Origin: Pelagimonas phthalicica
Lineage (GTDB): Bacteria > Pseudomonadota > Alphaproteobacteria > Rhodobacterales > Rhodobacteraceae
Length of the DNA: 64,000 bases
Direction of reading: 5' to 3'
NCBI RefSeq assembly: GCF_004364805.1
Contig: NZ_SOAP01000005.1
Coordinates: 62,001 to 126,000, forward strand
Shown here one piece after another: positions 1 through 64,000 of the stretch. Below the pieces are notes generated by a model that saw only the letters and a list, made by a program, of their open reading frames with translations, was not told the DNA's origin and made no database searches. A program made the position numbers and the translations under genes. Every line of letters begins with the position of its first letter. Within the stretch, counting starts at the first letter, position 1.

Positions 1-487
1 TTCTCATAACGCAATTTTTCGCCAACCTTAACGTCAACTTAGGAAAGTGCAAGTGAATTTCGCAGTGCGAACGGGTACCTAGTTCCGAATCGGTTGTGTA
101 AGGTGTCCGATTGCGGAGGGCGTAGGTTCTTCCGGGAAAGATTTATCCTGTTTAGGTGCGCCGTCTTCGCTTGAGTATCGTAAGTCCGTTATCAACTCTC
201 AAATAAAATCAATAAAACCATATGCTTGGAGTCATTGGCCCAAACCAATGGTTCGAGCGAATTCTTTTTTTTGCCCTCATTATTAGAGCCGTCACTAGAT
301 ATTTTTTCCAATGGGTTGACGTACGTGGTCGTCACAATTATCAATTTCGCTAAGCGGACACCTCGGCTGCATAGCGAAACATCATGTTTGCAATGGTTAC
401 CTCCCTGTAATGCTGAGGTCCCGCACCTATACCGGCGATCCGTAGCGACAAAGCAGCGGCAAGCCCTACGAGAGGATTGGCTATTAG
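1..487. other. Upstream non-coding region with a possible promoter
   Basis: No convincing gene is seen before the thiolase; short open frames here have no recognisable domain and no good ribosome binding site. A sigma70-like candidate promoter is TTGACG at 316-321, a 17-base spacer and TATCAA at 339-344, which could start the catabolic operon. An acyl-CoA ligase or regulator, if present, would lie further left, outside the window. Confidence 0.35.
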
Positions 488-1678
488 ATGCTGGAAGCAT
501 ATATTTTTGATGGTTTGAGAAGCCCATTTGGGCGTCATGCAGGTGCGTTGTCCGGCATCCGTCCCGACGACCTAGCTGCACAGGTTATGTCTGCAGTGGT
601 TGCGCGGTCTGAACTGCCAAGTGATCGGATCGAAGATGTTATCCTTGGTAACGTTTGCCAGTCCGGCGAGGACAGCCGAAATATTGCACGCTATGCGTCA
701 TTGCTGAGCGGCATTCGCGTCGAGGCGGGTGGCCTGACAGTGAACCGTTTGTGCGGTTCTGGTATGTCTGCGGTACTGGATGCCGCGCGCTGCGTAACTG
801 TCGGCGACGCCGACCTGTACCTCGCTGGCGGTGTTGAAAGCATGACGCGCTCGCCTTTCGTCGTGGCGAAATCTGAAAGCGCTTGGAACCGTGCACCAAA
901 GATTTTTGATTCAGCGATCGGAACGCGTTTCCCAAATCCGCGCATTGCCGAAATGTTCGGTGAATACGCGATGCCAGAGACCGCTGATAATGTCGCCAAA
1001 GAGTATGAAATTGAACGCGACGCCTGTGACGCGTTCGCATTCAACAGTCAGCAAAAGTTTGAAGCCGCGCGTGCCGATGGTTTTTTCGAAGGTGAGATTA
1101 CACCGATCACGATCAAAGGTCGCAAAGGCAAGGAAACTATCGTTGATGCCGATGAGCATCCACGCCCCGAAACGTCCCTTGAGAAGATGTCCTCCCTGCG
1201 CACTCTCTATCAAGGTGGCGTGACGACTGCGGCGAATGCCTCCGGTGTCAACGATGGTGCTGCAGCACTTATGATCGGGTCAAAGTCACTCAAGGCTCAG
1301 CCGCGCGCGCGCATCGTGTCCGGTGCCGTCGCTGGTGTACCACCACGCATTATGGGCATTGGTCCGGCCTATGCTGTTCCTAAGGCATTGGAGCGTGCCG
1401 GTCTGACAATGAACGACATGGACCTGATTGAAATCAATGAAGCTTTCGCAAGTCAAGTTCTGTCTTGCTGTAAAGCGCTGGATTTGAATCCGAACGACGA
1501 ACGTCTGAACCCGAATGGTGGTGCCATTGCAGTTGGTCACCCGCTTGGCGCGTCCGGTGGTCGGATTGTTCTGACGGCTCTGCGCCAGCTCGAACGCACC
1601 GGCTGCCGGTTTGCGTGCCTCTCCATGTGTACCGGGGTGGGCCAAGGCATCGCAATGATCATTGAGCGTCTGGACTAA
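488..1678 (+). CDS. Acetyl-CoA acyltransferase (thiolase), PimB-like
   Basis: A thiolase of 396 residues, the usual length. It catalyses CoA-dependent cleavage of 3-ketoacyl-CoA, releasing acetyl-CoA, in the cytoplasm. The nucleophilic cysteine lies in NRLCGSGMS (Cys89), followed by NEAFA, GHPLGASG (His351) and a second catalytic cysteine in CTGVGQG (Cys381). It is the first gene of a tightly spaced rightward operon; the fused hydratase/dehydrogenase begins 14 bases downstream. The gene set (thiolase, FadB-like fusion, large and small acyl-CoA dehydrogenases) resembles the pim operon for pimelate and other dicarboxylates. Substrate is therefore inferred only from context; beta-ketoadipyl-CoA thiolase or a general fatty-acid thiolase cannot be excluded. 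Enzyme class is certain, substrate is not. Confidence 0.93.
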   Translation: MLEAYIFDGLRSPFGRHAGALSGIRPDDLAAQVMSAVVARSELPSDRIEDVILGNVCQSGEDSRNIARYASLLSGIRVEAGGLTVNRLCGSGMSAVLDAARCVTVGDADLYLAGGVESMTRSPFVVAKSESAWNRAPKIFDSAIGTRFPNPRIAEMFGEYAMPETADNVAKEYEIERDACDAFAFNSQQKFEAARADGFFEGEITPITIKGRKGKETIVDADEHPRPETSLEKMSSLRTLYQGGVTTAANASGVNDGAAALMIGSKSLKAQPRARIVSGAVAGVPPRIMGIGPAYAVPKALERAGLTMNDMDLIEINEAFASQVLSCCKALDLNPNDERLNPNGGAIAVGHPLGASGGRIVLTALRQLERTGCRFACLSMCTGVGQGIAMIIERLD

Positions 1679-1692
1679 AGGGTACTATTTCG

Positions 1693-3777
1693 ATGTCACA
1701 TTCCGAAACACAAGCGGTGCGGACCGAGGTTGTTGGCAAGGCCGGGTTGATCATTCTGAATAACCCACCTGTCAATGCTTTGGGCCTTAAGCTTCGCGAA
1801 GGTATTGTAGATGCACTGAGTGAACTGAATGGTGATGCAAATGTCGAAGCCATCGTCATTTATGGAGAAGGCAAAGCGATCTCTGCAGGCGCGGATATCA
1901 CTGAATTTGGCAAAACGCCAAAGCTGCCAACGCTGCCCGAAGTTGTGAACGCGATCGAAACAAGCGAAAAGCCTGTTGCGACTGTCCTGCACGGTGTCGC
2001 TTTGGGTGGCGGCTTGGAGGTTTGCCTCGCGAGCCACGCGCGCGTGGCTTTGAAGGGTACCCTGCTTGGCCTTCCAGAAGTGACACTTGGCCTGTTGCCA
2101 GGCGCGGGTGGCACACAGCGACTGACGCGTCTTGTTGATCTTGAAACTGCGATCGACCTGATCACAAGTGGGCGCAAGGTTGACGCAGCAAAGGCTCTTG
2201 AAATTGGTCTGGTGGATCAGATCGGTCAGGGCGCGCCGCGTGATGTAGCGCTGAAAGCGGCAAACGACATCATTGAAGGCGACCTGAAAACACGCGTGAC
2301 CGGCGAACTCACAGCTGAGATCGATGTCGATGTTCTTGCGGCAGCGCAGGAAAAATACGACCGTAAACGCCCGAAATTGATCGCACCTATCAAAGCCGTC
2401 GAGGCCGCGTCGCACGCGGCAAAGCCAATTCAAGAAGGCGCGAAGCTAGAACGTGAACTGTTCCTGGAACTGATGGAAAGCCCAGATCGTCAGGGTCTTA
2501 TCCATGCCTTTAGCGCCGAACGCGCAACGCGTCAGTTCCCAGAAGCCGGTGCACAGCCGCGCGCCTGCGACACAGCTGGTGTGATCGGTGGCGGCACCAT
2601 GGGTGTCGGCATTGCGACCGCTATGCTCTTGGCTGGCATCACTGTCACGATCCTTGAAACTTCGACAGAACGTGCAGACAACGCGAAAGCAGCGATTGAG
2701 AAGAACCTCGCTTCAGCAGTAAAGCGTGGCAAACTCAGCGAGAAAGCTCGCGATGAGCGCCTTGCTTCATTGAGCGCGAGCGCTGACCTAACAGACCTTT
2801 CGGATGTCGATGTCGTTGTAGAAGCGGTGTTTGAAGATCTGGCTGTAAAGACTGAAATCTTCCAGAAGCTGGATAAAATCTGCAAGCCTGGCGCGGTTCT
2901 CGGCACGAACACATCTTACCTTGATGTGAACGATATTGCTGCAGCCACATCACGGCCAGAGTCGGTTGTTGGTCTGCATTTCTTCTCGCCCGCGCATATC
3001 ATGCGACTGCTGGAAGTCGTGGTTGCAGACAAAACCACAGATGACGTTGTCGCTACTGCATTGGCAATGGCCGCGCGCATGAAAAAAGTTGCGGTGCGTT
3101 CTGGTGTCTGCGATGGCTTTATCGGCAACCGCATTCTGGCACACTACCGCAAGGTCGCTGACTATTTGCTGTTGGACGGTAACTCCTTTGAGCAAGTCGA
3201 CAAAGCGCTTGAAGACTTTGGCTTTGCAATGGGGCCATTTGCCGTGGGCGACCTGGCCGGTCTGGATATCGGCTGGGCGACCCGCAAACGCAAAGCGCCG
3301 ACCCGTCCTGCGGAAGAGCGTTATGTGACCATTGCAGATCATATCTGCGAAAACGGCTGGTTCGGACGTAAAACCGGTCGCGGCTACTACCTTTACGGCG
3401 ACAGTAAATCGCGCGAACCTAACCCGGATGTTGTTGAAATCGTTGAGCAAGTTCGTGCTTCTGAAGGTATCGAACCGCGCGCGGTTTCCGATGAAGAAAT
3501 CGTTTCTCGATATATGACAGCCATGATTTCTGAGGCCTCTCGCGTGGTCGAGGAAGGCATCGCATTACGCCCAATCGATGTCGATGCAGTCTTCCTGTTC
3601 GGCTACGGCTTCCCGCGTCATCTTGGCGGGCCATTGAACTATGCAGACCGCGTGGGCGCCGCCCAGCTGGTTGCGCAAATTGAAACCTATGCAAAAGAAG
3701 ACCCGCATTATTGGCAAGTGCCATCACTGCTTCAAAAGCTGGCGGATTCTAACGGCAGTTTTGCCGATCTAAACTAA
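1693..3777 (+). CDS. Bifunctional enoyl-CoA hydratase / 3-hydroxyacyl-CoA dehydrogenase (PimF/FadB-like)
   Basis: A 694-residue fusion carrying out steps two and three of beta-oxidation. The N-terminal crotonase domain (about residues 10-190) has the oxyanion-hole segment ISAGADITEFG, the glycine stretch ALGGGLEV, and the glutamate-containing GLPEVTLGLLPGAGGTQ. The C-terminal half (from about residue 295) is an NAD-dependent 3-hydroxyacyl-CoA dehydrogenase with the Rossmann motif GVIGGGTMGVGIA and a C-terminal helical dehydrogenase domain. The length is close to monomeric FadB-type proteins (about 700 aa). It lies between the thiolase and two acyl-CoA dehydrogenases and ends 11 bases before the next start, so it is clearly co-transcribed. 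It would hydrate trans-2-enoyl-CoA and oxidise the product to 3-ketoacyl-CoA for the upstream thiolase. Confidence 0.93.
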   Translation: MSHSETQAVRTEVVGKAGLIILNNPPVNALGLKLREGIVDALSELNGDANVEAIVIYGEGKAISAGADITEFGKTPKLPTLPEVVNAIETSEKPVATVLHGVALGGGLEVCLASHARVALKGTLLGLPEVTLGLLPGAGGTQRLTRLVDLETAIDLITSGRKVDAAKALEIGLVDQIGQGAPRDVALKAANDIIEGDLKTRVTGELTAEIDVDVLAAAQEKYDRKRPKLIAPIKAVEAASHAAKPIQEGAKLERELFLELMESPDRQGLIHAFSAERATRQFPEAGAQPRACDTAGVIGGGTMGVGIATAMLLAGITVTILETSTERADNAKAAIEKNLASAVKRGKLSEKARDERLASLSASADLTDLSDVDVVVEAVFEDLAVKTEIFQKLDKICKPGAVLGTNTSYLDVNDIAAATSRPESVVGLHFFSPAHIMRLLEVVVADKTTDDVVATALAMAARMKKVAVRSGVCDGFIGNRILAHYRKVADYLLLDGNSFEQVDKALEDFGFAMGPFAVGDLAGLDIGWATRKRKAPTRPAEERYVTIADHICENGWFGRKTGRGYYLYGDSKSREPNPDVVEIVEQVRASEGIEPRAVSDEEIVSRYMTAMISEASRVVEEGIALRPIDVDAVFLFGYGFPRHLGGPLNYADRVGAAQLVAQIETYAKEDPHYWQVPSLLQKLADSNGSFADLN

Positions 3778-3788
3778 AGAGGCTCGCA

Positions 3789-4973
3789 ATGGATCTTGAA
3801 TTCAACGAAACGGAACTCGCATTTCGCGATGAGGTTCGCGCCTTTATGCGGTCCGAATTGCCGGAAGATATTTCTCGCAAGGTGATTTCCGGTAACGAGC
3901 TGACGCGCGATGACTATATGCGTTGGCAAGCGATTTTGAACGCCAAGGGTTGGCTGGCCACGACGTGGGAAGAAGAATATGGCGGCCCAGGTTGGGATGC
4001 CGTGCAACGCCACATCTTCTCAGAAGAGTCCGCCCTTCACGGTGCGCCGCGCATGCCACCGTTTGGTCTTGCAATGATGGGGCCAGTTCTCATCAAATTC
4101 GGAACTGAAGAGCAAAAATCCACGTTGCTTCCGCGCATTTTGGACGGGTCGGACTGGTGGTGTCAGGGCTTCTCTGAGCCAGGTGCAGGGTCTGATCTGG
4201 CCAGCATGAAAATGCGTGCTGAGCGGGACGGGGACGAATATGTCCTGAACGGTCAGAAAACTTGGACGACTCTTGGTCAATACGCCAACAAGATTTTCTG
4301 TCTGGTGCGGACTGCGTCAGAAGGCAAGCCACAGGCAAGCATTAGCTTCTTGCTCGTTGATTTGGACACACCTGGCGTTGAAATGCGCCCAATTCGTCTG
4401 ATTGACGGTGGATATGAGGTTAACGAGGTCTTCTTCACAGACGTCCGCGTGCCAGTTGAAAACCTGGTTGGCAACGAAAACGAAGGCTGGACGATCGCGA
4501 AATACCTGCTGACCCACGAGCGCACCAACATCGCTGGGGTTGGGTTCTCGATCATGGATCTTGAACGCTACAAGACGCTGGCGCAGGAAATCAAACGTGA
4601 CGGAATGCAACTGTCAGATCACCCAATTTATGCAGCGCGTGCTGCGGCAATTGAAGCTGATCTGGAAGCACTGCGCATTACGAACCTGCGCATTCTCGCG
4701 GAAACAAGGGATGGATCTGCTGGTGGTGTTGGCAGCTCGATGTTGAAACTCAAGGGCACCCAAGTGCGTCAAGAGCTTCAGGATCTCTATCGCTCGGCCA
4801 TTGGCCCTCGCGCAGCGACGCTCTCAAGCGGCCTGTCCCACAACGAAATGTCTGTACCTTACGACGCTGGTCAAGCGGCGCAGGTCTACTTCCTACATCG
4901 CAAGCTGTCGATATTTGGCGGCTCAAATGAAATTCAACGCAACATCGTTGCCAAAGAAATGTTCCGGGACTAA
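3789..4973 (+). CDS. Acyl-CoA dehydrogenase, large-subunit type (PimC-like)
   Basis: FAD-dependent acyl-CoA dehydrogenase of 394 residues, first step of beta-oxidation, passing electrons to ETF encoded just downstream. Visible family motifs are the substrate/FAD-binding QGFSEPGAGSDLASMK and the C-terminal IFGGSNEIQRNIVAKEMF. The length and the tandem pairing with a shorter, more divergent dehydrogenase match the pimC/pimD heteromeric arrangement. The start has a ribosome binding site (AGAGGC) about 7 bases upstream. Substrate is inferred: a medium-chain acyl- or dicarboxyl-CoA. A monomeric role without the second subunit is possible. Confidence 0.92.
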   Translation: MDLEFNETELAFRDEVRAFMRSELPEDISRKVISGNELTRDDYMRWQAILNAKGWLATTWEEEYGGPGWDAVQRHIFSEESALHGAPRMPPFGLAMMGPVLIKFGTEEQKSTLLPRILDGSDWWCQGFSEPGAGSDLASMKMRAERDGDEYVLNGQKTWTTLGQYANKIFCLVRTASEGKPQASISFLLVDLDTPGVEMRPIRLIDGGYEVNEVFFTDVRVPVENLVGNENEGWTIAKYLLTHERTNIAGVGFSIMDLERYKTLAQEIKRDGMQLSDHPIYAARAAAIEADLEALRITNLRILAETRDGSAGGVGSSMLKLKGTQVRQELQDLYRSAIGPRAATLSSGLSHNEMSVPYDAGQAAQVYFLHRKLSIFGGSNEIQRNIVAKEMFRD

Positions 4974-4977
4974 TTCG

Positions 4978-6060
4978 ATGGACTTTAATCTTTCCGAAGA
5001 TCACCAACTTCTGTCCAATACGTTGAACCGTTTTTTGGGCGATAACTACGACATTGAGAAGCGTAACGAAGCCGGCTTCACAGCACCCTACCACCTCCAA
5101 GACATGTGGAACGGTCTTGCCGAACTTGGTGTAATCGGCGCTCTTGTCAGTGAAGAAAAAGGCGGTTTTGGCGGTAGCGCTGAAGATATCTCCGTTGTTT
5201 TTGAAGAGCTTGGGCGCAGCCTGTGTGTGGAACCAATGCTGGGCACGCTTTTGGCGCTGCGTGTGCTTTCTGACCACGGTCAGGATGAGCGTGTAGAGCA
5301 AATCATTTCCGGTGAATCTCGCGCCGCACTCGCGGTCTATGAACCGAATATGAGTTGCGATTTGTCCGCTATGGAAGCCACTGCAGTTGAGCAAGACGGC
5401 GTTTGGCGTCTGAACGGGCGCAAATCCGCAATCTACGGTGCGCCTGGTTCTGATTTTGTTGTGGTTGCGGCTAAGACAGAATCCGGTACAGGACTGTTTT
5501 TTCTGGAAAATCCAGTTCTGATCTGCGCGGCCATGGTCGATGGCGGCGGCGTTGCTGATCTGGTTATGGAAAATACGGCTGCTGAATGCCTTGCTTTGGA
5601 TGCTGAGACCTCTTTGACAAGTGCCCTTGATCTTGGTCGCATTGCGCTTTGCGCAGAAGCGGTAGGTGCCATGTCTGCTCTGCAAGATCTTACTGTGGAT
5701 TACCTCAAGCAACGTAAACAATTTGGCACAACACTGAGCAGCTTCCAGGCGCTTCAGCACCGCGCGGTGAATATGCAAATCGAGATTGAGCAATGCCGCT
5801 CGATTGTGATCTCCGCTGTTGGCCAATTCGGTCAGCCCGGGGGCGAGCGAAATGTTTCCATGGCGAAAAACCTGATTGGACGCGCGGGCAGATTGATGTC
5901 GGAAGAGTCCATTCAGCTGCATGGCGGCATTGGCATGACCTGGGAATACCCTGGTGCGCACTTCGCCAAGCGTCTGGTGATGATTGACCACCAGTTGGGC
6001 GATCAAAACGATCATGCCATGCGCCTGATTGCGACGGGCGCGAAGCAGCTAGTGGATTGA
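4978..6060 (+). CDS. Acyl-CoA dehydrogenase, small-subunit type (PimD-like)
   Basis: A 360-residue acyl-CoA dehydrogenase-family protein beginning [10 protein letters not shown], four bases after the stop of the large-type dehydrogenase. Longer in-frame extensions into the upstream gene are rejected because they overlap it. The fold is shown by the N-terminal helical region, the C-terminal segment [16 protein letters not shown] (the usual FAD/dimer contact) and [16 protein letters not shown]. It lacks the GGSNEIQR ending of the large partner, as is typical of PimD/CaiA-like second subunits. It probably forms a heteromer with the preceding protein. Which subunit carries the catalytic base cannot be settled here. 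Confidence 0.88.
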
Positions 6061-6109
6061 AAATAAACAAAAAATTTACGGATGTGAAACAGCTCAGAGA
6101 GGACGCATC

Positions 6110-6868
6110 ATGAAGGCCTTGGTACCTGTCAAACGCGTGATTGACTACAACGTAAAGGTTCGCGTTAAGGCGGACGGGAGCGGTGTGGATCTCGCGAATG
6201 TAAAAATGTCTATGAACCCCTTCGACGAAATTGCAGTCGAAGAAGCCATCCGCCTGAAAGAGGCCGGAAAAGTAGACGAAATCGTTGCCGTTTCCATCGG
6301 AGTGAAACAGGCGCAGGAGACTCTTCGCACTGCGCTTGCGATGGGGGCAGACCGCGCCATTTTGGTTGTGGCGACAGACGACGTGCATGCTGACATTGAA
6401 CCGCTTGCCGTTGCGAAAATCCTGAAAGCCATCGTGGATGAAGAACAACCGGGTCTGGTTCTTTGCGGCAAACAGGCGATCGACAACGACATGAACGCCA
6501 CCGGCCAGATGCTGTCTGCACTGCTGGGCTGGTCACAAGCGACCTTTGCCTCTGAAGTTGATGTCGAAGGCAACAGCGCCAAGATCACCCGCGAGGTGGA
6601 TGGTGGTCTTCAGACCATCTCTGTGAAGATGCCCGCGATTGTCACGGTTGACCTGCGTCTGAACGAACCGCGCTATGCCTCCCTGCCAAACATCATGAAG
6701 GCAAAGAAAAAGCCTTTGGATGAAAAGAGCGCAGCGGATTACGGCGTGGATGTTTCTCCGCGTTTGGAAGTGGTGAAGACCGAAGAGCCTGCGCAGCGCG
6801 CGGCTGGTATCACTGTTGGCTCCGTGGATGAGCTGATCGAGAAACTCAAAGAAGCGGGGGCTGTGTAA
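6110..6868 (+). CDS. etfB: Electron transfer flavoprotein beta subunit
   Basis: ETF beta, 252 residues, usual length. It opens with [19 protein letters not shown], the family signature, and contains [12 protein letters not shown] and a [16 protein letters not shown] segment that binds AMP. With ETF alpha it accepts electrons from acyl-CoA dehydrogenases in the cytoplasm and delivers them to ETF-quinone oxidoreductase. The start has a strong GAGAGGA-type ribosome binding site. Its stop overlaps the start of etfA (TAATG), so the subunits are translationally coupled. Roseobacters normally hold a chromosomal etfBA, so this is likely an extra, pathway-dedicated set. Confidence 0.96.
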
Positions 6869-7794
6869 TGGCTGTACTTCTTCTGGCGGAAGTCACTGGC
6901 GGCGAGCTGGCGATGGACGCAACCGCAAAAGCAGTAACTGCAGCGCAAGCGCTGGGTGACGTGACGGTTCTGGCGGCTGGCGCTTCTGCGGCAGCAGCGG
7001 GCGACGCGGCGGCGAAAATCGCAGGCGTGTCCAAGGTTCTGGTTGCGGAAGACGCTTCCTTGGGTCACCGCTTGGCGGAACCAACAGCGGCTTTGATCGC
7101 ATCCCTGGCGGGCGACTACGAGCACATCGTTGCTCCTGCGACCACAGACGCAAAAAACATCCTGCCCCGCGTTGCGGCACTTCTGGATGTGATGATCATC
7201 TCTGACGCAACGGCTGTTGTGGACGGCGCGACTTTCGAGCGTCCGATCTACGCAGGCAACGCGATCCAGACCATGAAATCATCTGACGCGAAGAAGGTCA
7301 TAACCTTCCGGACTGCAAACTTTGACGCAGCGGGCGAAGGCGGTTCTGCTTCCGTGGAAACCATCTCGGCAGCTGACAACCCAGGTCTGTCTGAGTGGGT
7401 TGAAAACAAGGTTGCCAAAAGCGATCGTCCAGAGCTGACTTCTGCGGGCATCGTGGTTTCTGGCGGTCGGGGTGTTGGGTCTGAAGAAGACTTTGCACTG
7501 ATCGAAACGCTGGCGGACAAACTGGGTGCGGCCGTTGGCGCGTCCCGTGCGGCGGTGGATTCAGGCTATGCGGCGAATGATCTGCAGGTCGGTCAGACCG
7601 GCAAGGTCGTGGCGCCAGAACTTTACGTCGCGGTGGGCATCTCCGGTGCGATCCAGCATTTGGCGGGAATGAAGGATTCCAAGGTGATCGTCGCGATCAA
7701 CAAGGATGAAGAAGCCCCTATCTTCCAAGTCGCAGACTTCGGACTAGTCGCAGACCTCTTCGATGCCGTGCCAGAACTCACTCAAAAGCTCTGA
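6868..7794 (+). CDS. etfA: Electron transfer flavoprotein alpha subunit
   Basis: ETF alpha, 308 residues. The C-terminal FAD-binding part is clear: a [12 protein letters not shown] loop, then [20 protein letters not shown], then [19 protein letters not shown]. The start overlaps the stop of etfB by one base. After the gene, 7795-7979 is non-coding and has a weak hairpin (CTTGG-AGG-CCAAG near 7798) without a strong T run. This may partly separate the oxidation genes from the TRAP transporter genes. The protein pairs with EtfB and hands electrons to the ETF-QO encoded at 11148-12803. Confidence 0.96.
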
Positions 7795-7979
7795 AGCTTG
7801 GAGGCCAAGATTAATAGAATTTTGCCGGCTTTTTATCCAATCAAAGCGATTGAAGGTCGGCGAATACCAAGGTGATGCGCACCTCAGAAAGAGAACTTCG
7901 CATCACCAACATTTATACCAGTGCGTTGCGCTCCGCATAAGTAAAGAGCGTTCAAACAATGTCTATCGGGAGAGAGACC

Positions 7980-8984
7980 ATGAACATAAAACTAGCACTG
8001 AGTGGTGTTGTAATGATGGCCTTTGCGACGGAAGCCGCGGCCACGGAATGGAATGTATCCGTATGGGGTAAGCGCCGTTCTTTCACAGAGCACATCGAAA
8101 AACTGAGTGAACTCGTGTCGGCGAAAACCAACGGTGAGTTCACTATGAATATTTCCTACGGTGGTTTGTCCAAGAACCGCGAAAACCTCGACGGTATCTC
8201 TATTGGTGCCTTCGAAATGGCGCAGTTCTGCGCGGGTTATCACCGTGACAAAAACCCAACAATCACAGCACTTGAACTGCCATTCCTCGGCATTGGCTCT
8301 CTTGAAGAAGAGATTGCCGTTTCCATGGCCGTTTACAACCACCCATCCACCATCGAAGATCTTGCACGTTGGAACGCAAAGCTGGTCATGCCAAGCCCAA
8401 TGCCGCAGTATAACCTAGTTGGTGTTGGTGAAGCACCGAGCTCTCTGGACGATTTTGAAGGCATGCGCATCCGTGCGACTGGCGGTATCGGCCAGGCTTT
8501 CTCTGAAATCGGTGCGGTACCAACCTCTGTGACAGCGACCGAAGCATACAATGCGATGCAATCCGGCGTTGTGGACAGCGTTGCCTTCGCTGAACACGCG
8601 CATATCGCATACCGCATTCTGGAAAACGGTGACTGGTGGACAACCAACCTGAACCCAGGCGTTGTGAACTGCCCGGTTGTGGTGAACATAGACGCATATG
8701 ATGCATTGTCTGATGCGCACCGCGAAGCGCTGGATTCCTCTATCGATGAGGCTCTGCAGCACTACTTGGCAGAATACGCCAAGATCTTTGACCGTTGGGA
8801 CGCCGCAATGACAGAATACGGCATCGAGCCAGTGACATTCTCTGATGAACAAGCCAATGCTTTCCGCGAAATGGCCGCTGGTCCAGTGCGCGACGCATGG
8901 CTTGAGAAAATGTCTTCTATCAACGTACCAGGACAGGAGCTGATCGATCTGATCAACGCGACACTGTCTGAGGTTCGTCAGTAA
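7980..8984 (+). CDS. dctP: TRAP transporter substrate-binding protein (DctP family)
   Basis: Periplasmic solute receptor of a tripartite ATP-independent transporter, 334 residues from the ATG at 7980, preceded by GGGAGAGAGACC. A signal peptide covers about the first 22 residues, with a cleavage region near ATEAAA. The body has the DctP-type core: NRENLDGISIGAFEM, LPFLGIGSLEEE, a FEGMRIRATGGI strand and ATEAYNAMQSGVVDSV. The ligand cannot be read from sequence. Next to CoA-thioester oxidation genes, an organic acid such as a dicarboxylate or a medium-chain acid is a reasonable inference. A stem-loop with a T run follows the gene and may raise its expression relative to dctQM. Confidence 0.92.
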   Translation: MNIKLALSGVVMMAFATEAAATEWNVSVWGKRRSFTEHIEKLSELVSAKTNGEFTMNISYGGLSKNRENLDGISIGAFEMAQFCAGYHRDKNPTITALELPFLGIGSLEEEIAVSMAVYNHPSTIEDLARWNAKLVMPSPMPQYNLVGVGEAPSSLDDFEGMRIRATGGIGQAFSEIGAVPTSVTATEAYNAMQSGVVDSVAFAEHAHIAYRILENGDWWTTNLNPGVVNCPVVVNIDAYDALSDAHREALDSSIDEALQHYLAEYAKIFDRWDAAMTEYGIEPVTFSDEQANAFREMAAGPVRDAWLEKMSSINVPGQELIDLINATLSEVRQ

Positions 8985-9000
8985 AACGTCAACCCTGATC

Positions 9001-9033
9001 GCCAGCTCGTTTTAACGGGCTGGCAATTTTTTT
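9001..9033 (+). terminator. Stem-loop with T run between dctP and dctQ
   Basis: GCCAGCTCG at 9001-9009 pairs with CGGGCTGGC at 9016-9024 (nine pairs, one G-T) around a TTTTAA loop, followed by AATTTTTTT. It looks like an intrinsic terminator but lies inside the operon, 18 bases before the dctQ start. That suggests partial termination, or 3' end protection giving extra dctP transcript, which fits the need for excess binding protein. Confidence 0.7.
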
Positions 9034-9050
9034 ATGAAGGGGAAACTCTC

Positions 9051-9683
9051 ATGGCAGGCTCAGCTTCTGTTCTGGAAGATCACTCACTGTTAAGTCGGTT
9101 AGACCGAACTCTCAATTTCACTGAGCGTCAGTTGGCTATCGTCTGCGGTCTGGCGACGTTGTCATTGATGCTTCTTGCAACGGTTTCCGTGGCAGGGCGC
9201 ATGTTCTTTAACGCACCGCTTCCAGGCTATATCGATTGGATTGAGCAGATCATGCCAGTGATTGCCTTCATGGCAATTTCATACACGCAGCGCGACGGTG
9301 GCCATATCCGTATGGACATTCTCGTTGGCCGGTTGCGTGGTCGGGTTTTGTGGCTTTTCGAATTGGTGACAACGATTGCCATTTTCATCCTCGTCATCGC
9401 GCTGATTTATGGGTCATGGGCGCATTTCGAAAGAAGTTTCGATTTCGCACGTCCAATGTGGAGCAATGACAGCTCCATCGATATTTCCCTGCCGCTTTGG
9501 CCTGCCAAACTCTTGGCGCCAGTGGCCTTTTCTGTGCTTGCCTTGCGGCTGGTCCTGCAAATCTACGCTTACGGCAAAGCCTTCTTCCTAAACATAAGCG
9601 AACCAATCGCAATACCGTTGGTTCAAAGCGCTGCAGAACAAGCCGCTGAAGAAGCGAAGCATGTTTCTGGCAGCCAAACGTAG
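9051..9683 (+). CDS. dctQ: TRAP transporter small membrane subunit (DctQ)
   Basis: A 210-residue integral membrane protein with four hydrophobic segments (roughly residues 30-50, 65-80, 105-125 and 150-170), as expected for DctQ. It contains the typical WIEQIMPVIAFMAISYTQRDGGHIRMD stretch in pieces: WIEQIMPV, then YTQRDGGHI. It bridges the periplasmic receptor and the large permease. The start is preceded by AAGGGGA. Its stop overlaps a possible GTG start of dctM at 9683. The C-terminal tail after about residue 180 is hydrophilic. Confidence 0.9.
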   Translation: MAGSASVLEDHSLLSRLDRTLNFTERQLAIVCGLATLSLMLLATVSVAGRMFFNAPLPGYIDWIEQIMPVIAFMAISYTQRDGGHIRMDILVGRLRGRVLWLFELVTTIAIFILVIALIYGSWAHFERSFDFARPMWSNDSSIDISLPLWPAKLLAPVAFSVLALRLVLQIYAYGKAFFLNISEPIAIPLVQSAAEQAAEEAKHVSGSQT

Positions 9684-9694
9684 TGAGACTACTT

Positions 9695-11095
9695 ATGGAA
9701 CCGATTGAAATTGGACTGGCGGTATCCGCCGGAATGTTGCTCCTTGTTATTGCAGGGATGCGCGTCGCTTTCGCGGCTGGCCTCGCAGGGCTGGTCGGGT
9801 TGATCTGGATTTTTTGGGCACGCTTTGGCTATGCACCTGAACAGTTTGGCAAAGCGCTTACGATCTCTCTGAAGACCGCGGGGCAGGTGCCGCACTCAAA
9901 AGTTGCAAGCCAAGCTCTATCATTGATCCCGACCTTCATCCTCATTGGCTACTTGGCCTATTACGCTGGCTTGACCCGCGCGATTTTCGAATTGGCAAAA
10001 CGCTGGGTTGGCTGGCTGCCAGGCGGTTTGGCCGTCTCGACTGTCTTTGCAACAGCTGGTTTTGCTGCGGTGTCTGGCGCATCGGTTGCGACCTCTGCGG
10101 TTTTTGCGCGTATCGCGATCCCTGAAATGCTGAAGCTGGGCTATGACAAGCGCTTTGCGGCGGGTGTTGTTGCTGCGGGTGGTACCTTGGCAAGCTTGAT
10201 CCCGCCATCGGCCATCTTGGTGATCTATGCCATCATCGTGGAACAAGACGTTGGTAAGCTGCTTTTGGCGGGCTTTATCCCGGGGGCTTTCTCGGCTGTG
10301 GTTTATGGTGCGCTGATCGTCGGCATGGCTTTGACCTTCCGCAATTTTGGCCCACCGGTAAAAGGCTTTACATGGCGCGAGCGTTTTGAAGCCGTGCCGG
10401 CTGCGTTCCCGATTTTCTTTGTGATCGGTATTATCATTCTCTTCATCTACAACCCAATCGGCGACAAAGCCTGGGGTACCCCAACTGAGGGCGGCGCGCT
10501 GGGTGCGTTTGTTGTCTTCTTGATGGCGCTTTACCGCAAAATGAGCTGGAGTCAGCTGAAAGACGCGCTTGTGGAAACGGCAAAACTGTCAGCGATGATC
10601 TTCACCATCATTTGGGGCGTTTTGATCTACGTGCGCTTCCTGGGCTTTGCGGACCTTCCTGGCGCGTTTTCGGACTGGATTTCCGGTTTGCAGCAAGACC
10701 CAATGGTGACACTGATCATGATCCTATTGGCCTATGCGGTGCTTGGCATGTTCATGGACGCAATTGGCATGCTCTTGTTAACCTTGCCGGTGGTCTATCC
10801 TGCTGTGATGGCGCTGAATGGTGGCGAAACAGTGGCTGCCGCAGACAGTGCCTTTGGCATGAGTGGCCCGATGTGTGCGATCTGGTTCGGTATTTTGGTT
10901 GTGAAGATGGCCGAGTTCTGCCTCATCACGCCTCCCATCGGATTGAACTGCTTTGTGGTCGCAGGTGTCAGAGATGATATCTCCGTACAAGATGTGTTCC
11001 GTGGTGTGACGCCGTTCTTCGTCGCAGACGCACTAACAATCGCAGGCCTTGTGATGTTCCCTTGGATCGTGCTCTGGCTACCAAGCCTGACCTAA
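9695..11095 (+). CDS. dctM: TRAP transporter large permease (DctM)
   Basis: Large TRAP permease of the ion-transporter superfamily, about 466 residues and 11-12 hydrophobic segments, driving substrate import with a sodium gradient. Recognisable stretches include FAAVSGASVATSAVFARI, the AAGGTLASLIPPSAILVIY loop and a C-terminal EFCLITPPIGLNCFVV. The ATG at 9695 (MEPIEIGLAV) is chosen because it gives the family's normal N terminus. A GTG at 9683, overlapping the dctQ stop, would add four residues and is also possible. It forms the membrane complex with DctQ. Confidence 0.92.
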   Translation: MEPIEIGLAVSAGMLLLVIAGMRVAFAAGLAGLVGLIWIFWARFGYAPEQFGKALTISLKTAGQVPHSKVASQALSLIPTFILIGYLAYYAGLTRAIFELAKRWVGWLPGGLAVSTVFATAGFAAVSGASVATSAVFARIAIPEMLKLGYDKRFAAGVVAAGGTLASLIPPSAILVIYAIIVEQDVGKLLLAGFIPGAFSAVVYGALIVGMALTFRNFGPPVKGFTWRERFEAVPAAFPIFFVIGIIILFIYNPIGDKAWGTPTEGGALGAFVVFLMALYRKMSWSQLKDALVETAKLSAMIFTIIWGVLIYVRFLGFADLPGAFSDWISGLQQDPMVTLIMILLAYAVLGMFMDAIGMLLLTLPVVYPAVMALNGGETVAAADSAFGMSGPMCAIWFGILVVKMAEFCLITPPIGLNCFVVAGVRDDISVQDVFRGVTPFFVADALTIAGLVMFPWIVLWLPSLT

Positions 11096-11147
11096 CGTTC
11101 TGAACACACAGAGTTTGTGAAAGCCCCACCTAAGTAAGAAGGAAGCC

Positions 11148-12803
11148 ATGATGGCCGAGATCGAACGCGAAGCGATGGAGTATGACGTCGTCATCGTAGG
11201 TGCAGGCCCCGCGGGCCTGTCTGCGGCGATCCGCCTGAAGCAACTCGACGCCGATCTGGACGTCGTGGTGCTGGAAAAAGGTTCGGAAGTCGGGGCGCAT
11301 GTCCTGTCCGGCGCGGTGCTGGACCCATGCGGTCTGGATAAGCTGATTCCGGACTGGAAGGAAAAGGGCGCGCCGCTGAACACGCCTGTGAAGGAAGACA
11401 ATTTCTACATGCTGGGTGAGGCGGGCGAGATCCGTATCCCCAACTTCCCGATGCCGCCGCTGATGAACAACCACGGCAACTACATCGTGTCGATGGGCAA
11501 CGTCTGCCGTTGGATGGCCGAGCAAGCCGAAGGTCTGGGTGTGGAAATCTTCCCGGGCATGGCCTGTTCGGAACTGGTTTACGGCGACAATGGCGAAGTC
11601 AAAGGCGTGGTTGCCGGTGTGTTCGGGCTCGAGCCCGACGGATCGATCGGTGAAGGCACAGAGCCGGGGATGGAGCTGCACGGCAAATACGTGTTCATCT
11701 CGGAAGGTGTGCGCGGATCGCTCGCGAAAGAGATCATCGGCAAATACAATCTGCAAGCCGGGAAAGAGCCGCAGAAATTCGGCGTCGGCATGAAAGAAAT
11801 CTGGGAGATCGTCCCGGCCAAACACAAGGAAGGCACCGTCACCCACACCATGGGTTGGCCGCTGGGCGGCAACGCCGGGGGTGGCTCGTTCGTCTATCAC
11901 CTGGACAACAACCAGGTCTATGTCGGTTTCGTGGTGCACCTGAACTACAAGAACCCGCACATGTTCCCCTACATGGAATTCCAGCGCTTCAAGCATCACC
12001 CGATGATTGCTGAGCTTTTGGAGGGCGGCAAACGTGTGGCTTACGGCGCGCGTGCAATCTCGGAAGGCGGATATCAGTCGATGCCCAAGATGGTGGCACC
12101 GGGCGTGGCTCTGCTGGGCTGCTCGGTCGGCATGGTCAACGTGCCGCGCATCAAGGGCAATCACAACGCGATGCTCTCGGGCATGGCGGCGGCCGAGGCA
12201 GCTCACGCTGCCATCGGCGAAGACCGCTCGGCGGATGAGCTGAACGACTACGAGACCAAAGTGCGCACCGGCGAGATCGGCAAGGACCTCAAGAAAGTCC
12301 GCAATGTCAAGCCGATGTGGTCCAAGTGGGGCATGTTGGTGTCGCTGGCCCTGGGTGGCTTTGACATGTGGTTCCAGACCCTCCTTGGCTTCTCGCTCTT
12401 TGGCACGATGAGCCACGGCAAAACCGATGCCGAGGCGACCGAGGCGGCTGATAAGCATAAGGTCATCGACTATCCGAAACCGGACGGCAAAATCAGCTTT
12501 GACCGGTTGACCAACGTGTCCTTTGCGATGACCAACCACGAGGAAAGCCAGCCGTGTCACCTGCGTCTGAAGGACGACAGCATTCCGGTGAGTGTCAACC
12601 TGCCCAAGTACGCTGAGCCGGCGCAGCGCTACTGCCCGGCAGGTGTGTACGAGGTTGTTGAAGAAGAGGGCAAGGAGCCGCGGTTCGTGGTGAACTTCCA
12701 GAACTGCGTGCACTGCAAGACCTGCGATATCAAGGACCCGAGCCAGAATATCACCTGGCTCACCCCGCAGGGCGGCGACGGCCCGAATTATCCGAATATG
12801 TGA
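11148..12803 (+). CDS. Electron transfer flavoprotein-ubiquinone oxidoreductase
   Basis: ETF-QO, 551 residues, matching the usual 545-560. It has an N-terminal FAD-binding GAGPAGLSAAI (about residues 17-27), a central quinone-binding/membrane-contact region, and a C-terminal 4Fe-4S ferredoxin-like part (CPAGVYE, then NCVHCKTCD). It moves electrons from ETF to ubiquinone at the inner membrane, linking the acyl-CoA dehydrogenases to respiration. It has an AAGGAAG ribosome binding site; two consecutive ATGs at 11148 and 11151 are equally usable. By eye its codon use is richer in C/G at third positions than the preceding TRAP genes, hinting at separate recruitment. Confidence 0.96.
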   Translation: MMAEIEREAMEYDVVIVGAGPAGLSAAIRLKQLDADLDVVVLEKGSEVGAHVLSGAVLDPCGLDKLIPDWKEKGAPLNTPVKEDNFYMLGEAGEIRIPNFPMPPLMNNHGNYIVSMGNVCRWMAEQAEGLGVEIFPGMACSELVYGDNGEVKGVVAGVFGLEPDGSIGEGTEPGMELHGKYVFISEGVRGSLAKEIIGKYNLQAGKEPQKFGVGMKEIWEIVPAKHKEGTVTHTMGWPLGGNAGGGSFVYHLDNNQVYVGFVVHLNYKNPHMFPYMEFQRFKHHPMIAELLEGGKRVAYGARAISEGGYQSMPKMVAPGVALLGCSVGMVNVPRIKGNHNAMLSGMAAAEAAHAAIGEDRSADELNDYETKVRTGEIGKDLKKVRNVKPMWSKWGMLVSLALGGFDMWFQTLLGFSLFGTMSHGKTDAEATEAADKHKVIDYPKPDGKISFDRLTNVSFAMTNHEESQPCHLRLKDDSIPVSVNLPKYAEPAQRYCPAGVYEVVEEEGKEPRFVVNFQNCVHCKTCDIKDPSQNITWLTPQGGDGPNYPNM

Positions 12804-12828
12804 ACTTTGGCTCCCAACAGGTAGTCAC

Positions 12829-13860
12829 ATGACCTCTAATTCAACAATAAATCTTGAGTTCGCTGATAGGAAACGCACCGAAATGCCCGGCTTGCATCGC
12901 ATTGGAGCGCTTGAAATCGATTTGTCGCAACTCGCCCCATTATCCGAACACGGTCAAGGGCGAGCCGTTTTAGGAGAAGCTAGCTGGCAGCACGCATTCA
13001 ATCTTCCAAAGCAAGATGCCAAATCAAGTATCAATTCATCACCATATCCCGAAATCCATGATTCCATTGCACAGTTAGCCCACTTGGTCTTCACGGGATT
13101 TCAAAAGAAACTTGATCGATACGTTGGTTCGCACACCAAAAGTAGTCCGAAACCACTCATTTTGGGAGTATCGGGATCGGTCTCGGTTGGAAAATCAACA
13201 TTTGCCGAGCAGCTGAAAGCCTGCCTTTCCAAGTTGCCCCCAAATCCCTCGGTCGAGATTGTGTCAACGGACGGTTTTCTCAAGAAAAACGATGATTTGC
13301 AACGGCAAGGCCTCTTTGAGCGAAAAGGCTTCCCTGAAAGCTATGACCAGAAAAAGGTCGCGGTTTTCTTGGACCAGCTGGCGAATGGTCGCCACACCCT
13401 ATCGATTCCCGAATATTCGCACGTCATTCGTGACGTCCTGCCGCTGCAACGTCATGCAATGATGCCTGACATTCTGATTTTGGAAGGCGTGAACGTCTTG
13501 CAGAATCCAAGACCTCTGAAAGAGGTGGGAGCCTCACAAAGTTTTGCCAATGCCTTGGATTACTCATTCTATCTGGATGCCCAAGAAGAGGATATTCGGC
13601 GATGGTATGTTTCCCGGTTTATTCAACTGCGTCGCAATACCTCTGGTGAGGTCGGATCTGAAGATGGTTCTTCCTGCACAGACTCGTGCACGGGAAGACT
13701 GAACCAGGAAGCATTGGACACTTGGTCGCGTGTAAACCTTCCAAACCTAAAACACCATATCTTCCCAACGCGAATGTCGGCCGATTTGATTTTGAGAAAA
13801 AACTCATATCATTGTTTGGTCGAAATGCACCCAAAACTCTCCGACACTGAATTTGGGTAA
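12829..13860 (+). CDS. coaA: Type I pantothenate kinase (CoaA-like)
   Basis: A 343-residue protein of the bacterial pantothenate kinase family. It has a P-loop GVSGSVSVGKST at about residues 116-127, STDGFLK (substrate and metal site), RKGFPESYD and PEYSHVIRDV, then DILILEGVNVLQ. The enzyme phosphorylates pantothenate, the first committed step of coenzyme A synthesis. The start lies 25 bases after the ETF-QO stop on the same strand, so it may be the last gene of the catabolic operon. A dedicated kinase would raise CoA supply for thioester-based degradation; this is inference. The GC content is visibly lower than that of its left neighbour. Confidence 0.85.
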   Translation: MTSNSTINLEFADRKRTEMPGLHRIGALEIDLSQLAPLSEHGQGRAVLGEASWQHAFNLPKQDAKSSINSSPYPEIHDSIAQLAHLVFTGFQKKLDRYVGSHTKSSPKPLILGVSGSVSVGKSTFAEQLKACLSKLPPNPSVEIVSTDGFLKKNDDLQRQGLFERKGFPESYDQKKVAVFLDQLANGRHTLSIPEYSHVIRDVLPLQRHAMMPDILILEGVNVLQNPRPLKEVGASQSFANALDYSFYLDAQEEDIRRWYVSRFIQLRRNTSGEVGSEDGSSCTDSCTGRLNQEALDTWSRVNLPNLKHHIFPTRMSADLILRKNSYHCLVEMHPKLSDTEFG

Positions 13861-14101
13861 CTAGAGTGTGCTTCAAAAGTCTCTTCGGTTCGACCCTTTG
13901 GCCAGCAGGCTTAATTTGAGTCCCTCACATGCCGCGATCTGAAATCGGTGGAGAATACAAAGTTGCTTCCAAAAGTTGAAGAAACGCGAAGTCAACTGCT
14001 AAGCGGGCCATCGAACACAGATGCCCAGATAACACCGCTTCCCCCAAAATGTATAGTATATCGCGTGGCTAAATACTGCGCTTCATGGCCGTTGTTCGGT
14101 C

Positions 14102-14314
14102 ATGAACCTACGCGACCGAGTAGCCCTCAATACTCAGGATTTGCGCCGCGTGCGTGGGCTGAGCCAGGAAGAGCTCGCCCTGCGCGCAGGCGTAAACCGT
14201 GGCTATATGGGCAAGCTCGAAAACTCCAAATATGCCGTTTCGGTCGACATCCTCGAGAAGATCGCCAAGGCCCTTTCAGTCGATCCATCTGCGCTTGTCG
14301 CTCCGCGCAACTGA
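14102..14314 (+). CDS. Small XRE-family helix-turn-helix regulator
   Basis: A 70-residue Cro/C1-type DNA-binding protein consisting almost only of the domain: RRVRGLSQEELALRAGVNRG, then YMGKLENSKYAVSVDILEKI in sequence. The recognition helix is in AGVNRGYMGKLE. It lies at the boundary between the catabolic cargo and the conjugation genes. The 240 bases before it (13861-14101) hold no gene but have an AT-rich stretch (TATAGTATATCGCG near 14051) that could be its promoter. No strong ribosome binding site is seen. It may control the virB operon; that is an inference from position. Confidence 0.75.
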   Translation: MNLRDRVALNTQDLRRVRGLSQEELALRAGVNRGYMGKLENSKYAVSVDILEKIAKALSVDPSALVAPRN

Positions 14315-14379
14315 CATCGCCACCAGATTTGATCCAAACACTCAATTAGTCCGTTAATTCTTCACGGGAGATTACCCCG

Positions 14380-14583
14380 ATGCCCCCTCCTCGCCTCAAA
14401 GCACAACCTATAACCGAAGGCTTCATGCAAACTTCTGCTGGCTTGAAACTGGTCTGGCGGGAGTTTCGATGGAATACCGGCAGGACCGACAGGATGTGGT
14501 TTGTCGATCCCGATGTTGTGAACGAGGATCAGATCGAAATCCGGGAACTCGGCTCCGCTAAGGACTCAGCAGGCGAGACTTAG
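14380..14583 (+). CDS. Small hypothetical protein
   Basis: A 67-residue hydrophilic protein not recognised as any family. It has a GGGAG ribosome binding site about 10 bases before ATG, a central WREFRWNTGRTDRMWF segment and an acidic tail. It follows the XRE gene and ends four bases inside the convergent secreted-protein gene on the other strand. No signal peptide or membrane segment is visible. The real start could be the internal ATG at residue 16. Confidence 0.5.
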   Translation: MPPPRLKAQPITEGFMQTSAGLKLVWREFRWNTGRTDRMWFVDPDVVNEDQIEIRELGSAKDSAGET

Positions 14584-15158
14584 TACCGGAACCACTCCGA
14601 GTGATCCATATTGCCTTCATAGTCGCCGAACTCAACCATCACGGCGCGGTGGGAGAAACTGTAATGACCTCCGCTACTCGGAAACGATATCGACTGTCCG
14701 TTTTCACTGACAAATCTCGCAGGCCAGGGTGCGTGTGATCCGTAGACGCGCACGTGATACCGGCAATTCCGGTTTTCGTGATCGCAGGATCGCACGTACC
14801 AATCCCACTGACGTGGATCGTCTCGCGGTTCATAGGACCTTCCGTAAAACCAGAGAACCCGCGTTTTTCTCAGCCACGCGTATTCGGGGATGGAGATGTC
14901 CAACTCCCCTTCCCCGCCCGGCCCGCCGAGTTCAACCGGCACCGCCGCAAACGTGCAGATCCCGAAGGGAGGTCTGACAGGCCAGGGTGTGATGCGGCGA
15001 ATCATTTCCGCGTAGGCGGCCGCGCAGACGGCGCTCGACGGAAACCCACCGGCCATACACAGCATGATTGCACAATCCATGTCGTATGCACGGGCAGGTT
15101 TTGTGCCAAACGCCCCAAATGTGAGCGCAGTGATCAAGCTTGCCAGTATCCGACGCAT
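14580..15158 (-). CDS. Exported TrbM-like protein of the conjugation region
   Basis: A 192-residue secreted protein on the minus strand. From ATG at 15158 (GGAG upstream) it has a signal peptide ending near KPARA-YDMDC. The first mature section, DCAIMLCMAGGFPSSAVC, followed by a PPFGIC motif, resembles the cysteine-containing start of TrbM-like proteins found near mating-pair formation genes. The remaining 130 residues are not recognised; two more cysteines occur in RSCDHENRNCRYH. It lies divergently just left of the virB operon. A role in pilus biogenesis or the periplasm is only suggested by context. Confidence 0.6.
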   Translation of the reverse strand: MRRILASLITALTFGAFGTKPARAYDMDCAIMLCMAGGFPSSAVCAAAYAEMIRRITPWPVRPPFGICTFAAVPVELGGPGGEGELDISIPEYAWLRKTRVLWFYGRSYEPRDDPRQWDWYVRSCDHENRNCRYHVRVYGSHAPWPARFVSENGQSISFPSSGGHYSFSHRAVMVEFGDYEGNMDHSEWFRY

Positions 15159-15314
15159 GAGAGTCTCCAATAATTTCTGCAATCTATCATTCACTTAGCA
15201 GGTTCTCGGCGGGAATCTACCTTTTTTCTATTATCTACGTTTTATATATATTGACTCTATCTGTGGTTTTCGTGTCATTTGCATCATGTAGAAGGTCTCT
15301 CAGGGGGAGAGACC

Positions 15315-15647
15315 ATGCCGATAGCAAAACACCTAAGCCTGATCACGCTCGATGGAGTGAAGGATCTGATCGCCAGGGACGTTGAGTTCACATGTCGGTA
15401 CGAGCTCGTGAGAGGCACAGGTGACGGCAAGCCGCTTTACCATTGCATCTACACGGTCGGGGATGAGGAACTCATCCTGGTCGCGGCAAAGGTGCAGAAG
15501 CACGGACCCAAAGTGCGCGAGTTCGCGCTTTGGCCAGGGCTCGTCAATCACCACGTCAATTTTGGCGATGGCCACCCTGTCAGCATTGATCTCGATATCC
15601 GCAACGCCGAAGGCGGCGATGGCGGATCTGATGGTGATCGGAACTGA
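15315..15647 (+). CDS. Hypothetical protein at the head of the virB operon
   Basis: A 110-residue soluble protein with no recognised domain, preceded by a good ribosome binding site (GGGGGAGAGACC). Its sequence has alternating beta-strand-like segments (YHCIYTVGDEELILVAAKV) and a low-complexity Gly/Asp tail. It overlaps the start of the lytic transglycosylase gene in another frame by up to 80 bases. Upstream, 15195-15300 is AT-rich (TTTTATATATATTGACTC near 15240) and probably carries the promoter of the virB operon. Confidence 0.55.
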   Translation: MPIAKHLSLITLDGVKDLIARDVEFTCRYELVRGTGDGKPLYHCIYTVGDEELILVAAKVQKHGPKVREFALWPGLVNHHVNFGDGHPVSIDLDIRNAEGGDGGSDGDRN

Positions 15648-16233
15648 CGGAAGCGTCAGGACGTCCGGTTGGAACTTTCACGAGCGAGACGCTGCGGAAC
15701 CTGCAGTCGCACGCGCCGAGACCGCCGCTCAAGTACCAAAGCAAGCTATCCTCGCAGCCATTCGCGCGACTTCGGAACGACACGCCAAGAATCGCAGCAT
15801 CGCACTTGTTGGACTGTCGGCCACCAAGTGGCATGTCCTCTTCCAGGCCCTGATCGAGGCTGAAAGCAGTTACAATTCGACGGCAATCAGTCCAAAGGGC
15901 GCTTACGGGCTTGGCCAGCTGATGCCCGCCACGGCGCGAAGCCTGGGGGTCGATAGAACAGACCCACACCAAAACCTCGAAGGCGCCGCACGGTACCTGC
16001 TGGCGCAACTTGGCGCGTTCCAGAACATTGATCTGGCGCTGGCCGCCTACAACGCCGGTCCGCACCGCGTGCGCGAGTATGGCGGCGTGCCGCCCTTCGC
16101 AGAGACACGGGCGTACATCGCGCGCATTCACCGCATCCGCGCGCGTCTTTCCGGACAACCTGCTGAGCAGTCCATCGTTCACGTCTCCACCCGTGGAACG
16201 ACGCGCCCACCGGTCGTGATCGCGCTACACTGA
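15568..16233 (+). CDS. virB1: VirB1-like lytic transglycosylase
   Basis: Peptidoglycan-cleaving transglycosylase that opens the wall for the conjugation apparatus. The SLT domain has the catalytic glutamate in LIEAESSYN, then GAYGLGQLMPATARSLGV and ALAAYNAGPHRV. The start is uncertain. ATG at 15568 gives a plausible signal peptide (cleavage near AAMA-D); ATG at 15619 has a better ribosome binding site (GAAGGCGG) but no leader. Both overlap the preceding small gene. It is the first core virB gene here. A second SLT domain occurs at 19495-20601. Confidence 0.8.
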   Translation: MATLSALISISATPKAAMADLMVIGTDGSVRTSGWNFHERDAAEPAVARAETAAQVPKQAILAAIRATSERHAKNRSIALVGLSATKWHVLFQALIEAESSYNSTAISPKGAYGLGQLMPATARSLGVDRTDPHQNLEGAARYLLAQLGAFQNIDLALAAYNAGPHRVREYGGVPPFAETRAYIARIHRIRARLSGQPAEQSIVHVSTRGTTRPPVVIALH

Positions 16234-16254
16234 TAAACCCCAAAGGAATTCCAA

Positions 16255-16536
16255 ATGAACAAGCCTCGTCTCCGACACTTATGGCCTACAGCCGCAACCA
16301 TGGCGCTCATTGCCAACCCGGCACTCGCGCAAGATCTGTCTCCCATTCAGAGCATGCTGGAAACCGTGGAGGCCGCGCTTACAGGCCCGATCGGTATTGC
16401 TGTGGCCACGCTGGCCGTCATCGGCACCGGCTTCATGTGCATGATGGGCCGCCTCAACTGGGGTTGGTTCGCCTCGGTCATCATCGGCATCGTGCTGATC
16501 TTCTCGGCCGGCACCATCGTCGATGGGTTTACTTAA
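16255..16536 (+). CDS. virB2: VirB2-type pilin
   Basis: A 93-residue prepilin of the VirB2/TrbC family. The signal peptide runs to ANPALA-QD (about residue 25), followed by a short polar stretch and two hydrophobic segments (GPIGIAVATLAVIGTGFM and FASVIIGIVLIFSAGTIV) separated by MGRLNWGW. It is the major subunit of the conjugative pilus. The ribosome binding site AAGGAA lies 6-8 bases before ATG. A large inverted repeat begins at its stop codon and reaches the virB3 start, probably affecting expression of the two genes differently. Confidence 0.9.
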   Translation: MNKPRLRHLWPTAATMALIANPALAQDLSPIQSMLETVEAALTGPIGIAVATLAVIGTGFMCMMGRLNWGWFASVIIGIVLIFSAGTIVDGFT

Positions 16537-16647
16537 TGACAGTTCCGCTCAGCAAAAGAAGAGAATTCGAAGGCTGGACCGAGGCAGCGTTTGCGAAGCA
16601 CAACGCGTTCGGGCCAGCTGCAGAATGCTGTTCTGCGGAACTGTCAT
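16536..16647 (+). repeat. 13-bp perfect inverted repeat spanning the virB2-virB3 junction
   Basis: ATGACAGTTCCGC at 16536-16548 is repeated in inverse as GCGGAACTGTCAT at 16635-16647, with 86 bases between. The left arm starts in the virB2 stop codon and the right arm contains the ATG of virB3 (16646). In mRNA it could form a long-range stem that hides virB3 initiation and protects the virB2 3' end. It could also be the ends of a small inserted element. Confidence 0.75.
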
Positions 16648-16927
16648 GATGTCGGAACGATCCCCTCTTTTCTTAGGCCTCGCACGCCCGCCGAAATATC
16701 TCGGCCTCCCTGTGGGGTACCTCGTTGTGCTGGCCTCAGGTGTTGTTCTGCCCTTCATCTGGACCAAGTCGCTGATCTTCTTCCTGATCGGGATCATCGC
16801 CTATCCGGTGCTGTGGTTCGTGGCCGACAAGGAACCGCATTTCTTCGAAGTGCTGCGGGTTTCTTATGGCGCGGTGCGGTCCACAAAAAACCGGGCACTG
16901 CATGGGGGTGACAGTTTTGGCGCCTGA
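16646..16927 (+). CDS. virB3: VirB3-type inner-membrane protein
   Basis: A 93-residue protein beginning MMSERSPLFLGLARPPKYLG, the VirB3 pattern of a short polar lead, then two hydrophobic segments (LPVGYLVVLASGVVLPFIW and SLIFFLIGIIAYPVLWFVA). It works with VirB4 in pilus assembly. Longer in-frame starts reach into the repeat region after virB2 and are rejected. The start codon sits in the right arm of the inverted repeat. Its 3' end overlaps virB4 by 26 bases. Confidence 0.88.
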   Translation: MMSERSPLFLGLARPPKYLGLPVGYLVVLASGVVLPFIWTKSLIFFLIGIIAYPVLWFVADKEPHFFEVLRVSYGAVRSTKNRALHGGDSFGA

Positions 16928-19304
16928 TGGATCGACATCCGTCTCCCCGGCCCTGCTGGCAGCAGACGGAGAGGCGTTTTCGCGGGAGAGCTTTCTGGCA
17001 GAACACCTGCCGTATTTCTCGCGCGTGGCCGATGACGTGCTGATCACGCGCAACGGCGATCTGATGGCGACACTACGCCTTGAGGGCCTCAATCCGATGA
17101 CCACGCCCGACGCGGAACTCGATGCTCTGCGACGGGCGGTCGCCGCCATTGTCGCCCAGACCGGTGACCTCTACGGGTTCTACATTCATCGGATCTCAGT
17201 GCCGCAACATCTGCGCTTACGCCCCATCAAAGGGAATAGCTTTTCAGCGGAGATCGACCGCCGTTGGCAGAAGCACGTCCAAAGCCTTAAGCCTAGAAAA
17301 AAGCAACTCTATCTCACCATCCTGCGCCGCCCGGACCTGACCTCTCGCCTGCCCCTCCTGCGCGGCCTCGCCCGCAAAGGTTGGGTCAAGGACCGTGAAG
17401 CGCGGGCGCAGGAATTGAACGAGGTCGTTGGGTTCTTCGAAGTGGCCCTGGCCAATGCCAGGCCCAAACGGCTGTCCACGTCAGGTGGCGAATGGCTTGG
17501 GTTCCTGAACACGCTGAATTCGGGCTCTTTTGCATCCGTCGCGTTTGGTCAGAGCGCCCTGCCCTTGTCGCATCAACTGGGCGATGTGCGCGCAACCTTT
17601 GAAGGCGACACGGTCCGCATCGACTGCGCCACGACCGGTGCCCACCGCTACGGCTCGCTCTTCAGCATCAAGTCGTACCCGGCCCTGACAGATGTCACCC
17701 TGCTCGATGGGCTCGACCTGCCCCTCGACGTCGTACTCACCAATTCCTTCACCCCGATCCCGACCAATATCATGGCCGAACGCATCCAACGGATCATTCG
17801 CCAGATGCATGCCTCGGACGATGCCGCCGTCTCGCTGCGCGACCAACTCGCCATCGCTGCTGATGATCAGGAAGCGGGGCGTATTGCTTTCGGCAATCAC
17901 CATCTCTCGGTCGCCGTCTATGCCGAGAGCCGTGAGATGCTCGAACGCGCGGCTGCTCAGATCAAACGCGCGGGACAGGAGATCATGGCGGTGATCGTGC
18001 GTGAGAATATGGCGCTGAAAGCCACATACTTTGCGCAGCATCCGGGGAACTTCGGCTACCGGGCACGACGCACACCGATTTCGTCGGTCAACTTCGCGGA
18101 TTTTGCCGCCCTGCATGGCTCGGTCGAAGGACGTGGTAGCGAGGACAGCCCTTGGGGAGACCCCGTGACCGTACTGCCAAGCGTCGGTACGTCCGGGTAC
18201 AGGTTCAATTTTCATGAAGCGGGTGAAATCACGAAGGAACCGACGGTCGGGCACACGCTGGTTCTGGGCCGGACAGGCTCGGGCAAGACCCTGACCACAG
18301 CCTTTCTGGCCGCCCAGTCTCAGCGCGTCGGCACGCGGCTGTTCTTCTTCGACAAGGACCGCGGGCTTGAGATGGCCGTGCGCGCCTTGGGCGGCAAATA
18401 CCACGAGGTCCGCGCCGGTGTGCCCACGGGTCTCAACCCCCTTACTACCGAAACGGACGAGCGTGGACGTGCCTGGCTGTCCGACTGGCTCGGGACACTG
18501 CTCTCCACCCACGGCACCCTGTCTGGTGAACAATCCCGCTATATCCAGAACGCGGTGCGCCAGAATGCGGAAGCCGGAGCTTCGTTGCAGAGTTTCGAGA
18601 GCTTCGAGACGTTGTTCCGCTCGCTCGACGATGGCGGTGAGTTGCAATCCCGCGTGGGTGAATGGGGACCTGGCGGGCGCTATGGTTGGGTCTTTGCTGG
18701 CAGCACCACCGGGAGCGGAGGCGAAACCGCGCTGGCGCTGGACGGTGACATCGTCGGCTTCGACATGACAGAAATCCTCGACATGGCCACCGAACGCATG
18801 GCGGTGCTCTCTTATATTTTCCGCCAGATCGAACGGGTGGTCGAGGACCGCCGCCCCACCATCATCGTGCTCGATGAGGCCTGGAAGCTGCTTGATGACG
18901 CCTATTTCGGGGCGCGGCTGGAAAACTGGCTGGTCACGCTCAGGAAGATGAACTGCGTCGTGATCATGATGACGCAATACCCGAGCCAACTGCGCGAGGC
19001 CCGGGTGGGCAAAACCATCGTTGAAACCGTCCCGACCCAGATCCTCTTTCCCAATGATCGCGCCACACCGGCCGATTACGACTTCCTGCGCGTCTCGGAA
19101 AAGGAAGCCGCCTTGCTCACCCAACCAACCGCGGGCCAGCGGATCGCACTGATCAGATCGGCGGGCGACAGCCTCTTTGTCGACACCGACCTGTCTGCCC
19201 TCGGGGATCTCCTCCCAATCCTCGGGGGCGGGCGCACTGGTGAGACACATGTCGGGTCCGATTGGCGCAACACCCCTTACTTCTGGAGAACAAAATGCGA
19301 GTAA
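16902..19304 (+). CDS. virB4: VirB4-type conjugation ATPase
   Basis: About 800 residues, the typical VirB4/TrbE length. The C-terminal motor domain has Walker A LGRTGSGKTLT and Walker B IIVLDEAW. Other family signs are RDPRGLE-like DKDRGLEMAVRALGG after Walker A, and MMTQYPSQL in the sensor region. It powers pilus biogenesis and DNA transfer at the inner membrane. The start at 16902 (MGVTVLAPDG) is favoured; an upstream in-frame start at 16866 would overlap virB3 further. A 589-residue antisense frame at 17481-19250 is a composition artefact. The stop overlaps the next lipoprotein gene by ten bases. Confidence 0.95.
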   Translation: MGVTVLAPDGSTSVSPALLAADGEAFSRESFLAEHLPYFSRVADDVLITRNGDLMATLRLEGLNPMTTPDAELDALRRAVAAIVAQTGDLYGFYIHRISVPQHLRLRPIKGNSFSAEIDRRWQKHVQSLKPRKKQLYLTILRRPDLTSRLPLLRGLARKGWVKDREARAQELNEVVGFFEVALANARPKRLSTSGGEWLGFLNTLNSGSFASVAFGQSALPLSHQLGDVRATFEGDTVRIDCATTGAHRYGSLFSIKSYPALTDVTLLDGLDLPLDVVLTNSFTPIPTNIMAERIQRIIRQMHASDDAAVSLRDQLAIAADDQEAGRIAFGNHHLSVAVYAESREMLERAAAQIKRAGQEIMAVIVRENMALKATYFAQHPGNFGYRARRTPISSVNFADFAALHGSVEGRGSEDSPWGDPVTVLPSVGTSGYRFNFHEAGEITKEPTVGHTLVLGRTGSGKTLTTAFLAAQSQRVGTRLFFFDKDRGLEMAVRALGGKYHEVRAGVPTGLNPLTTETDERGRAWLSDWLGTLLSTHGTLSGEQSRYIQNAVRQNAEAGASLQSFESFETLFRSLDDGGELQSRVGEWGPGGRYGWVFAGSTTGSGGETALALDGDIVGFDMTEILDMATERMAVLSYIFRQIERVVEDRRPTIIVLDEAWKLLDDAYFGARLENWLVTLRKMNCVVIMMTQYPSQLREARVGKTIVETVPTQILFPNDRATPADYDFLRVSEKEAALLTQPTAGQRIALIRSAGDSLFVDTDLSALGDLLPILGGGRTGETHVGSDWRNTPYFWRTKCE

Positions 19305-19495
19305 CTTTGTTACTGATGGCCTTTCTCAGCGTTGCCGCCTGTGAGCGCTACACCGAGAAAACCTCACCGTGTTTCAGTAAGAACGGTGAACCCGTTGTAT
19401 CGCGCAATGTGATGACGCCGCTCTCACTTTCATTCTCGGCAAAACCACCCGACCCCACCAAGGATTGCAACTTCGAGCCAGTGAACGGCAGCTGA
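19295..19495 (+). CDS. Small outer-membrane lipoprotein, VirB7-like position
   Basis: A 66-residue lipoprotein: hydrophobic leader MRVTLLLMAFLSVAAC with the lipobox ending at Cys16, then a polar body with two more cysteines. Position between virB4 and the virB5 region and its size suggest a VirB7 role, stabilising VirB9 at the outer membrane, but sequence alone does not prove it. The start has CTGGAGA upstream and overlaps virB4; its stop overlaps the next start (TGATG). Confidence 0.7.
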   Translation: MRVTLLLMAFLSVAACERYTEKTSPCFSKNGEPVVSRNVMTPLSLSFSAKPPDPTKDCNFEPVNGS

Positions 19496-20601
19496 TGCAT
19501 CGCGTATTCCTCATATGTGCGGGCCTATGCTGGGCTCCCTCGGTTGGACTGGCCCAGGGCGTTCCGACCCAGGACAACTCCGGAATTGGCCGGCTTGTGG
19601 CGATCCTGGGCGGTCTCGGCGAGGACATGTCGGTCCAGCGCGAGACAACTTCAACCCAGGACCAACTGGCCGAGGTTCAGGCAGATCAGCTGCGCGTGCT
19701 CGAAGAGATGACCGCCGCCATGACAGGCACCGGTTTCAATATCGCCAGTCTGGAAACCGGCGGCAGCTTTCCCGCCGCAGAAATCTATCCCGCCGTCAGC
19801 AATCACCCGATGGATGCCCGCCTCTTTGGCGAGGGACGTGAGACCATCGAGATGATGATCGTGCGTGTCGCCGGCGAGTTCGCTGGCGCGCCGGGGGTGG
19901 CCCGAGCCGGATTGTCGCCAACTCAGTGGCGTTGCCTGTTTCAGGCGCTGATCAAGCAGGAAAGCCGGTTCAGCGTCACCGCGCAAAGCCCGGTTGGTGC
20001 CTACGGCCTCACCCAGCTCATGCCCGGAACTGCCTCGGATATGGGCGTCGACCGCTATGACGTGATGGACAATCTGCGTGGCGGGGCACGCTATATCACC
20101 ACCCAGCTGAACCGCTTCGGAACCATCCCGAATGCGCTCGCCGCCTACAATGCCGGACCCGGACGCGTCATCGAATTTGGCGGCGTACCGCCCTTCAAGG
20201 AAACCCAGGGCTACGTCCGCAATATCTCGAAGTCCTACAATGAATATCTCGCCGTGATTGGTGGCGCCGATGCGCTTGGCACATTGACCCCGACCGACAT
20301 GGCGCTGGCCGAATATTCGAACATCTCGGATGCCAGCCTTTACTACGCCGCCGATGCGCATGCGACGACCGAGCAGGTCGTCAACCGTCTCGCTGCGATC
20401 ATTCGCCAGATCGATGCGCAGCCCAATGTCAAGGCGGCGATGGAGCTCAACACCTACGCGCGGGCCGAAATCGCCCGCATCCTCTCTCTCCGCATGCGCC
20501 TGATGGCAGCGAACCAGACCCGAGAAGCGGCGCACACCCAGCACCTGATGGTGGACCGGTTGGAGGAACGAAAATTTATGGCCATGGAGGTTTCTGAATG
20601 A
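19495..20601 (+). CDS. VirB5-like protein with an inserted lytic transglycosylase domain
   Basis: A 368-residue exported protein. The signal peptide ends near GLA-QGVPT. Residues 20-80 are a charged helical section starting QGVPTQD, as in the next gene (QGVPTFD). Residues 145-260 are an SLT domain with catalytic Glu156 (IKQESRFS), GAYGLTQLMPGTA and ALAAYNAGPGRV. Residues 290-368 are helical and end DRLEERKFMAMEVSE, matching the end of the next protein (LAAERKFRSMEVPE). It therefore looks like a VirB5 scaffold carrying a transglycosylase. It may localise wall cleavage to the pilus tip complex. Adjacent starts and stops overlap on both sides. Confidence 0.82.
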   Translation: MHRVFLICAGLCWAPSVGLAQGVPTQDNSGIGRLVAILGGLGEDMSVQRETTSTQDQLAEVQADQLRVLEEMTAAMTGTGFNIASLETGGSFPAAEIYPAVSNHPMDARLFGEGRETIEMMIVRVAGEFAGAPGVARAGLSPTQWRCLFQALIKQESRFSVTAQSPVGAYGLTQLMPGTASDMGVDRYDVMDNLRGGARYITTQLNRFGTIPNALAAYNAGPGRVIEFGGVPPFKETQGYVRNISKSYNEYLAVIGGADALGTLTPTDMALAEYSNISDASLYYAADAHATTEQVVNRLAAIIRQIDAQPNVKAAMELNTYARAEIARILSLRMRLMAANQTREAAHTQHLMVDRLEERKFMAMEVSE

Positions 20602-21389
20602 AACGATTTCTATTGAGTGCGAGCTCGGCGCTTGCCCTCTCCGCATCTTCAGTCATTATTTCAGGCCTCGTTACCCCGGCCAACGCTCAAGGTGTCCCAA
20701 CGTTCGACGGACAGCAGCTGCGCCAACTGGTCCTGCAGATCGAACACATGGCCGAGGATCTGAATGTCCAGCTCGAGCAGCTGGCCACCATGCGGCAGGA
20801 GCTGGAAACCCAACTCTCCCAGCTTCTGAACCTCGAGGCCCAGCTCCGCTCCCTGATCGAAGGCTCCGGTGTCGGAGAGCTCTTTGCCACCATCGAGGAG
20901 TTCGAACGCCTCAAGGGTAAACTCATTGCCCCCATGACCACGCTGCAATCCCTTGCGGAAGGGGATTTCCTGTCCGGCTTTGTCGATGGCGCCGATCTCT
21001 CGCGGCAGGTTGAATCCGTTCTGCGCGGCTCAGGCCTGACATCGGAAAGCCTCGCCACTCTGTCATCATCATCTGAGCCCGCAGACACGCGCCTCGCCAC
21101 CTCCGCCGGGGCCAGCGCGATGCTGTCGGTCGCCGCCCAGGAAAGCCATGAAGAAGCCGGCGCCAGTCTGGAGCGTATTGAAACCATGGTTGGGCTGATT
21201 AACGATCAGGACGGGTTGCGGGCTGCGGTCGATCTCAACACCCGTGTCACGGCAGAACTGGGGATCATCATGACCCAGATCTGGCGCCTTGAAGCCGCGC
21301 AAGGCGTGAGCGCGGGCCAACTCGGCGTGGTCGATGCCGCCACCCTCGCCGCCGAGCGCAAATTCCGTTCCATGGAGGTCCCAGAATGA
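20598..21389 (+). CDS. virB5: VirB5-type minor pilin / pilus-tip protein
   Basis: A 263-residue exported protein with a signal peptide ending in TPANA-QGVPT. It is followed by long helices, including a coiled-coil-like stretch rich in Leu, Glu and Gln (about residues 35-80). The C terminus, AAERKFRSMEV, is typical of VirB5/TrbJ-like proteins. It is expected at the pilus tip and to contact recipients. The ATGA overlap with the preceding hybrid gene and the next gene shows translational coupling. It shares both ends with the upstream hybrid, suggesting duplication. Confidence 0.82.
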   Translation: MKRFLLSASSALALSASSVIISGLVTPANAQGVPTFDGQQLRQLVLQIEHMAEDLNVQLEQLATMRQELETQLSQLLNLEAQLRSLIEGSGVGELFATIEEFERLKGKLIAPMTTLQSLAEGDFLSGFVDGADLSRQVESVLRGSGLTSESLATLSSSSEPADTRLATSAGASAMLSVAAQESHEEAGASLERIETMVGLINDQDGLRAAVDLNTRVTAELGIIMTQIWRLEAAQGVSAGQLGVVDAATLAAERKFRSMEVPE

Positions 21390-21865
21390 GACGGGACGCC
21401 GTCAGCGGGTGGAACGCCCACGTCGATCGGTGCGCCACCAGCGCACGGGACGCCGTTGGAGGGTGGACCGTCCCAAACGGGCGAAACGCCATCGCCGCCA
21501 TTGGGTGTCTATTGGTCCTTTCTACGCCACTCGCCGCCCAGACCTCCGGCGGGTTCGAAACCATGGCGCAACATGAGGAAACAGCCCAAGCCTGTATTGT
21601 GCCGCGACCACCGCGTGATCTCGCCAAGACCGCCTATATTCGCAACGGTTATCGCGCGATCCTGCGTATTCTTGCCGTGCGCCTTTGGCAGGAAACTGGC
21701 AGTTGCGACTGCGTAATCAACGACATCACCTGGGACCAAGTGGTGTTAAAGGGAGAAGAGTTCGTGACCAGAAACGATCCTCTCCGTCCCTTCGATACCT
21801 CAGAATTGCGTCTGCTGGCCGACAGCCTGGAAGCCGAGCGAACTGCGGCCTGCAAGGTCGACTGA
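21386..21865 (+). CDS. Hypothetical exported protein of the virB operon
   Basis: A 159-residue protein with no recognised family. The likely hydrophobic export segment is internal (IAAIGCLLVLSTPLAAQ, about residues 36-52), after an odd polar N terminus encoded by an imperfect direct repeat (ACGGGACGCCGT at about 21390 and 21448). The true start may therefore be downstream of the annotated ATG, which overlaps the virB5 stop. The mature part has three or four cysteines, including CDCVIND. A periplasmic role in the secretion system is likely from context only. Confidence 0.6.
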   Translation: MRRDAVSGWNAHVDRCATSARDAVGGWTVPNGRNAIAAIGCLLVLSTPLAAQTSGGFETMAQHEETAQACIVPRPPRDLAKTAYIRNGYRAILRILAVRLWQETGSCDCVINDITWDQVVLKGEEFVTRNDPLRPFDTSELRLLADSLEAERTAACKVD

Positions 21866-21866
21866 C

Positions 21867-22892
21867 GTGGGGATCATCCGCGATATCCTTTCCCAAGTCG
21901 ATGACGCCGTCGACAGTGTGGCCGAGTCAGGCTTTGCCGATGGCGCGGGCGTAGTCGGAGACGTGATCTCGGCCGGTGCCGTCGTTCTTCTGATCTTGCT
22001 CGGCATCAATGTGGTCATGCAACTACGCCCAATGACATTCGGGAGCAGCTTTGCATTTGGCATCAAGCTCGCATTGGTGTCGATATTTGCGCAGAGCTGG
22101 GACAACTTTGCCGTCATCTACAATATCGCCACGTCGGTCCCGGATAGTTTGGGTGCGGCTATTCTCGATCTCACCGACAGCGGTGACGAAGCCGGAGTCT
22201 ACGAAAGCCTCGATTCCATGGTGAACCGTATCACCGCCTATGGTGATGCGATCGGCGACAATGCGGGCTGGGTATTCGGTGCGGTCCTCGGCGCGATCTT
22301 CTTCGTGCTCTCGGCGATCTTCGCCGCTGTCACCGCCGGGATCATCGCCTTTGCCAAGATCGTCTTCACCCTGATGATCGTCATCGCGCCCTTCATGATC
22401 CTGGCTTCACTCTTCAAACCCACCCAATCGCTCTTCGAGGCCTGGTCCCGCGCCACGATTGGCTACGCGCTCATGCCCGTGGCCGCTGCGGGGGCAGCCG
22501 GGATCATCGTCGCTATTGCCGAGAGCATCGGAGCCTCATCGGCCGATCCGGACAATGTCGCGACAATCAGCCTGATCCTGCCCTTCCTCGTCATCCTGAT
22601 CCTGAGCGCTGGCATCATGGCTTCGGTGCCCTACATCGCCTCAAACCTGACCGGTGTGGTCGGCATCGCCTCCAATGCCATTGGTCTGACAGGACTGGCA
22701 CGGCAAGGCGTCGTCAACGCGGGTGCATATGGAACCGGTGGAGCTGCGCGCGTGGCCACCGGGAAAACACCCCATGAGTTGCGCCACGCCACCAGTGACG
22801 GGGTTATCAAAACCGGTCAGGCCATCCGCCAAACACCCGGCGCACTCCTTGCCAGCGCCAAATCCTTTCGCAATCCCAACCAGACACCCTGA
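21867..22892 (+). CDS. virB6: VirB6-type polytopic membrane protein
   Basis: A 341-residue inner-membrane channel component of the VirB6/TrbL family. It has at least five hydrophobic segments, e.g. VISAGAVVLLILLGINVVM, AVLGAIFFVLSAIFAAVTAGI and IVFTLMIVIAPFMILASLF, with a conserved-looking FEAWSRATIGYALMPV loop. GTG at 21867 is the likely start, two bases after the preceding stop. The C-terminal 60 residues are polar and rich in Gly, Ala and Thr. It forms part of the translocation channel with VirB8 and VirB10. Confidence 0.88.
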   Translation: MGIIRDILSQVDDAVDSVAESGFADGAGVVGDVISAGAVVLLILLGINVVMQLRPMTFGSSFAFGIKLALVSIFAQSWDNFAVIYNIATSVPDSLGAAILDLTDSGDEAGVYESLDSMVNRITAYGDAIGDNAGWVFGAVLGAIFFVLSAIFAAVTAGIIAFAKIVFTLMIVIAPFMILASLFKPTQSLFEAWSRATIGYALMPVAAAGAAGIIVAIAESIGASSADPDNVATISLILPFLVILILSAGIMASVPYIASNLTGVVGIASNAIGLTGLARQGVVNAGAYGTGGAARVATGKTPHELRHATSDGVIKTGQAIRQTPGALLASAKSFRNPNQTP

Positions 22893-22898
22893 CACATC

Positions 22899-23555
22899 AT
22901 GAGCAAAGCACGTGACGCCTTCGAGGCGGATTTCATCTATGGGCCGCGACGGCGAGAACGGTTTGCATATTTTGTGGCCGCTGCGGGCATTATCGTCGGG
23001 CTGGCCGGATTTCTCGGCGCGGTTTCTCTCTTCCCCCTCAAAACCATCGAGACATTTGTGGTCGTGGTCGACAAGGAAACCGGTGAGATGGACCGCGTCT
23101 CGCAGGTCGCCGCCCTCACCCTCGATGAAAGCGATGCCATCATCCAGGCCAATCTGGTCGCTTACGTCGATGATCGGGAAACCTATGACCTCACCGATGG
23201 CGAGCAGCGCATCAACTCGGTGCTTGATCGCTCTGACAACGACGCCGCCCGCACCCTGCGCGATCTCTGGTCCTCGACCAACGAGGACTACCCAATTGCG
23301 GTCTATGGGCGTGAAGCCAAGATCGACGTGGTCATTCGCTCGGTGAACCAGATCGAACCTGGCGTTGCCCAGGTCCGCTTTACCCGCACGCTCCGGCGGG
23401 AGCGCGACACCCGCACCGTGACCCGACCTTACGTCGCCACCCTTGCCTATGAGTTCCGCCCGGAAACCCGCCAACGCCTGCAGGATGTCTGGGCCAACCC
23501 GCTCGGCTTTGTCGTGACCTCCTACCGCGTCGATGCTGAAACCCTCGAGAATTGA
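22899..23555 (+). CDS. virB8: VirB8-type periplasmic assembly protein
   Basis: A 218-residue bitopic protein: short cytoplasmic N terminus (FEADFIYGPRRRERFAYFV), one transmembrane helix (about residues 27-47), then the NTF2-like VirB8 periplasmic domain, including VVVDKETGEMDRV and DLWSSTNEDYPIAVYG. It nucleates assembly of the inner-membrane complex. It lies six bases after virB6 and six before virB9 in a strict virB6-8-9-10-11 order. Confidence 0.92.
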   Translation: MSKARDAFEADFIYGPRRRERFAYFVAAAGIIVGLAGFLGAVSLFPLKTIETFVVVVDKETGEMDRVSQVAALTLDESDAIIQANLVAYVDDRETYDLTDGEQRINSVLDRSDNDAARTLRDLWSSTNEDYPIAVYGREAKIDVVIRSVNQIEPGVAQVRFTRTLRRERDTRTVTRPYVATLAYEFRPETRQRLQDVWANPLGFVVTSYRVDAETLEN

Positions 23556-23561
23556 TTTCCC

Positions 23562-24281
23562 ATGAAGCTCATTATAGCACTCCTGCTCGCCGCATCCCTC
23601 CCCACCCTGGTATCCGCCGAGGCCACACCGCAGGGTGGACCGCTTGATGTCCGCATCCGCTACGCCACATATAATGTGAACCAGGTCTTCCGGATCGAAA
23701 CCGACCTGCGCCACTCGACCACAATCCACTTCGGACGTGGAGAACGGTTTGAAGCCGTCATTGTGGGCGACACGGAAAGCTTTCAGGTCGATCCGGTCCC
23801 CGAGCTTGGCAATGTGCTGACGATCAAACCACATGTGGCCAGGGCGTCTACCAACATGACGGTGATCACCAATCGGCGGGCCTATTCCTTCCATTTACGC
23901 GAAGGGTCGATACCGAACCGCACAGGCATGTTTTTCGAGGTGCGGTTCAAATACCCCGACGAGGCACGCCGTTCGCGTCCCGGCACGGCAAAGGGCTTCG
24001 AGGCACCGCGCAACTATGCCTATCTCGTCTCTGGCGCAAGCGATTTTCGACCGGCATCGGTCTATGACGATGGGCGCTACACCTATTTCACCTTCCCGGA
24101 AAACACCCGACAGCCCGCGATCTTCAAGGCCGACGACCAGGGTCGCGAACGCACGGTCAACTGGACGCAGGATGGCAATACCGTCCGGGTGCTCGGTGTG
24201 AACGATTTCTGGACATTGCGAATCGATGACGAGGCGCTCTGCATCGCGCGGGATCAATCCGCCATTTACGTGAGCAATTGA
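23562..24281 (+). CDS. virB9: VirB9-type outer-membrane complex protein
   Basis: A 239-residue exported protein with a signal peptide ending near LVSA-EATP. The N-terminal beta-rich domain has VRIRYATYNVNQVFRIETDL. The C-terminal domain contains YAYLVSGASDFRPASVYDDG and TYFTFPENTRQPAIF, the VirB9 pattern that binds VirB7 and VirB10. It forms the outer-membrane core of the secretion channel. The virB10 ATG follows three bases after its stop. Confidence 0.92.
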   Translation: MKLIIALLLAASLPTLVSAEATPQGGPLDVRIRYATYNVNQVFRIETDLRHSTTIHFGRGERFEAVIVGDTESFQVDPVPELGNVLTIKPHVARASTNMTVITNRRAYSFHLREGSIPNRTGMFFEVRFKYPDEARRSRPGTAKGFEAPRNYAYLVSGASDFRPASVYDDGRYTYFTFPENTRQPAIFKADDQGRERTVNWTQDGNTVRVLGVNDFWTLRIDDEALCIARDQSAIYVSN

Positions 24282-24283
24282 CC

Positions 24284-25708
24284 ATGGCCGACGATCCTGA
24301 TCTGCAAAAGCGCCTCGACACGTTCAAGGATGGCAAGACGAAACCCCGGTCCGGTGGTCTCGGCGTAGGAGCATTGGCCATTGCGCTAGGACTTGGTGGT
24401 GCTGGTGTGGCCTATTGGCTTGCCACCACAACACAGGACAGCCCCACCCCGCTCGAAACTTCCGAAGTGACCCCGTTCCAGGACGGGCGTCCGGGAAGCG
24501 GGCGGTTGGAGTTTCCGCCTGATGAGACAGATCGGCGCGTCAATGATGCGCTCATTGCCGTCGAGGAAGCCCTCGAGGTACCCGCTGCCCCTGCCCCGGA
24601 ACCAAGTCGCGAAGTTCTCGACGAGTTGGCACGTCTGCGCGAGGCCCTCGCCGCCAGCCAATCTGAACGCAATGCGGAAATCCAGGCCGCTGTTGGGGAT
24701 CTGCGCGAAGCCTTTGATGCCCAGACCAAGGCGCTGGAGGCACAGATCGCGGAACGGGAGCGTGAATTGACAGCACTCGAGCGCGAAGGTGATGCAAAGC
24801 TTTCCGGGCTTCAAAGCCTGCTCGACGCCGAGCGCGCGCAACGCGAGGCGCTGGAAGCCGAGCTTCAGCAGGGTGCGCTGATTGCCGATCAACGGCTGTT
24901 GGAAGAACGTCGACGGCAAGAAGAAGAGCAACGCCGACGTGAAGCCGAGCGCGCAGCCTCAGAATTGCTGGCAGCCCAGATACGGTCGCCCGCAGTCGTG
25001 TATTCGGATGGTCAGGCGAATGCGGCTTCAGGCACAACAACTGCCAGCACCACGGGCGCAAGCGCGCCCCTGAATGAGAACGAGGCCTATTTGCAGACCG
25101 CGGCCCGCCCTCTTGAGATCGAAGAGGCCGCGCGCATGGAGTTCCCGGATCGCACGCTCGCGCAAGGCTCGGTGATCCAGGCAGCGCTGCAAACCGCGAT
25201 CAACAGCGACTTGCCAGGCAATGTGGTGGCAGTCGTCTCTGAACCTGTTCCGGCCTTTTCCGGAGACCGGATCCTGATCCCACGAGGATCGCGTCTCTTC
25301 GGCCAGTATCGCTCTGGTATCGAAGTCGGCCAGAAGCGAATCCTGATTCTCTGGACTCGCATTCTCACACCCGACGGAATCTCCATCAATATCGCCTCTG
25401 TCGGCGCTGACCGCCTTGGCCGCTCCGGCATGACCGGCCTCGTCGACACCAAATTCCTGGAACGCTTTGGTGGCGCCGCGCTGATCTCGATCATCGGGGC
25501 TGCCCCCTCCGTAGCCGCAGATCGGGTCAGTGACGAAACCGCATCCGATGTTCTTTCGGATATTGGCTCAGACCTGTCTGACGCCACCAGTTCCGTCATC
25601 GCCGATCAGGTCTCGATGTCGCCGACGATCTATGTGGATCAGGGCGCGGGTGTGACCGTGCTGGTGGACAGGGATGTGGTTATCTACCGGGATTCCGGGT
25701 CGCACTAG
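24284..25708 (+). CDS. virB10: VirB10-type core complex protein
   Basis: A 474-residue protein: cytoplasmic tail, one transmembrane helix (about residues 25-45, GVGALAIALGLGGAGVAYWLA), and a long charged coiled coil of Glu/Arg/Ala repeats (about 100-225). The C-terminal TrbI/VirB10 beta-barrel has QGSVIQAALQTAINSDLPGN and ILIPRGSRLFGQYRSG. It spans both membranes and transmits energy from the ATPases. A TTG at 24278 could extend it by two residues but ATG at 24284 is preferred. It is followed by a 13-bp inverted repeat before virB11. Confidence 0.93.
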   Translation: MADDPDLQKRLDTFKDGKTKPRSGGLGVGALAIALGLGGAGVAYWLATTTQDSPTPLETSEVTPFQDGRPGSGRLEFPPDETDRRVNDALIAVEEALEVPAAPAPEPSREVLDELARLREALAASQSERNAEIQAAVGDLREAFDAQTKALEAQIAERERELTALEREGDAKLSGLQSLLDAERAQREALEAELQQGALIADQRLLEERRRQEEEQRRREAERAASELLAAQIRSPAVVYSDGQANAASGTTTASTTGASAPLNENEAYLQTAARPLEIEEAARMEFPDRTLAQGSVIQAALQTAINSDLPGNVVAVVSEPVPAFSGDRILIPRGSRLFGQYRSGIEVGQKRILILWTRILTPDGISINIASVGADRLGRSGMTGLVDTKFLERFGGAALISIIGAAPSVAADRVSDETASDVLSDIGSDLSDATSSVIADQVSMSPTIYVDQGAGVTVLVDRDVVIYRDSGSH

Positions 25709-25716
25709 TCAAAAAG

Positions 25717-25765
25717 GATCGGCTTTCGCGTTCGAGCCAAAGGCGAGAAGCAGCGAAAGCCGATC
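25717..25765 (+). repeat. 13-bp perfect inverted repeat between virB10 and virB11
   Basis: GATCGGCTTTCGC at 25717-25729 pairs perfectly with GCGAAAGCCGATC at 25753-25765, loop 23 bases. No T run follows, so it is more likely an mRNA stability or processing element than a terminator. It fills the only sizeable gap in the late virB operon (79 bases) and lies 22 bases before the virB11 start. Confidence 0.8.
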
Positions 25766-25787
25766 TTACAAAACCGGAAACACCGAA

Positions 25788-26768
25788 TTGGATACAGAAG
25801 CCCTCCCATCGTCCTACCTTGAGCGCTACCTCGCACCCTTCGAACACTGGCTGACCGATGACGACGTCATTGAGCTGGCCATCAACCCGGACGGTCGGGT
25901 GTGGATCGAACGACGTGGGTCCACTGCCATGGAATGTGGTGACAAGGCAGTGGATCCGGCTGATGCAATCAACCTCGGCACCACCATGGTTGGCGATGCA
26001 AAGGCCAAGGTCTCCGAGAAAAACCCGCTGGTGTCCGGCAAAGTCGAGTTCCGGGGGCGACCACTGCGGGTGCAGGTCGTGGTTTCGCCTGCCGTTGAGC
26101 AAGGGGCTACAATCACCATCCGGCTGTTTGGGCAAACCGACATTCGCAACTATGAGCCCTCCTACCTTCAAGGCAAGGCAGTTTCTCTGACCGACATTCG
26201 GGCAGAGAAGCTGAAAGCGATTTCGAAACAGGCAGAGACCGATCTGACCGAAGCATTGCGGCAACTTGTTGAGGACCGCCTGAACATCCTGGTGAGCGGT
26301 GGAACCTCGACGGGAAAGACCACATTCGCGCGCCATCTGCTGACCCATGTTCCAGACAATGAGCGCCTTATCACCATCGAAGACGCGTTCGAGCTCTTTC
26401 CTCATCAGCCGAACTCGGTTTGCCTTCTTGCGGATCGGGCCAAGGATAGTCCGCGGTCGGCCGGTGCATTGCTGCAAGCTTCTCTGCGGATGCGACCAGA
26501 TCGGATCGTTGTCGGCGAACTTCGAGGATCGGAAGCGCTCACCTATCTCGAGGCGATCAACACGGGGCATGGTGGATCGGTATCGACGATCCATGCAGAG
26601 ACGGCAGAACTGGCGATTGATCGGCTGGCGATCATGGTCTTGCAGGCCGGAACGCCACTGACCTTTGCTGAAGTGCAGACCTATATCAGGAAGTCGATTG
26701 ATGTGATCGTGCAGTTGGGTCGGACGGATGGACGGCGGGGGATTGCGGAATTGCTGGTCTTGGAGTGA
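25788..26768 (+). CDS. virB11: VirB11-type secretion ATPase
   Basis: A hexameric traffic ATPase of about 326 residues. Walker A is VSGGTSTGKTTFA, then the Asp box (LITIEDAFEL), Walker B region RIVVGELRG and the His box INTGHGGSVSTIHAET. It switches the system between pilus assembly and DNA transfer. The start is inferred as TTG at 25788 because no ATG or GTG is available before the conserved N-terminal domain, and in-frame extension upstream would cross the inverted repeat. It is the last virB gene and converges with a leftward gene 28 bases away. Confidence 0.93.
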   Translation: MDTEALPSSYLERYLAPFEHWLTDDDVIELAINPDGRVWIERRGSTAMECGDKAVDPADAINLGTTMVGDAKAKVSEKNPLVSGKVEFRGRPLRVQVVVSPAVEQGATITIRLFGQTDIRNYEPSYLQGKAVSLTDIRAEKLKAISKQAETDLTEALRQLVEDRLNILVSGGTSTGKTTFARHLLTHVPDNERLITIEDAFELFPHQPNSVCLLADRAKDSPRSAGALLQASLRMRPDRIVVGELRGSEALTYLEAINTGHGGSVSTIHAETAELAIDRLAIMVLQAGTPLTFAEVQTYIRKSIDVIVQLGRTDGRRGIAELLVLE

Positions 26769-26796
26769 GTTCACTGCCACTAACACATCTCGCCAC

Positions 26797-27975
26797 TCAA
26801 TTCTTGAAATCCTCGAAGTTGAGAGCAACTGGCGTGTCCACTTCAACGTCCCTTAGGGTCAATGTACGGTTCTTATCATCCAGTTCGTGTTCCGTCGCAC
26901 CAATCATGAATTCGTCTCCCTCCTTATGCGGTGGACGATGAGTTGGCCGATTCACTAGTAGCCCACTTGGGATGCCAAATTGGTCTGCTCTGTCGTAAAA
27001 AAGGGTGCTTTTGAATCCTGACCCACGCGCCAACTCTCTAGCGGCCTGGCCAATGGTTATGGTCTTTGCCAACCGGCTTTCCAGTGCCTCCTGAAGATCT
27101 TTGATGCGCTTGTAGCGTTCCAGCTTGTCGACGCCGGCGTCGCCACCAAGGTGTTCTACGCCTCTGAGACGAATTAGAACCCCTTTGGAAAACGAAGCTT
27201 CTCCCGAGTCTGTAGAACGAAAGTGGAGCATCGGTGCGATCTGTAGCCGCTGGATTCCGTCTTCAGGACGTCTGACAATATATCGGTCCTCGCGAAACCG
27301 AACTGACATCATGACTGCGCCCATACCTTTCCGCATTTTTTCGAGAGATGCAGGCGCACGGTCAACCACATGGCCAATGACCAAGTAGTTGTCTTTCTGT
27401 TGCACGACCCATCCCTTTGAAGACAAAAAACGGTTCTGCGCATCCAACCATAGCCCCATCGACCTAAGGTACCCGTTTTTGTGAACATAGAAGCGAAGGA
27501 AAGATCGCGAAACCCGGGGTGTTCTGTGTCCCCTTTCCAATGCCTCAGCCCGATATAGAAGGTAGTCGCCAAAAATCTCAGATGTCGCTCCCAAGGGATT
27601 TCGATCCGCACGTTGAAAATTGAATACTGCTCGGTCAGGGCTTAGATCCTGCATCTCAAGCCCAAATATCTTCTTGTAGAGGTTGGCCACGCCCGTGTTT
27701 TGCCGCCACGGGTGGACGGCAGGGACCGCCATCACAAACGCTTCGAAGACGTCTTGACCGCATTTTGGATTGGTTTGCTGCAGGGCTCGCAGGTGAGTGT
27801 CCTTGAATTTCTCGTCGGAAGGAGTCAGTCCACGGTTCATCTCGTCCAAAAGCGGCCCAAACACTCTTTTTGTCAGCCCTGCCAGGCCCAAATCACTCTG
27901 AAGTCGCCTTAAGAATTCGGCTACCTTTGCCCTCAAGGCCAGCTGTTCATCGTCAAGTTTCTTTCCTCGACCCAT
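26797..27975 (-). CDS. Unrecognised protein, possible regulator with a sensor-like domain
   Basis: A 392-residue soluble protein on the minus strand, not recognised. The N-terminal third is helical (KVAEFLRRLQSDLGLAGLTK). The middle, EIFGDYLLYRAEALERGHRT, and following strands (RSFLRFYVHKNGYLRSM) loosely resemble sensor domains attached to some alphaproteobacterial regulators. The C-terminal part has a helical segment (IGQAARELARGSGF) and a beta-rich tail. ATG at 27975 with GAGG upstream is preferred to a GTG at 27987. Two DnaA-box-like repeats lie just upstream, so a replication or copy-number role should also be considered. It sits between virB11 and virD4, as a conjugation regulator might. 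Confidence 0.6.
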   Translation of the reverse strand: MGRGKKLDDEQLALRAKVAEFLRRLQSDLGLAGLTKRVFGPLLDEMNRGLTPSDEKFKDTHLRALQQTNPKCGQDVFEAFVMAVPAVHPWRQNTGVANLYKKIFGLEMQDLSPDRAVFNFQRADRNPLGATSEIFGDYLLYRAEALERGHRTPRVSRSFLRFYVHKNGYLRSMGLWLDAQNRFLSSKGWVVQQKDNYLVIGHVVDRAPASLEKMRKGMGAVMMSVRFREDRYIVRRPEDGIQRLQIAPMLHFRSTDSGEASFSKGVLIRLRGVEHLGGDAGVDKLERYKRIKDLQEALESRLAKTITIGQAARELARGSGFKSTLFYDRADQFGIPSGLLVNRPTHRPPHKEGDEFMIGATEHELDDKNRTLTLRDVEVDTPVALNFEDFKN

Positions 27976-27987
27976 TAGCCCTCGCAC

Positions 27988-28007
27988 TTATCCACATACT
28001 ATCCACA
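27988..28007 (-). promoter_or_regulatory. Two DnaA-box-like repeats upstream of the unknown gene
   Basis: TTATCCACA at 27988-27996 is a perfect DnaA-box consensus and CTATCCACA at 27999-28007 differs by one base. The shared TATCCACA units are 11 bases apart, one helical turn. They lie 13 bases upstream of the chosen start of the leftward gene. They may bind DnaA or the gene's own product as an operator. Confidence 0.5.
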
Positions 28008-28049
28008 AGACAAACTTTTCGGATATTTTAGGACGTTAACTCAAGTTCC

Positions 28050-28082
28050 CGGACAAATTCAACTCAATGTATGAATTGTCCG
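28050..28082. promoter_or_regulatory. Inverted repeat in the divergent intergenic region
   Basis: CGGACAAATTC at 28050-28060 faces GAATTGTCCG at 28073-28082, matching apart from one extra A. It lies in the 326-base gap between the leftward unknown gene and the rightward 65-residue gene, so it may be an operator for either. The rest of the gap, 28083-28301, shows no convincing gene. Confidence 0.45.
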
Positions 28083-28301
28083 AGGTCTTGTTCCGAATAC
28101 GGCTATGATTTTAGGAGATTTTTCTGCAAGTGCGAAGGCTGCACGCATCTTGCCATATTTTGCGTGCGCTGCCGAAACCCGCTTACCATGGAGTTGTTGA
28201 AGCGCCAAAGACAAGCTGCTCCGGCAACGCTAGAGACACCTAGCTGCGCAGGAAACGTGAGTCAACGGCTTAACGCAACTGCTCACGAAAGGAGTCACCC
28301 A

Positions 28302-28499
28302 ATGAGCACCTTCGACACACATGAACCGCCAGCCTTCTTGGCTTCCACTCTTGTCCGTCGCCTTCTGGCCTGGCTGCTGTGGCTGCTCTTTGAGTGGCTG
28401 TTCGGCAAGTCAGGAGACCGGTCGGACGACGTAGCGGATGAAGCCCCGAAGCCATGGGCGGACGAGATCATGTTCCGGAGTGAAGCCGGCGCTTTCTAG
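28302..28499 (+). CDS. Small single-pass membrane protein
   Basis: A 65-residue protein with one hydrophobic segment (LLAWLLWLLFEWLFG, about residues 20-34) and an acidic C-terminal half. It has a very good ribosome binding site (AAAGGAG, seven bases before ATG) and is followed by a strong terminator at 28528-28559, so it is a complete single-gene unit. The family is not recognised. It sits between the virB operon and the leftward virD4 operon; a role in conjugation, surface or entry exclusion, or toxin-like membrane activity is possible but unproven. Confidence 0.65.
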   Translation: MSTFDTHEPPAFLASTLVRRLLAWLLWLLFEWLFGKSGDRSDDVADEAPKPWADEIMFRSEAGAF

Positions 28500-28527
28500 C
28501 CGGAAAAGCTCGTATCACCAACCCAAG

Positions 28528-28559
28528 GGCGCTGCGAGGATTTCGTGGCGCCTTTTTTT
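28528..28559 (+). terminator. Intrinsic terminator after the small membrane protein
   Basis: GGCGCTGCGA at 28528-28537 pairs with TCGTGGCGCC at 28543-28552 (ten pairs, two of them G-T) around GGATT, followed by seven T. Convincing rho-independent terminator for the rightward gene. Confidence 0.85.
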
Positions 28560-28757
28560 GCGATAGTCGGCCGGAATTCGCTCCCTTGGTTTTTTCAAAG
28601 GGCTGGAATCAGTCGGCACCGCCTCCAAACTGCAGGTCACCAAAGCCGTGCCGGATGAAGTAATCCTTGATGCCTGCCTTAGGATCGGCACGCGGATTTA
28701 GCAAAGAATTTGTCCCGGTCAAGTCTACTTCCAGCCTTCATGAAGTCACAAGGGTCG

Positions 28758-30653
28758 TCATTCTCCCAAAAGCTCTTCGATGAAACTCTCCTGCCGGTCC
28801 AGCACGCGCTCCCACTCCGTCGGCACCCCATCGTCCCGGTCCATCTCCTCCGGTCGGAAATTATCAGCATCGGGTTTCGCCGCCACCGCCCGCATAGCCC
28901 GCGCTTGCCGCCGCCGCGACCTCAATGTGCTGGCAGCCTCCTGTTCCTCGTCGGTATCAACGTCATCACCACCATCAACCCAAGGCCCCACCCCTTCCAC
29001 GCTCGGCGGGTATGGGTAGTCCCTGACCTCCTGTTGTTCGACCATTCCCTTGAACATCGGATCATCATAGTACTTGATCCGTTGCGCCTTGATCGGATGC
29101 TGTGGCGAGGCAAGGATGATGACCTCGTCGGGATCCAGTAGCCGTGCCTCGGTCTCCGAAAGCAGTGGTCGTTCCTCCAGCCGAGCGCTGGTCGAGGTTG
29201 CCCCCAGGATACCCTTGTTGCGCCCATACATGCGCGTCACGGCCTCCCGCGTCGTGCTACCAACCGCCGCCGACACCTCCCGGACGGTCCGTTGATCCCG
29301 CGGCGTGATGTAGAGTTTAAGCCCTGCCCCGTTCTCGAGGCTCTCACGGCCCTCGGACCCATAGATGCGATCCAGTGCGGCCAGGGACTGCGCGATCATC
29401 GCCACGCGCCCACCGTAGCTCGCCAGCGAATGGATCGCCCTCTCGAGATAGGGCATCGCCCCCATCTGCTGGAATTCATCGATCATCATCATGACCGGCC
29501 AGGGCTCGTCAGGGCCCGGCTCATTCAGGCGCAGGCTGGCGATGAGATCGGCGAACATGAGCCGCAGAAGCGGCGCCAGCGTCGCGATATGATCCTCGGA
29601 AACCACGATGTAAAGCGAATGCGGTTTGCGCCGGAACTGACCGAAGTCAAAGTCGCTCGCCTCGGTGGCCGATCGCACTGCCGGGTTGTCCCATTGTTTG
29701 AGGCCCGCCGTCATCAGGGCCTGGATATTCGAGGTCAGAAGCCGTGAAGAGGCGCTGGCTGCATTGGTCCAGAGCTCGCGGACGACCTCTTCATTCGCTT
29801 CCTCGGCGTAGGCGCTGTACTGGGCGTTTTTGTAGTCCCCTGCCGAGACGATCTTGTTGACCTCACCCAGGGTCGGCGTGCCGCGCTGGATCGCGAGTAG
29901 GCAGGCCGCGACGAAAATCGATTTGCCGGCCTCGGAGAAGGTGTCGAGGGTCTTGTTGTCCTTGTCGAGGAACAGATCAGCCAGGATCGACACTTCCGTG
30001 AACTGTTGAGCGAAGCTGGGATAGGCTGCGATACGGGCTAGCGGGTTGTAACAATGGGTGCTGTTGGCCCAGTCGAACGGGCTGAACCGGAACACCTCGT
30101 CGCCATTGAGAGCCCGGAGTCGCGAAGTCTTGTCGAAGTTCTCGCCCTTGACGTCGAGCACCACGACGGAGCCCGCGAAAGACAGCAGGTTCGGGATCAC
30201 GAAGCCCACGCCCTTACCGGCCCGGGTCGGCGCCACCATCATCACATGGGGGATTTCGGTGGAGGAGATGAACTCGGATTTGGATTTGGGCTTGCCGAGT
30301 TTGCCGCAGACAAAACCCTTGCCCGGACCTTGCAGCATGCCGTTTTTGCGAAGCTCGGCCTTGATCTGCCAATGAGCCGAGCCGTAATCATCCTGCTCCC
30401 GTTTCCAGGTCCAGGCGGCGGCGAGAACCGCTAACCCAAGCGCCCCGAACCCGACTGCACCGAACGCCACCTTGAAGGCTTCCGGGTGCGCGAGGCGCAA
30501 TCCTGAACCAGCACGCCAGACGGCGAACATATCAAACTGGCCAAAGCCGGTGCGCAAGGCCAGCGCCAGGTAGAAGCTGGCGACGATGGTGCCCAGCAAA
30601 GTGCCACAGATCAGACCGAAGGGCACCGCGGCCCAGAGAGGAATGGGTTTCAT
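28758..30653 (-). CDS. virD4: VirD4-type coupling protein
   Basis: A 631-residue type IV coupling ATPase (VirD4/TraG) that brings the relaxase-DNA complex to the VirB channel. There are two N-terminal membrane segments (about residues 8-35 and 65-85), Walker A APTRAGKGVGFVIPNLL near residue 140, and Walker B with MMIDEFQQMGAM. It also has the conserved VVVLDVKGENFDKT and a C-terminal acidic tail. It follows the relaxase by 14 bases in one leftward mob operon. 28560-28757 between it and the terminator holds no gene. Confidence 0.94.
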   Translation of the reverse strand: MKPIPLWAAVPFGLICGTLLGTIVASFYLALALRTGFGQFDMFAVWRAGSGLRLAHPEAFKVAFGAVGFGALGLAVLAAAWTWKREQDDYGSAHWQIKAELRKNGMLQGPGKGFVCGKLGKPKSKSEFISSTEIPHVMMVAPTRAGKGVGFVIPNLLSFAGSVVVLDVKGENFDKTSRLRALNGDEVFRFSPFDWANSTHCYNPLARIAAYPSFAQQFTEVSILADLFLDKDNKTLDTFSEAGKSIFVAACLLAIQRGTPTLGEVNKIVSAGDYKNAQYSAYAEEANEEVVRELWTNAASASSRLLTSNIQALMTAGLKQWDNPAVRSATEASDFDFGQFRRKPHSLYIVVSEDHIATLAPLLRLMFADLIASLRLNEPGPDEPWPVMMMIDEFQQMGAMPYLERAIHSLASYGGRVAMIAQSLAALDRIYGSEGRESLENGAGLKLYITPRDQRTVREVSAAVGSTTREAVTRMYGRNKGILGATSTSARLEERPLLSETEARLLDPDEVIILASPQHPIKAQRIKYYDDPMFKGMVEQQEVRDYPYPPSVEGVGPWVDGGDDVDTDEEQEAASTLRSRRRQARAMRAVAAKPDADNFRPEEMDRDDGVPTEWERVLDRQESFIEELLGE

Positions 30654-30667
30654 GAGGGATGCTCCGA

Positions 30668-32584
30668 TCAGAAGGACAGGTCGTCGTCGAGATCACGTCC
30701 GAGGTCCCGGCTTCGGGTCTGCTCGGCATCCATCTGCCGCGCCACCTCCGTCACCTTGTCCTGTTGCAGGGCGGCGGCGCGGTCGGTGAAGACCTGATCG
30801 CCGGTTTCCTCATGGGTCATCTCGAGGAACTCCTGCGTGACCGTGATCTGGTCGATCTTGCCGGGCAGCGCCTCTTCCAGCACCGCGTAGTTGCCGCGCC
30901 GTAGCTCGGCCACCCCTTCCTCTCCGAGTTCCTTGAAGAGCTCGGCTTGCAAGGTGCGTTCAACCACTTCTTCCTGTTCCTCAGAAAGCGTACCCTCTTT
31001 CAGCATATCCGCCAGTTCCTGCAGATAGGCGTTCGGTCCCCTGTCGGCATCGTCAACCAGTGAGAGGTCTTGTCCATCTTCAGCATTCAGCCCTGCGCCA
31101 ACGGGCACACCCAGTTCCCGCGCGCGCTCCATGAGGCGGTCCATCACGCCGTCAACCTTCTCGAGCGCGCCATCGAGTTGGTCATCATTGGCGGTCTCAA
31201 CCGTGAGGCCGTCCCTGGCCAACACCGCCCCCATGTCGCGCTCAACCCAGTCCTGGGCCAGCCCGTAGTTCGTGGTGCCGCCCGAGACGATGCGGGCTGT
31301 GAGATCATCACCGTCGATCCCGGCTTCCCGCGCATCCGACAGAATGTTCTCCAGAGCTTCATCCCGCCCGGATTGCAGCGCTTCCATCAGACGCACGTCC
31401 CCTGCCCCCGGCGGATAGGGCTCGGCCAGGTCACGGCCGAAGCGCGCCCGCAGGTCAGGGTCAGGCACCATCTGCGACAAGTCACGGATGATCGGGGCAG
31501 CCTTGACCTCGAAACTGGCGCGGGCCTCACCGTCCAGTTCCTCGGCTTTGAGCCGCAGGGCCTCAATGGTGCGCTCGGAATACTCGATCGCATCCCCGAC
31601 GGTCTGGATGTCCTTCATGTCAATCTCTCCTGCGGTGAACTGGTGAACGGTGTTTGACCCAAGACCCTTGGCCATGGCCCGCACGGCGCGAGCCAGGTGA
31701 CGCTGATCCATGCGATCCATTAGGTCGGCCAGCTTCACATAGTCCTTGGCAAAACCGACAACCTGGGCCTGGGCGATGGCGGACTCCTCGGGCGTCATCG
31801 CGATTTCGCGCGGCAGACGCGCCTCTTCCTTGGCCCGGTAAATCTCTTCGATGCCGGGGGCCTTGGCGAAGATGCCGCGCTCGAGACGGGTGGTGGCATC
31901 CAGCATCACGCCATAGCCCTCTGCGATCTCCGCCTGCTTCTCGCGCATGAGCTGGGGCGACATTACCCCCTCAGCCCAGCAGGAGAACCAGGTCCCCTGC
32001 TCCCGACCACGATTGTTCAGAACGATATGCGCATGCCGGTGCGCGCGGTCGTCATGGACCGCCAGCACGTAATCCCACTGATCGCCATATTCACCGCTCT
32101 CGAAGAAATGTTCCGCCCAGTCGAGCGCGATGTCGCGGACCTTGTCGGTGCTGACATCTGTCGGGAAGGACAGAAGCATGTGCGAGGTGAAGCCAAGCTT
32201 GGTGGTGCCCCGCCAGGTATCGGACCAGGCCTCGATGATTTCATCCTTCTGATCCCCCGTCAGGACCGCCGCCTCACTTAACGGGTTGGTCATCGTCGAA
32301 TAGGTGAAGACCGCCTTGTCGTTGATATAGGAGAGCTGGTTGCCGAGAGAGGCGCGTGTTTTGCACCCCCCCGCCCTGATCCGCTTGAACACCGCCGCTC
32401 GGCTTTGACCCGAGGCGGCCTTGGCGATGTTGCGCACCGAGAGCCGCCCTACCCGCGCATAGCTGCGCCCCTGCCGGCGTCCTGCAAGCCGCGCATCAAT
32501 CCGGGCCTGGGCCTTGCCTCGGATACGCTCGTCTTCCCAGAGGCGACCCATGACCGAGGTGTAGAGGGAGAGCGGATCAGCCAT
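30668..32584 (-). CDS. VirD2-type conjugative relaxase
   Basis: A 638-residue relaxase from ATG at 32584. The three-histidine metal site is visible in HDDRAHRHAHIVLNN (about residues 175-190), preceded by LGFTSHMLLSFPTDVS. The likely catalytic tyrosine is in the N-terminal part (LSYINDKAVFTYS). The long C-terminal half is helical and acidic and probably carries the secretion signal. It nicks oriT and stays bound to the 5' end of the transferred strand. The nearby sequence TATCCTGC (33200-33207) fits the nic consensus of this class. The start overlaps the end of the MobC-like gene by eight bases. Confidence 0.9.
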   Translation of the reverse strand: MADPLSLYTSVMGRLWEDERIRGKAQARIDARLAGRRQGRSYARVGRLSVRNIAKAASGQSRAAVFKRIRAGGCKTRASLGNQLSYINDKAVFTYSTMTNPLSEAAVLTGDQKDEIIEAWSDTWRGTTKLGFTSHMLLSFPTDVSTDKVRDIALDWAEHFFESGEYGDQWDYVLAVHDDRAHRHAHIVLNNRGREQGTWFSCWAEGVMSPQLMREKQAEIAEGYGVMLDATTRLERGIFAKAPGIEEIYRAKEEARLPREIAMTPEESAIAQAQVVGFAKDYVKLADLMDRMDQRHLARAVRAMAKGLGSNTVHQFTAGEIDMKDIQTVGDAIEYSERTIEALRLKAEELDGEARASFEVKAAPIIRDLSQMVPDPDLRARFGRDLAEPYPPGAGDVRLMEALQSGRDEALENILSDAREAGIDGDDLTARIVSGGTTNYGLAQDWVERDMGAVLARDGLTVETANDDQLDGALEKVDGVMDRLMERARELGVPVGAGLNAEDGQDLSLVDDADRGPNAYLQELADMLKEGTLSEEQEEVVERTLQAELFKELGEEGVAELRRGNYAVLEEALPGKIDQITVTQEFLEMTHEETGDQVFTDRAAALQQDKVTEVARQMDAEQTRSRDLGRDLDDDLSF

Positions 32585-33161
32585 TGGAGGCACCCACTGC
32601 GGAAAACCCCTTCGCGTCTTCCTCAACGATATCCGGCATCCCTGCGCCGCGCTGCACCTGCGCCAGATCCTTCATCGCACCAAGCTCGCGAGTCGTCTTC
32701 TGTGCCAGTTCGACAAGCTCGGAAACCAGCGCCCGATCCTCGTCTGTAAGCACCATCCGTCCCCGACGCACCGCCTTGGCCAGGGCCATCCCGGCATCGG
32801 TCAATTCCCGTGATTGGCGCCAGGTCTCGACAAACCCGTCGAGCCGATCTGCCGTCACATCCATGAACCCGCAGCGGGCGCGCACCACCGCTTTCAGAGC
32901 CTGACTACGGTTGGCAAAGCCACGCACCTGCCACTCCGCATCGAAGGCAGAAAGCTCGGATTGAGACGCCCGGAAGGTGACCACTTCAGACGGATCGCGG
33001 ACTGCGACACCCTCACCTATCTCCTCTTTCGCGAGCCGCGACACATGCCGCACGGACACGCCAAACTCCGCAGACAACTCCTGCGCCGACTCCCCAGTCT
33101 GGAACCGTCGCGCGATCTCTATCCGCTGCTCAAGCTTCAGGTTTTTCGCCGCTCGCGGCAT
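32577..33161 (-). CDS. MobC-like DNA-binding accessory protein
   Basis: A 194-residue protein encoded just upstream of the relaxase and overlapping it. The N terminus (residues 5-45) is a helix-turn-helix, with GESAQELSAEFGVSVRHVSR. A second region from about residue 60 (VVTFRASQSELSAFDAEWQ) resembles the ribbon-helix-helix/MobC type of oriT-binding accessory proteins. ATG at 33161 has GAGGGG eight bases upstream. A longer form from 33200 would start exactly on the predicted nic site and is less likely. It probably binds oriT, helps the relaxase and represses the mob operon through the palindrome at 33180-33195. Confidence 0.72.
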   Translation of the reverse strand: MPRAAKNLKLEQRIEIARRFQTGESAQELSAEFGVSVRHVSRLAKEEIGEGVAVRDPSEVVTFRASQSELSAFDAEWQVRGFANRSQALKAVVRARCGFMDVTADRLDGFVETWRQSRELTDAGMALAKAVRRGRMVLTDEDRALVSELVELAQKTTRELGAMKDLAQVQRGAGMPDIVEEDAKGFSAVGASNG

Positions 33162-33250
33162 CTTCAGACCCCTCGGACAAAATGTGTATACATTTGCCAT
33201 ATCCTGCCAACTTCATACAAGGCTGCCCCACCATACGATACTATACCAGT
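33162..33250 (+). other. Predicted oriT with T-DNA-border-like nic site
   Basis: TATCCTGC at 33200-33207 matches the YATCCTG/Y nic consensus of IncP/Ti-type relaxases, with cleavage expected between G33206 and C33207 on the + strand. On the other strand it reads TGGCAGGATAT, identical over 11 bases to the core of Ti T-DNA borders. Immediately left is the palindrome AAATGT-GTAT-ACATTT (33180-33195), a likely binding site for the accessory protein. The site adjoins the VirD2-type relaxase operon. Transfer would lead with sequence to the right of 33207. Confidence 0.72.
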
Positions 33251-33402
33251 CTGTCAATAATATACTTTCGTTGCTTCTGGTCTCGGCAGCCTTGTATTCC
33301 GCTTCACGCCGAGCACCAAAGGTGCGAGGCCCTGCCTCCCTCACCATCAAGAACCCCACCTGTCCAATGGGTCCCCTTCTCCAGCCCCGCCCGAGGGTCT
33401 GG

Positions 33403-33543
33403 CCGAACACGCATGTGTTCGGACGGAAACGCGGGCAGGCGCAAACCCCACCGACAGGGCGGACAGGCAGGGTCAAGGAGGGCCAGATTTGGCTTGGCCA
33501 AATCTCTGCCGCAAAAACCGCCAGGCCCGGCCTGGCGGTTTTT
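33403..33543. repeat. Cluster of three hairpins next to oriT
   Basis: CCGAACAC-GCAT-GTGTTCGG at 33403-33422; AGATTTGGC-TTG-GCCAAATCT at 33485-33505; and a pair of 15-bp perfect arms (AAAAACCGCCAGGCC and its complement, one base between) at 33513-33543. The last has A and T runs on its outer sides and can act as a bidirectional terminator. As single-stranded DNA the three would fold during transfer. No gene is seen in 33201-33728. Confidence 0.75.
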
Positions 33544-33728
33544 GGGGATGGCCCCCTTGAGGCTGGCTGGCTGCTCTGTCGCGATTCCTTTGATCTTGGC
33601 GGCGTTCGACCTTTGAGCGCGCAGCGACCGACACCTGGGGGTCGCCACCGGCAATCAACCCCGCCGGTGACGGCGTCCCTGGAACAGGGAAAGGGCCGCC
33701 TGATGGCGGCCCATCCTCGTCAGAGGAT

Positions 33729-33935
33729 TTAGTCGTGAGGTTCCTTCGAACTCGGCGGGAACATCACCAGCTCCGAAACCGCGACCGGGAAGTCGAGCTT
33801 GAGGCTGAAGAACTCCGAGCCGTCCCCGTTGCGGGTGTTGCGGAACATGGCGCCCACGCGTTGGAAGCGGGTGCGTTCCTGGCCGTCATTGTCGGTGAAT
33901 TTGACTGGGACGGTGGCGACGTAGTGGCTGGTCAT
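33729..33935 (-). CDS. Small conserved plasmid protein (DUF736-like region)
   Basis: A 68-residue soluble protein, MTSHYVATVPVKFTDNDGQE at its start, preceded by AAAAAGGAGAGACC, a very strong ribosome binding site. Beta-rich with GAMFRNTRNG and SLKLDFPVAVSELVMFP, loosely similar to half of a DUF736 domain; the assignment is tentative. It is the first gene right of oriT and so would be the first to enter a recipient. A decayed paralogue lies in inverted orientation at 34124-34284. Confidence 0.7.
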   Translation of the reverse strand: MTSHYVATVPVKFTDNDGQERTRFQRVGAMFRNTRNGDGSEFFSLKLDFPVAVSELVMFPPSSKEPHD

Positions 33936-34129
33936 TTGGGTCTCTCCTTTTTGCGATGGGGATCTCACAGCACGGGGGCAAGAGGCCCGGTCGCAAGCGC
34001 AAATGCGGAGGGTCCGCGCCAAAGGCGTGGAAGCCGTATTTGTGCTTGCCGAAGCGCAAGCGGAGGGCACGGCCGGACCGACCCCGTGCGATCCACATCA
34101 GTGAGCAAAAAGGAGATACCCAAATGACC
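33930..34129. repeat. 25-bp inverted repeat of a gene's ribosome binding site region
   Basis: 33930-33954 and 34105-34129 are inverted copies with one mismatch. Each holds GCAAAAAGGAGA plus CCCAAATGACC, i.e. ribosome binding site and start codon. The 150 bases between them are GC-rich with no gene. The repeat arises from an inverted duplication of the small gene at 33729-33935. Confidence 0.8.
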
Positions 34130-34284
34130 TCTGCCATCACGCAGTCGCTACTGGCTTTGTGCATGTCGAGATGACGTGCCCGGTTGCCTCGAACCGCCAC
34201 ATAGGGGGGCCATGTTCCGGATGGCCGCCGATCAGGAAGTGCCGTTCATCTGCCTCAAGTTTGACTTCCAGCTTCCGGCATGAA
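34124..34284 (+). pseudogene. Decayed inverted paralogue of the small gene at 33729-33935
   Basis: The ATG at 34124 keeps the same leader and first codons (MTS) as the gene at 33935. Its frame stops after 16 residues. Continuing in shifted frames, HAVATGFVHVEM and then AMFRM...LKFDFQLPA align with HYVATVPVKFT and GAMFR...LKLDFPVAV of the intact copy, ending at TGA 34282-34284. At least two frameshifts are needed. 34285-34464 shows nothing further. Confidence 0.55.
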
Positions 34285-34464
34285 TGCGTCGGGCTGACCG
34301 CCTGGCACGAGCCCCAAATCAATCCAACAAGGATTGGTCGCTGGCCGGCAATCCGAGACCAAGGGCTCGGGAACAAGGGACGGTGTTAGGCGGCGGTCAG
34401 ATCGAGCGTTCCATGAGAGGTCTGCTTGGGACACCAAGGACTGCAGCAGTCGTCGCCCTGACGA

Positions 34465-35481
34465 TCACGCGCCCAAGCTTTCGAGGATGGACTTCGTCTC
34501 CGGCATGCGCTTCAGCGAATTGTCGATGTGCGCGCGCCAGCGCGGGCCGACCTCTAGTGCGGTGGCATAAGCCTGGGCCAGATCATCAGGGCGGTCCTCG
34601 CCCATCGCTTCGATCAGAAAGGCTGCCTGTTCCCGGTCCTTGGCCGACTTGAGGCTGCCGGCCCCGTCGCGTCGCCGATCGGCGATGATCAGCTTGTGGA
34701 TCGCATAGCGCTCCGGGCGCGGCACCTGAACGAGAACTCCTGACCGATAGAGGGCAGCGGCAAAGATCGGTTCAGCGATCAGGAAGTTGAGGTAGTTGAG
34801 CGCCTGCGCGCCCACGCCGAGAGCGGGCAAATCTCGGATGGTCTCATTCCCGAAGGCAGGCGTCAGGAACTCGACCAACTGGCCGCTGCCCCCCTGCGCC
34901 CATCGCCATGTCCGGCCGTTGTCGAGCCCGGGCACGGGCGCGAACTTCAGTGCCGAAAAGGTCTCGGCCAAATCCGGATCGACCTGATCCTGCAAGGCGA
35001 CGCTGAGCTTCTCGAATTGCGCGATGTCGATATCGCCGGTGTTGGCCATGCCGCCCAGGGGCAGGCGGAGGCCAAGCTCGCCTTCATAAAGACGGAACGC
35101 ATTCGTCCCGACAATCGTACCGCCCAGCCGGAAGGTCCCGGCACCCGCCATTGCGGAGAGGATCGAGCCGGTCGCCCGGTCGGTCGGCGTCATGCCTTCG
35201 GCGCGCAAGAGTCGGACCAGCCGCGACCGCTCAGCCTGTCGGTCCTTGGCAGTCGCGCGCAGCTCCTCGATACGCTCGATGCGCGCGCGCGTCTCATCAC
35301 TGTTTTCGCCGATATAGATGAAGCGCATCTCGGTTCCGACACGGCGGGCCGCGTACCAGTAGGCCTTGTCGCCGCGCTCTTTGAGCGTTGGTTTGCCCTC
35401 CACACCGGATAGGGCGTCATCCTTCAGGAGCCGCACCAGATCGGTGTAGGCGCTCATCGCGATACTGCTAAGAGGGGTCAT
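34465..35481 (-). CDS. GSU2403-type nucleotidyltransferase-fold protein
   Basis: A 338-residue protein resembling the GSU2403 (NTP_transf_8) nucleotidyltransferase-fold family. Visible are GKPTLKERGDKAYWYAARRV, TGSILSAMAGAGTFRLGGTI (a GG-containing nucleotide-binding strand) and TGDIDIAQFEKLSVAL with the Asp-x-Asp pair. The C-terminal part has PERYAIHKLIIADRR. Function is unknown; the family is often plasmid-borne. ATG at 35481 is chosen with GGAAATGATAGG upstream; ATGs at 35490 and 35457 are alternatives. Leftward gene in the region that would enter first in conjugation. Confidence 0.7.
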   Translation of the reverse strand: MTPLSSIAMSAYTDLVRLLKDDALSGVEGKPTLKERGDKAYWYAARRVGTEMRFIYIGENSDETRARIERIEELRATAKDRQAERSRLVRLLRAEGMTPTDRATGSILSAMAGAGTFRLGGTIVGTNAFRLYEGELGLRLPLGGMANTGDIDIAQFEKLSVALQDQVDPDLAETFSALKFAPVPGLDNGRTWRWAQGGSGQLVEFLTPAFGNETIRDLPALGVGAQALNYLNFLIAEPIFAAALYRSGVLVQVPRPERYAIHKLIIADRRRDGAGSLKSAKDREQAAFLIEAMGEDRPDDLAQAYATALEVGPRWRAHIDNSLKRMPETKSILESLGA

Positions 35482-35726
35482 GCCTATCATTTCCAAATTT
35501 TGCTTGGCACACATATACCTATCAAAACAGGAAATTGCTAGGCAAGGCGAAAAACGGACTTCAGCGATGTGCACTCCACACCTCAAGATCACGCCAGAAC
35601 CGGGCACCAGGAAACGCAAAGGCCAGGCCCCCACTGACACGTCTCTTGATCAGCGTTGAGCGATGAAGAAGCGACACCACCCCTGAGAAAAGATGAAAGG
35701 GCCGCGCCACGCGCGACCCTCTCAAT

Positions 35727-36656
35727 TCAAGTCTCCGAAGTCTTCTTCGCCGGATCGGCGACCCGCATGACCGTCAGCCCTTTCGCTTCCGCCTTCTGGC
35801 CGAGGTTCAGCGCCACGCCATTGCCACCGAAAAGCACAACCCCCGTTGCCGCGAACTTGTCGTCCAGCATCTCGTCGTTGCACTTGAACGGTGCCGCCCG
35901 CCCATGTGCGGACCAGCGCGGATCGAAGCGCGCCTGCGCGACCCCGCGCGCCCGCGCCCAGCGGGCCGCGATCATCTCCGCCCCGTGCTTGCCACCCTTG
36001 TGGCAGAGGAAGATTTCCTGGTTGCGGTTCTGCCTGATCCGCTCGCGAACCTTGTCGAGCGTGTTGAAGATGACGTCGATATCGGTCCAGTCGGTCGCAC
36101 CCGAGACGATCAAGGGGACCCCCTCGACCTTCGACTTCGCGGCCGTCTCGCGATCATGCTGCTCCAGAAGCTGCCGGGCCTCGAAGACGGCCCCGGTCTC
36201 CTGCGCCCGACCACTGGCGCGTGACCCTGCCGCCGGGATGAAGGCATGGCCCGTCTCGATCTCGTAGCATTCCGCTGCTGCTTCGCTCATCACCTCGATG
36301 GCGCCTACGATCTCGCGCAGCTGCAGAAAGCGCGCCTGCGCCTCTTCGAGCGCCGTCTCGGCGATCTCCGATCCGTCGTGAGATTTTGCCAGCGCGCCGA
36401 TCTTGTCGGCTGTGCGATCGACCTCCTTGCCGAGCGTCACCTTGCGCCGTTGCAGGATCGTCGCGAACCCGTGGGCCAGCGGTTCGATTTCTGCCTCGAG
36501 TCCGGTCCCGCGCAATTGCCCGAGCAGGGTCTCGAAGGTTTCGCGGATGATGCTGTCCTTCAGGATGTGATCTTCCGGGATCGGCAGATGGGCGTCCTTC
36601 TCGGTCAGCCCGAAAAGCTCGATGGTCTCGTAGGTGTTCGCTTGATCGTAAGCCAT
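35727..36656 (-). CDS. DUF2493 domain protein
   Basis: A 309-residue protein starting MAYDQANTYETIELFG with GGAGAT eight bases upstream. The N-terminal two thirds are helical. The C-terminal domain (from about residue 185) is DUF2493: PLIVSGATDWTDIDVIFNTL, then IFLCHKGGKHGAEMIAARWA, DPRWSAHGRAAPFKCND and VLFGGNGVALNLGQKA. This domain belongs to the SLOG-like nucleotide-binding group. It is common on roseobacter plasmids; biochemical role unknown. A small hairpin (CCACCAC...GTGGTGG, 36683-36702) lies just upstream of its start. Confidence 0.75.
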   Translation of the reverse strand: MAYDQANTYETIELFGLTEKDAHLPIPEDHILKDSIIRETFETLLGQLRGTGLEAEIEPLAHGFATILQRRKVTLGKEVDRTADKIGALAKSHDGSEIAETALEEAQARFLQLREIVGAIEVMSEAAAECYEIETGHAFIPAAGSRASGRAQETGAVFEARQLLEQHDRETAAKSKVEGVPLIVSGATDWTDIDVIFNTLDKVRERIRQNRNQEIFLCHKGGKHGAEMIAARWARARGVAQARFDPRWSAHGRAAPFKCNDEMLDDKFAATGVVLFGGNGVALNLGQKAEAKGLTVMRVADPAKKTSET

Positions 36657-37247
36657 TTTGGTATCTCCAGATGTTTGACTGACCACCACGTGAGTGTGGT
36701 GGCATGGCCGAATGTCTGGTTTCCGAATCTGCTCGGGTCAGGGACGGCGCAGCCGCCGGCTTGCCGGGCGCAAAAGTTTTCCGAGCGCAGCACCCGACAC
36801 ATGCGCGCGCTCACGCACGGGTTCACCCCGCGCCACAGGCCCCGCCCTCGCCGAAAAGTTTTGCGATCCTTGAGGCGGGCTGATTTGGGGGCCATCCGGA
36901 GGATATGATTCCACGCTCATGTGTGTGTGTTTTGACGGTAGGTTTGCCCGACACGAGCAGGCAAACGGGGCGACCGGACGCGGAAGACGGATGAAGCGGC
37001 GGGATCGTTTTGCCAAGCAAAACAGACCAGAGCGCAATCCGGCGGAGCGGCCGGGGAGCAACGTGCTCGCGAGGCGGGCAAACCGGGATGCCGGGCGCTA
37101 CGCCGCGGTGAGGCCGCATGGCCGAATGCGCGACGGACCGAAGGGCCGTTCTCACCTGCGACACGCGAAGCCGAACAGGGGAGGCCGCAAGGCTAAACCA
37201 AAGAAAAACTTGGCAACAAGTTCCTTCAAGCAAGCCGAATAAACAAG
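36657..37247. other. GC-rich gap with repeats, no convincing gene
   Basis: This 590-base stretch separates the DUF2493 gene from the PIN gene. It contains the hairpin at 36683-36702 and two direct copies of GCATGGCCGAATG (36702-36714 and 37116-37128). An open frame at 36919-37242 encodes a low-complexity Arg/Gly/Pro-rich peptide and lacks a ribosome binding site, so it is not called. It may mark the left edge of the defence island. Confidence 0.5.
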
Positions 37248-37733
37248 TTAGTATCTCGCAAGGCGCCTATTGATTTCCCTGATAGGAAGTCTGCATCTTG
37301 GGTGATCACGAACCGCTTCGAGACCCGACATGAGGAGGGCGGTCGAACAAACCTCGTGACGTTCCATCTCATCGAAGACCCACAAGACGCCGTGCATCGC
37401 GATTTCTTGGCGCTCGGCCTCAGCCCTGAGCGCACCGTCTCCGGTAATGAGAACCCAATCCCTTCCAGCCGCCAGGCAAAATGCAAAGACATCTGGCGTC
37501 GATAACATAGCTTTCGCCCGCTTCAGCTCTGTCGCACGTGCGGTTTCTTCTGGCGTAAGCTCTTCCACTCTCAGTCCCAGATCGATCAGATCAGGGCCCA
37601 TCCAGTCGAGGAGTTCCGCTTCATAAAGAATATCTGGAACAACAAAATCATAGGGGAGGTCAAAGAGCCTCGCAGTCAGCGAGGCTCTCTCGATGTCGAT
37701 CAGGACGGAGGTATCAGAAACAAGAACTTGCAC
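37248..37733 (-). CDS. PIN-domain protein (toxin-like nuclease)
   Basis: A 161-residue PIN-fold protein. The four acidic residues of the metal site are in VSDTSVLIDIE (Asp7), YEAELLD, TPDVFAFCLA and ITGDGALR. Such proteins are usually RNases and toxins of toxin-antitoxin pairs. It lies seven bases downstream of an XRE-ImmA/IrrE fusion on the same strand, a pairing known for XRE-COG2856 type antitoxins. It may be the toxin of that pair, or an accessory of the divergent CBASS. The C-terminal 30 residues are basic. Confidence 0.8.
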   Translation of the reverse strand: MQVLVSDTSVLIDIERASLTARLFDLPYDFVVPDILYEAELLDWMGPDLIDLGLRVEELTPEETARATELKRAKAMLSTPDVFAFCLAAGRDWVLITGDGALRAEAERQEIAMHGVLWVFDEMERHEVCSTALLMSGLEAVRDHPRCRLPIREINRRLARY

Positions 37734-37740
37734 ATGGGCA

Positions 37741-38802
37741 CTATGCCATGTGGTCCAAACGTTCTTCCAGTTCTTTTACTCGTATTTCGAGAAGCTCAGC
37801 TGCGCGAGACAACCCAATCAACCCCTCGGAGAGGGCACGAAAACACAACCTCTGAAAGCGGTCCGGTTCTTCTCGCTCCCACGGAATGGAATTTGGCTCC
37901 TCGAACGGCTCATCCCGCCAACCACGTTGCTTATAGACCTTGAACAGGCGCGCAAAGGTTGCCTGGTTGATAATCTCCAAATCCTTGCATCGATACGTCA
38001 GCGCTTGAATGCTGACGCCAAACCGATCCTTCAGACTAATGAGCTCACCAATGCTTATGTCCGTTCTGCGGGCACCAATCTCCTGCCGTAGCACTTCTGC
38101 CGGAACGAGGAATGCACCAGCAAATCGATTTGCGGCGCGTTCTGAATCGCACCCTTCGGCGACTTTAAGAACCATGTGGCCCAATTCGTGGGCTAAACTG
38201 AAGCGCTTCCGCTCAGACCAGGTCTTCTTCTTGATCATGATAACACGGGCGGAGTGATGCTCTTTTCGACGCACTTTCGCCGCAAGTCCGTCAATCCGAT
38301 CGACATCCAAAGATAGCACTTTGATCCCGTGCTCCTCGAGGAGTTCGGCAAGCATTGGAATCGGGTCATGACCCAGCTGCCAAGAAGCACGCATGTTGCG
38401 AGCCGCGTCCTCGGCATCACGAACATCGGCCACCCAATAGGGTGCTTCGTGCGGGGCATCCCATTCCTGGCTCGAAAGATTCAGCAAGCTTTCGATAGCT
38501 AGGTACTTTTCTACCATATTGAGCGTCTTGGCTTCGATCGTCGCGATCTCTTTGGCTGACGAGCTGGCTGACTTGCGAAACTCAACGCCCTCCAACTCAA
38601 GCTCATCATCGCTGAGCAGGAAATCCACAGAGACGCCGAGTGCTCGGGCAAGACTCAGCAGCACGCCCGATCCAGGCATGTCTTCATTGCGCTCGTACTT
38701 GCCTATGGCTTGAGCGGACACCTTGTTCTCCATGGCATCGGAAAGTGCACGTAGCGAGAGGCCAGATGCCGCCCGGGCTCCTTTGAGTCTCTTGCCAATC
38801 AT
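37741..38802 (-). CDS. XRE / ImmA-IrrE metallopeptidase fusion regulator
   Basis: A 353-residue protein with an N-terminal helix-turn-helix (residues 1-65; GKRLKGARAASGLSLRALSD, SAQAIGKYERNEDMPGSGVL). A zinc-peptidase domain follows, with HELGH in SLAHELGHMVLKVAEG near residue 200. It probably binds DNA as a repressor and can be inactivated by its protease domain. In some CBASS systems separate CapH (helix-turn-helix) and CapP (ImmA-like protease) genes control expression after DNA damage; here the two functions would be on one chain. It is divergent from the CBASS operon across a 181-base region with repeated TGTAAAC motifs. The strong ribosome binding site GGGAGGA supports the start. Confidence 0.88.
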   Translation of the reverse strand: MIGKRLKGARAASGLSLRALSDAMENKVSAQAIGKYERNEDMPGSGVLLSLARALGVSVDFLLSDDELELEGVEFRKSASSSAKEIATIEAKTLNMVEKYLAIESLLNLSSQEWDAPHEAPYWVADVRDAEDAARNMRASWQLGHDPIPMLAELLEEHGIKVLSLDVDRIDGLAAKVRRKEHHSARVIMIKKKTWSERKRFSLAHELGHMVLKVAEGCDSERAANRFAGAFLVPAEVLRQEIGARRTDISIGELISLKDRFGVSIQALTYRCKDLEIINQATFARLFKVYKQRGWRDEPFEEPNSIPWEREEPDRFQRLCFRALSEGLIGLSRAAELLEIRVKELEERLDHMA

Positions 38803-38983
38803 AACGTCCTCCCAGTGGGTGGTTTACATTTCACCCATATGATTGATATTTTGTAAACTACAACGCTTGAAAGCGCGGCAGATTGTCCCTAAGTTGTAAC
38901 ACGAGGCCAAAACGAAGGCAAATTTGTAAACCGCCAAGTCGCCCCAAGAGGCGCTGAACAGGCAAAGAACCGAGGAAGCAGCC
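38803..38983. promoter_or_regulatory. Divergent CBASS/regulator promoter region with repeated TGTAAAC motifs
   Basis: GGTTTACA at 38821-38828 (reverse orientation), TGTAAACT at 38852-38859 and TGTAAACC at 38925-38932 share one core, with a weaker TGTAAC at 38895-38900. The first two form an inverted pair. A candidate rightward promoter is TTGAAA at 38867-38872, 17 bases, then TAAGTT at 38890-38895, overlapped by the weak copy. The layout suits control of both sides by the XRE-ImmA protein. Confidence 0.55.
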
Positions 38984-39889
38984 ATGAACGCACCGTTTGC
39001 GGGCGACCTGCCGAAAGGAATTCAGAAGATTACGGCACTGCCGGACCCCGGCCTGGCAGAACTCTGGGACTCAATCATCGTCGAAGCCGAGATGAAGGAG
39101 CGCCTGCTCTCTCAGGCGGTGCTAAATTTCACAATGCGACCAAAGATGAGCCGAGCCGTGTTGCCGCTCCATGGCGTCCTTCTCCTGGTTGGCGCACCCG
39201 GGACGGGCAAGACTTCGCTCGCGCGAGGGTTGGCCAACCGAACAGCGGCGGCTTTCAAGGGTGGAAGCTTTCAACTGGTTGAGGTGGAAGCGCATGGATT
39301 GACGAGTTCCGCCATGGGGAAAACGCAACGGGCGGTTTCTGACCTTTTTGCGCAGACCCTCTCAGAACTTGCTAATGCAGGTCCGACGATTGTGCTGCTG
39401 GATGAGGTGGAAACACTTGCGGTCGACCGGTCTAGGCTCAGCCTTGATGCCAACCCTGTTGACATTCATCGAGCCACGGACGCCGTACTGGTACAGCTCG
39501 ACCTGCTGGCAGAATCTCACAAAAACCTGCTATTTGTGGCGACCAGTAACTACCCGGAAGCCGTGGACGATGCCTTCGTTTCCCGATGCGATCTGGTACT
39601 TGAAGTACCTCTTCCAGGGAAAGAAGCCTGCAAGACGATTTTGCGGGAGTGTCTCTTGGGGCTTGGCAGCACCTATCCTGAGATTGAAGAGCTGACCAAG
39701 GACCATGGCTTCGATACATGCGCCGGCGAATTCGTCGGTCTTGACGGAAGGGCGATCCGAAAAACGGTTGCGAACGCGCTCGCCTCGAACACTCAGGTGG
39801 CACTGAACCCCGGCTCGGTAACACTGTCTCAGTTGGTAAAAGCCGCGAAATCAGCCCAAATCAACAAAAAAGCAAATCGGGGGAAGTGA
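38984..39889 (+). CDS. cap6: TRIP13/Pch2-like AAA+ ATPase of type III CBASS (Cap6)
   Basis: A 301-residue AAA+ ATPase: Walker A GAPGTGKTS at about residues 70-78, Walker B IVLLDEVE near 136-143, a sensor/arginine region ATSNYPEAVDDAFVSRCD, and a C-terminal small domain ending in basic residues. In type III CBASS this protein remodels the HORMA sensor away from the CD-NTase, keeping signalling off until infection. It is first in a five-gene rightward operon with overlapping genes. The start has GAGGAAGCAGCC upstream. Order here (TRIP13 first) differs from systems where the CD-NTase comes first. Confidence 0.92.
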   Translation: MNAPFAGDLPKGIQKITALPDPGLAELWDSIIVEAEMKERLLSQAVLNFTMRPKMSRAVLPLHGVLLLVGAPGTGKTSLARGLANRTAAAFKGGSFQLVEVEAHGLTSSAMGKTQRAVSDLFAQTLSELANAGPTIVLLDEVETLAVDRSRLSLDANPVDIHRATDAVLVQLDLLAESHKNLLFVATSNYPEAVDDAFVSRCDLVLEVPLPGKEACKTILRECLLGLGSTYPEIEELTKDHGFDTCAGEFVGLDGRAIRKTVANALASNTQVALNPGSVTLSQLVKAAKSAQINKKANRGK

Positions 39890-40359
39890 TGGCAACTGTA
39901 ACCCGCAGAACATTCCGGAGCTCACCGCATCGCGACGCCGTGGCCACATGGGCGACCATCAGCGACTTGCTCACCCGGACAAATACCGGCGCGCAACAGG
40001 AACTCGGCATTGTCGCTGGCATTGCAAGCAGCGTTATCGCGGACAAAGCCTGCGAAAACTCACCAATCATTGTCAGCTGTGAGGGACCGCAAACGCGCAT
40101 CTACTGCATTTACGACGACGATGCGATCGATGGGTCGGATGCAAACGAAGACGTGCTCGGGTTTGACCCACTGAATGGTGATTGGTCGATTTCACTGCCA
40201 TGTGAACCCGATGATCTCGGTTGGGTCCAATCTGCCCTACAACAAAAGAGCAACCGCATCACTGCACGCGACAAAACCGAAACCAAAAAGCAAGACACAG
40301 CGAACAGTTCGCAAGGTGCAGCGCTTGAAATTGATCTCGAGGGGCTATTGAAGCCATGA
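39889..40359 (+). CDS. cap8: Second HORMA-type protein of type III CBASS (Cap8/HORMA3-like)
   Basis: A 156-residue protein starting at ATG 39889, overlapping the cap6 stop (TGATG), with GGGGGA upstream. Its sequence ([49 protein letters not shown]) resembles the HORMA3 protein of the Pseudomonas CBASS with two HORMA genes. HORMA3 has a divergent fold and lacks a clear closure motif. Its exact role is not settled. The assignment rests on sequence resemblance recalled from that family and on operon position. Confidence 0.8.
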
Positions 40360-40859
40360 CATCGGTCATCACATATTCCCGCACCCAGTCCGTTACCTAT
40401 GTGGCAGACAACATCCTCAAAAGCCTCAAAGACATTATTCGTCTGAGCGGCATGGACCCGACGAACTTCGTGAATGACACGGAAATCAATATGCGGGGTA
40501 TCAAGGCGTGGCTGGAGAGCGAAGACCTCGAGAAAATCACCCTGGATATCTACAATCCGACAACCGACAGCCTGATCCTGCGTTGGGACATAGACGTGAC
40601 CTACAGTTGGTCTGCTGGAGATGGAAACTTCTGGACGGACACTGACCAACTTCGTTGGGCAATCCGCAAAGCCGGCGTGGCGCCAGCAAGCGCCAAGTAT
40701 GACCTCCTTCTACGTACAAAGCCTGGACGACCTGATGTCCCGGGCTGGTATCGAACCACTGCCCGTTCAACCGACGGCATGGTTCGCCAAAGCCTTGGAT
40801 CTACCATCGAGCACAATGGGCTGGGTGCGACGGCCTCGTATTGGAGACAAGCATCATGA
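40356..40859 (+). CDS. cap7: HORMA-domain sensor of type III CBASS (Cap7/HORMA2-like)
   Basis: A 167-residue bacterial HORMA protein. The N-terminal [20 protein letters not shown], central [20 protein letters not shown] and C-terminal safety-belt part ([12 protein letters not shown]...GATASYWRQ) match the HORMA2 type. HORMA proteins are thought to bind a closure-motif peptide, then bind and activate the CD-NTase; the TRIP13 ATPase reverses this. It overlaps both neighbours by ATGA, showing tight coupling of sensor and synthase. Confidence 0.88.
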
Positions 40860-41755
40860 TTTCACTCCCGGACGCATTCAAGAAGTTCAAGAGCCGAATG
40901 GAGTTGAACGAAAGAGAGCAGCAGAACGCATCCAAGCGGCAGAAGGAAGTTCGCGAGCACCTGGATAAAGCCTTTCAGATTGACCGAAGCTTTTTGACAG
41001 GAAGCTACGCCCGCTGGACCAAGTCCAAACCACTCAAAGATGTCGATATCTTCTTCGTTCTTGGAAAGGACGAGGACCACTATCGAGAGAAACACCCTGA
41101 CAAGATACTGACCGCGTTCTACGATACGTTGGTTGACGTTTATGGAAGCAGCGCCGTCAAAAAACAGGGACGCTCCGTGGGGGTGGACTTTGGGGTCGTC
41201 GTCGATACAGGCCACAACACAGATTACCGGGTTGTAAGCGTGGATGCCGTGCCCGCATTCGCAAAGGGAGACGACTACGAAATCCCAAACAACACGACCG
41301 GGAAGTGGATGGGCACAAACCCCGAAATTCATGCACAGAAGGCTGTTGCGGCCCATCAAGCCTATGGCAATGAGTGGAAGGGCCTGGTGCGCATGGTGAA
41401 GTACTGGAACCAAAACAGCCGCCATGGAGAAAAACCAATCAAGCCATCCTTTCTGATCGAGGTCATGGCGATGGAGTGTCTACATGGTGGATGGGGCGGC
41501 TCACACGATCGCGAAATCCAAGCGTTCTTCGCTACGCTGCGCGACCGAATTCACGAGGATTGGCCAGATCCGGCCGGTTTGGGTTCTCCTGTCAGTGACC
41601 GAATGGACGCGTCCATGGTGCAGCGAGCGCAGGCTATTCTGGATCAGGCAAATCGCGACATCGCTGCCGCAATCCACTTAGCGCGCCAGGGCAAGAACGG
41701 AGACGCCCTGAAAGCGTGGCGCGCTTTCTTCGGACCAAAATTTCCGCTGTCTTAG
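40856..41755 (+). CDS. cdnD: CBASS CD-NTase (cyclic oligonucleotide synthase)
   Basis: A 299-residue cGAS/DncV-like nucleotidyltransferase from ATG 40856 (GGAG upstream). The active site is GSYAR (Gly49-Ser50), KDVDIFFV (Asp62, Asp64) and VSVDAVPA (Asp130). A C-terminal helical domain follows ([17 protein letters not shown]...). Together with NucC and HORMA/TRIP13 partners it most likely makes a cyclic trinucleotide (cAAA) on infection. The clade (CdnD rather than CdnC) is inferred from the two-HORMA partner set. The longer frame from a TTG at 40841 is rejected. Confidence 0.92.
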
Positions 41756-41767
41756 AAGGAAAAAACA

Positions 41768-42490
41768 ATGGCTGAATGGTCGCTATCACAACTTCTATCG
41801 TCGTTGCACGAGGATATTCAGCATCGGCTGTCGACAGCGCGAAAGTCGTTCAAGCATCCTGTTGCGAAAGGGGATGCCAGCGAAGCCATATGGATGGGCA
41901 TGCTCGCCCAGTACCTGCCCGAAAGGTATCAGGTCGCAAGCGCACACGTGGTGGACAGCCAGGGAAACTTCAGCGACCAGATTGATGCCGTGGTCTTTGA
42001 CCGCCAGTATTCGCCATTCATCTTCACGTACGAAGAACAACTCATCGTTCCAGCTGAGAGCGTCTATGCAGTATTCGAGGCAAAGCAGACGGCAGATGCC
42101 GGTCTTGTGAAGTATGCCCAAGACAAGGTCGCATCTGTCCGAAACCTGCATCGGACCAGCTTACCAATCCCGCATGCTGGCGGGGTCTACCCACCAAAAC
42201 AACTCATTCCCATCATTGGCGGGCTTCTGACATTCGAGAGCGAGTGGAAACCTCCCTTGGGTGCATCGTTCGAAAGGGTCCTAAACGAAGGCGAAGATGA
42301 TAGACGGTTGGACATCGGGTGTGTTGCCTCCCACGGGCATTTTGTGTTCGACGAAGACAAGGGTTACGACCTGGTTGAGGGTGCGAAACCGGCAACTGCC
42401 TTCTTGTTCGCGTTGATCTCGCACCTCCAGTTCAGCGGCACTGTGCCGATGATCGATATCGACGCCTATGGAGATTGGCTGACCAAATAG
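41768..42490 (+). CDS. nucC: NucC, cyclic-nucleotide-activated DNA endonuclease effector
   Basis: A 240-residue protein of the NucC (DUF6602) family, the same length as the known enzyme. The restriction-endonuclease core shows Glu39 (GDASEAIW), Asp73 (DQIDAVVFD), and Glu104-x-Lys106 (AVFEAKQT), the residue numbering of E. coli NucC. IPHAGG and a C-terminal FSGTVPMIDIDAYGDWL are also family features. On binding cyclic tri-AMP, NucC trimers join into hexamers and destroy the chromosome, causing abortive infection. It ends the CBASS operon; 42491-42627 after it shows no clear terminator. Confidence 0.93.
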   Translation: MAEWSLSQLLSSLHEDIQHRLSTARKSFKHPVAKGDASEAIWMGMLAQYLPERYQVASAHVVDSQGNFSDQIDAVVFDRQYSPFIFTYEEQLIVPAESVYAVFEAKQTADAGLVKYAQDKVASVRNLHRTSLPIPHAGGVYPPKQLIPIIGGLLTFESEWKPPLGASFERVLNEGEDDRRLDIGCVASHGHFVFDEDKGYDLVEGAKPATAFLFALISHLQFSGTVPMIDIDAYGDWLTK

Positions 42491-42627
42491 TTGCCGCAAA
42501 GGTCCGCTAACGTGTGCCGCATCGCTGTTGCCTGCATATCCCCGGCGATTTGCGATTTTGACCCAATTCCCTCGCCAGCTGAATCAACTCACGAATTACC
42601 AAAACGGGGAGCCGGTTTATCGTGATC

Positions 42628-43044
42628 TTACACGGTGTTGCTAGGCCGCAGGGGCATGGTTTCTCGCTCGGGGCGCTTCAAGGCTTCGGCAAGTTTGCGA
42701 GCATTGTCGTCAATCGTGCCGTGCCAGAGCTTCGAGACAAACGCCCGGGCGTCTTGCACCTTCATGTCGTTCAGCGAAGAGGACAGCGCCATGAAGATCG
42801 TGTCCTGCAGGTCGGTCAGATAAGCACGCCGCGATGTGGACACCGGCTTGCCCGCCGCCTTGGCCTCTCTGTATGCCAGCCTTGTCGTCTCGAGCTTCGA
42901 CTTGGCAAAAGACATGATAACATCGCGCTTTCGGGCGGGTAGCGCGAATTCGGTCCAGCGCTCGATATGGGCGGTGAGGATCTCAACCTCGGCCGCGACA
43001 TCAAAGTTGTCAAACCATGGAACCGTCCCTGATCTCGCCGCCAC
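42628..43044 (-). CDS. Hypothetical helical protein
   Basis: A 138-residue, mostly helical, charged protein with no recognised domain (EVEILTAHIERWTEFALPAR, KSKLETTRLAYREAKAAGKP). The likely start is GTG at 43044; no clear ribosome binding site is visible, so the first residues are uncertain. It is the leftmost gene of the long leftward block and converges on the CBASS operon. Confidence 0.55.
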   Translation of the reverse strand: MAARSGTVPWFDNFDVAAEVEILTAHIERWTEFALPARKRDVIMSFAKSKLETTRLAYREAKAAGKPVSTSRRAYLTDLQDTIFMALSSSLNDMKVQDARAFVSKLWHGTIDDNARKLAEALKRPERETMPLRPSNTV

Positions 43045-43198
43045 GCGCCCGCCCCGATACTACGTTAATATATTATTGTATAACCATCGCACCAGATTGC
43101 AAGCGGGTGGGCTCCTTCACGCAAACGGACATGGAAAAAGGGAAACCGTGATCCCACGGCTCCCCTTGCTACTCGAATGTTCAAGCCTCGTAATATGA

Positions 43199-43927
43199 TC
43201 AGGCGACCAGCGACAGCCCCGCGCCTGCATCCTGCGGCTGCTCACCACCGTCGATGAACGGGATGATCGAGAAGGTCTTGCCGCCGCGCTGTTCCTCGTT
43301 CTGCACGGCGTTGACGCGCAGGTCGCCATCGGGCGTGTTGATCAACAGCGACAGGTAGTCATTGCCCGTGCGGCTGCTCTTGGCCATCCAAGCAGACCCG
43401 ACGCGGATCGGATTGCCGCGAGGCGAGCTGACCTCGATCCGGTAGTCGGGATGGGTGTCCTCGGACTTGTAGTCGTTCTCGATCAGCATGAACTCCAGAT
43501 CGAACATCATGTTGGCAATGTAGCCGGTGAAGGCGTTGTCGGCGTCCATGGCGGTCAACTCGCCCGAAATCGAGCCGGATTTCATGATGCCGTTCGAGAC
43601 CAGCGGGATGATCTCGAATTCGCCGCTCTGGGCCGCGCGCGCCTCTTTCGTCTGCACCGCGTTGACCCGGAACGGGCCGAGGCCGACATCGATCTGCATC
43701 GAGATGTAGGGGTTGCCGCTTGTATTGCCGGTCTCGTTCCATGCGGTTCCGATGCGCACCTTGCGGCCAGACTTGTTGACCGCGGTCACGTCGTAATCCG
43801 GGCTGCGCTCGGACATCTTCGGGCGGGTTTCAAGCTGGATGGCAATGTCGAAACGTGTCGAATGGATCATGCCGGAGTATTGGGCGGCTGCGGTTTCAGT
43901 GTTGCGGGTCAAGGTTCCTGCGAACAT
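43199..43927 (-). CDS. Tandem DUF736 protein
   Basis: A 242-residue protein containing two DUF736 copies. Copy one: SPDYDVTAVNKSGRKVRIGT and ISMQIDVGLGPFRVNAVQ. Copy two: HPDYRIEVSSPRGNPIRVGS and LSLLINTPDGDLRVNAVQ. Each copy pairs a beta hairpin with a G(S/T)AW motif and ends in NAVQ. The ATG at 43927 has AAGGAACC upstream. DUF736 proteins are frequent on alphaproteobacterial plasmids and phages; function unknown, possibly nucleic-acid binding. Here the usual single domain has been duplicated and fused. Confidence 0.78.
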   Translation of the reverse strand: MFAGTLTRNTETAAAQYSGMIHSTRFDIAIQLETRPKMSERSPDYDVTAVNKSGRKVRIGTAWNETGNTSGNPYISMQIDVGLGPFRVNAVQTKEARAAQSGEFEIIPLVSNGIMKSGSISGELTAMDADNAFTGYIANMMFDLEFMLIENDYKSEDTHPDYRIEVSSPRGNPIRVGSAWMAKSSRTGNDYLSLLINTPDGDLRVNAVQNEEQRGGKTFSIIPFIDGGEQPQDAGAGLSLVA

Positions 43928-44051
43928 GGGATGGTTCCTTCTGATATGTCCGGTGCCTGACGTCCTTGCCAGCGCATCCGGGATTGCTTTTTCGACCCCT
44001 CCTGGGATCACAAACCAGAAAGCTCGCTTTCCTTTCTTCCCAACCTTCAGT

Positions 44052-44357
44052 TCAGCGCTGGCGCCTGAGAGACTGTGCCACCTCCCCGCCGGGTACGACG
44101 CCCCTCCCCTGCCCGTCTGGTCTCAGTTGGCTGTCCTGGCTCTTCTCGTCGCCACTCTCCGGTCCAGCGATAAAGAACTCTGCTTCCTCCCCGTTCAACC
44201 GCTGCCCGCTCCGGTCGGTCAGCCCGATGGTGCTGCCGTTCGGCTCAAACGTAATCAGGTACTGGCCGAATCTGTCCTTGTCCACGCGGTAGCCGGTGTT
44301 GGCCCAATGTACGGTCTGACCTGCATCGATGGCGGCTTTGATCTCTTCGAGTGTCAT
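44052..44357 (-). CDS. Small hypothetical protein downstream of the helicase
   Basis: A 101-residue protein starting MTLEEIKAAIDAGQTVHWAN with GAGGGGACG upstream, 14 bases after the helicase stop. The first 70 residues form a compact domain (GYRVDKDRFGQYLITFEPNG, IGLTDRSGQRLNGEEAEFF); the tail is low complexity. The family is not recognised. It is clearly co-transcribed with the helicase. Confidence 0.65.
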   Translation of the reverse strand: MTLEEIKAAIDAGQTVHWANTGYRVDKDRFGQYLITFEPNGSTIGLTDRSGQRLNGEEAEFFIAGPESGDEKSQDSQLRPDGQGRGVVPGGEVAQSLRRQR

Positions 44358-44371
44358 GATCGTCCCCTCGC

Positions 44372-47300
44372 CTATTCTGCTGCCACTGAAGTTACGTCCC
44401 GCGTGGCGTCTGGTCCGGTTCCAACAATCCGGGCAAGAATGCCCAATGTGTCGACACCGTCCCCATGTGGCAGAAACACGCGCAGCTGGAAGGCGATGAT
44501 CTCCGTGAAACACCCCATGGCCTTGAGGCCATCGATCATTCCCTTGTCCGCACCGCCCAGCTCGAGGCGCACCTCGCCCGCGACACGGCGGCGGGTCAGG
44601 GTCAGGCCGCGGCCCAGATCGACCTGGGCAGTGGTGCCTAGGGCGGCGGTCAGCATTTCTTCTGGGGTTTGTGGGTTGGAAACGAGGAAGCGCCCGCGCA
44701 ATGCAGCCGCGCCCTCTTCGCTCAGCGTGCGGCCGATCATGCTGGTTCCGCCGTCGGGCGTGACCCGGTAGATGCGCTCATTGGTGGTCGGGATGTCCTT
44801 CCAGATCGGCAAGAGCAGCCCGGTCAGCAGGTAGAGCTTCGTCGTGGTGGTTTTTGGAAGGGACGCTGCCTCGGTATCCCAAAGCCCTGCAAACTCGGGC
44901 CTTCCGATATCTTCCCAGGCCGAGGACTCGAACCGCGCCTCTTCGAGATAGCTCGACCCGTTTGGCCGCACCGCCTTGCGCATGAGGGTGACGAGATCCT
45001 CGTCATACATCTGCATGGGCCGCGCCGAGATGAGCGCCGCGCGGCCGGACGCGCGGTTGACCATCGTGGTCTTATCCGGATTGCGCGACATGGCCTCTTC
45101 GGCGTTGAGGACGTGAACCGGGTCGGTCACCTCAAGCCCGATGATCCGCGTCACGGCGCCGGATTTCGGGCAGGTCCAGAGGTCTTCGGTGGAGACCTGC
45201 TCGATCTTGTCGCCACGCAGGGTTTCCACACCGAGATCGAGCGTGCCCGCCGCGCGCGCCCGTTCGGTCTGATCGGCGATCCGGCGCATGAACTCGGCAA
45301 AGAGTGCGTTCTGCATGTGGATGGGCAGGGCCAGAACCCGGTTCAGAAAACGCTGGATCGGGGGAAGCTCTTCCAGCAGAAAGCCGTCCTTGTCGGTCAG
45401 CCGCAAGGCTGTCCAGTCGGTGAAGCTCTCGTAGCTCATCGCGGCGGCGTGTCCGGCGGCAAGATCTGCATAGTAGCCGCGCAGCGCCGCTCGCGCGATC
45501 GGGCTTTCGAGATTGTCCTCCTCGCGAAACATGCCCTGCGAGCCGGTTTCCCGCTGACCCTTGGTGAGCGCGCCTAACTGGTCGAGCCGTTTGCTGATCG
45601 TCGAGGTGAAACGCTTCTCGCCATGCACATCGGAGGTGCAAACGCGAAAGAAGGGCGCGCTGACCTGAGCCGAGCGATGCGTGCGGCCCAGCCCCTGGAT
45701 GGCCCCATCGGCGCGCCAGCCGGGCTCCAGCAGGTAGTGCCGCCGCCGTTTCTGGTTCTTCGCCGTTTGCGCCGCATGATAGGATCGGCCCGTCCCGCCC
45801 GCATCGGAAAAGATCAGGATATCCTTCTCGCCGTCCATAAAGGCTTGGGTCTCCGACGAATTGCTACTGGCGGAGCGCTTCTCGATGAAGAGATGGCCAT
45901 CCTCGGCCTTGAGGGGCCGGATGGACCGCCCCGTGACTTCAGCGACGGTCTCGTCGCCAAAGGCCCAGAGGATCTGATCGAGCGCCGAGGGGATCGGGGC
46001 GAGCGTCATCAACTCCATCATTGCCGCATCGCGCAGGGCGAGCGCCTCGCGCGAGACGACCAGCGCGCCGGTCTCGTCGCGCAAGGGTTCCACGACCATG
46101 TTGCCGTCAATCTCCACGAGCTTTTGCGCGTGGATCGGGAAGGCTTGTTCGAGATAACCCAGCACGTAGTCGCGAGGCGTCAGGGCACCCTCAACGAGTT
46201 CATCCTCCGGATCCATGGTCTCAAGTCGCCGCTTCAACAGGCTCTCACCCGTCGAGACCACCTGGATGACGCAAGCCTTGCCTGCCGACAGATCTTCCTC
46301 GATGGCGCGGATGATGGTCGGGGCCTTCATGCCCATCAGGAGATGATTGAAGAACCGTTGTTTCGTGCTCTCGAAGCGGGACTTGGCCGAGGCGCGTGCG
46401 GCGGAGGCATTGGTCTCGCCGGAAGCGTCATTGACGCCGGTGGCAGTCAGGGCTGCCTCGAGATTGTGGTGGATCATGCGAAACGCACCCGCATAGGCGT
46501 CGTAGATCTCGGTTTGGGCCGGGGTCAGTGCATGTTCCAGCACGTCATATTCCACCCCATCAAAGCTGAGCGCGCGGGCCGTGTAGAGCCCGAGTGTCTT
46601 GAGGTCGCGCGCGACCACCTCCATGGCAGCGACGCCGCCTGCCTCCATCGCCGAGACAAAGCTCTCGCGGCTTGGGAAGGGGTATTCGGTACCCTGACCC
46701 CAGAGCCCCAGCCGCGCGGCATAGGCCAGGTTGTGTACGCTGGTGGCACCCGTGGCCGAGACATAGAAGACGCGGGCGCGGGGGGCGGCAAGTTGCAACC
46801 GCAGCCCGGCGAGGCCCTGCTGGGAGGGTTTGACCCCCCTGCCCTGCTCGGACCCGGCCGCGTTCTGCATGGCATGGGCTTCGTCGAAAGCCAGAACACC
46901 ATCGAACCCCGCGCCCATCCAGTCGAGGACCTGGCTCAGCCGCGAGGTGCCGCATTTGCCCGCCGAACGCAGCGTGGCGTAGGTGACGAAGAGGATGCCG
47001 TCGCCCATGGGGATTGGCTGATCCGGTTTCCATTTCGACAGCGGCTGAATGTCGGCGGGCGAGCCGCCAAGATCGGTCCAGTCGCGGATCGCGTCCTCGA
47101 TGAGCGTGGCGGATTTGGAGACCCAGATCGCCTTCCTGCGCCCGGCAAGCCAGTTCACGAGGATGAGCCCCGCGCATTCCCGTCCCTTGCCACAGCCGGT
47201 GCCGTCACCGAGGAAATAGCCGAGACGATAGGTATTGGCGTCCAGGTCATCATCGGCGCGCGTCAGCTTTGTCTGGTCGTCATCGATGGTAAAACGCCCC

Positions 47301-48646
47301 GGCAAGTCGCGCCCATGGGCATCATTGGCCATGATGATGGTCTCAAGCTGCGCCTCGGAGAGGTGTCCCTCTTCGATCAGTCGGGCGGGCAGCCGCAATG
47401 CCTCGCTCGCCTCACGCGATGGCGCTGGCGGCGCGACGGAGGCCATTGCGATACTTTCGACCAACGGCGTGGGATGTTCCCGAGCGCCCGCGATCTCGAT
47501 CCGCTGCGGGCGGTAGCGGGCATAGATGTCCGAGACCGGCGTGTTGTCCCGTGGAGTCTCGAGACTGGTGAAGGTAAGCGGAACGGCGGTGTTGGTTTTG
47601 GTCTTGGATGCAGCGACTGCTGCAACAGGCCGCTTGCGCGTGACAGGCACTGGAACGACCCTCCCCGCGTGAGGGCTCGTCGCCGCCCTTTGGGCGAGAC
47701 GCGCCTCGGGCCGGTTCGCAACCACGGCGTCGACATATGCCGAGGCCTCATCCAGATCCCGCACCGTGGCGCGGATGAACTCACCACCCTCCGGCACCTT
47801 GTCGAAGACCATCAGCTGGGTTTCCACACTCGTGCCAAGCTTACGATAAACCTGTCCCGGGATCGTCAGCGCCAAGCGCGGCGTGAAGAGGCCGCATGCG
47901 CGCGACCATTGCGCGGCATCACGCTTGGCGCTGAACCCCGGCGGCATGATCGCCACCAGCCGTCCGCCGGGCGCGAGGCGCTTCGCAGCCGCGACGAGAT
48001 GCTTGGCCGCGATGTGCTTGTCCCTTGAGCGATCGACCGAAGAGGCAAAGGGCGGGTTCATGGCCACGACATCGGGCAGGACCGGTGTCTGCAGCAGATC
48101 GTCGATATGCTCACCATCGTGACCCGTCACGTCGCCCCCGAAGACGGCCCGCAGCAGGCGCTGGCGAAAGGGATCGATCTCGTTGAGCAGAAGCTTGGCA
48201 CCGGCGCGGGTGGCGAAAGCGGCCAGGGCGCCAGTTCCGGCGGATGGCTCCAGCACGGTCTCGCCCTTGCGGACCGCAGCCGCCCGCACGGCCAGAGACG
48301 CGAATGGCAACGGCGTGGAGAATTGCTGCAATCGGATCTGCTGCTCTGACCGGCGGGTTTCCGTCAGGAGTCGCGAGGCGAGCAGCTTTGCAGCGGCAAT
48401 ACCACCCTCGGCGCCGTCTCGACGCAGCAGCACCTGAACAGCCGCAGCCTGCATCATGTCATAGGCCATGCGCCAGTCCCACGCGCCACTGGCATCGCTG
48501 CCGCCGAACGCCTCCCGCATGATATGGGCAAGCGCCGAACTGCGCAGGGGCTGGTGATCAATCTCCGCTCCCACCTGCCTCAGAGCGGTGGAAAGATCGG
48601 GATCGGAGACGTTAAGAACTGGGTTTGTTGGGGTTGGCTTGGCCAT
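44372..48646 (-). CDS. Strawberry-notch-type methylase-helicase fusion (DarB-like)
   Basis: A 1424-residue protein. The N-terminal part is an adenine-methyltransferase-like domain (LEPSAGTGA near residue 132; AMNPPFASS near 194, the NPPF catalytic motif). From about residue 430 comes a strawberry-notch helicase: GDGTGCGKGRE (Walker A, about 480), AFDEAHAMQN (DEAH, about 588), and GLGRTHRSAQ (motif VI). This architecture is like phage P1 DarB and related polyvalent proteins that protect incoming DNA from restriction. ATG at 48646 is chosen over longer starts in the leader. An 801-residue antisense frame inside it is a shadow. Confidence 0.88.
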   Translation of the reverse strand: MAKPTPTNPVLNVSDPDLSTALRQVGAEIDHQPLRSSALAHIMREAFGGSDASGAWDWRMAYDMMQAAAVQVLLRRDGAEGGIAAAKLLASRLLTETRRSEQQIRLQQFSTPLPFASLAVRAAAVRKGETVLEPSAGTGALAAFATRAGAKLLLNEIDPFRQRLLRAVFGGDVTGHDGEHIDDLLQTPVLPDVVAMNPPFASSVDRSRDKHIAAKHLVAAAKRLAPGGRLVAIMPPGFSAKRDAAQWSRACGLFTPRLALTIPGQVYRKLGTSVETQLMVFDKVPEGGEFIRATVRDLDEASAYVDAVVANRPEARLAQRAATSPHAGRVVPVPVTRKRPVAAVAASKTKTNTAVPLTFTSLETPRDNTPVSDIYARYRPQRIEIAGAREHPTPLVESIAMASVAPPAPSREASEALRLPARLIEEGHLSEAQLETIIMANDAHGRDLPGRFTIDDDQTKLTRADDDLDANTYRLGYFLGDGTGCGKGRECAGLILVNWLAGRRKAIWVSKSATLIEDAIRDWTDLGGSPADIQPLSKWKPDQPIPMGDGILFVTYATLRSAGKCGTSRLSQVLDWMGAGFDGVLAFDEAHAMQNAAGSEQGRGVKPSQQGLAGLRLQLAAPRARVFYVSATGATSVHNLAYAARLGLWGQGTEYPFPSRESFVSAMEAGGVAAMEVVARDLKTLGLYTARALSFDGVEYDVLEHALTPAQTEIYDAYAGAFRMIHHNLEAALTATGVNDASGETNASAARASAKSRFESTKQRFFNHLLMGMKAPTIIRAIEEDLSAGKACVIQVVSTGESLLKRRLETMDPEDELVEGALTPRDYVLGYLEQAFPIHAQKLVEIDGNMVVEPLRDETGALVVSREALALRDAAMMELMTLAPIPSALDQILWAFGDETVAEVTGRSIRPLKAEDGHLFIEKRSASSNSSETQAFMDGEKDILIFSDAGGTGRSYHAAQTAKNQKRRRHYLLEPGWRADGAIQGLGRTHRSAQVSAPFFRVCTSDVHGEKRFTSTISKRLDQLGALTKGQRETGSQGMFREEDNLESPIARAALRGYYADLAAGHAAAMSYESFTDWTALRLTDKDGFLLEELPPIQRFLNRVLALPIHMQNALFAEFMRRIADQTERARAAGTLDLGVETLRGDKIEQVSTEDLWTCPKSGAVTRIIGLEVTDPVHVLNAEEAMSRNPDKTTMVNRASGRAALISARPMQMYDEDLVTLMRKAVRPNGSSYLEEARFESSAWEDIGRPEFAGLWDTEAASLPKTTTTKLYLLTGLLLPIWKDIPTTNERIYRVTPDGGTSMIGRTLSEEGAAALRGRFLVSNPQTPEEMLTAALGTTAQVDLGRGLTLTRRRVAGEVRLELGGADKGMIDGLKAMGCFTEIIAFQLRVFLPHGDGVDTLGILARIVGTGPDATRDVTSVAAE

Positions 48647-48768
48647 GGGGTTTGTCCTTTGGATCAGGGTCTGAGTTCCAAAAGACAAAAAGCCCCCTCT
48701 ACACTTTGTAAGAGCAGAGAGGTCTCGAAGGAAGCGCCGGTGCTTGATGGTCCAGTCGTTCAATCCTC

Positions 48769-49416
48769 CTACCCCGCCAGGAACTCCGCCAACACCGGGC
48801 TGGCCGCGCCCTTTGCGGAGCTGAGGAGCACCGATCCAGTAAGCGAGGCTTTCGACAGGCGCACGAGACCGCCGGTTTCCTCGATGCGGTAACAGCGGCG
48901 TCTCGAGCGACCGCGCCTGTAGTGGGTCACGGTGACGATCTGGCAGGTGCTGCCGTCGGAGAGCGTCACGGGCGCGGCGAGTTTGATCCTGTCACCTTCC
49001 TGGTAGTCCGGAATCGCCGCCCAGTCCCGGCAGCGCCGGCGCCAGGCATGGGCATAGCTGTCGGGGTCCTTGAGTTCGGACAGCAGGGCGAGGAGGTTGA
49101 GTGGCGCGCGGGACTCGACGGGACCAGCGCTTTCCTCCATGTCCTTGTAACCCCAGCAGCCGTCGTCGTATCGGGTGAGGAATACGGCACCGAAGGTGAT
49201 GGAGCCATCGGCGTCAGTGACATAGGTCGCATCCTCGACCGAAGATCCGTGGAGGTTTGTGACCCTCGCTGCCGTGTACCAGGTCGACCCCACCTTGCAG
49301 GCCTTGAGCGGTTCTGTCTTTCGGATGTCGGTCTCGAAGGTACAGAGCCGTGTGATTTCCGCTTTCTCATCCGCGTAGGTCTGGACTCGGCGGTCGGTGT
49401 AAAAGAGCCATCCCAC
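48769..49416 (-). CDS. Conserved plasmid protein (DUF6927-like)
   Basis: A 215-residue protein starting with GTG at 49416, overlapping the previous stop (TAGTG). It begins MGWLFYTDRRVQTYADEKAE, a start seen in a plasmid family annotated as DUF6927 (from memory, tentative). It has a beta-rich first half, and a C-terminal part with many arginines (THYRRGRSRRRCYRI) like a small nucleic-acid-binding barrel. Leftward, co-transcribed with its upstream neighbour. Confidence 0.7.
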   Translation of the reverse strand: MGWLFYTDRRVQTYADEKAEITRLCTFETDIRKTEPLKACKVGSTWYTAARVTNLHGSSVEDATYVTDADGSITFGAVFLTRYDDGCWGYKDMEESAGPVESRAPLNLLALLSELKDPDSYAHAWRRRCRDWAAIPDYQEGDRIKLAAPVTLSDGSTCQIVTVTHYRRGRSRRRCYRIEETGGLVRLSKASLTGSVLLSSAKGAASPVLAEFLAG

Positions 49417-50009
49417 TATGCCGCCCTCCGATCATCGAGCTCCATGAGCGCATCGAGCGGCACGCGATAGGGCTGCATGGCGTCGAAATCCTCGCAATTG
49501 CCGCAGTTCTGCACGATCGCGAACGTGTCACAGGCGTCCTTGAGGATGACTCGGAAGGTACCCCCGAGACCAGAGGGCACGTCATAGGCTCCGCCGATGA
49601 GATAATCCGCTGCGCGGCGCACGAAGACGCGGATGCTGTGGCCATCCGTGGCGAGCCGGATCGTGCCCTGCCCCCGGTCGATGAGCACTTGAACGTCGTC
49701 CAGGATGTCCGTGTAGAACTGCCCGGTCAGATCGCGAAACGCCATGCGGCGCTGCGCCATCCAGTCGGTGTCCCGAAACGGGTTCATGCCATCGGCGAAG
49801 GCGAAGGAGGGATCCGCCTGCTCAGTCGTGACGATGCGGGTTGTTGTGTCATCAATGCCGTTCGAGCGCAGATGCACGCCATTGCCGACGATCAGGATCA
49901 GGGCGGGCCTGTCCACGGGTCCATTCCAGTTGGGCAGGAATGTCTTGCAGCCGCGCGCAAGGCCGATCTGCGCCGCGACAGCGGACGCGGAGAACTTGAG
50001 AATAGCCAT
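49416..50009 (-). CDS. Hypothetical protein, possibly DUF3085-like
   Basis: A 197-residue protein. The segment ALILIVGNGVHLRSNGIDDT loosely recalls DUF3085, but the match is weak. The C-terminal portion contains TCDTF-like cysteines (CDTFAIVQNCGNCEDFD), which may bind a metal. ATG at 50009 is preceded by AAAGACATCCCC. It lies between the ParB-like gene and the DUF6927-like gene in the leftward block. Confidence 0.6.
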   Translation of the reverse strand: MAILKFSASAVAAQIGLARGCKTFLPNWNGPVDRPALILIVGNGVHLRSNGIDDTTTRIVTTEQADPSFAFADGMNPFRDTDWMAQRRMAFRDLTGQFYTDILDDVQVLIDRGQGTIRLATDGHSIRVFVRRAADYLIGGAYDVPSGLGGTFRVILKDACDTFAIVQNCGNCEDFDAMQPYRVPLDALMELDDRRAA

Positions 50010-50083
50010 GGGGATGTCTTTCTGTTCGGTGTGGGAGGGTCGACCCGCGCGGGCGGAATGCCTCGCGCGGACCGCGTGATGGC

Positions 50084-52066
50084 TCAGGCCGCTTGCGCGA
50101 CCTCGCTGTCAGGCTCCGGGGTTTCCGCAATGGGCGCCGTCTCATCACAGGCGACACCGGCGGTCTGCATCATCGGCGGGCACCAGGTGGCCACGGCAGC
50201 ACGCTGCGCGTCGGTGAGCGTGGCGAAGGGTTCGGCGAAGAGCTTGTCGCAGAAGGCGACGATCTCCTTCTTGCTCGACGAGGCCAGCGTCACCGCCTCC
50301 TGGGCCAGACCCAGATCTTCGCCGAGGATTTTCAGGAGCCAGGCCTTCTTGAGGCGGTTGAACAGCGCCGCGTTCGGCGTCCAATGTGCACGAATGTCGG
50401 GCATGATCTCGATCTCGAAATCATGCATCAGGCTGTCGCGCCGAGAGTCCCGCGCAAAGCAGGACTGCGTGGTGCTTGCTGTGGCATAGGCGACGAGCTT
50501 GGCCTTCTCCCCTGCCTCGAGCGCGCGAAACGCCGCGAACTGATCGGCTGGGGACCGGGCCTCATCGAGCCACGTCAGATCGAGCACATCGTGGGCTGCG
50601 GCCACCTGCTCGAGCGAGGTCTCGTCGATCTCGTCCATCTTGGCATGGCTGCGGTATTCCTTGCGGGCATCGATCTTGATCGCCTGCGTGACACTCATGC
50701 CGCTGGCCAGAACGTCACTGACCAGCTTGAAGAGCGTCAGATCGAGCGTGGCTTCCGGATGCAGCGCCATCGCGGCCCCAAGCGCCATGGCCCGCTCGGT
50801 CTTGAGGTCCTCAGCCAGTGAGGCCGGGTAGGTGATTTCGCCCGGATCCGGGGCCTCCTCCCCCGTCGGGTCGGCCGACGAGCCGCGCGCGCCTTCCACT
50901 TTCACGGTGTCTTCCGGGCGGACGAGGCCCACATGGAGGGTCACCTGTCCACTCGACCACGACGCAATCACGCCTGCGCGGGCGAGGTCCTCGGTGCTGT
51001 AGGCCTCCTGCAGGTCGCGCGCTTCTTCTTCCAAAGCGTCTACACGTTCGTAGAGCGCCGTGTAGGCGTCGTCATCGAGACCCTCATCCTCCATCTCGAG
51101 CTGCAGTTGCTCGAGCTCGGCGGTGATCTCATCGATGCGCTTTTGGGTGGCTTCATCGGGCTCGATCGGGCCGGGATAGACGCGGCTGTAGTCGGCCATG
51201 GCCGCGTAATCATAGCGCACCATCGCATCCGCCCAGGCAAAGCCCAGTTTTGCGCGGGCCTCTTCGGCAGCGGCGCCGAGCTTCTCAAGCAGGATGGTCT
51301 CGACCAGCGCCGCATCCTCAAGCACGGAATGCTCTTCCAGAAGGTCAGCCGCGACGGCACCGCCACGCGCCTCGTAGTCCGCGCGCACGAAGGCTCCGAT
51401 ATCGTCGCTGACCTGCACGCCGCGGGATTTGAGCGCTTGCCGGACGGTATAGGCCTGCAGATAGCTGTCTTCCTTGGTGAGCGCCTCATAGACCTCGCGC
51501 TGAACCTCCTGGCTCGGATGCTCGGCAAAGGCCTTCATCGTGTCGAGCGTGATCGTCTTCGCCCGAGCGGCGGCGCGGATATCGGGGTGGATCAGCCCGT
51601 AGCGCAACCGGCCTTTCACGGCGGCAACGGTCGTGCCGAAAGTCTTTGCGATGGTCTCAGGCGTCTGGCCGTCGACCTCCATCATCCGCGCGAAGGCCTC
51701 GAACTCGTCGATGGCATTCATCGGCGCCTGGGTGATGTTCTCGGCGAGCGACAGCGCCGTGGTCACATCGCAATCCTCCGGCACGAGGCGGCACTCGACC
51801 TTGGTCTTGGCGGTGAAGCCCTTCGCGGCCTTGTCCGCGACCAGCTCCTTCAGCGCGGCATGGCGCCGGCCACCGGCGAGGACAGCATATTTGCCGTCAA
51901 GCTTCTGGACCAGGAGCGGCTGGAGCAGGCCCAGCACAGCGATACTGGCCTTCAGATGGGCGATGTTCTCGGGGTCATAGGTTTCCGGCGCGTTGCTGCG
52001 CACATTGGCGGGATGCGGGACGAGATCGCCGATAGCGACGGTAAGGGGAGCAAAGCTTGTGGTCAT
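50084..52066 (-). CDS. Large ParB/Spo0J-like protein
   Basis: A 660-residue protein with a ParB N domain (residues 8-100: IGDLVPHPANVRSN, LLQPLLVQKLDGKYAVLAGG, then the ALSLAENITQAPMNAIDEFE box). A helix-turn-helix follows (QTPETIAKTFGTTVAAVKGR). The C-terminal 450 residues are acidic, helical and unique to this plasmid type. It is not linked to a ParA gene and is distinct from RepB at 57.3 kb, so it is unlikely to be the partition protein. ParB-fold proteins in such anti-restriction blocks may act as nucleases or in DNA protection. The exact role is unknown. Confidence 0.85.
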   Translation of the reverse strand: MTTSFAPLTVAIGDLVPHPANVRSNAPETYDPENIAHLKASIAVLGLLQPLLVQKLDGKYAVLAGGRRHAALKELVADKAAKGFTAKTKVECRLVPEDCDVTTALSLAENITQAPMNAIDEFEAFARMMEVDGQTPETIAKTFGTTVAAVKGRLRYGLIHPDIRAAARAKTITLDTMKAFAEHPSQEVQREVYEALTKEDSYLQAYTVRQALKSRGVQVSDDIGAFVRADYEARGGAVAADLLEEHSVLEDAALVETILLEKLGAAAEEARAKLGFAWADAMVRYDYAAMADYSRVYPGPIEPDEATQKRIDEITAELEQLQLEMEDEGLDDDAYTALYERVDALEEEARDLQEAYSTEDLARAGVIASWSSGQVTLHVGLVRPEDTVKVEGARGSSADPTGEEAPDPGEITYPASLAEDLKTERAMALGAAMALHPEATLDLTLFKLVSDVLASGMSVTQAIKIDARKEYRSHAKMDEIDETSLEQVAAAHDVLDLTWLDEARSPADQFAAFRALEAGEKAKLVAYATASTTQSCFARDSRRDSLMHDFEIEIMPDIRAHWTPNAALFNRLKKAWLLKILGEDLGLAQEAVTLASSSKKEIVAFCDKLFAEPFATLTDAQRAAVATWCPPMMQTAGVACDETAPIAETPEPDSEVAQAA

Positions 52067-52224
52067 GGGATATCCTTCCAGGAGGGTGAGGTGTGGCCCG
52101 CGCGCTCACGCGCGTGACCAATCCCCGGCTTCAGGGATCACCACGACAAAAGGCCCACTCTCCCTTTGAGGGGTCAGTGGGCCTTCATCGTCTCGGATGT
52201 CAGGGGGAGGAGTCCCCTGCCCTT

Positions 52225-52614
52225 CTACCAGTCGCGCGCCATCATGATGGTCAGCACGCGAATGGTGGTTTCCGGGTTATCCGGGGCCTCGGCACCGTAG
52301 CGAAAATCGGAATCTGCCTCATAGAGATCAATTTTCCAGAATACGGTTTCACCCTGGATCTCGACCGCCCCGAAATCATGCCAGCCCTCCGGGTCATTCT
52401 CGGGTTCGAATGTGTCGAACGCCCCCGTGACATTCACCGCCTCGGCCATGAAACCGTCCCCCGCCTCCATGAGCGAGCGGGTCACATGCATCCGGCCTTG
52501 GATGGGCGCCTCTGGTGCTATCCCGAGGCAGGCGAGCTTGCGGAAAGCGTCATTCTGAGCGGCGATTACGGCGGGGTCTGGGCGGTCTGTCAGAGGCTGT
52601 GCTGCGTTGGTCAT
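52225..52614 (-). CDS. DUF3768 protein
   Basis: A 129-residue protein. The N-terminal AAQNDAFRKL and the C-terminal FWKIDLYEADSDFRYGAEAP with TIRVLTIMMARDW are the DUF3768 signature. The family is widespread on alphaproteobacterial plasmids and has no known function. ATG at 52614 is chosen because the longer frame overlaps the ArdC gene. It lies between ArdC and the ParB-like gene in the same orientation. Confidence 0.82.
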   Translation of the reverse strand: MTNAAQPLTDRPDPAVIAAQNDAFRKLACLGIAPEAPIQGRMHVTRSLMEAGDGFMAEAVNVTGAFDTFEPENDPEGWHDFGAVEIQGETVFWKIDLYEADSDFRYGAEAPDNPETTIRVLTIMMARDW

Positions 52615-52684
52615 GGGTCTGTCCTTCGAGAAGTTTGAAACACCCTTCCCAAAGCCTGCTTTCCCTTTGCCGACACACATCCCC

Positions 52685-53617
52685 TCAAGCGGCCTGGTCG
52701 ACCTCCTCTGCCCTGCCCGCCTCCGATCGCGCGATAAGGTACTCACAGGCGCGCTGCGCATCGGCCGCGTGCTTGAAAATCGCCTGCTTGTCCGAGCGTA
52801 GCACCCGCAGCCAGTTGTAGAGGTAAGCGGCATTCATCTCGAGCGTATGCGACGTGAACCCAAGTTCCTGCCCCAGAAAGCAGGACGTGAGCTCGGCCAC
52901 GATCTCCTCGCGCGCATAGGCTGTGTTGCCAAACCGCGAAAGACCGTAGTCGCGGTTCAAGCGATGGCGCGCCTTTGTGGCATGGCCCAGTTCATGGGCC
53001 CAAACCCCGTAAAAATTTGGCGGGTTCTGGAACCGCGTAATCGGCGGCATGTAGACCTTGTCTACCGGCGGCAGATAGTAGGCATCGCTACCCGTGAAGA
53101 CGGTGGTGATATCGATGGCATCAAAAAAAGCCTGCATATGGGGAATGGGTTCAGCGGGCGGATGCTCAGGCACCGGGTCCGGCTCGGGATGGAAGCTATC
53201 CGGCAACCCCTCGATCTGGCAGGCGTTGAACACGCGATAGGATTTCTGGAAACGGAAGACGCGGGCCTCGTCACCATCTGCCTCGTCGGCGTCTCCAGAC
53301 GCCTCGTCCTGTTTCCGGCTCTGGCCGTAATAGACCACCACGGAGGACTTCTCGCCCTTGCGGACCTTGGCACCCAGGGCATTGGCCTGTGGGATGGTCA
53401 TCCAGTAGGGCGAGCTGTAGCCCGCCATCACGGTCCGCATGGTCAGCAGGAAGTTGTTGACGCCTTGATATGCCTCGCCGCCCACGCGCAGGGGACGTGT
53501 ACTGCCACCAGCCGTCCAGGGCTTGCGCCACGGCAGGACGCCGCGCTCAATGATACGGATGATTTCGTTTGTGATGACCTCGGAGGCATCAGATTTGGGC
53601 GTGCGGGATCTGGCCAT
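52685..53617 (-). CDS. ardC: ArdC-type antirestriction protein
   Basis: A 310-residue ArdC-family protein. The N-terminal single-strand DNA-binding domain (residues 8-140) has GVLPWRKPWTAGG and YWMTIPQANALGAKVRKGEK. The C-terminal zincin-like metallopeptidase has HELGH in AHELGHATKARHRLNR, plus the EEIVAELTSCFLGQELGF motif. ArdC binds incoming single-stranded DNA and protects it from restriction during conjugation. It is near the promoter-proximal end of the leftward block. Confidence 0.92.
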   Translation of the reverse strand: MARSRTPKSDASEVITNEIIRIIERGVLPWRKPWTAGGSTRPLRVGGEAYQGVNNFLLTMRTVMAGYSSPYWMTIPQANALGAKVRKGEKSSVVVYYGQSRKQDEASGDADEADGDEARVFRFQKSYRVFNACQIEGLPDSFHPEPDPVPEHPPAEPIPHMQAFFDAIDITTVFTGSDAYYLPPVDKVYMPPITRFQNPPNFYGVWAHELGHATKARHRLNRDYGLSRFGNTAYAREEIVAELTSCFLGQELGFTSHTLEMNAAYLYNWLRVLRSDKQAIFKHAADAQRACEYLIARSEAGRAEEVDQAA

Positions 53618-53657
53618 GGCTGGCTTCCTTTCGAGTGTTGGTGTGAGGGGATAGTGA

Positions 53658-54128
53658 TCAGGTTGGCCGACTGGCGCGTGGATCGTTGACGATCCTGGCG
53701 CCGAGCTCCTCAGCCATGTCGATGTAGGTGGTCAGCGAGACGGACCTGCCAGGACCGCAAGGTTCAGGGTCGACCGATCCGCCCCGTTTCACGCGGGGCA
53801 GGTTCGCGAAGGCGATGACATTGTTGACGGGTCGGATATCGATGAACGGCGTGCCACCTGCAACCGCAAGAGTGGCCAAGGGAAAGCGTTCGATCGGCGC
53901 GAAGGTCGACACAGTCGTCCAACCGAGATAGATGAACGTCCCGCCCTCGCCGCAGATTACATGGGCATTCGGCAATGTCGCTGCCTGCCGGAGATAGCCG
54001 AGATCACGCAGGACGGTCTCGCGTTCGAGCTGCCGCGCCCGCGCCGACTGGCCGGTTCGGCGCAGTTCCTTGTGTCGCCACCACGAGGCAGCGGTCGCGC
54101 GCAGCACGCGCAAGATACCTGTTTGCAT
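53658..54128 (-). CDS. Hypothetical protein, first gene of the leftward block
   Basis: A 156-residue soluble protein with no recognised family. It has a basic helical N terminus (RATAASWWRHKELRRTG) followed by a beta-rich part (HVICGEGGTFIYLGWTTVST). ATG at 54128 has AAGGG seven bases upstream; ATG at 54143 is an alternative adding five residues. It precedes ArdC and is probably the first gene of the operon that runs to about 42.6 kb. Confidence 0.6.
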   Translation of the reverse strand: MQTGILRVLRATAASWWRHKELRRTGQSARARQLERETVLRDLGYLRQAATLPNAHVICGEGGTFIYLGWTTVSTFAPIERFPLATLAVAGGTPFIDIRPVNNVIAFANLPRVKRGGSVDPEPCGPGRSVSLTTYIDMAEELGARIVNDPRASRPT

Positions 54129-54462
54129 GGGAATGCCCTTCATCAGGAAAGACAGACCGGAACCCGGCCCGGACCCGTCCGAGGGACCCCAAAGGCCCTC
54201 ATCCGTCAGTCACAAAACCCGAAGGACACTTTCACTTTTCCCGGCCCCACCAGCCCGGGAAAAGAACTTCAGGGGCCGGCACAGCCCCAGTTTTCTTCAT
54301 TGCACGCAGAAACTCCAGATCGGCAACGAACATCGGCAAGGTCTTACCTACGATTTCTAATTTTTTAATAATATCAATATATTATAGCAAAACTCAGATC
54401 GGCAATTTTCTCTGGTAAATCCATGCGGTGCATGTCCTGAGCACCGGATGCGACAAGCCTCT
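54129..54462 (-). promoter_or_regulatory. Probable promoter region of the leftward anti-restriction block
   Basis: An extended -10 element reads TGCTATAAT on the minus strand (54389 to 54381), inside a very AT-rich stretch at 54357-54390. A near-identical pair, AACTCCAGATCGGCAA (54311-54326) and AACTCAGATCGGCAA (54391-54405), brackets the region. CCGGCCCC (54241-54248) and GGGGCCGG (54272-54279) form a hairpin in the leader. No gene is seen here. Confidence 0.45.
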
Positions 54463-55557
54463 TCACTTCGCTGCCAGGGAATAGCTGGTACTACGTCCAC
54501 CAGCGTCATCTTTCTCAAGTGCTCCCAAATCGATCAGGTCGAGGATGTCGCGATATGCGGTGTCTTGTGAGCACTTCTCGATCTTCGCATATTTCGACGT
54601 CGTGAGTTTTCCTTCGAACCCATCGAGGAGGCGGTTAAGCATGTCCCGTTGGCGGTCGTTTATGTTGGCCGTTCCGTATTTCTCCCAGAACCGCGCCTTT
54701 TGAAACACGGCCTCCAGAATGATCTCTGCGCCATCAAAAGCACGGTCGAGGCAATTGAGGAACCAATTGAGCCAGGCGGTGACATCAAGCCCGCCCTTCT
54801 GCGTCGTCTCGAGCATATCATAATAGGCGCTCCGCTCCTGCCGGATTTGGGTCGACATGCTGTAAAACCGCTGTGAACTGCGTTCGGATCGCGCCAACGC
54901 CATATCCGCGATCGCACGCGCAATGCGCCCGTTGCCATCGTCGAAGGGGTGGATCGTGACGAACCACAGATGTGCAATTGCGGCATGAATAACAGGATCC
55001 GTGTCAGGGACCTGATTGAACCAGGTCAGAAACCGCCCCATCTCTGTATCAAGCCGTGCCGCTCCCGGCGCCTCAAAATGCACGCGTTCACGACCCATAG
55101 GTCCTGAAACAACTTCCATAGGGCCTTCACGCCACTGCCCCACGGTGATCCGGGTCATTCCGCTTCGCCCGGTTGGGAAAAGGGCGGCATGCCAGCCGAA
55201 CAATCGCTCTGCGTCCAGTGGTTGGTCATACGCTTGCGTCGCGTCCAGCATCATCTCGACGACCCCATCGACATGGCGATCAGACGGGATCAGCCCGCCG
55301 ATTTCGAGCCCCAGCCGTTTTGCGATAGACGACCGAACCTGATCTTTGTCGAGCGTCTCGCCTTCGATCTCGCTGCTCTTGACGACATCACTGGTGAGAG
55401 TTCGCAACATCGCTTCGTTTCGAAGATCAAAGCCAAGGCCTTCCATGCGTCCCAAGAGCTTGCCTTGTCGGTGGCGGACAGCGGCAAGTTGTGAAGACAG
55501 CTTGGCCTTGTCCCAAGAAAACTGCGGCCAGTCAGTGATTTCGTGAATGTAGGTCAT
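54463..55557 (-). CDS. Fic-family AMPylation protein with DUF4172 N terminus
   Basis: A 364-residue protein. The N-terminal helical domain starts MTYIHEITDWPQFSWDKAKL (DUF4172 type) and carries the autoinhibitory motif SSEIEG near residue 63. The Fic core has HPFDDGNGRIARAI, and a C-terminal winged-helix part follows. It probably transfers AMP to a protein and, with its own inhibitory helix, is self-regulated; such proteins are common on mobile elements. ATG at 55557 is chosen because the longer frame runs into its promoter. Single gene between the leftward block and repC. Confidence 0.88.
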   Translation of the reverse strand: MTYIHEITDWPQFSWDKAKLSSQLAAVRHRQGKLLGRMEGLGFDLRNEAMLRTLTSDVVKSSEIEGETLDKDQVRSSIAKRLGLEIGGLIPSDRHVDGVVEMMLDATQAYDQPLDAERLFGWHAALFPTGRSGMTRITVGQWREGPMEVVSGPMGRERVHFEAPGAARLDTEMGRFLTWFNQVPDTDPVIHAAIAHLWFVTIHPFDDGNGRIARAIADMALARSERSSQRFYSMSTQIRQERSAYYDMLETTQKGGLDVTAWLNWFLNCLDRAFDGAEIILEAVFQKARFWEKYGTANINDRQRDMLNRLLDGFEGKLTTSKYAKIEKCSQDTAYRDILDLIDLGALEKDDAGGRSTSYSLAAK

Positions 55558-55572
55558 ATTTTGCGCATTCCT

Positions 55573-55607
55573 TGCGGATATTATACCGCATAATCTCGTC
55601 AAGACAA
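55573..55607 (-). promoter_or_regulatory. Promoter and operator-like palindrome of the fic gene
   Basis: On the minus strand TTGTCT (55607-55602), 16 bases, then a perfect TATAAT (55585-55580), 22 bases before the fic ATG. The -10 sits inside an inverted repeat TGCGG-N8-CCGCA (55573-55590), so a repressor bound there would block RNA polymerase. The Fic protein's own winged-helix domain is a candidate. Confidence 0.6.
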
Positions 55608-55702
55608 CAATAACTGCCGCAAAATCTGCGGAGAATACAGGCGGCAATCTCCGCATGCCCCACCTGGAACTCTCAACGTGCAAAAACTGCGTCCCCATCC
55701 CA

Positions 55703-56998
55703 TTATGCAGCCTGCCCGCTCAATCGACCATAGAAGCTGCGCTCGAGATGCAGCTCCCCTGCCCCGGCTTTCTCGACCATCCCACGCAGATATCCGCCCG
55801 GTGACGCCACTTCGCCGGCGCAATGCTTGTCGAACGTGAGAACCAGCGCCGCAGTCGCGATTTGTGGCCCAAGTCGGTCCTGCGCGAGGTTCCAGGCGTG
55901 TTCAGAAACGCCGATCATCGGCCTCAACTGCCCCACAACACGGTGCAGATCGCCCCAATCCTTCAGATATCCGCCCATATTGCGCGCCCACGACGCAAAT
56001 TCAGGACAGGCTTGCATGACTGTCGGCAGATCAAGAGCTGCCCCGCGCTTCTTGCGCGTTTCGGCCACCCAATCTTCCAACTCCCTATCAACTCGCTCTT
56101 CCGGTGGCGCATTTGGCACCACGCTCGCCGCTTCCTCTTTTTCTGAGGAATTACAGGTTACAGGATTAAGTTGATTTGTAATTAGTATATGAGGATCAGA
56201 AATGACCTCCCTGGGGTCCATTTCTTGAGTCTTTTGAAGCCCTTGTTCAGTGGTTGCCGGCGTGTTTTCCACAACTTCATCCGCTCGAGCTGCTTTGAGA
56301 TAGGTCGCATCGACACGCTCCTGGAGCTCCCTGAACCATTCCAGAAGCCGCGCAAGCGTCTCAGAGGCCGTGTTCCGGCGTGGGAGGCGGTCCAAAAGAT
56401 CCTCAAAGAGGCTTGAGAGCTGTGTCCAGGGGCCTCTCAGAGCGCCGCTGAGGGCCGCTTCGATCCTGGCGCGGATCATTCGGCGCGCAACCGTGATCTG
56501 GCGCTTCAGGCGCTGGCAGAGTTCGCGCTCGGCCTGCAGTTCTGCGTGTAGCTGCTCAAACTCTTCGGCTCGAGCCGAGAGCGGCGACAAGTCGAAGCCA
56601 TAGGCCTCGATGATACGGCCTTCTGCGTCCCTGTTGCCCCAACGCTTGCCATTGGGGCTGTCCTTGAAGGCTATCACGCCGATCTCAGCCAGGCGCCGTG
56701 CATGGCGCTTGAGCGCCGAGAGCGAGAAGCCTGTTTGCTCCATCAGGTAAGAGTTGGACGCCCAGACGATCGGACGCTGCCCCTCTTCCCAGTCCTGGGC
56801 CCGAGTGAAGGCCCCAAGCGTGTCGAGAAGCAGTACGTCGCCAGCCTTGAGGCCAATATGCGCACCAACGCGTTTCACGGCAACACAGGCCCGTGTCTTG
56901 GGCACGGCTGCTCTTTCACCAGCTTGTGCGTGCTGTTCAGCGACCGCGAGTCCGGCCGTCGCTTTGCGCCACCCCGAGGGTTGGTTGATATTGGACAT
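55703..56998 (-). CDS. repC: Replication initiator RepC
   Basis: A 431-residue RepC, the initiator of repABC plasmids. ATG at 56998 has GGTGGAG seven bases upstream, better than longer starts at 57019 or 57064. The N-terminal winged-helix region has the conserved GLKAGDVLLLDTLGAFTRAQ and QTGFSLSALKRHARRLAEIG; the C terminus ends in SPGGYLRGMVEKAGAGELHL. It binds the origin within its own gene; an AT-rich stretch at about 56150-56210 is the candidate. Expression is expected to be limited by the antisense RNA encoded at 57146-57210. Confidence 0.93.
   Translation of the reverse strand: MSNINQPSGWRKATAGLAVAEQHAQAGERAAVPKTRACVAVKRVGAHIGLKAGDVLLLDTLGAFTRAQDWEEGQRPIVWASNSYLMEQTGFSLSALKRHARRLAEIGVIAFKDSPNGKRWGNRDAEGRIIEAYGFDLSPLSARAEEFEQLHAELQAERELCQRLKRQITVARRMIRARIEAALSGALRGPWTQLSSLFEDLLDRLPRRNTASETLARLLEWFRELQERVDATYLKAARADEVVENTPATTEQGLQKTQEMDPREVISDPHILITNQLNPVTCNSSEKEEAASVVPNAPPEERVDRELEDWVAETRKKRGAALDLPTVMQACPEFASWARNMGGYLKDWGDLHRVVGQLRPMIGVSEHAWNLAQDRLGPQIATAALVLTFDKHCAGEVASPGGYLRGMVEKAGAGELHLERSFYGRLSGQAA
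56145..56215. other. AT-rich segment in repC, candidate oriV
   Basis: Inside repC, 56145-56215 is strikingly AT-rich (for example TTGATTTGTAATTAGTATAT) compared with the GC-rich flanks. In repABC plasmids the origin lies within repC near such a stretch. No iterons are evident, so this rests on composition and family knowledge. Confidence 0.4.
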
Positions 56999-57110
56999 AA
57001 CTCCACCGTTCTGAGGCATGACTGTCCCAGTCGCTCCATGCGGAGCATCATTGAATTTTTTCATTTTTTAGCTAGGCACAGAAAACCTGTTCGCCCGAAG
57101 ACGTTTTTCG

Positions 57111-57210
57111 TTGTTTAGCGATTCGCGGGCTGCTAGGATTGTGGTGTGAAAACAAATCGCGCCTTGTGCGCAGCAGCCCTCGGGACTTCGGTTTCGAGGG
57201 TTTTCTTTTT
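57111..57210 (+). ncRNA. repABC counter-transcribed RNA (incompatibility RNA) with promoter and terminator
   Basis: Antisense to the repB-repC leader. Promoter: TTGTTT at 57111-57116, 17 bases, TAGGAT at 57134-57139, so transcription should start near 57146. It ends in a canonical terminator: CCCTCGGGAC (57177-57186), TTCG loop, GTTTCGAGGG (57191-57200), then TTTTCTTTTT. The resulting RNA of about 65 nt matches the size of known repABC control RNAs, which pair with the repC leader and lower RepC synthesis. Confidence 0.72.
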
Positions 57211-57246
57211 GGTGCCGTTCTCCTTTTTGCTCGTTGCCTCTGTTTT

Positions 57247-57270
57247 GGCGGTTAACAGCTGTTAACCGCC
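57247..57270. other. parS-like palindrome between repB and repC
   Basis: GTTAACAGCTGTTAAC at 57251-57266 is extended by GGCG and CGCC to a perfect 24-bp palindrome. It fits the repABC centromere consensus GTTNNCNGCNGNNAAC and starts two bases past the repB stop. RepB is expected to bind here. Confidence 0.85.
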
Positions 57271-57271
57271 G

Positions 57272-58243
57272 CTATCCTTCGTGGCTCTCTGATTGGAACC
57301 GATCGAAGGAATCCTGAATGAGCTGGTCCAGATTCTGATCCAGCCAATTCGCGAATCTCGTGTTTTCCCCTGCCCGCTTGACGGTGACTGAGAGCCCCGA
57401 TTTACCACTTTTGATCTGCACACCGGGAACGGGCGAGCGCTCCTCGACAGATCGTTCTTGCTTACCTCGCTTGCCAATTTCCTTGAGAACGAGGTCCAGC
57501 CGTCCGTCGGAGTCGAGATCACCAGATTGACCAAGAACACCCAGAACACCCTCCTCCGAGAGTTGTACTTTCTCAAACGCCGTTGCGAGTGTGGTCCATT
57601 TCGGGCGCCCTGCCCCTGGAGCTGCGCCGATGGCTTCACCGACAGCCAAGGGCACTAGCCGATTGATACGCTCAAGCTGCGAAAGAGTGTTCTTGCTGAT
57701 AGCCAAAGCCTGACACGCCTCCGCACGCGAGTAGCCCTGCTCCAGGATCGCGTGCGCGAACCGGACACGTTCATAGTAGCTCAGCTCCGCGCGGCCGGCA
57801 TTTTCGAGGCCTTTCGCCATCAATGCATCGGTATCATCGAGCGTCCGTATCAGAGCCCGCACTGGTATCCCCAGATAGCGGCACGCAAGTATTCGTCTCT
57901 GGCCGTAGATGATCTCAAAATGCCCGTCACGATCCTTCGAAGGACGTAGAAGCACCGGGACTTGCTGCCCGGCATCAGCGATGCTGGTTGCGAGATCCTT
58001 GATCGATTCATTCGGTGCGGCGCTGTTAACAGCTGTTAACTCAATATCCAGTCGGTCTTTCGGACCCCAAGCAAGGATCAAGTTGGCGTCGATTTCCTGA
58101 ATGCCGCCGAGACCCGCACGAACAGAGCCGATAGTTCCTTTCGGCAATGTTCGATGAGCTCTATCAGAAGCCCCGTCTTTCGACCCCTCAGTCGCCGCAG
58201 TTATCGCAGCCATGATGCCGGTTTTGTTTTTACCCATTGCCAT
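57272..58243 (-). CDS. repB: Plasmid partition protein RepB (ParB family)
   Basis: A 323-residue ParB-type protein. It has the central RPSKDRDGHFEIIYGQRRIL and AKGLENAGRAELSYYERVRF boxes, followed by a helix-turn-helix (SRAEACQALAISKNTLSQLE). It binds the parS palindromes and activates RepA ATPase for segregation. ATG at 58243 follows the repA stop by two bases with GGGGGCGG upstream; the longer frame from TTG 58258 is rejected. A parS copy lies inside the gene at 58025-58040. Confidence 0.93.
   Translation of the reverse strand: MAMGKNKTGIMAAITAATEGSKDGASDRAHRTLPKGTIGSVRAGLGGIQEIDANLILAWGPKDRLDIELTAVNSAAPNESIKDLATSIADAGQQVPVLLRPSKDRDGHFEIIYGQRRILACRYLGIPVRALIRTLDDTDALMAKGLENAGRAELSYYERVRFAHAILEQGYSRAEACQALAISKNTLSQLERINRLVPLAVGEAIGAAPGAGRPKWTTLATAFEKVQLSEEGVLGVLGQSGDLDSDGRLDLVLKEIGKRGKQERSVEERSPVPGVQIKSGKSGLSVTVKRAGENTRFANWLDQNLDQLIQDSFDRFQSESHEG
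58025..58040. other. parS-like palindrome within repB
   Basis: Perfect 16-bp palindrome GTTAACAGCTGTTAAC identical to the cores at 57251-57266 and 59570-59585. It is embedded in the RepB coding sequence (amino acids around LTAVN). Confidence 0.85.
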
Positions 58244-58245
58244 GA

Positions 58246-59427
58246 TTACCGCCCCCAAGCCTTTTGAAGCATTCCCGCAATCTCCGAACCAACCGCATCC
58301 ATGCTGTTCTTTGCGCGATCATAGGTCGACCTTGTCATCTCGGAGCGCGCAACCTCGTAGATCGACATCTTGAGCATCGATGCGTCGCCGATAGCCGTAC
58401 TACGTAGTCCGGTCGCCCCAACGACACGATCCTGGAACAGAGCGCGCATTAGGCTCACGATCTGCTGACTTGGGATATCGCTCGGATCGTCCCGCGTGAT
58501 GAGGAAGGAGAAAAAATCATGATCGAGTTTGACGCCCGTGTCCTCGATCACACCAAGATAAGCAGAAGTCATTTCGACAAACTGCTGGGTGGAAGCAAGG
58601 TCGAGCATGCTCGGCGTCATCGGCACGATGACCGAGGTCGCAGCGTAGAGGCCGGTCAAAGTCAAGAATCCGAGAGCTGGCGGGCTGTCGATCACCACTA
58701 CATCGTAGTCGCTCTCAACGGACTGGATCGCCAGACTGAGCTTCTCAAAGAACGCAACACCGCGCCCTGCATTGACCGCTGTTTCAGTCTCAAATTCGCT
58801 CAGCACAAGGCGGGCAGGTGCCAAGTGCAATCCAGGGAAATAGGTTTCCACAACAGCTTCCGACATCGGTACTGGATCGTCATAACGAAGTGCGTCGTAA
58901 ATCGAAGCGCCTTCAAACTCCAGTTCAGTTTGAATCCCGCAAAAGCCAGTGAGGCTCCCTTGTGGGTCCAAGTCAATCGCCAGCACCCGGTAACCACTCA
59001 AAGCAAGGTAGTGACACAGATGGATCGCAGAGGTGGACTTTGCAGATCCACCTTTGAAGTTCATCAGCTGAATAACCTGAAGCTTGTCACCCTCGCGACG
59101 CCCAGGAAGATACTTACCCGGCTTTCGAGAGCTTGCCTCCAGGAAATGGCGCGCTTGCAGGATCTCATCACCGGAATAGAAGCGCCGTCCGTTCTTGATT
59201 ACTTCAGGCTCCGGCAAGGACCCGTCGCTATGGCACTTGCGCAAGAATTGCCCGGTCACCCCTAGAAGATCAGCAGTCTCTGTAGCGCTGAATAGTCTCA
59301 AATTCTTGCGTTGATCGGGCGCGTAGGCTTGTTGAAGATGCGTCGTGAGCGCGGTGCGTAGACGCGCCGCCATCTGGCTTGTAAGCTCGGATTGAGACGC
59401 CGCTTCGATTGGTGCCGTCTGAAACAT
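58246..59427 (-). CDS. repA: Plasmid partition ATPase RepA (ParA family)
   Basis: A 393-residue ParA-type ATPase. The N-terminal MerR-like/helix-turn-helix region has ATETADLLGVTGQFLRKCHS. The deviant Walker A is NFKGGSAKSTSAIHL near residue 127; ALDLDPQGSLTG and VVIDSPPALGFLT follow. With RepB it segregates the plasmid and represses the operon. It is first gene of the leftward repABC operon; upstream lie a DnaA box at 59510-59518 and a parS at 59570-59585. Confidence 0.95.
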   Translation of the reverse strand: MFQTAPIEAASQSELTSQMAARLRTALTTHLQQAYAPDQRKNLRLFSATETADLLGVTGQFLRKCHSDGSLPEPEVIKNGRRFYSGDEILQARHFLEASSRKPGKYLPGRREGDKLQVIQLMNFKGGSAKSTSAIHLCHYLALSGYRVLAIDLDPQGSLTGFCGIQTELEFEGASIYDALRYDDPVPMSEAVVETYFPGLHLAPARLVLSEFETETAVNAGRGVAFFEKLSLAIQSVESDYDVVVIDSPPALGFLTLTGLYAATSVIVPMTPSMLDLASTQQFVEMTSAYLGVIEDTGVKLDHDFFSFLITRDDPSDIPSQQIVSLMRALFQDRVVGATGLRSTAIGDASMLKMSIYEVARSEMTRSTYDRAKNSMDAVGSEIAGMLQKAWGR

Positions 59428-59509
59428 GGTTGCTATTTCTCTGCTCGAACGCGCTTATTTGCGCAACTTGACTCTAATGGCCGTGATTCACCATGTTAAG
59501 TCAAGGATT

Positions 59510-59518
59510 TTATCCACA
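59510..59518 (+). promoter_or_regulatory. DnaA box upstream of repA
   Basis: A perfect TTATCCACA consensus lies 83 bases upstream of the repA start. Host DnaA may modulate repABC expression or replication. One copy only; chance occurrence cannot be excluded. Confidence 0.45.
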
Positions 59519-59569
59519 AATTGTGCTGTCGGACCAAAGGTCTACTAGGGAAGCCACGCACCCTCTAGA

Positions 59570-59585
59570 GTTAACAGCTGTTAAC
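59570..59585. other. parS-like palindrome upstream of repA
   Basis: GTTAACAGCTGTTAAC, identical to the two sites in and after repB, 143 bases upstream of the repA start. Three identical sites around and within one repABC operon define its centromere set. Confidence 0.85.
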
Positions 59586-60651
59586 AGCACTCACAAAATT
59601 GTGGTTCACGAGTGCATCTGGCGCAGACTGGGTGTCGCTAGCGCACGGTTTCTCAATGGTGTCTTGACCGAAAATCCGATTAGCGAGAGATACAGCGAAC
59701 TCAGGCCGGATCGGACAACGCACCGACAGACTTACGGCAAACCCAAGGCCCAATTGGATCGACATTCAAAGCTACATTGATACTTGGGTGCCGGGCCCAA
59801 ACGATCAGATCAAACGCACTTCATGCGCATGGATGCACAAGGCCCTGTTGTCTGAGGCGTCAATGATCCCCAGCAGGGTAGGGGGCATCGCGGCTTCTCG
59901 CGTCGCGGGAACAGTATCCGGCACAAAGCACAGCGTAGACAGGACCAATTCAACCACGCCTCACCTAACCGCGAGACCTATCCGATGAGACCAAATCATA
60001 GAAGGAGGAGGTGCGATCCGTGACATTCTGGGTTCAAGAGATTGTTCAGGGATCATAAGTTCAGCACTCAAAGAAGCCGATGCGCTCACTCGACGGCTTC
60101 GAAGACCACTGGAAAGCAACCGCGGACCACGTTTTTGCTTCAGCACAACCTATGGCTCCCGTCACCGATTCTCTGAGGGCAAATTGCGCCCAGTTTTGTT
60201 GTTCAGATGATCCGCGTAGAATGATCCATGGCTGATACTTTCCGAAGATCCAGGTTCAGGAACCGTCGTCGAGAAATACTAGGGCAGGGACCTCGATCAT
60301 TGTCCCGGTCTTGGCTAAATCGATTGTCAGCTACTGGAGACAAGTCGAAACCGTTGGGAGCGCACCGTACCTTTACTCGACGCCACCACAGGTTCGTGCC
60401 CGGTCGAGGGTTTGCAGGTCAAAACGCATTAGGTAGGTTGCGCCCCGGCAGAGACATATCATCTATCTGTCTATAGTACGGCGTTTGTGTCTGGCCCACT
60501 GATCGCCGGGTGCCAGCATTTTGGAGCGGGGAAATGCACGACGGATTGCGCGTGGAACATCTGTTGCGCTTCGTGAACCCATTCACCTGCCCGCAAAGTG
60601 CGCTGCAACAATGCAATCGTTCCATGGCGTGGAAGATTTACATGGTTGCGA
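59586..60651. other. Gene-poor gap between repABC and the resolvase
   Basis: About 1.07 kb without a convincing gene. Short open frames (for example near 60228-60476) encode Arg/Ser-rich peptides with no domain and no good ribosome binding site. No inverted terminal repeats or transposase remnants were recognised. It may be decayed sequence at the junction of the replicon and a mobile segment. Confidence 0.4.
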
Positions 60652-61545
60652 TTAGTGCGCGGACCTCAGCAACCCCAGCTTTTCAGCACGCTCCAGCAGC
60701 ATCTTCACAGAGGAAGGCTGCCAGCTAGTACGGCCTCGAGGGGTGCGCTCACGCATCGATTCTAGCCGGTCGCAGATCGCCTGCAGTGTGATTTCGGGGT
60801 CCGAGCCTTTGATGGCAGCCACGATAGCTGGCAGGCGGTCATCGGTTTCGCGGCGTCCGGCGCGGCCAAGCACTTCATCTGGTAGAAACCCGTCGCGGAC
60901 ATAGGCTTTCACAGCACGGAGTAGGCGGCTTTGGGTCCAGTGCCGGTCGTGGGGCAGGGGGCCATTAATGATTCGCAAAACATCTTCCCAGGCCATATCC
61001 GGCCGTAGGCGTCGCACGTGGGGCACCCAATCCTGCGCGGTTTCGCTCAGGCGCTCCATGTAGCCGTCCTGTCGTGCCAGCCGCACCTTGCGCAGCGCGG
61101 CGGGGTCTTTGGTGCGAAGCCCAGGATTGCCACCAACGCGCCCTTTGGCGCGCGCAGAGGCAAGCCCGGCCTTTGTCCGCTCACGTATCAGCGCGCGCTC
61201 GAACTCGGCCGCGGCGCCCAGAACCTGCAATGTGAATTTTCCTTGAGGGGAGGCGGTGTCGATTGGATCCTGCAGCGAGCGGAAGAAAGCTCCCTTGGCC
61301 TCCAGACGTTCGATCACCTCCAGCAGATGCGACAGGGATCGCGCAAGCCGGTCGATCCGCACAACGACCAGCGTATCGCCGCTCTGGACGCGTTCGAGCA
61401 AACGCGCGAGTACAGGACGCGCGCGATTGCCGCCTGAGGCGTGCTCTTCAAAGATCTCGGCACAGCCCGCAGATTGCAGCGCCTCAGACTGGGGCAGGGG
61501 GGTCTGATCCTCCGTGGAAACGCGGGCATAGCCTATCAGGGGCAT
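60652..61545 (-). CDS. Serine recombinase / resolvase
   Basis: A 297-residue small serine recombinase. It opens MPLIGYARVSTEDQTP with the nucleophilic serine in YARVST (Ser10). VVVRIDRLARSL and LGAAAEFERALIRERTKAGL are the catalytic and helix E parts. A longer than usual C-terminal region (about 110 residues beyond the core) contains helix-turn-helix-like stretches (MRERTPRGRTSWQPSSVKML). It may resolve cointegrates or invert DNA. The recombination site is expected in 61546-61740. It marks the start of the metal-resistance segment, probably transposon-derived. Confidence 0.88.
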   Translation of the reverse strand: MPLIGYARVSTEDQTPLPQSEALQSAGCAEIFEEHASGGNRARPVLARLLERVQSGDTLVVVRIDRLARSLSHLLEVIERLEAKGAFFRSLQDPIDTASPQGKFTLQVLGAAAEFERALIRERTKAGLASARAKGRVGGNPGLRTKDPAALRKVRLARQDGYMERLSETAQDWVPHVRRLRPDMAWEDVLRIINGPLPHDRHWTQSRLLRAVKAYVRDGFLPDEVLGRAGRRETDDRLPAIVAAIKGSDPEITLQAICDRLESMRERTPRGRTSWQPSSVKMLLERAEKLGLLRSAH

Positions 61546-61744
61546 GAAAACGGGGCCGATTGCAATTTCATATGCCGTTACTAAACGACCGTTTGATAGT
61601 TTGTTCAGAATTGATCGATCCAACTTGCGTGGTCAATGCGGTTTTCATGGATGTGTTTGGACGCATTCCGATATGTATTCACTGCTCATCCCTGCGACTC
61701 GCTTTCTAGTGCAGACATGTTTGCGTAGGTTGGTCTTTTTTCCC

Positions 61745-61775
61745 TTGAAGCTCCAGTTGCTAGAAGTTCTATCGA
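61745..61775 (+). promoter_or_regulatory. MerR-type promoter upstream of the L,D-transpeptidase
   Basis: TTGAAG (61745-61750), a 19-base spacer, TATCGA (61770-61775). The spacer contains an imperfect dyad, CTCCAG-TTG-CTAGAAG. The overlong 19-base spacing with a dyad is the hallmark of MerR-family activated promoters. The gene starts 50 bases downstream. A similar site precedes the P-type ATPase. Confidence 0.6.
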
Positions 61776-61825
61776 CGTGTAAAGCGAAGCTATAAAAAAC
61801 CGACCGCGTAGGAGATAAACCAAAT

Positions 61826-62488
61826 ATGTTGACGAGACGCCATTTCATCGCGACCAGCGCAGCTGTGTTCTCTGCGCCGATTTCAAACCCTGTGTTTGCC
61901 AGTACATGGCCAACGACATCGCAAAAGGCGGCTTGGGATGCGCAAGTGACACCTGCAAACTTCGATCTCGAGACGTCGAACCCTTGGGGATTGCAACCGC
62001 GCTTCCTGCCACGTCGGGTTGAAGCCCGGTCTGGTCTGACACCCGGCGACATTCATGTCGATGCGGTCGCGCGGTATCTTTATCATATCGAGGAAGGCGG
62101 CACCGCGATGCGTTACGGCGTGGCGATTGCCCGCGGCAATCTTTACGAGCCGGGGACCTACTCGATCCGCCGAAAGGTGGAATGGCCACACTGGACACCG
62201 ACCAAATCGATGATCGAGCGCGATCCGTCGCTTGAAAAGTATGCAAATGGCCAGGAACCAGGCCCGCAAAACCCATTGGGATCTCGCGCAATCTATTTGT
62301 TCGTCGGGCAGCGTGACACATATCTGAGGATACACGGATCACCGCAATCCAGATCAATTGGTGGGCGCGCCAGCTCCGGATGCGTTCGCATGGTTATGGC
62401 GCATATCAATGAGCTTTATCCCCGTGTTGCTATCGGCTCCACCGCATTCCTTTATTCGGCGGAAGACAGTGTCACGGCCCGCAGCTAA
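61826..62488 (+). CDS. Exported L,D-transpeptidase (YkuD domain)
   Basis: A 220-residue protein with a Tat-like signal (LTRRHFIATSAAVFSAP). The YkuD domain has GVAIARGN, HGSPQSRSIGG (catalytic His) and ASSGCVRM (catalytic Cys). Such enzymes cross-link peptidoglycan by 3-3 bonds. In Rhodobacterales they often accompany heavy-metal ATPase genes, and the MerR-type promoter ahead of this gene supports control by metal. The link between wall remodelling and metal tolerance is inferred. ATG 61826 follows GGAGATAAACC. Confidence 0.9.
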   Translation: MLTRRHFIATSAAVFSAPISNPVFASTWPTTSQKAAWDAQVTPANFDLETSNPWGLQPRFLPRRVEARSGLTPGDIHVDAVARYLYHIEEGGTAMRYGVAIARGNLYEPGTYSIRRKVEWPHWTPTKSMIERDPSLEKYANGQEPGPQNPLGSRAIYLFVGQRDTYLRIHGSPQSRSIGGRASSGCVRMVMAHINELYPRVAIGSTAFLYSAEDSVTARS

Positions 62489-62526
62489 CCTTCAACTTGA
62501 CGGTCAGGCCCGTCGAGCCGCCAAAG

Positions 62527-62796
62527 CTACGCTGCCGGCTTGACGCAGATCGGATTGCCGCCCGATGTCCTGAGCGGCAGGAGCGTGTCCTCGACCGGCC
62601 CGGAATGCATGTACCAATAGCAATTGTCTGCCGGCCGCAAGCGTGCGGTCGAGAGATCCTGGTTTGGAGCCGCGAGCGCCACGATTTGCTCCGGGACCGG
62701 CGGCAGCGCACCCGAGCCTTGTGAATTCGAGAGGGTTTCCGAGCAGGCTCCGAGCGCCACGCCGAGAAGGATAAAAATTGCGATCCGTGTGTACAT
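62527..62796 (-). CDS. Small lipoprotein
   Basis: An 89-residue lipoprotein with the leader IAIFILLGVALGAC, lipobox LGAC (Cys18). The mature part has two more cysteines (DNCYWYMHSGPV, NPICVKPAA) that may form a disulfide or bind metal. The family is not recognised. It is convergent with the transpeptidase and divergent from the P-type ATPase, within the metal segment. Confidence 0.68.
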   Translation of the reverse strand: MYTRIAIFILLGVALGACSETLSNSQGSGALPPVPEQIVALAAPNQDLSTARLRPADNCYWYMHSGPVEDTLLPLRTSGGNPICVKPAA

Positions 62797-62986
62797 AAAC
62801 TCACTGTCCTGCTGCTTTGAATTCTTAGATGCGTCTTTCTCGCATCCGACGGCATGTGGTGCAACGCAAAGGCAAGATCACAGGCGAATTTCCTGAGGAA
62901 AGTGATCGAAACTCAATGGTTTCGACCCAAACCGCCTGCGATCACCCCATTAACCACGCGGCTACATGGAAGACCGAACTTTTCTC

Positions 62987-63017
62987 TTGAACCTCTAGTT
63001 GCTGTAGGGCGTATCAC
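62987..63017 (+). promoter_or_regulatory. MerR-type promoter upstream of the P-type ATPase
   Basis: TTGAAC (62987-62992), 19-base spacer, TATCAC (63012-63017), with the dyad CCTCTAG-TTG-CTGTAGG. It shares the core CTAGTTGCT arrangement with the site at 61745-61775. The ATPase ATG lies 31 bases downstream. The cognate MerR-type regulator is not in the window and probably lies to the right. Confidence 0.68.
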
Positions 63018-63048
63018 CTCCCTACAATAGCGAATCCGAGGATGATCC

Positions 63049-64000
63049 ATGCCACATGACGGTGCTCAAAACAGCCAAGACCATTCTCCCGTATCTGAGG
63101 GCGCGTGCGGCAGTTGTTGCGGAGGACAGGCCATTGAGCCAACCAACGTTCGAGCCTCGGACGGCCGCAGTTTCCATGTCAGCGGCCTGGATTGCGCCGA
63201 AGAGGTCTCGATCCTGAACCGGGTCGTCGGACCGGAAGTTGGTGGCACGGAGTATCTTGCGTTTGACGTCATCAATGCGCGGATGACGGTTCTGGATGGC
63301 GGGACGAACCCGTCTTCGGACAAGATCCTTCAATTGGTTGCGACCACCGGGATGACGGCCAAACCCTGGGATGCCGAAGATGCCAGCGCGGATCAGGCCG
63401 CACATCTGAAAAAACAAAAACTGTTCACGTTGCTTAGTGGCGGATTCTGGGCGGCAGGGTTCATCTACCACGTCATTGAGACTGGGTTCGGCGGCGCCAT
63501 CGGATTGTTCTCGGGCCATGGTGAAGCGCCGATGCCCATTGCCGAAGCAGGGTTGTTCGCAATAGCGATCCTCTTGGGCGTGTGGCTGGTCGCACCCAAA
63601 GCGTGGTCGTCGGCGCGTCGGCTTTCTCCGGACATGAACCTGTTGATGGTGGTCGCCGTGGCCGGGGCCATCGGGCTTGGCGAGTTTTTCGAGGCCGCGA
63701 CGGTCGCGTTCTTCTTTTCGCTTTCGCTCTATCTTGAGAGTTGGAGCGTGGGGCGCGCGCGCAATGCTGTGTCAGCGCTTCTCGACCTCGCACCACCGAC
63801 AGCCCGGGTGCTCTATGACGATGGCTCAGAGGCCGACGTTCCCGCCGCGGCTGTAGCTGTCGGTGCGCGGTTCATCGTGCGAGGTGGCGACCGTATTCCG
63901 CTCGACGGGGAAGTTGTCGACGGGGCAGGGGCCGTCGATCAGGCCCCCATTACGGGTGAAAGCGCCTTGGTGCCAAAAGAAGCGGGCGATGATGTCTACG
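63049..64000 (+). CDS. Heavy-metal P1B-type ATPase (partial, runs off the window)
   Basis: The first 317 residues of a metal-translocating ATPase, open to the window end. ATG 63049 has GAGGATGATCC upstream. A Cys-rich lead (GACGSCCGG, residues 19-27) is followed by an HMA-like domain whose loop reads SGLDCAEEV, with one cysteine where many homologues have two. Four membrane segments follow (within about residues 120-245), then the actuator domain with DRIPLDGEVVDG and ITGES near residue 305. It likely exports Cd, Zn or Pb; specificity lies in transmembrane residues beyond the window. It is controlled by the MerR-type promoter just upstream. Confidence 0.9.
   Translation, partial: MPHDGAQNSQDHSPVSEGACGSCCGGQAIEPTNVRASDGRSFHVSGLDCAEEVSILNRVVGPEVGGTEYLAFDVINARMTVLDGGTNPSSDKILQLVATTGMTAKPWDAEDASADQAAHLKKQKLFTLLSGGFWAAGFIYHVIETGFGGAIGLFSGHGEAPMPIAEAGLFAIAILLGVWLVAPKAWSSARRLSPDMNLLMVVAVAGAIGLGEFFEAATVAFFFSLSLYLESWSVGRARNAVSALLDLAPPTARVLYDDGSEADVPAAAVAVGARFIVRGGDRIPLDGEVVDGAGAVDQAPITGESALVPKEAGDDVY

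Follow-up and report, generated by a model that had tools for sequence, protein, structure and literature searches.

Organization of the Locus

The analysed window, a stretch of 64,000 nucleotides from a plasmid of Pelagimonas phthalicica, carries a five-gene CBASS operon, a divergently oriented companion gene pair and an intergenic region with candidate control sites. The features are as follows.

37248-37733, minus strand: PIN-domain protein, 161 aa, putative toxin paired with the fused repressor (PF01850 0.0017)
37741-38802, minus strand: fused XRE-HTH and IrrE/ImmA-type (M78) metalloprotease, 353 aa, putative repressor-antitoxin (PF06114 2e-20; HTH_3 8e-11)
38822-38858, unstranded: operator candidate GTTTACA-N23-TGTAAAC in the divergent intergenic region
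38867-38895, plus strand: candidate CBASS promoter TTGAAA-N17-TAAGTT, read from the sequence, 8 bp after the operator
38925-38931, unstranded: third half-site TGTAAAC in the CBASS leader
38984-39889, plus strand: TRIP13-like AAA+ ATPase (PADLOC TRIP13 1.3e-143; Pachytene checkpoint protein 2 chain 1.7e-25)
39889-40359, plus strand: HORMA1 (PADLOC HORMA 6.5e-72; PDB 6p8p 4.1e-54)
40356-40859, plus strand: HORMA2 (PADLOC HORMA 1.8e-85; PF18173, bacHORMA_2, 1.3e-83; PDB 6p8s/6p8u 1.5e-71)
40856-41755, plus strand: CdnD-like CD-NTase (NF041117 above cut-off; PADLOC cyclase 2.4e-143; PDB 6p8u 7.2e-137)
41768-42490, plus strand: NucC effector nuclease (PADLOC 8.9e-110; PDB 6q1h 1.6e-116)
52685-53617: ArdC (anti-restriction), about 10 kb from the CBASS genes

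The initial annotation had described a complete type III CBASS operon with two HORMA proteins and NucC, and all five open reading frames were recovered at that place with PADLOC and PDB matches. For HORMA1 and CdnD, ATG codons were taken as starts, the mechanical frames opening at GTG 39886 and TTG 40841, respectively. The assignment of 39889-40859 to the HORMA families was borne out by the PADLOC models for both proteins and by bacHORMA_2 for the second; a Pfam scan of HORMA1 (39889-40356) matched no family, and this protein was recognized by the solved HORMA1 6p8p. The active-site residues named for the CD-NTase, the ATPase and NucC were likewise all in place, namely G49, S50, D62, D64 and D130 of CdnD, Walker A at 70 and a Walker-B-like IVLLDE at 136 of TRIP13, and D73, E104 and K106 of NucC. 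NucC further contains R53, Y81, H136 and Y141, which we take to line the cA3 pocket; position 226 is a valine in the numbering of the window protein, and T225 comes to lie opposite T226 after a one-residue gap in the alignment. Compared with the 6p8p/6p8s/6p8u set, four of the five protein families match solved members with catalytic residues intact. A CD-NTase with its catalytic residues, HORMA and TRIP13 genes within one operon and a NucC with its active site are thus all present, and judged by its sequence 38984-42490 is an intact type III CBASS (TRIP13, HORMA1, HORMA2, CdnD, NucC), for which cyclic oligonucleotide output and phage protection are the predicted functions.

The order of the genes, TRIP13 first and NucC last, had been considered notable. 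The same order was found in all eight more distant loci with two HORMA genes and NucC (L009-L011, L014-L017, L075) and also in L018, where a SAVED-domain protein replaces NucC; in the one-HORMA loci L042 and L166 the cyclase comes first. By this comparison, the order is what one would expect of a two-HORMA locus. The cyclase has matches in 890 plasmid records, 881 of them below 60% identity. The plasmid is of conjugative type as originally annotated, genes for VirB4, TrbI, VirD4 and a relaxase as well as RepA/B/C (RepABC) replication genes being found. As to adjoining anti-restriction genes, the one detected among the window's open reading frames that were scanned, ArdC, lies about 10 kb off and does not adjoin the operon.

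The extent of the unit was delimited by comparison with a different plasmid lineage (L001, L002 and L012, which are 95.6-100% identical among themselves and count as one lineage). Because this lineage shares only 37249-42508 with the window, at 89.4% and with different flanks, the unit comprises seven genes, that is, the CBASS genes plus the divergent pair. A single place in the window's genome matches the cassette of a sister plasmid of pDSM107133_f, at 89%. Hence the operon was described correctly as to its CBASS genes, which are intact, but its coordinates were too narrow, as the companion pair at 37248-38802 had been missed. By these comparative boundaries, 37248 to about 42508 is a single mobile seven-gene defence unit, of which the companion pair is the uncommon part.

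The Fused Regulator and Its PIN Partner

The regulator carries the motifs [FWY]75-R76, HEXXH at 205-209 and E221. R76, H205, E206, H209 and E221 are invariant in an alignment of 45 sequences with a mean column identity of 33%, and every homologue that has residues at positions 75-76 (29/29) carries the aromatic-arginine pair. The operator count, the PIN/XRE alignment and the dN/dS analysis passed over short or duplicate loci; alignment A1 comprised 28 of 30 non-redundant rows (L027 and L028 omitted). A dN/dS of 0.02-0.03 was obtained for the regulator in six comparisons. Against the PADLOC models, the protein scored best as RmrA (2.7e-52), followed by capP (8.3e-19) and capH (3.4e-6). A profile of its family matched ImmR, DdrO, IrrE and CapP and found solved relatives, which phmmer with the protein alone did not retrieve at 0.001. 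The predicted model (pLDDT 90.5) has CapP (7t5t) as its best fold match in the PDB, a match by domain only (TM 0.26-0.32, rmsd 12.8). C218 of the window protein lies at +9 after HEXXH, where only two of 30 homologues have a cysteine, and a cysteine switch as a general feature of the family was consequently rejected. As cysteine is rare among the homologues at the position of the CapP/VapB52 switch, activation may differ from these two proteins.

The window's PIN protein alone matched PF01850 below Pfam's cut-off, but 25 of 28 aligned members matched this family at 0.01. The presumed catalytic positions are well conserved (D7 in 29/29, E40 in 28/29, D81 in 27/29 and D99 in 27/29 sequences, L063 with its internal stop being left out of the alignment). 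Matches to the PDB were weak, the best being a VapC (E 0.054), and a single-sequence fold prediction was set aside at a pLDDT of 34; the PIN call therefore rests on the Pfam counts and the conserved residues. The toxicity of this putative toxin and its neutralisation are predicted.

One explanation of the regulator would be CapH and CapP joined into a CBASS repressor that has no toxin-related role, with the PIN protein as passenger or extra effector. The matches to the capP and capH models and to the CapP structure would fit, as would the PIN gene being cut to 39 residues in L067, where the XRE and CBASS proteins are complete, and split into two pieces in seven Bradyrhizobium records; the PIN protein is thus dispensable at least there. 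Nevertheless, of 48 plasmid records encoding the fused protein, 46 also matched the PIN query (one match covering only 38 residues, seven being the split ones), the catalytic residues are conserved, and the PIN dN/dS was 0.05-0.09 in six comparisons. We regard this explanation as improbable.

Candidate Operator in the Divergent Intergenic Region

The operator candidate is the sole match to its pattern in the window and was matched in none of 100 shuffles. Across homologues, the exact pair was found in 26 of 47 loci compared with a shuffled mean of 0.01. Above about 47% identity it is kept across cargo types; below 47% only one of 18 loci has it, the low-identity patatin CBASS loci lack it altogether (0/7), and neither GTTTACA nor TGTAAAC is present in the CapH/CapP-type intergenic regions of L014, L016 and L017 (3/3). 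By these counts, the operator candidate is conserved within part of the family. The candidate CBASS promoter was not listed by the promoter scan. Counted from the XRE start, the third half-site recurs at +122 to +133 in 20 of 47 loci; when the pattern was loosened and only the window searched, matches did not exceed chance.

Exchange of Cargo among Relatives

The comparison covered 22 of the 48 plasmid records that encode XRE-M78. The XRE/PIN pair adjoins at least five CBASS arrangements as well as ubiquitin-like operons, and within one clade, whose XRE proteins are 93-100% identical, four different operons occupy the same slot. The XRE and PIN proteins of L040 are 99% and 96% identical to those of the window, with the same DUF736 and strawberry-notch backbone genes, but its cargo is a patatin-cyclase operon unlike that of the window. 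The DNA of this cargo is about 92% identical to L080/L085, whose XRE proteins are only 41% identical to the window's, and the similarity stops some 15 bp short of the patatin ATG. In L040 and L067, a 35-codon open reading frame resembling the N terminus of TRIP13 precedes patatin (scores 67 and 68; shuffled maxima 34 and 37). The cyclase of L072 has no full-length open frame, and SLATT-type cyclases were confirmed by PADLOC. Conversely, separate HTH and ImmA/IrrE (CapH/CapP-like) genes fill the controller slot in the type III loci L014, L016 and L017, and likewise in L166 (Thauera sp. K11). The anatomy of the locus and the exchange of its cargo are thus evident at the level of comparison.

In six of 18 assessed family loci, the pair occurs with neither CBASS nor a ubiquitin-like operon, absence being judged from lists of open reading frames and from tblastn searches in which about 20 cargo proteins served as queries; in three of 21 (G227, G102:C324, G102:C273) cargo was left unassessed owing to contig edges or poor matches. 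An alignment-based scan of viral contigs found 80 loci, a scan with one sequence having found nothing, and the eight closest viral homologues had no match to the CBASS proteins queried. Such loci raise the possibility of an autonomous, RosmerTA-like toxin-antitoxin module that would control only itself and stabilise CBASS by addiction, its position reflecting clustering in a defence island. The operator without CBASS in L045 and the restriction genes that take the place of CBASS after the pair in L082 and L083 would agree with this, as does the RmrA match, whereas the CapP-type neighbour in L017 scores capP far above RmrA. ImmA-type antitoxins with PIN-like partners have been reported, according to the accessible part of PMC10440598. 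Several observations speak against an autonomous module, however: the head-to-head layout and the intergenic operator are kept across CBASS types, one half-site lies only 8 bp from the cargo's candidate -35 and another in the cargo leader, the XRE and CBASS proteins beside the truncated PIN gene of L067 are complete, and in L014, L016, L017 and L166 this slot is occupied by separate HTH and ImmA/IrrE genes, which are known controllers. We therefore consider it unlikely, though less so than a CapH-CapP fusion.

Proposed Control of the CBASS Operon

We favour the reading, with a probability of roughly 0.6, that the seven-gene unit consists of a type III CBASS killing arm and an exchangeable XRE-M78/PIN control arm. 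In the killing arm, HORMA1 and HORMA2 together with TRIP13 would gate the cyclase, the product would be a cyclic oligonucleotide, presumably cA3 by homology, and NucC would then cut DNA. The fused protein is best read as a repressor and antitoxin that cleaves itself on ssDNA and restrains both PIN and CBASS; repression, ssDNA trigger and self-cleavage are predicted activities. It would bind the GTTTACA half-sites between the divergent promoters, repress CBASS and its own gene, and neutralise the PIN protein. Single-stranded DNA arising from phage replication or DNA damage would induce self-cleavage at aromatic-R76, between HTH and protease, whereupon CBASS would be de-repressed and PIN freed. 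The control pair would be an exchangeable controller, whose slot is taken by other CBASS types and ubiquitin-like operons in relatives. More tentatively, at just under even odds, a single ssDNA-cleaved repressor-antitoxin would couple PIN to CBASS in a two-stage abortive response, and the pair would be a portable controller behind which type I CBASS, type III CBASS and ubiquitin-like operons replace one another.

CapH and CapP control adjacent immune operons, as stated in the accessible portion of PMC13373217. With the CapH+CapP pair of Thauera sp. K11 (L166) the locus shares the divergent position beside CBASS, an HTH repressor with an IrrE-type protease and the fold match to 7t5t. It differs in that both domains reside in one polypeptide encoded by a single frame rather than by two genes, a PIN partner is added, the protein scores as RmrA rather than capP, the Cys-switch residue is not generally conserved, and the half-sites are missing from the three CapH/CapP-type intergenic regions examined, those of L014, L016 and L017. 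Likewise, compared with the type III CBASS of 6p8p/6p8s/6p8u, the controller is a fused XRE-M78 protein with a PIN partner and not CapH+CapP or CapW.

VapB52 is described, in the part of PMC13273310 that is accessible, as the IrrE-type antitoxin of a PIN toxin; on ssDNA this antitoxin cuts itself, probably at a conserved FR motif. VapBC52 and the present pair have in common the IrrE-type peptidase antitoxin, the FR motif before it and the PIN toxin, and here, too, an FR motif lies between the N-terminal domain and a peptidase with HEXXH. The domain order differs, and that same part of the source describes no immune operon attached to VapBC52. RosmerTA/NetFlax D25, as far as PMC10440598 is accessible, likewise has an HTH-ImmA antitoxin adjoining the toxin, with PIN-like domains among the partners; the present locus has the RmrA-type antitoxin with the gene of the putative PIN toxin next door, but stands head-to-head with CBASS or, in relatives, ubiquitin-like operons. 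CapK+CapS and VapKSC also respond to ssDNA in controlling immune operons and include relatives that control a VapC toxin, but they use kinase/STAS chemistry, and in the accessible text of PMC13373217 control of the toxin and control of the immune operon belong to different systems.

The locus joins three ideas that have been described separately, namely cleavage of IrrE-type repressors, PIN toxin-antitoxin pairs and control of CBASS. Loci in which the regulator is nearly constant while the cargo varies, and loci in which one cargo stands behind different regulators, form natural sets that make control testable apart from the effector. The pair may be a shared DNA-damage switch of several immune operons, and the arrangement hints at a safe way for plasmids to exchange lethal immune operons, the incoming operon landing behind an existing repressor.

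CBASS Genes and Plasmid Backbone

The initial annotation had described five CBASS genes, encoding a TRIP13-like ATPase, two HORMA proteins (here HORMA1 and HORMA2), a CD-NTase (CdnD) and NucC (38984-42490), and open reading frames together with profile and PDB matches bear out their existence, their adjoining or overlapping layout and all family assignments. HORMA1, to which the Pfam scan assigned no family, was placed in the HORMA family by PADLOC (HORMA, 6.5e-72) and by its match to a solved HORMA1 structure, 6p8p. The residues named earlier as catalytic were found where they had been placed. In our reading of the alignments, N stands opposite both D62 and D64 in the solved CdnD relative 6p8j_C and opposite D73 in the NucC structures 6p7p and 6q1h, which is consistent with a catalytic role of these residues. 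The CBASS itself is a further example of an already known system.

The backbone gene set appears as a conjugative RepABC plasmid would have it:

16866-19304, VirB4
24278-25708, TrbI
28758-30653, VirD4
30668-32626, relaxase
52685-53617, ArdC
55703-57064, RepC
57272-59427, RepB and RepA

A strawberry-notch-like helicase (1463 aa, 44372-48763) is a backbone gene common to related plasmids. A Fic-domain protein (DUF4172 + Fic, 54463-55698) is encoded on the same plasmid, and an NTP_transf_8 nucleotidyltransferase (PF12281, 8.3e-69; 34465-35640) lies close to the defence unit.

Extent of the Transferable Unit

Divergent from the CBASS genes lie a fused XRE-HTH/IrrE-type protease gene (XRE-M78, 37741-38802) and a PIN gene (37248-37733). 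The GC content of PIN, XRE and CBASS is 0.54-0.55, compared with 0.625 at 30000-37000 and 0.632 at 43000-50000. In L001, L002 and L012, counted as one other lineage (95.6-100% identity to each other around the unit), the sole match to 34001-46000 is 37249-42508 at 89.4%. The match of L003-L007 and L013 runs from 35681 to about 42500, and the backbone match resumes at 43119 in all six of these loci except L005. These limits indicate that the transferable piece takes in the divergent PIN and XRE-M78 genes. Among 11 cyclase-bearing genome contigs, the pair is present in eight (L001-L008); L011 yielded a protease match of 27% identity, and the pair queries had no match in L009 and L010. Values of dN/dS of 0.02-0.12 (seven genes against three relatives, PIN and XRE against three more) show the seven-gene unit to be under purifying selection.

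The XRE-M78 and PIN Proteins

A regulator profile built from 28 homologues matches ImmR (7t8i), DdrO (6rnz) and 7t5u, an HTH protein which we take to be CapH, in its HTH part, and IrrE (3dte) and CapP (7t5t) in its protease part. The predicted XRE-M78 structure is confident (pLDDT 90.5, pTM 0.88), and a PDB fold search with it gave CapP 7t5t as best and sole match at E <= 0.001 (E 9e-4), followed by the HTH domains of the P22 C2 repressor and ImmR. With a TM of 0.26-0.32 against CapP, the relation holds per domain, without whole-shape likeness. R76, H205, E206, H209 and E221 do not vary in 45 sequences (mean column identity 33%); in a 30-member set, H205 is replaced by R in two. An aromatic-R motif is present in all 29 members of the latter set with residues at that site. 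In VapB52, an IrrE-type antitoxin of a PIN toxin, self-cleavage is reported to be triggered by ssDNA and probably takes place at a conserved FR motif (PMC13273310). The Cys switch of VapB52 is no general feature of XRE-M78, as Cys stands at that position in 2/30 homologues.

PF01850 was matched by 25 of 28 aligned PIN members, and the acidic residues of the family are kept across the alignment. In L067, 39 residues of PIN are left, and the XRE and CBASS proteins are intact in length.

HTH and ImmA/IrrE are separate genes in the same slot in Agrobacterium, Rhizobium and Polaromonas loci, and likewise in Thauera sp. K11, the source of CapP 7t5t. According to PADLOC, the Polaromonas protease prefers capP (2.6e-68) over RmrA (9.2e-14), whereas this preference is reversed in the window's XRE-M78 (RmrA 2.7e-52, capP 8.3e-19). 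Among the papers listed by our literature searches, we found no title or abstract opening that presents a fused HTH-IrrE/PIN pair as CBASS controller; the CapH/CapP paper may mention fused forms.

Candidate Operator and Promoter

The intergenic region contains the following candidates:

38822-38858, operator candidate GTTTACA-N23-TGTAAAC
38867-38895, candidate promoter TTGAAA-N17-TAAGTT
38925-38931, third half-site

An exact half-site pair (spacer 10-30) was detected in 26/47 loci, many of them close relatives (shuffled mean 0.01, maximum 1). After thinning of the XRE proteins to <80% identity, it occurred in 7/16 loci (spacer 15-30). Below 47% XRE identity only 1/18 loci carried it, so any repression in this branch must act through another site. 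Three CapH/CapP-type intergenic regions lacked the pair, and the proposed promoter was not among the sites listed by the promoter scan.

Cargo Exchange

Within the XRE clade of 93-100% identity, the slot holds a type III NucC CBASS in the window and others, patatin-cyclase in L040 and L067, cyclase-SLATT-DUF2235 in L066 and L068, and DUF2235-cyclase-SLATT in L041. Upstream of patatin in L040 and L067, there is a 35-codon ORF similar to the TRIP13 N terminus, which we interpret as what is left of a type III operon since replaced. Downstream of NucC, L001 and L012 carry a DUF2235 gene whose DNA shares about 78% identity with its L066 counterpart. Between the cargo of L040 and that of L080 and L085, DNA identity is about 92% across about 2.7 kb, the likeness stopping about 15 bp upstream of the patatin start, although the XRE proteins of L080 and L085 have 41% identity to that of the window. 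Mapped onto a tree built from 44 XRE-M78 proteins, whose deep joins are unsure because of long branches, seven cargo labels require 13 changes (minimum 6, shuffled mean 27.5); cargo is thus clustered yet exchanged.

A family search of 394 genomes yielded 21 XRE-M78 places in 18 genomes (E <= 1e-30), and 18 places were assessed for cargo. CBASS occupies the divergent slot in nine (type III NucC 2, type III Cap17 1, patatin 5, DUF2235/cyclase 1) and ubiquitin-like operons (multiubiquitin/E2/ThiF or ThiF) in three. Neither was found in the remaining six. Three of these retain the DUF2188 gene that opens the cargo at other loci, and L052, one of the three, has a patatin fragment of 53 residues as well. 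A class sample of 385 genomes added four places: one with ThiF, one with DUF2188 alone and two without cargo match.

The XRE-M78 protein was also found in 48 plasmid records, a sample partly overlapping the family sample (G034 and L076 agree in length and position and have identical proteins). CBASS genes were present in 14 of the 22 records opened for cargo, including L072, whose cyclase lacks a full-length open frame; one had a ubiquitin-like operon, one (L069) a cyclase fragment with an IS3 element alongside, one DUF2188 alone and five neither. L081, among the five without either cargo, has divergent type I-U cas genes about 1.3 kb off. The PIN query matched in 46/48 records, one by just 38 residues and seven (Bradyrhizobium) in two pieces.

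DUF2188 heads the cargo in two kinds of loci, type III loci of the CapH/CapP type and patatin loci with the fused regulator, and is all that remains in some slots. Its genes include:

L014:4697-4933, DUF2188 gene
L051:9694-9930, DUF2188 gene
L079:5664-5888, DUF2188 gene

On the Shewanella and Sulfuricurvum plasmids L082 and L083, type I restriction genes lie directly downstream of the pair. Pseudosulfitobacter sp. DSM 107133 has pairs on two plasmids, NZ_CP085161 and NZ_CP085159, with XRE proteins of 98% and 41% identity to that of the window. The pair also occurs on viral contigs (L086-L092, L099); among the eight closest, PIN matched in seven and the queried CBASS proteins in none.

What is new, as a variant, is the unit of seven genes in which the repressor-toxin controller is exchangeable; any mechanism past this anatomy is one that we infer.
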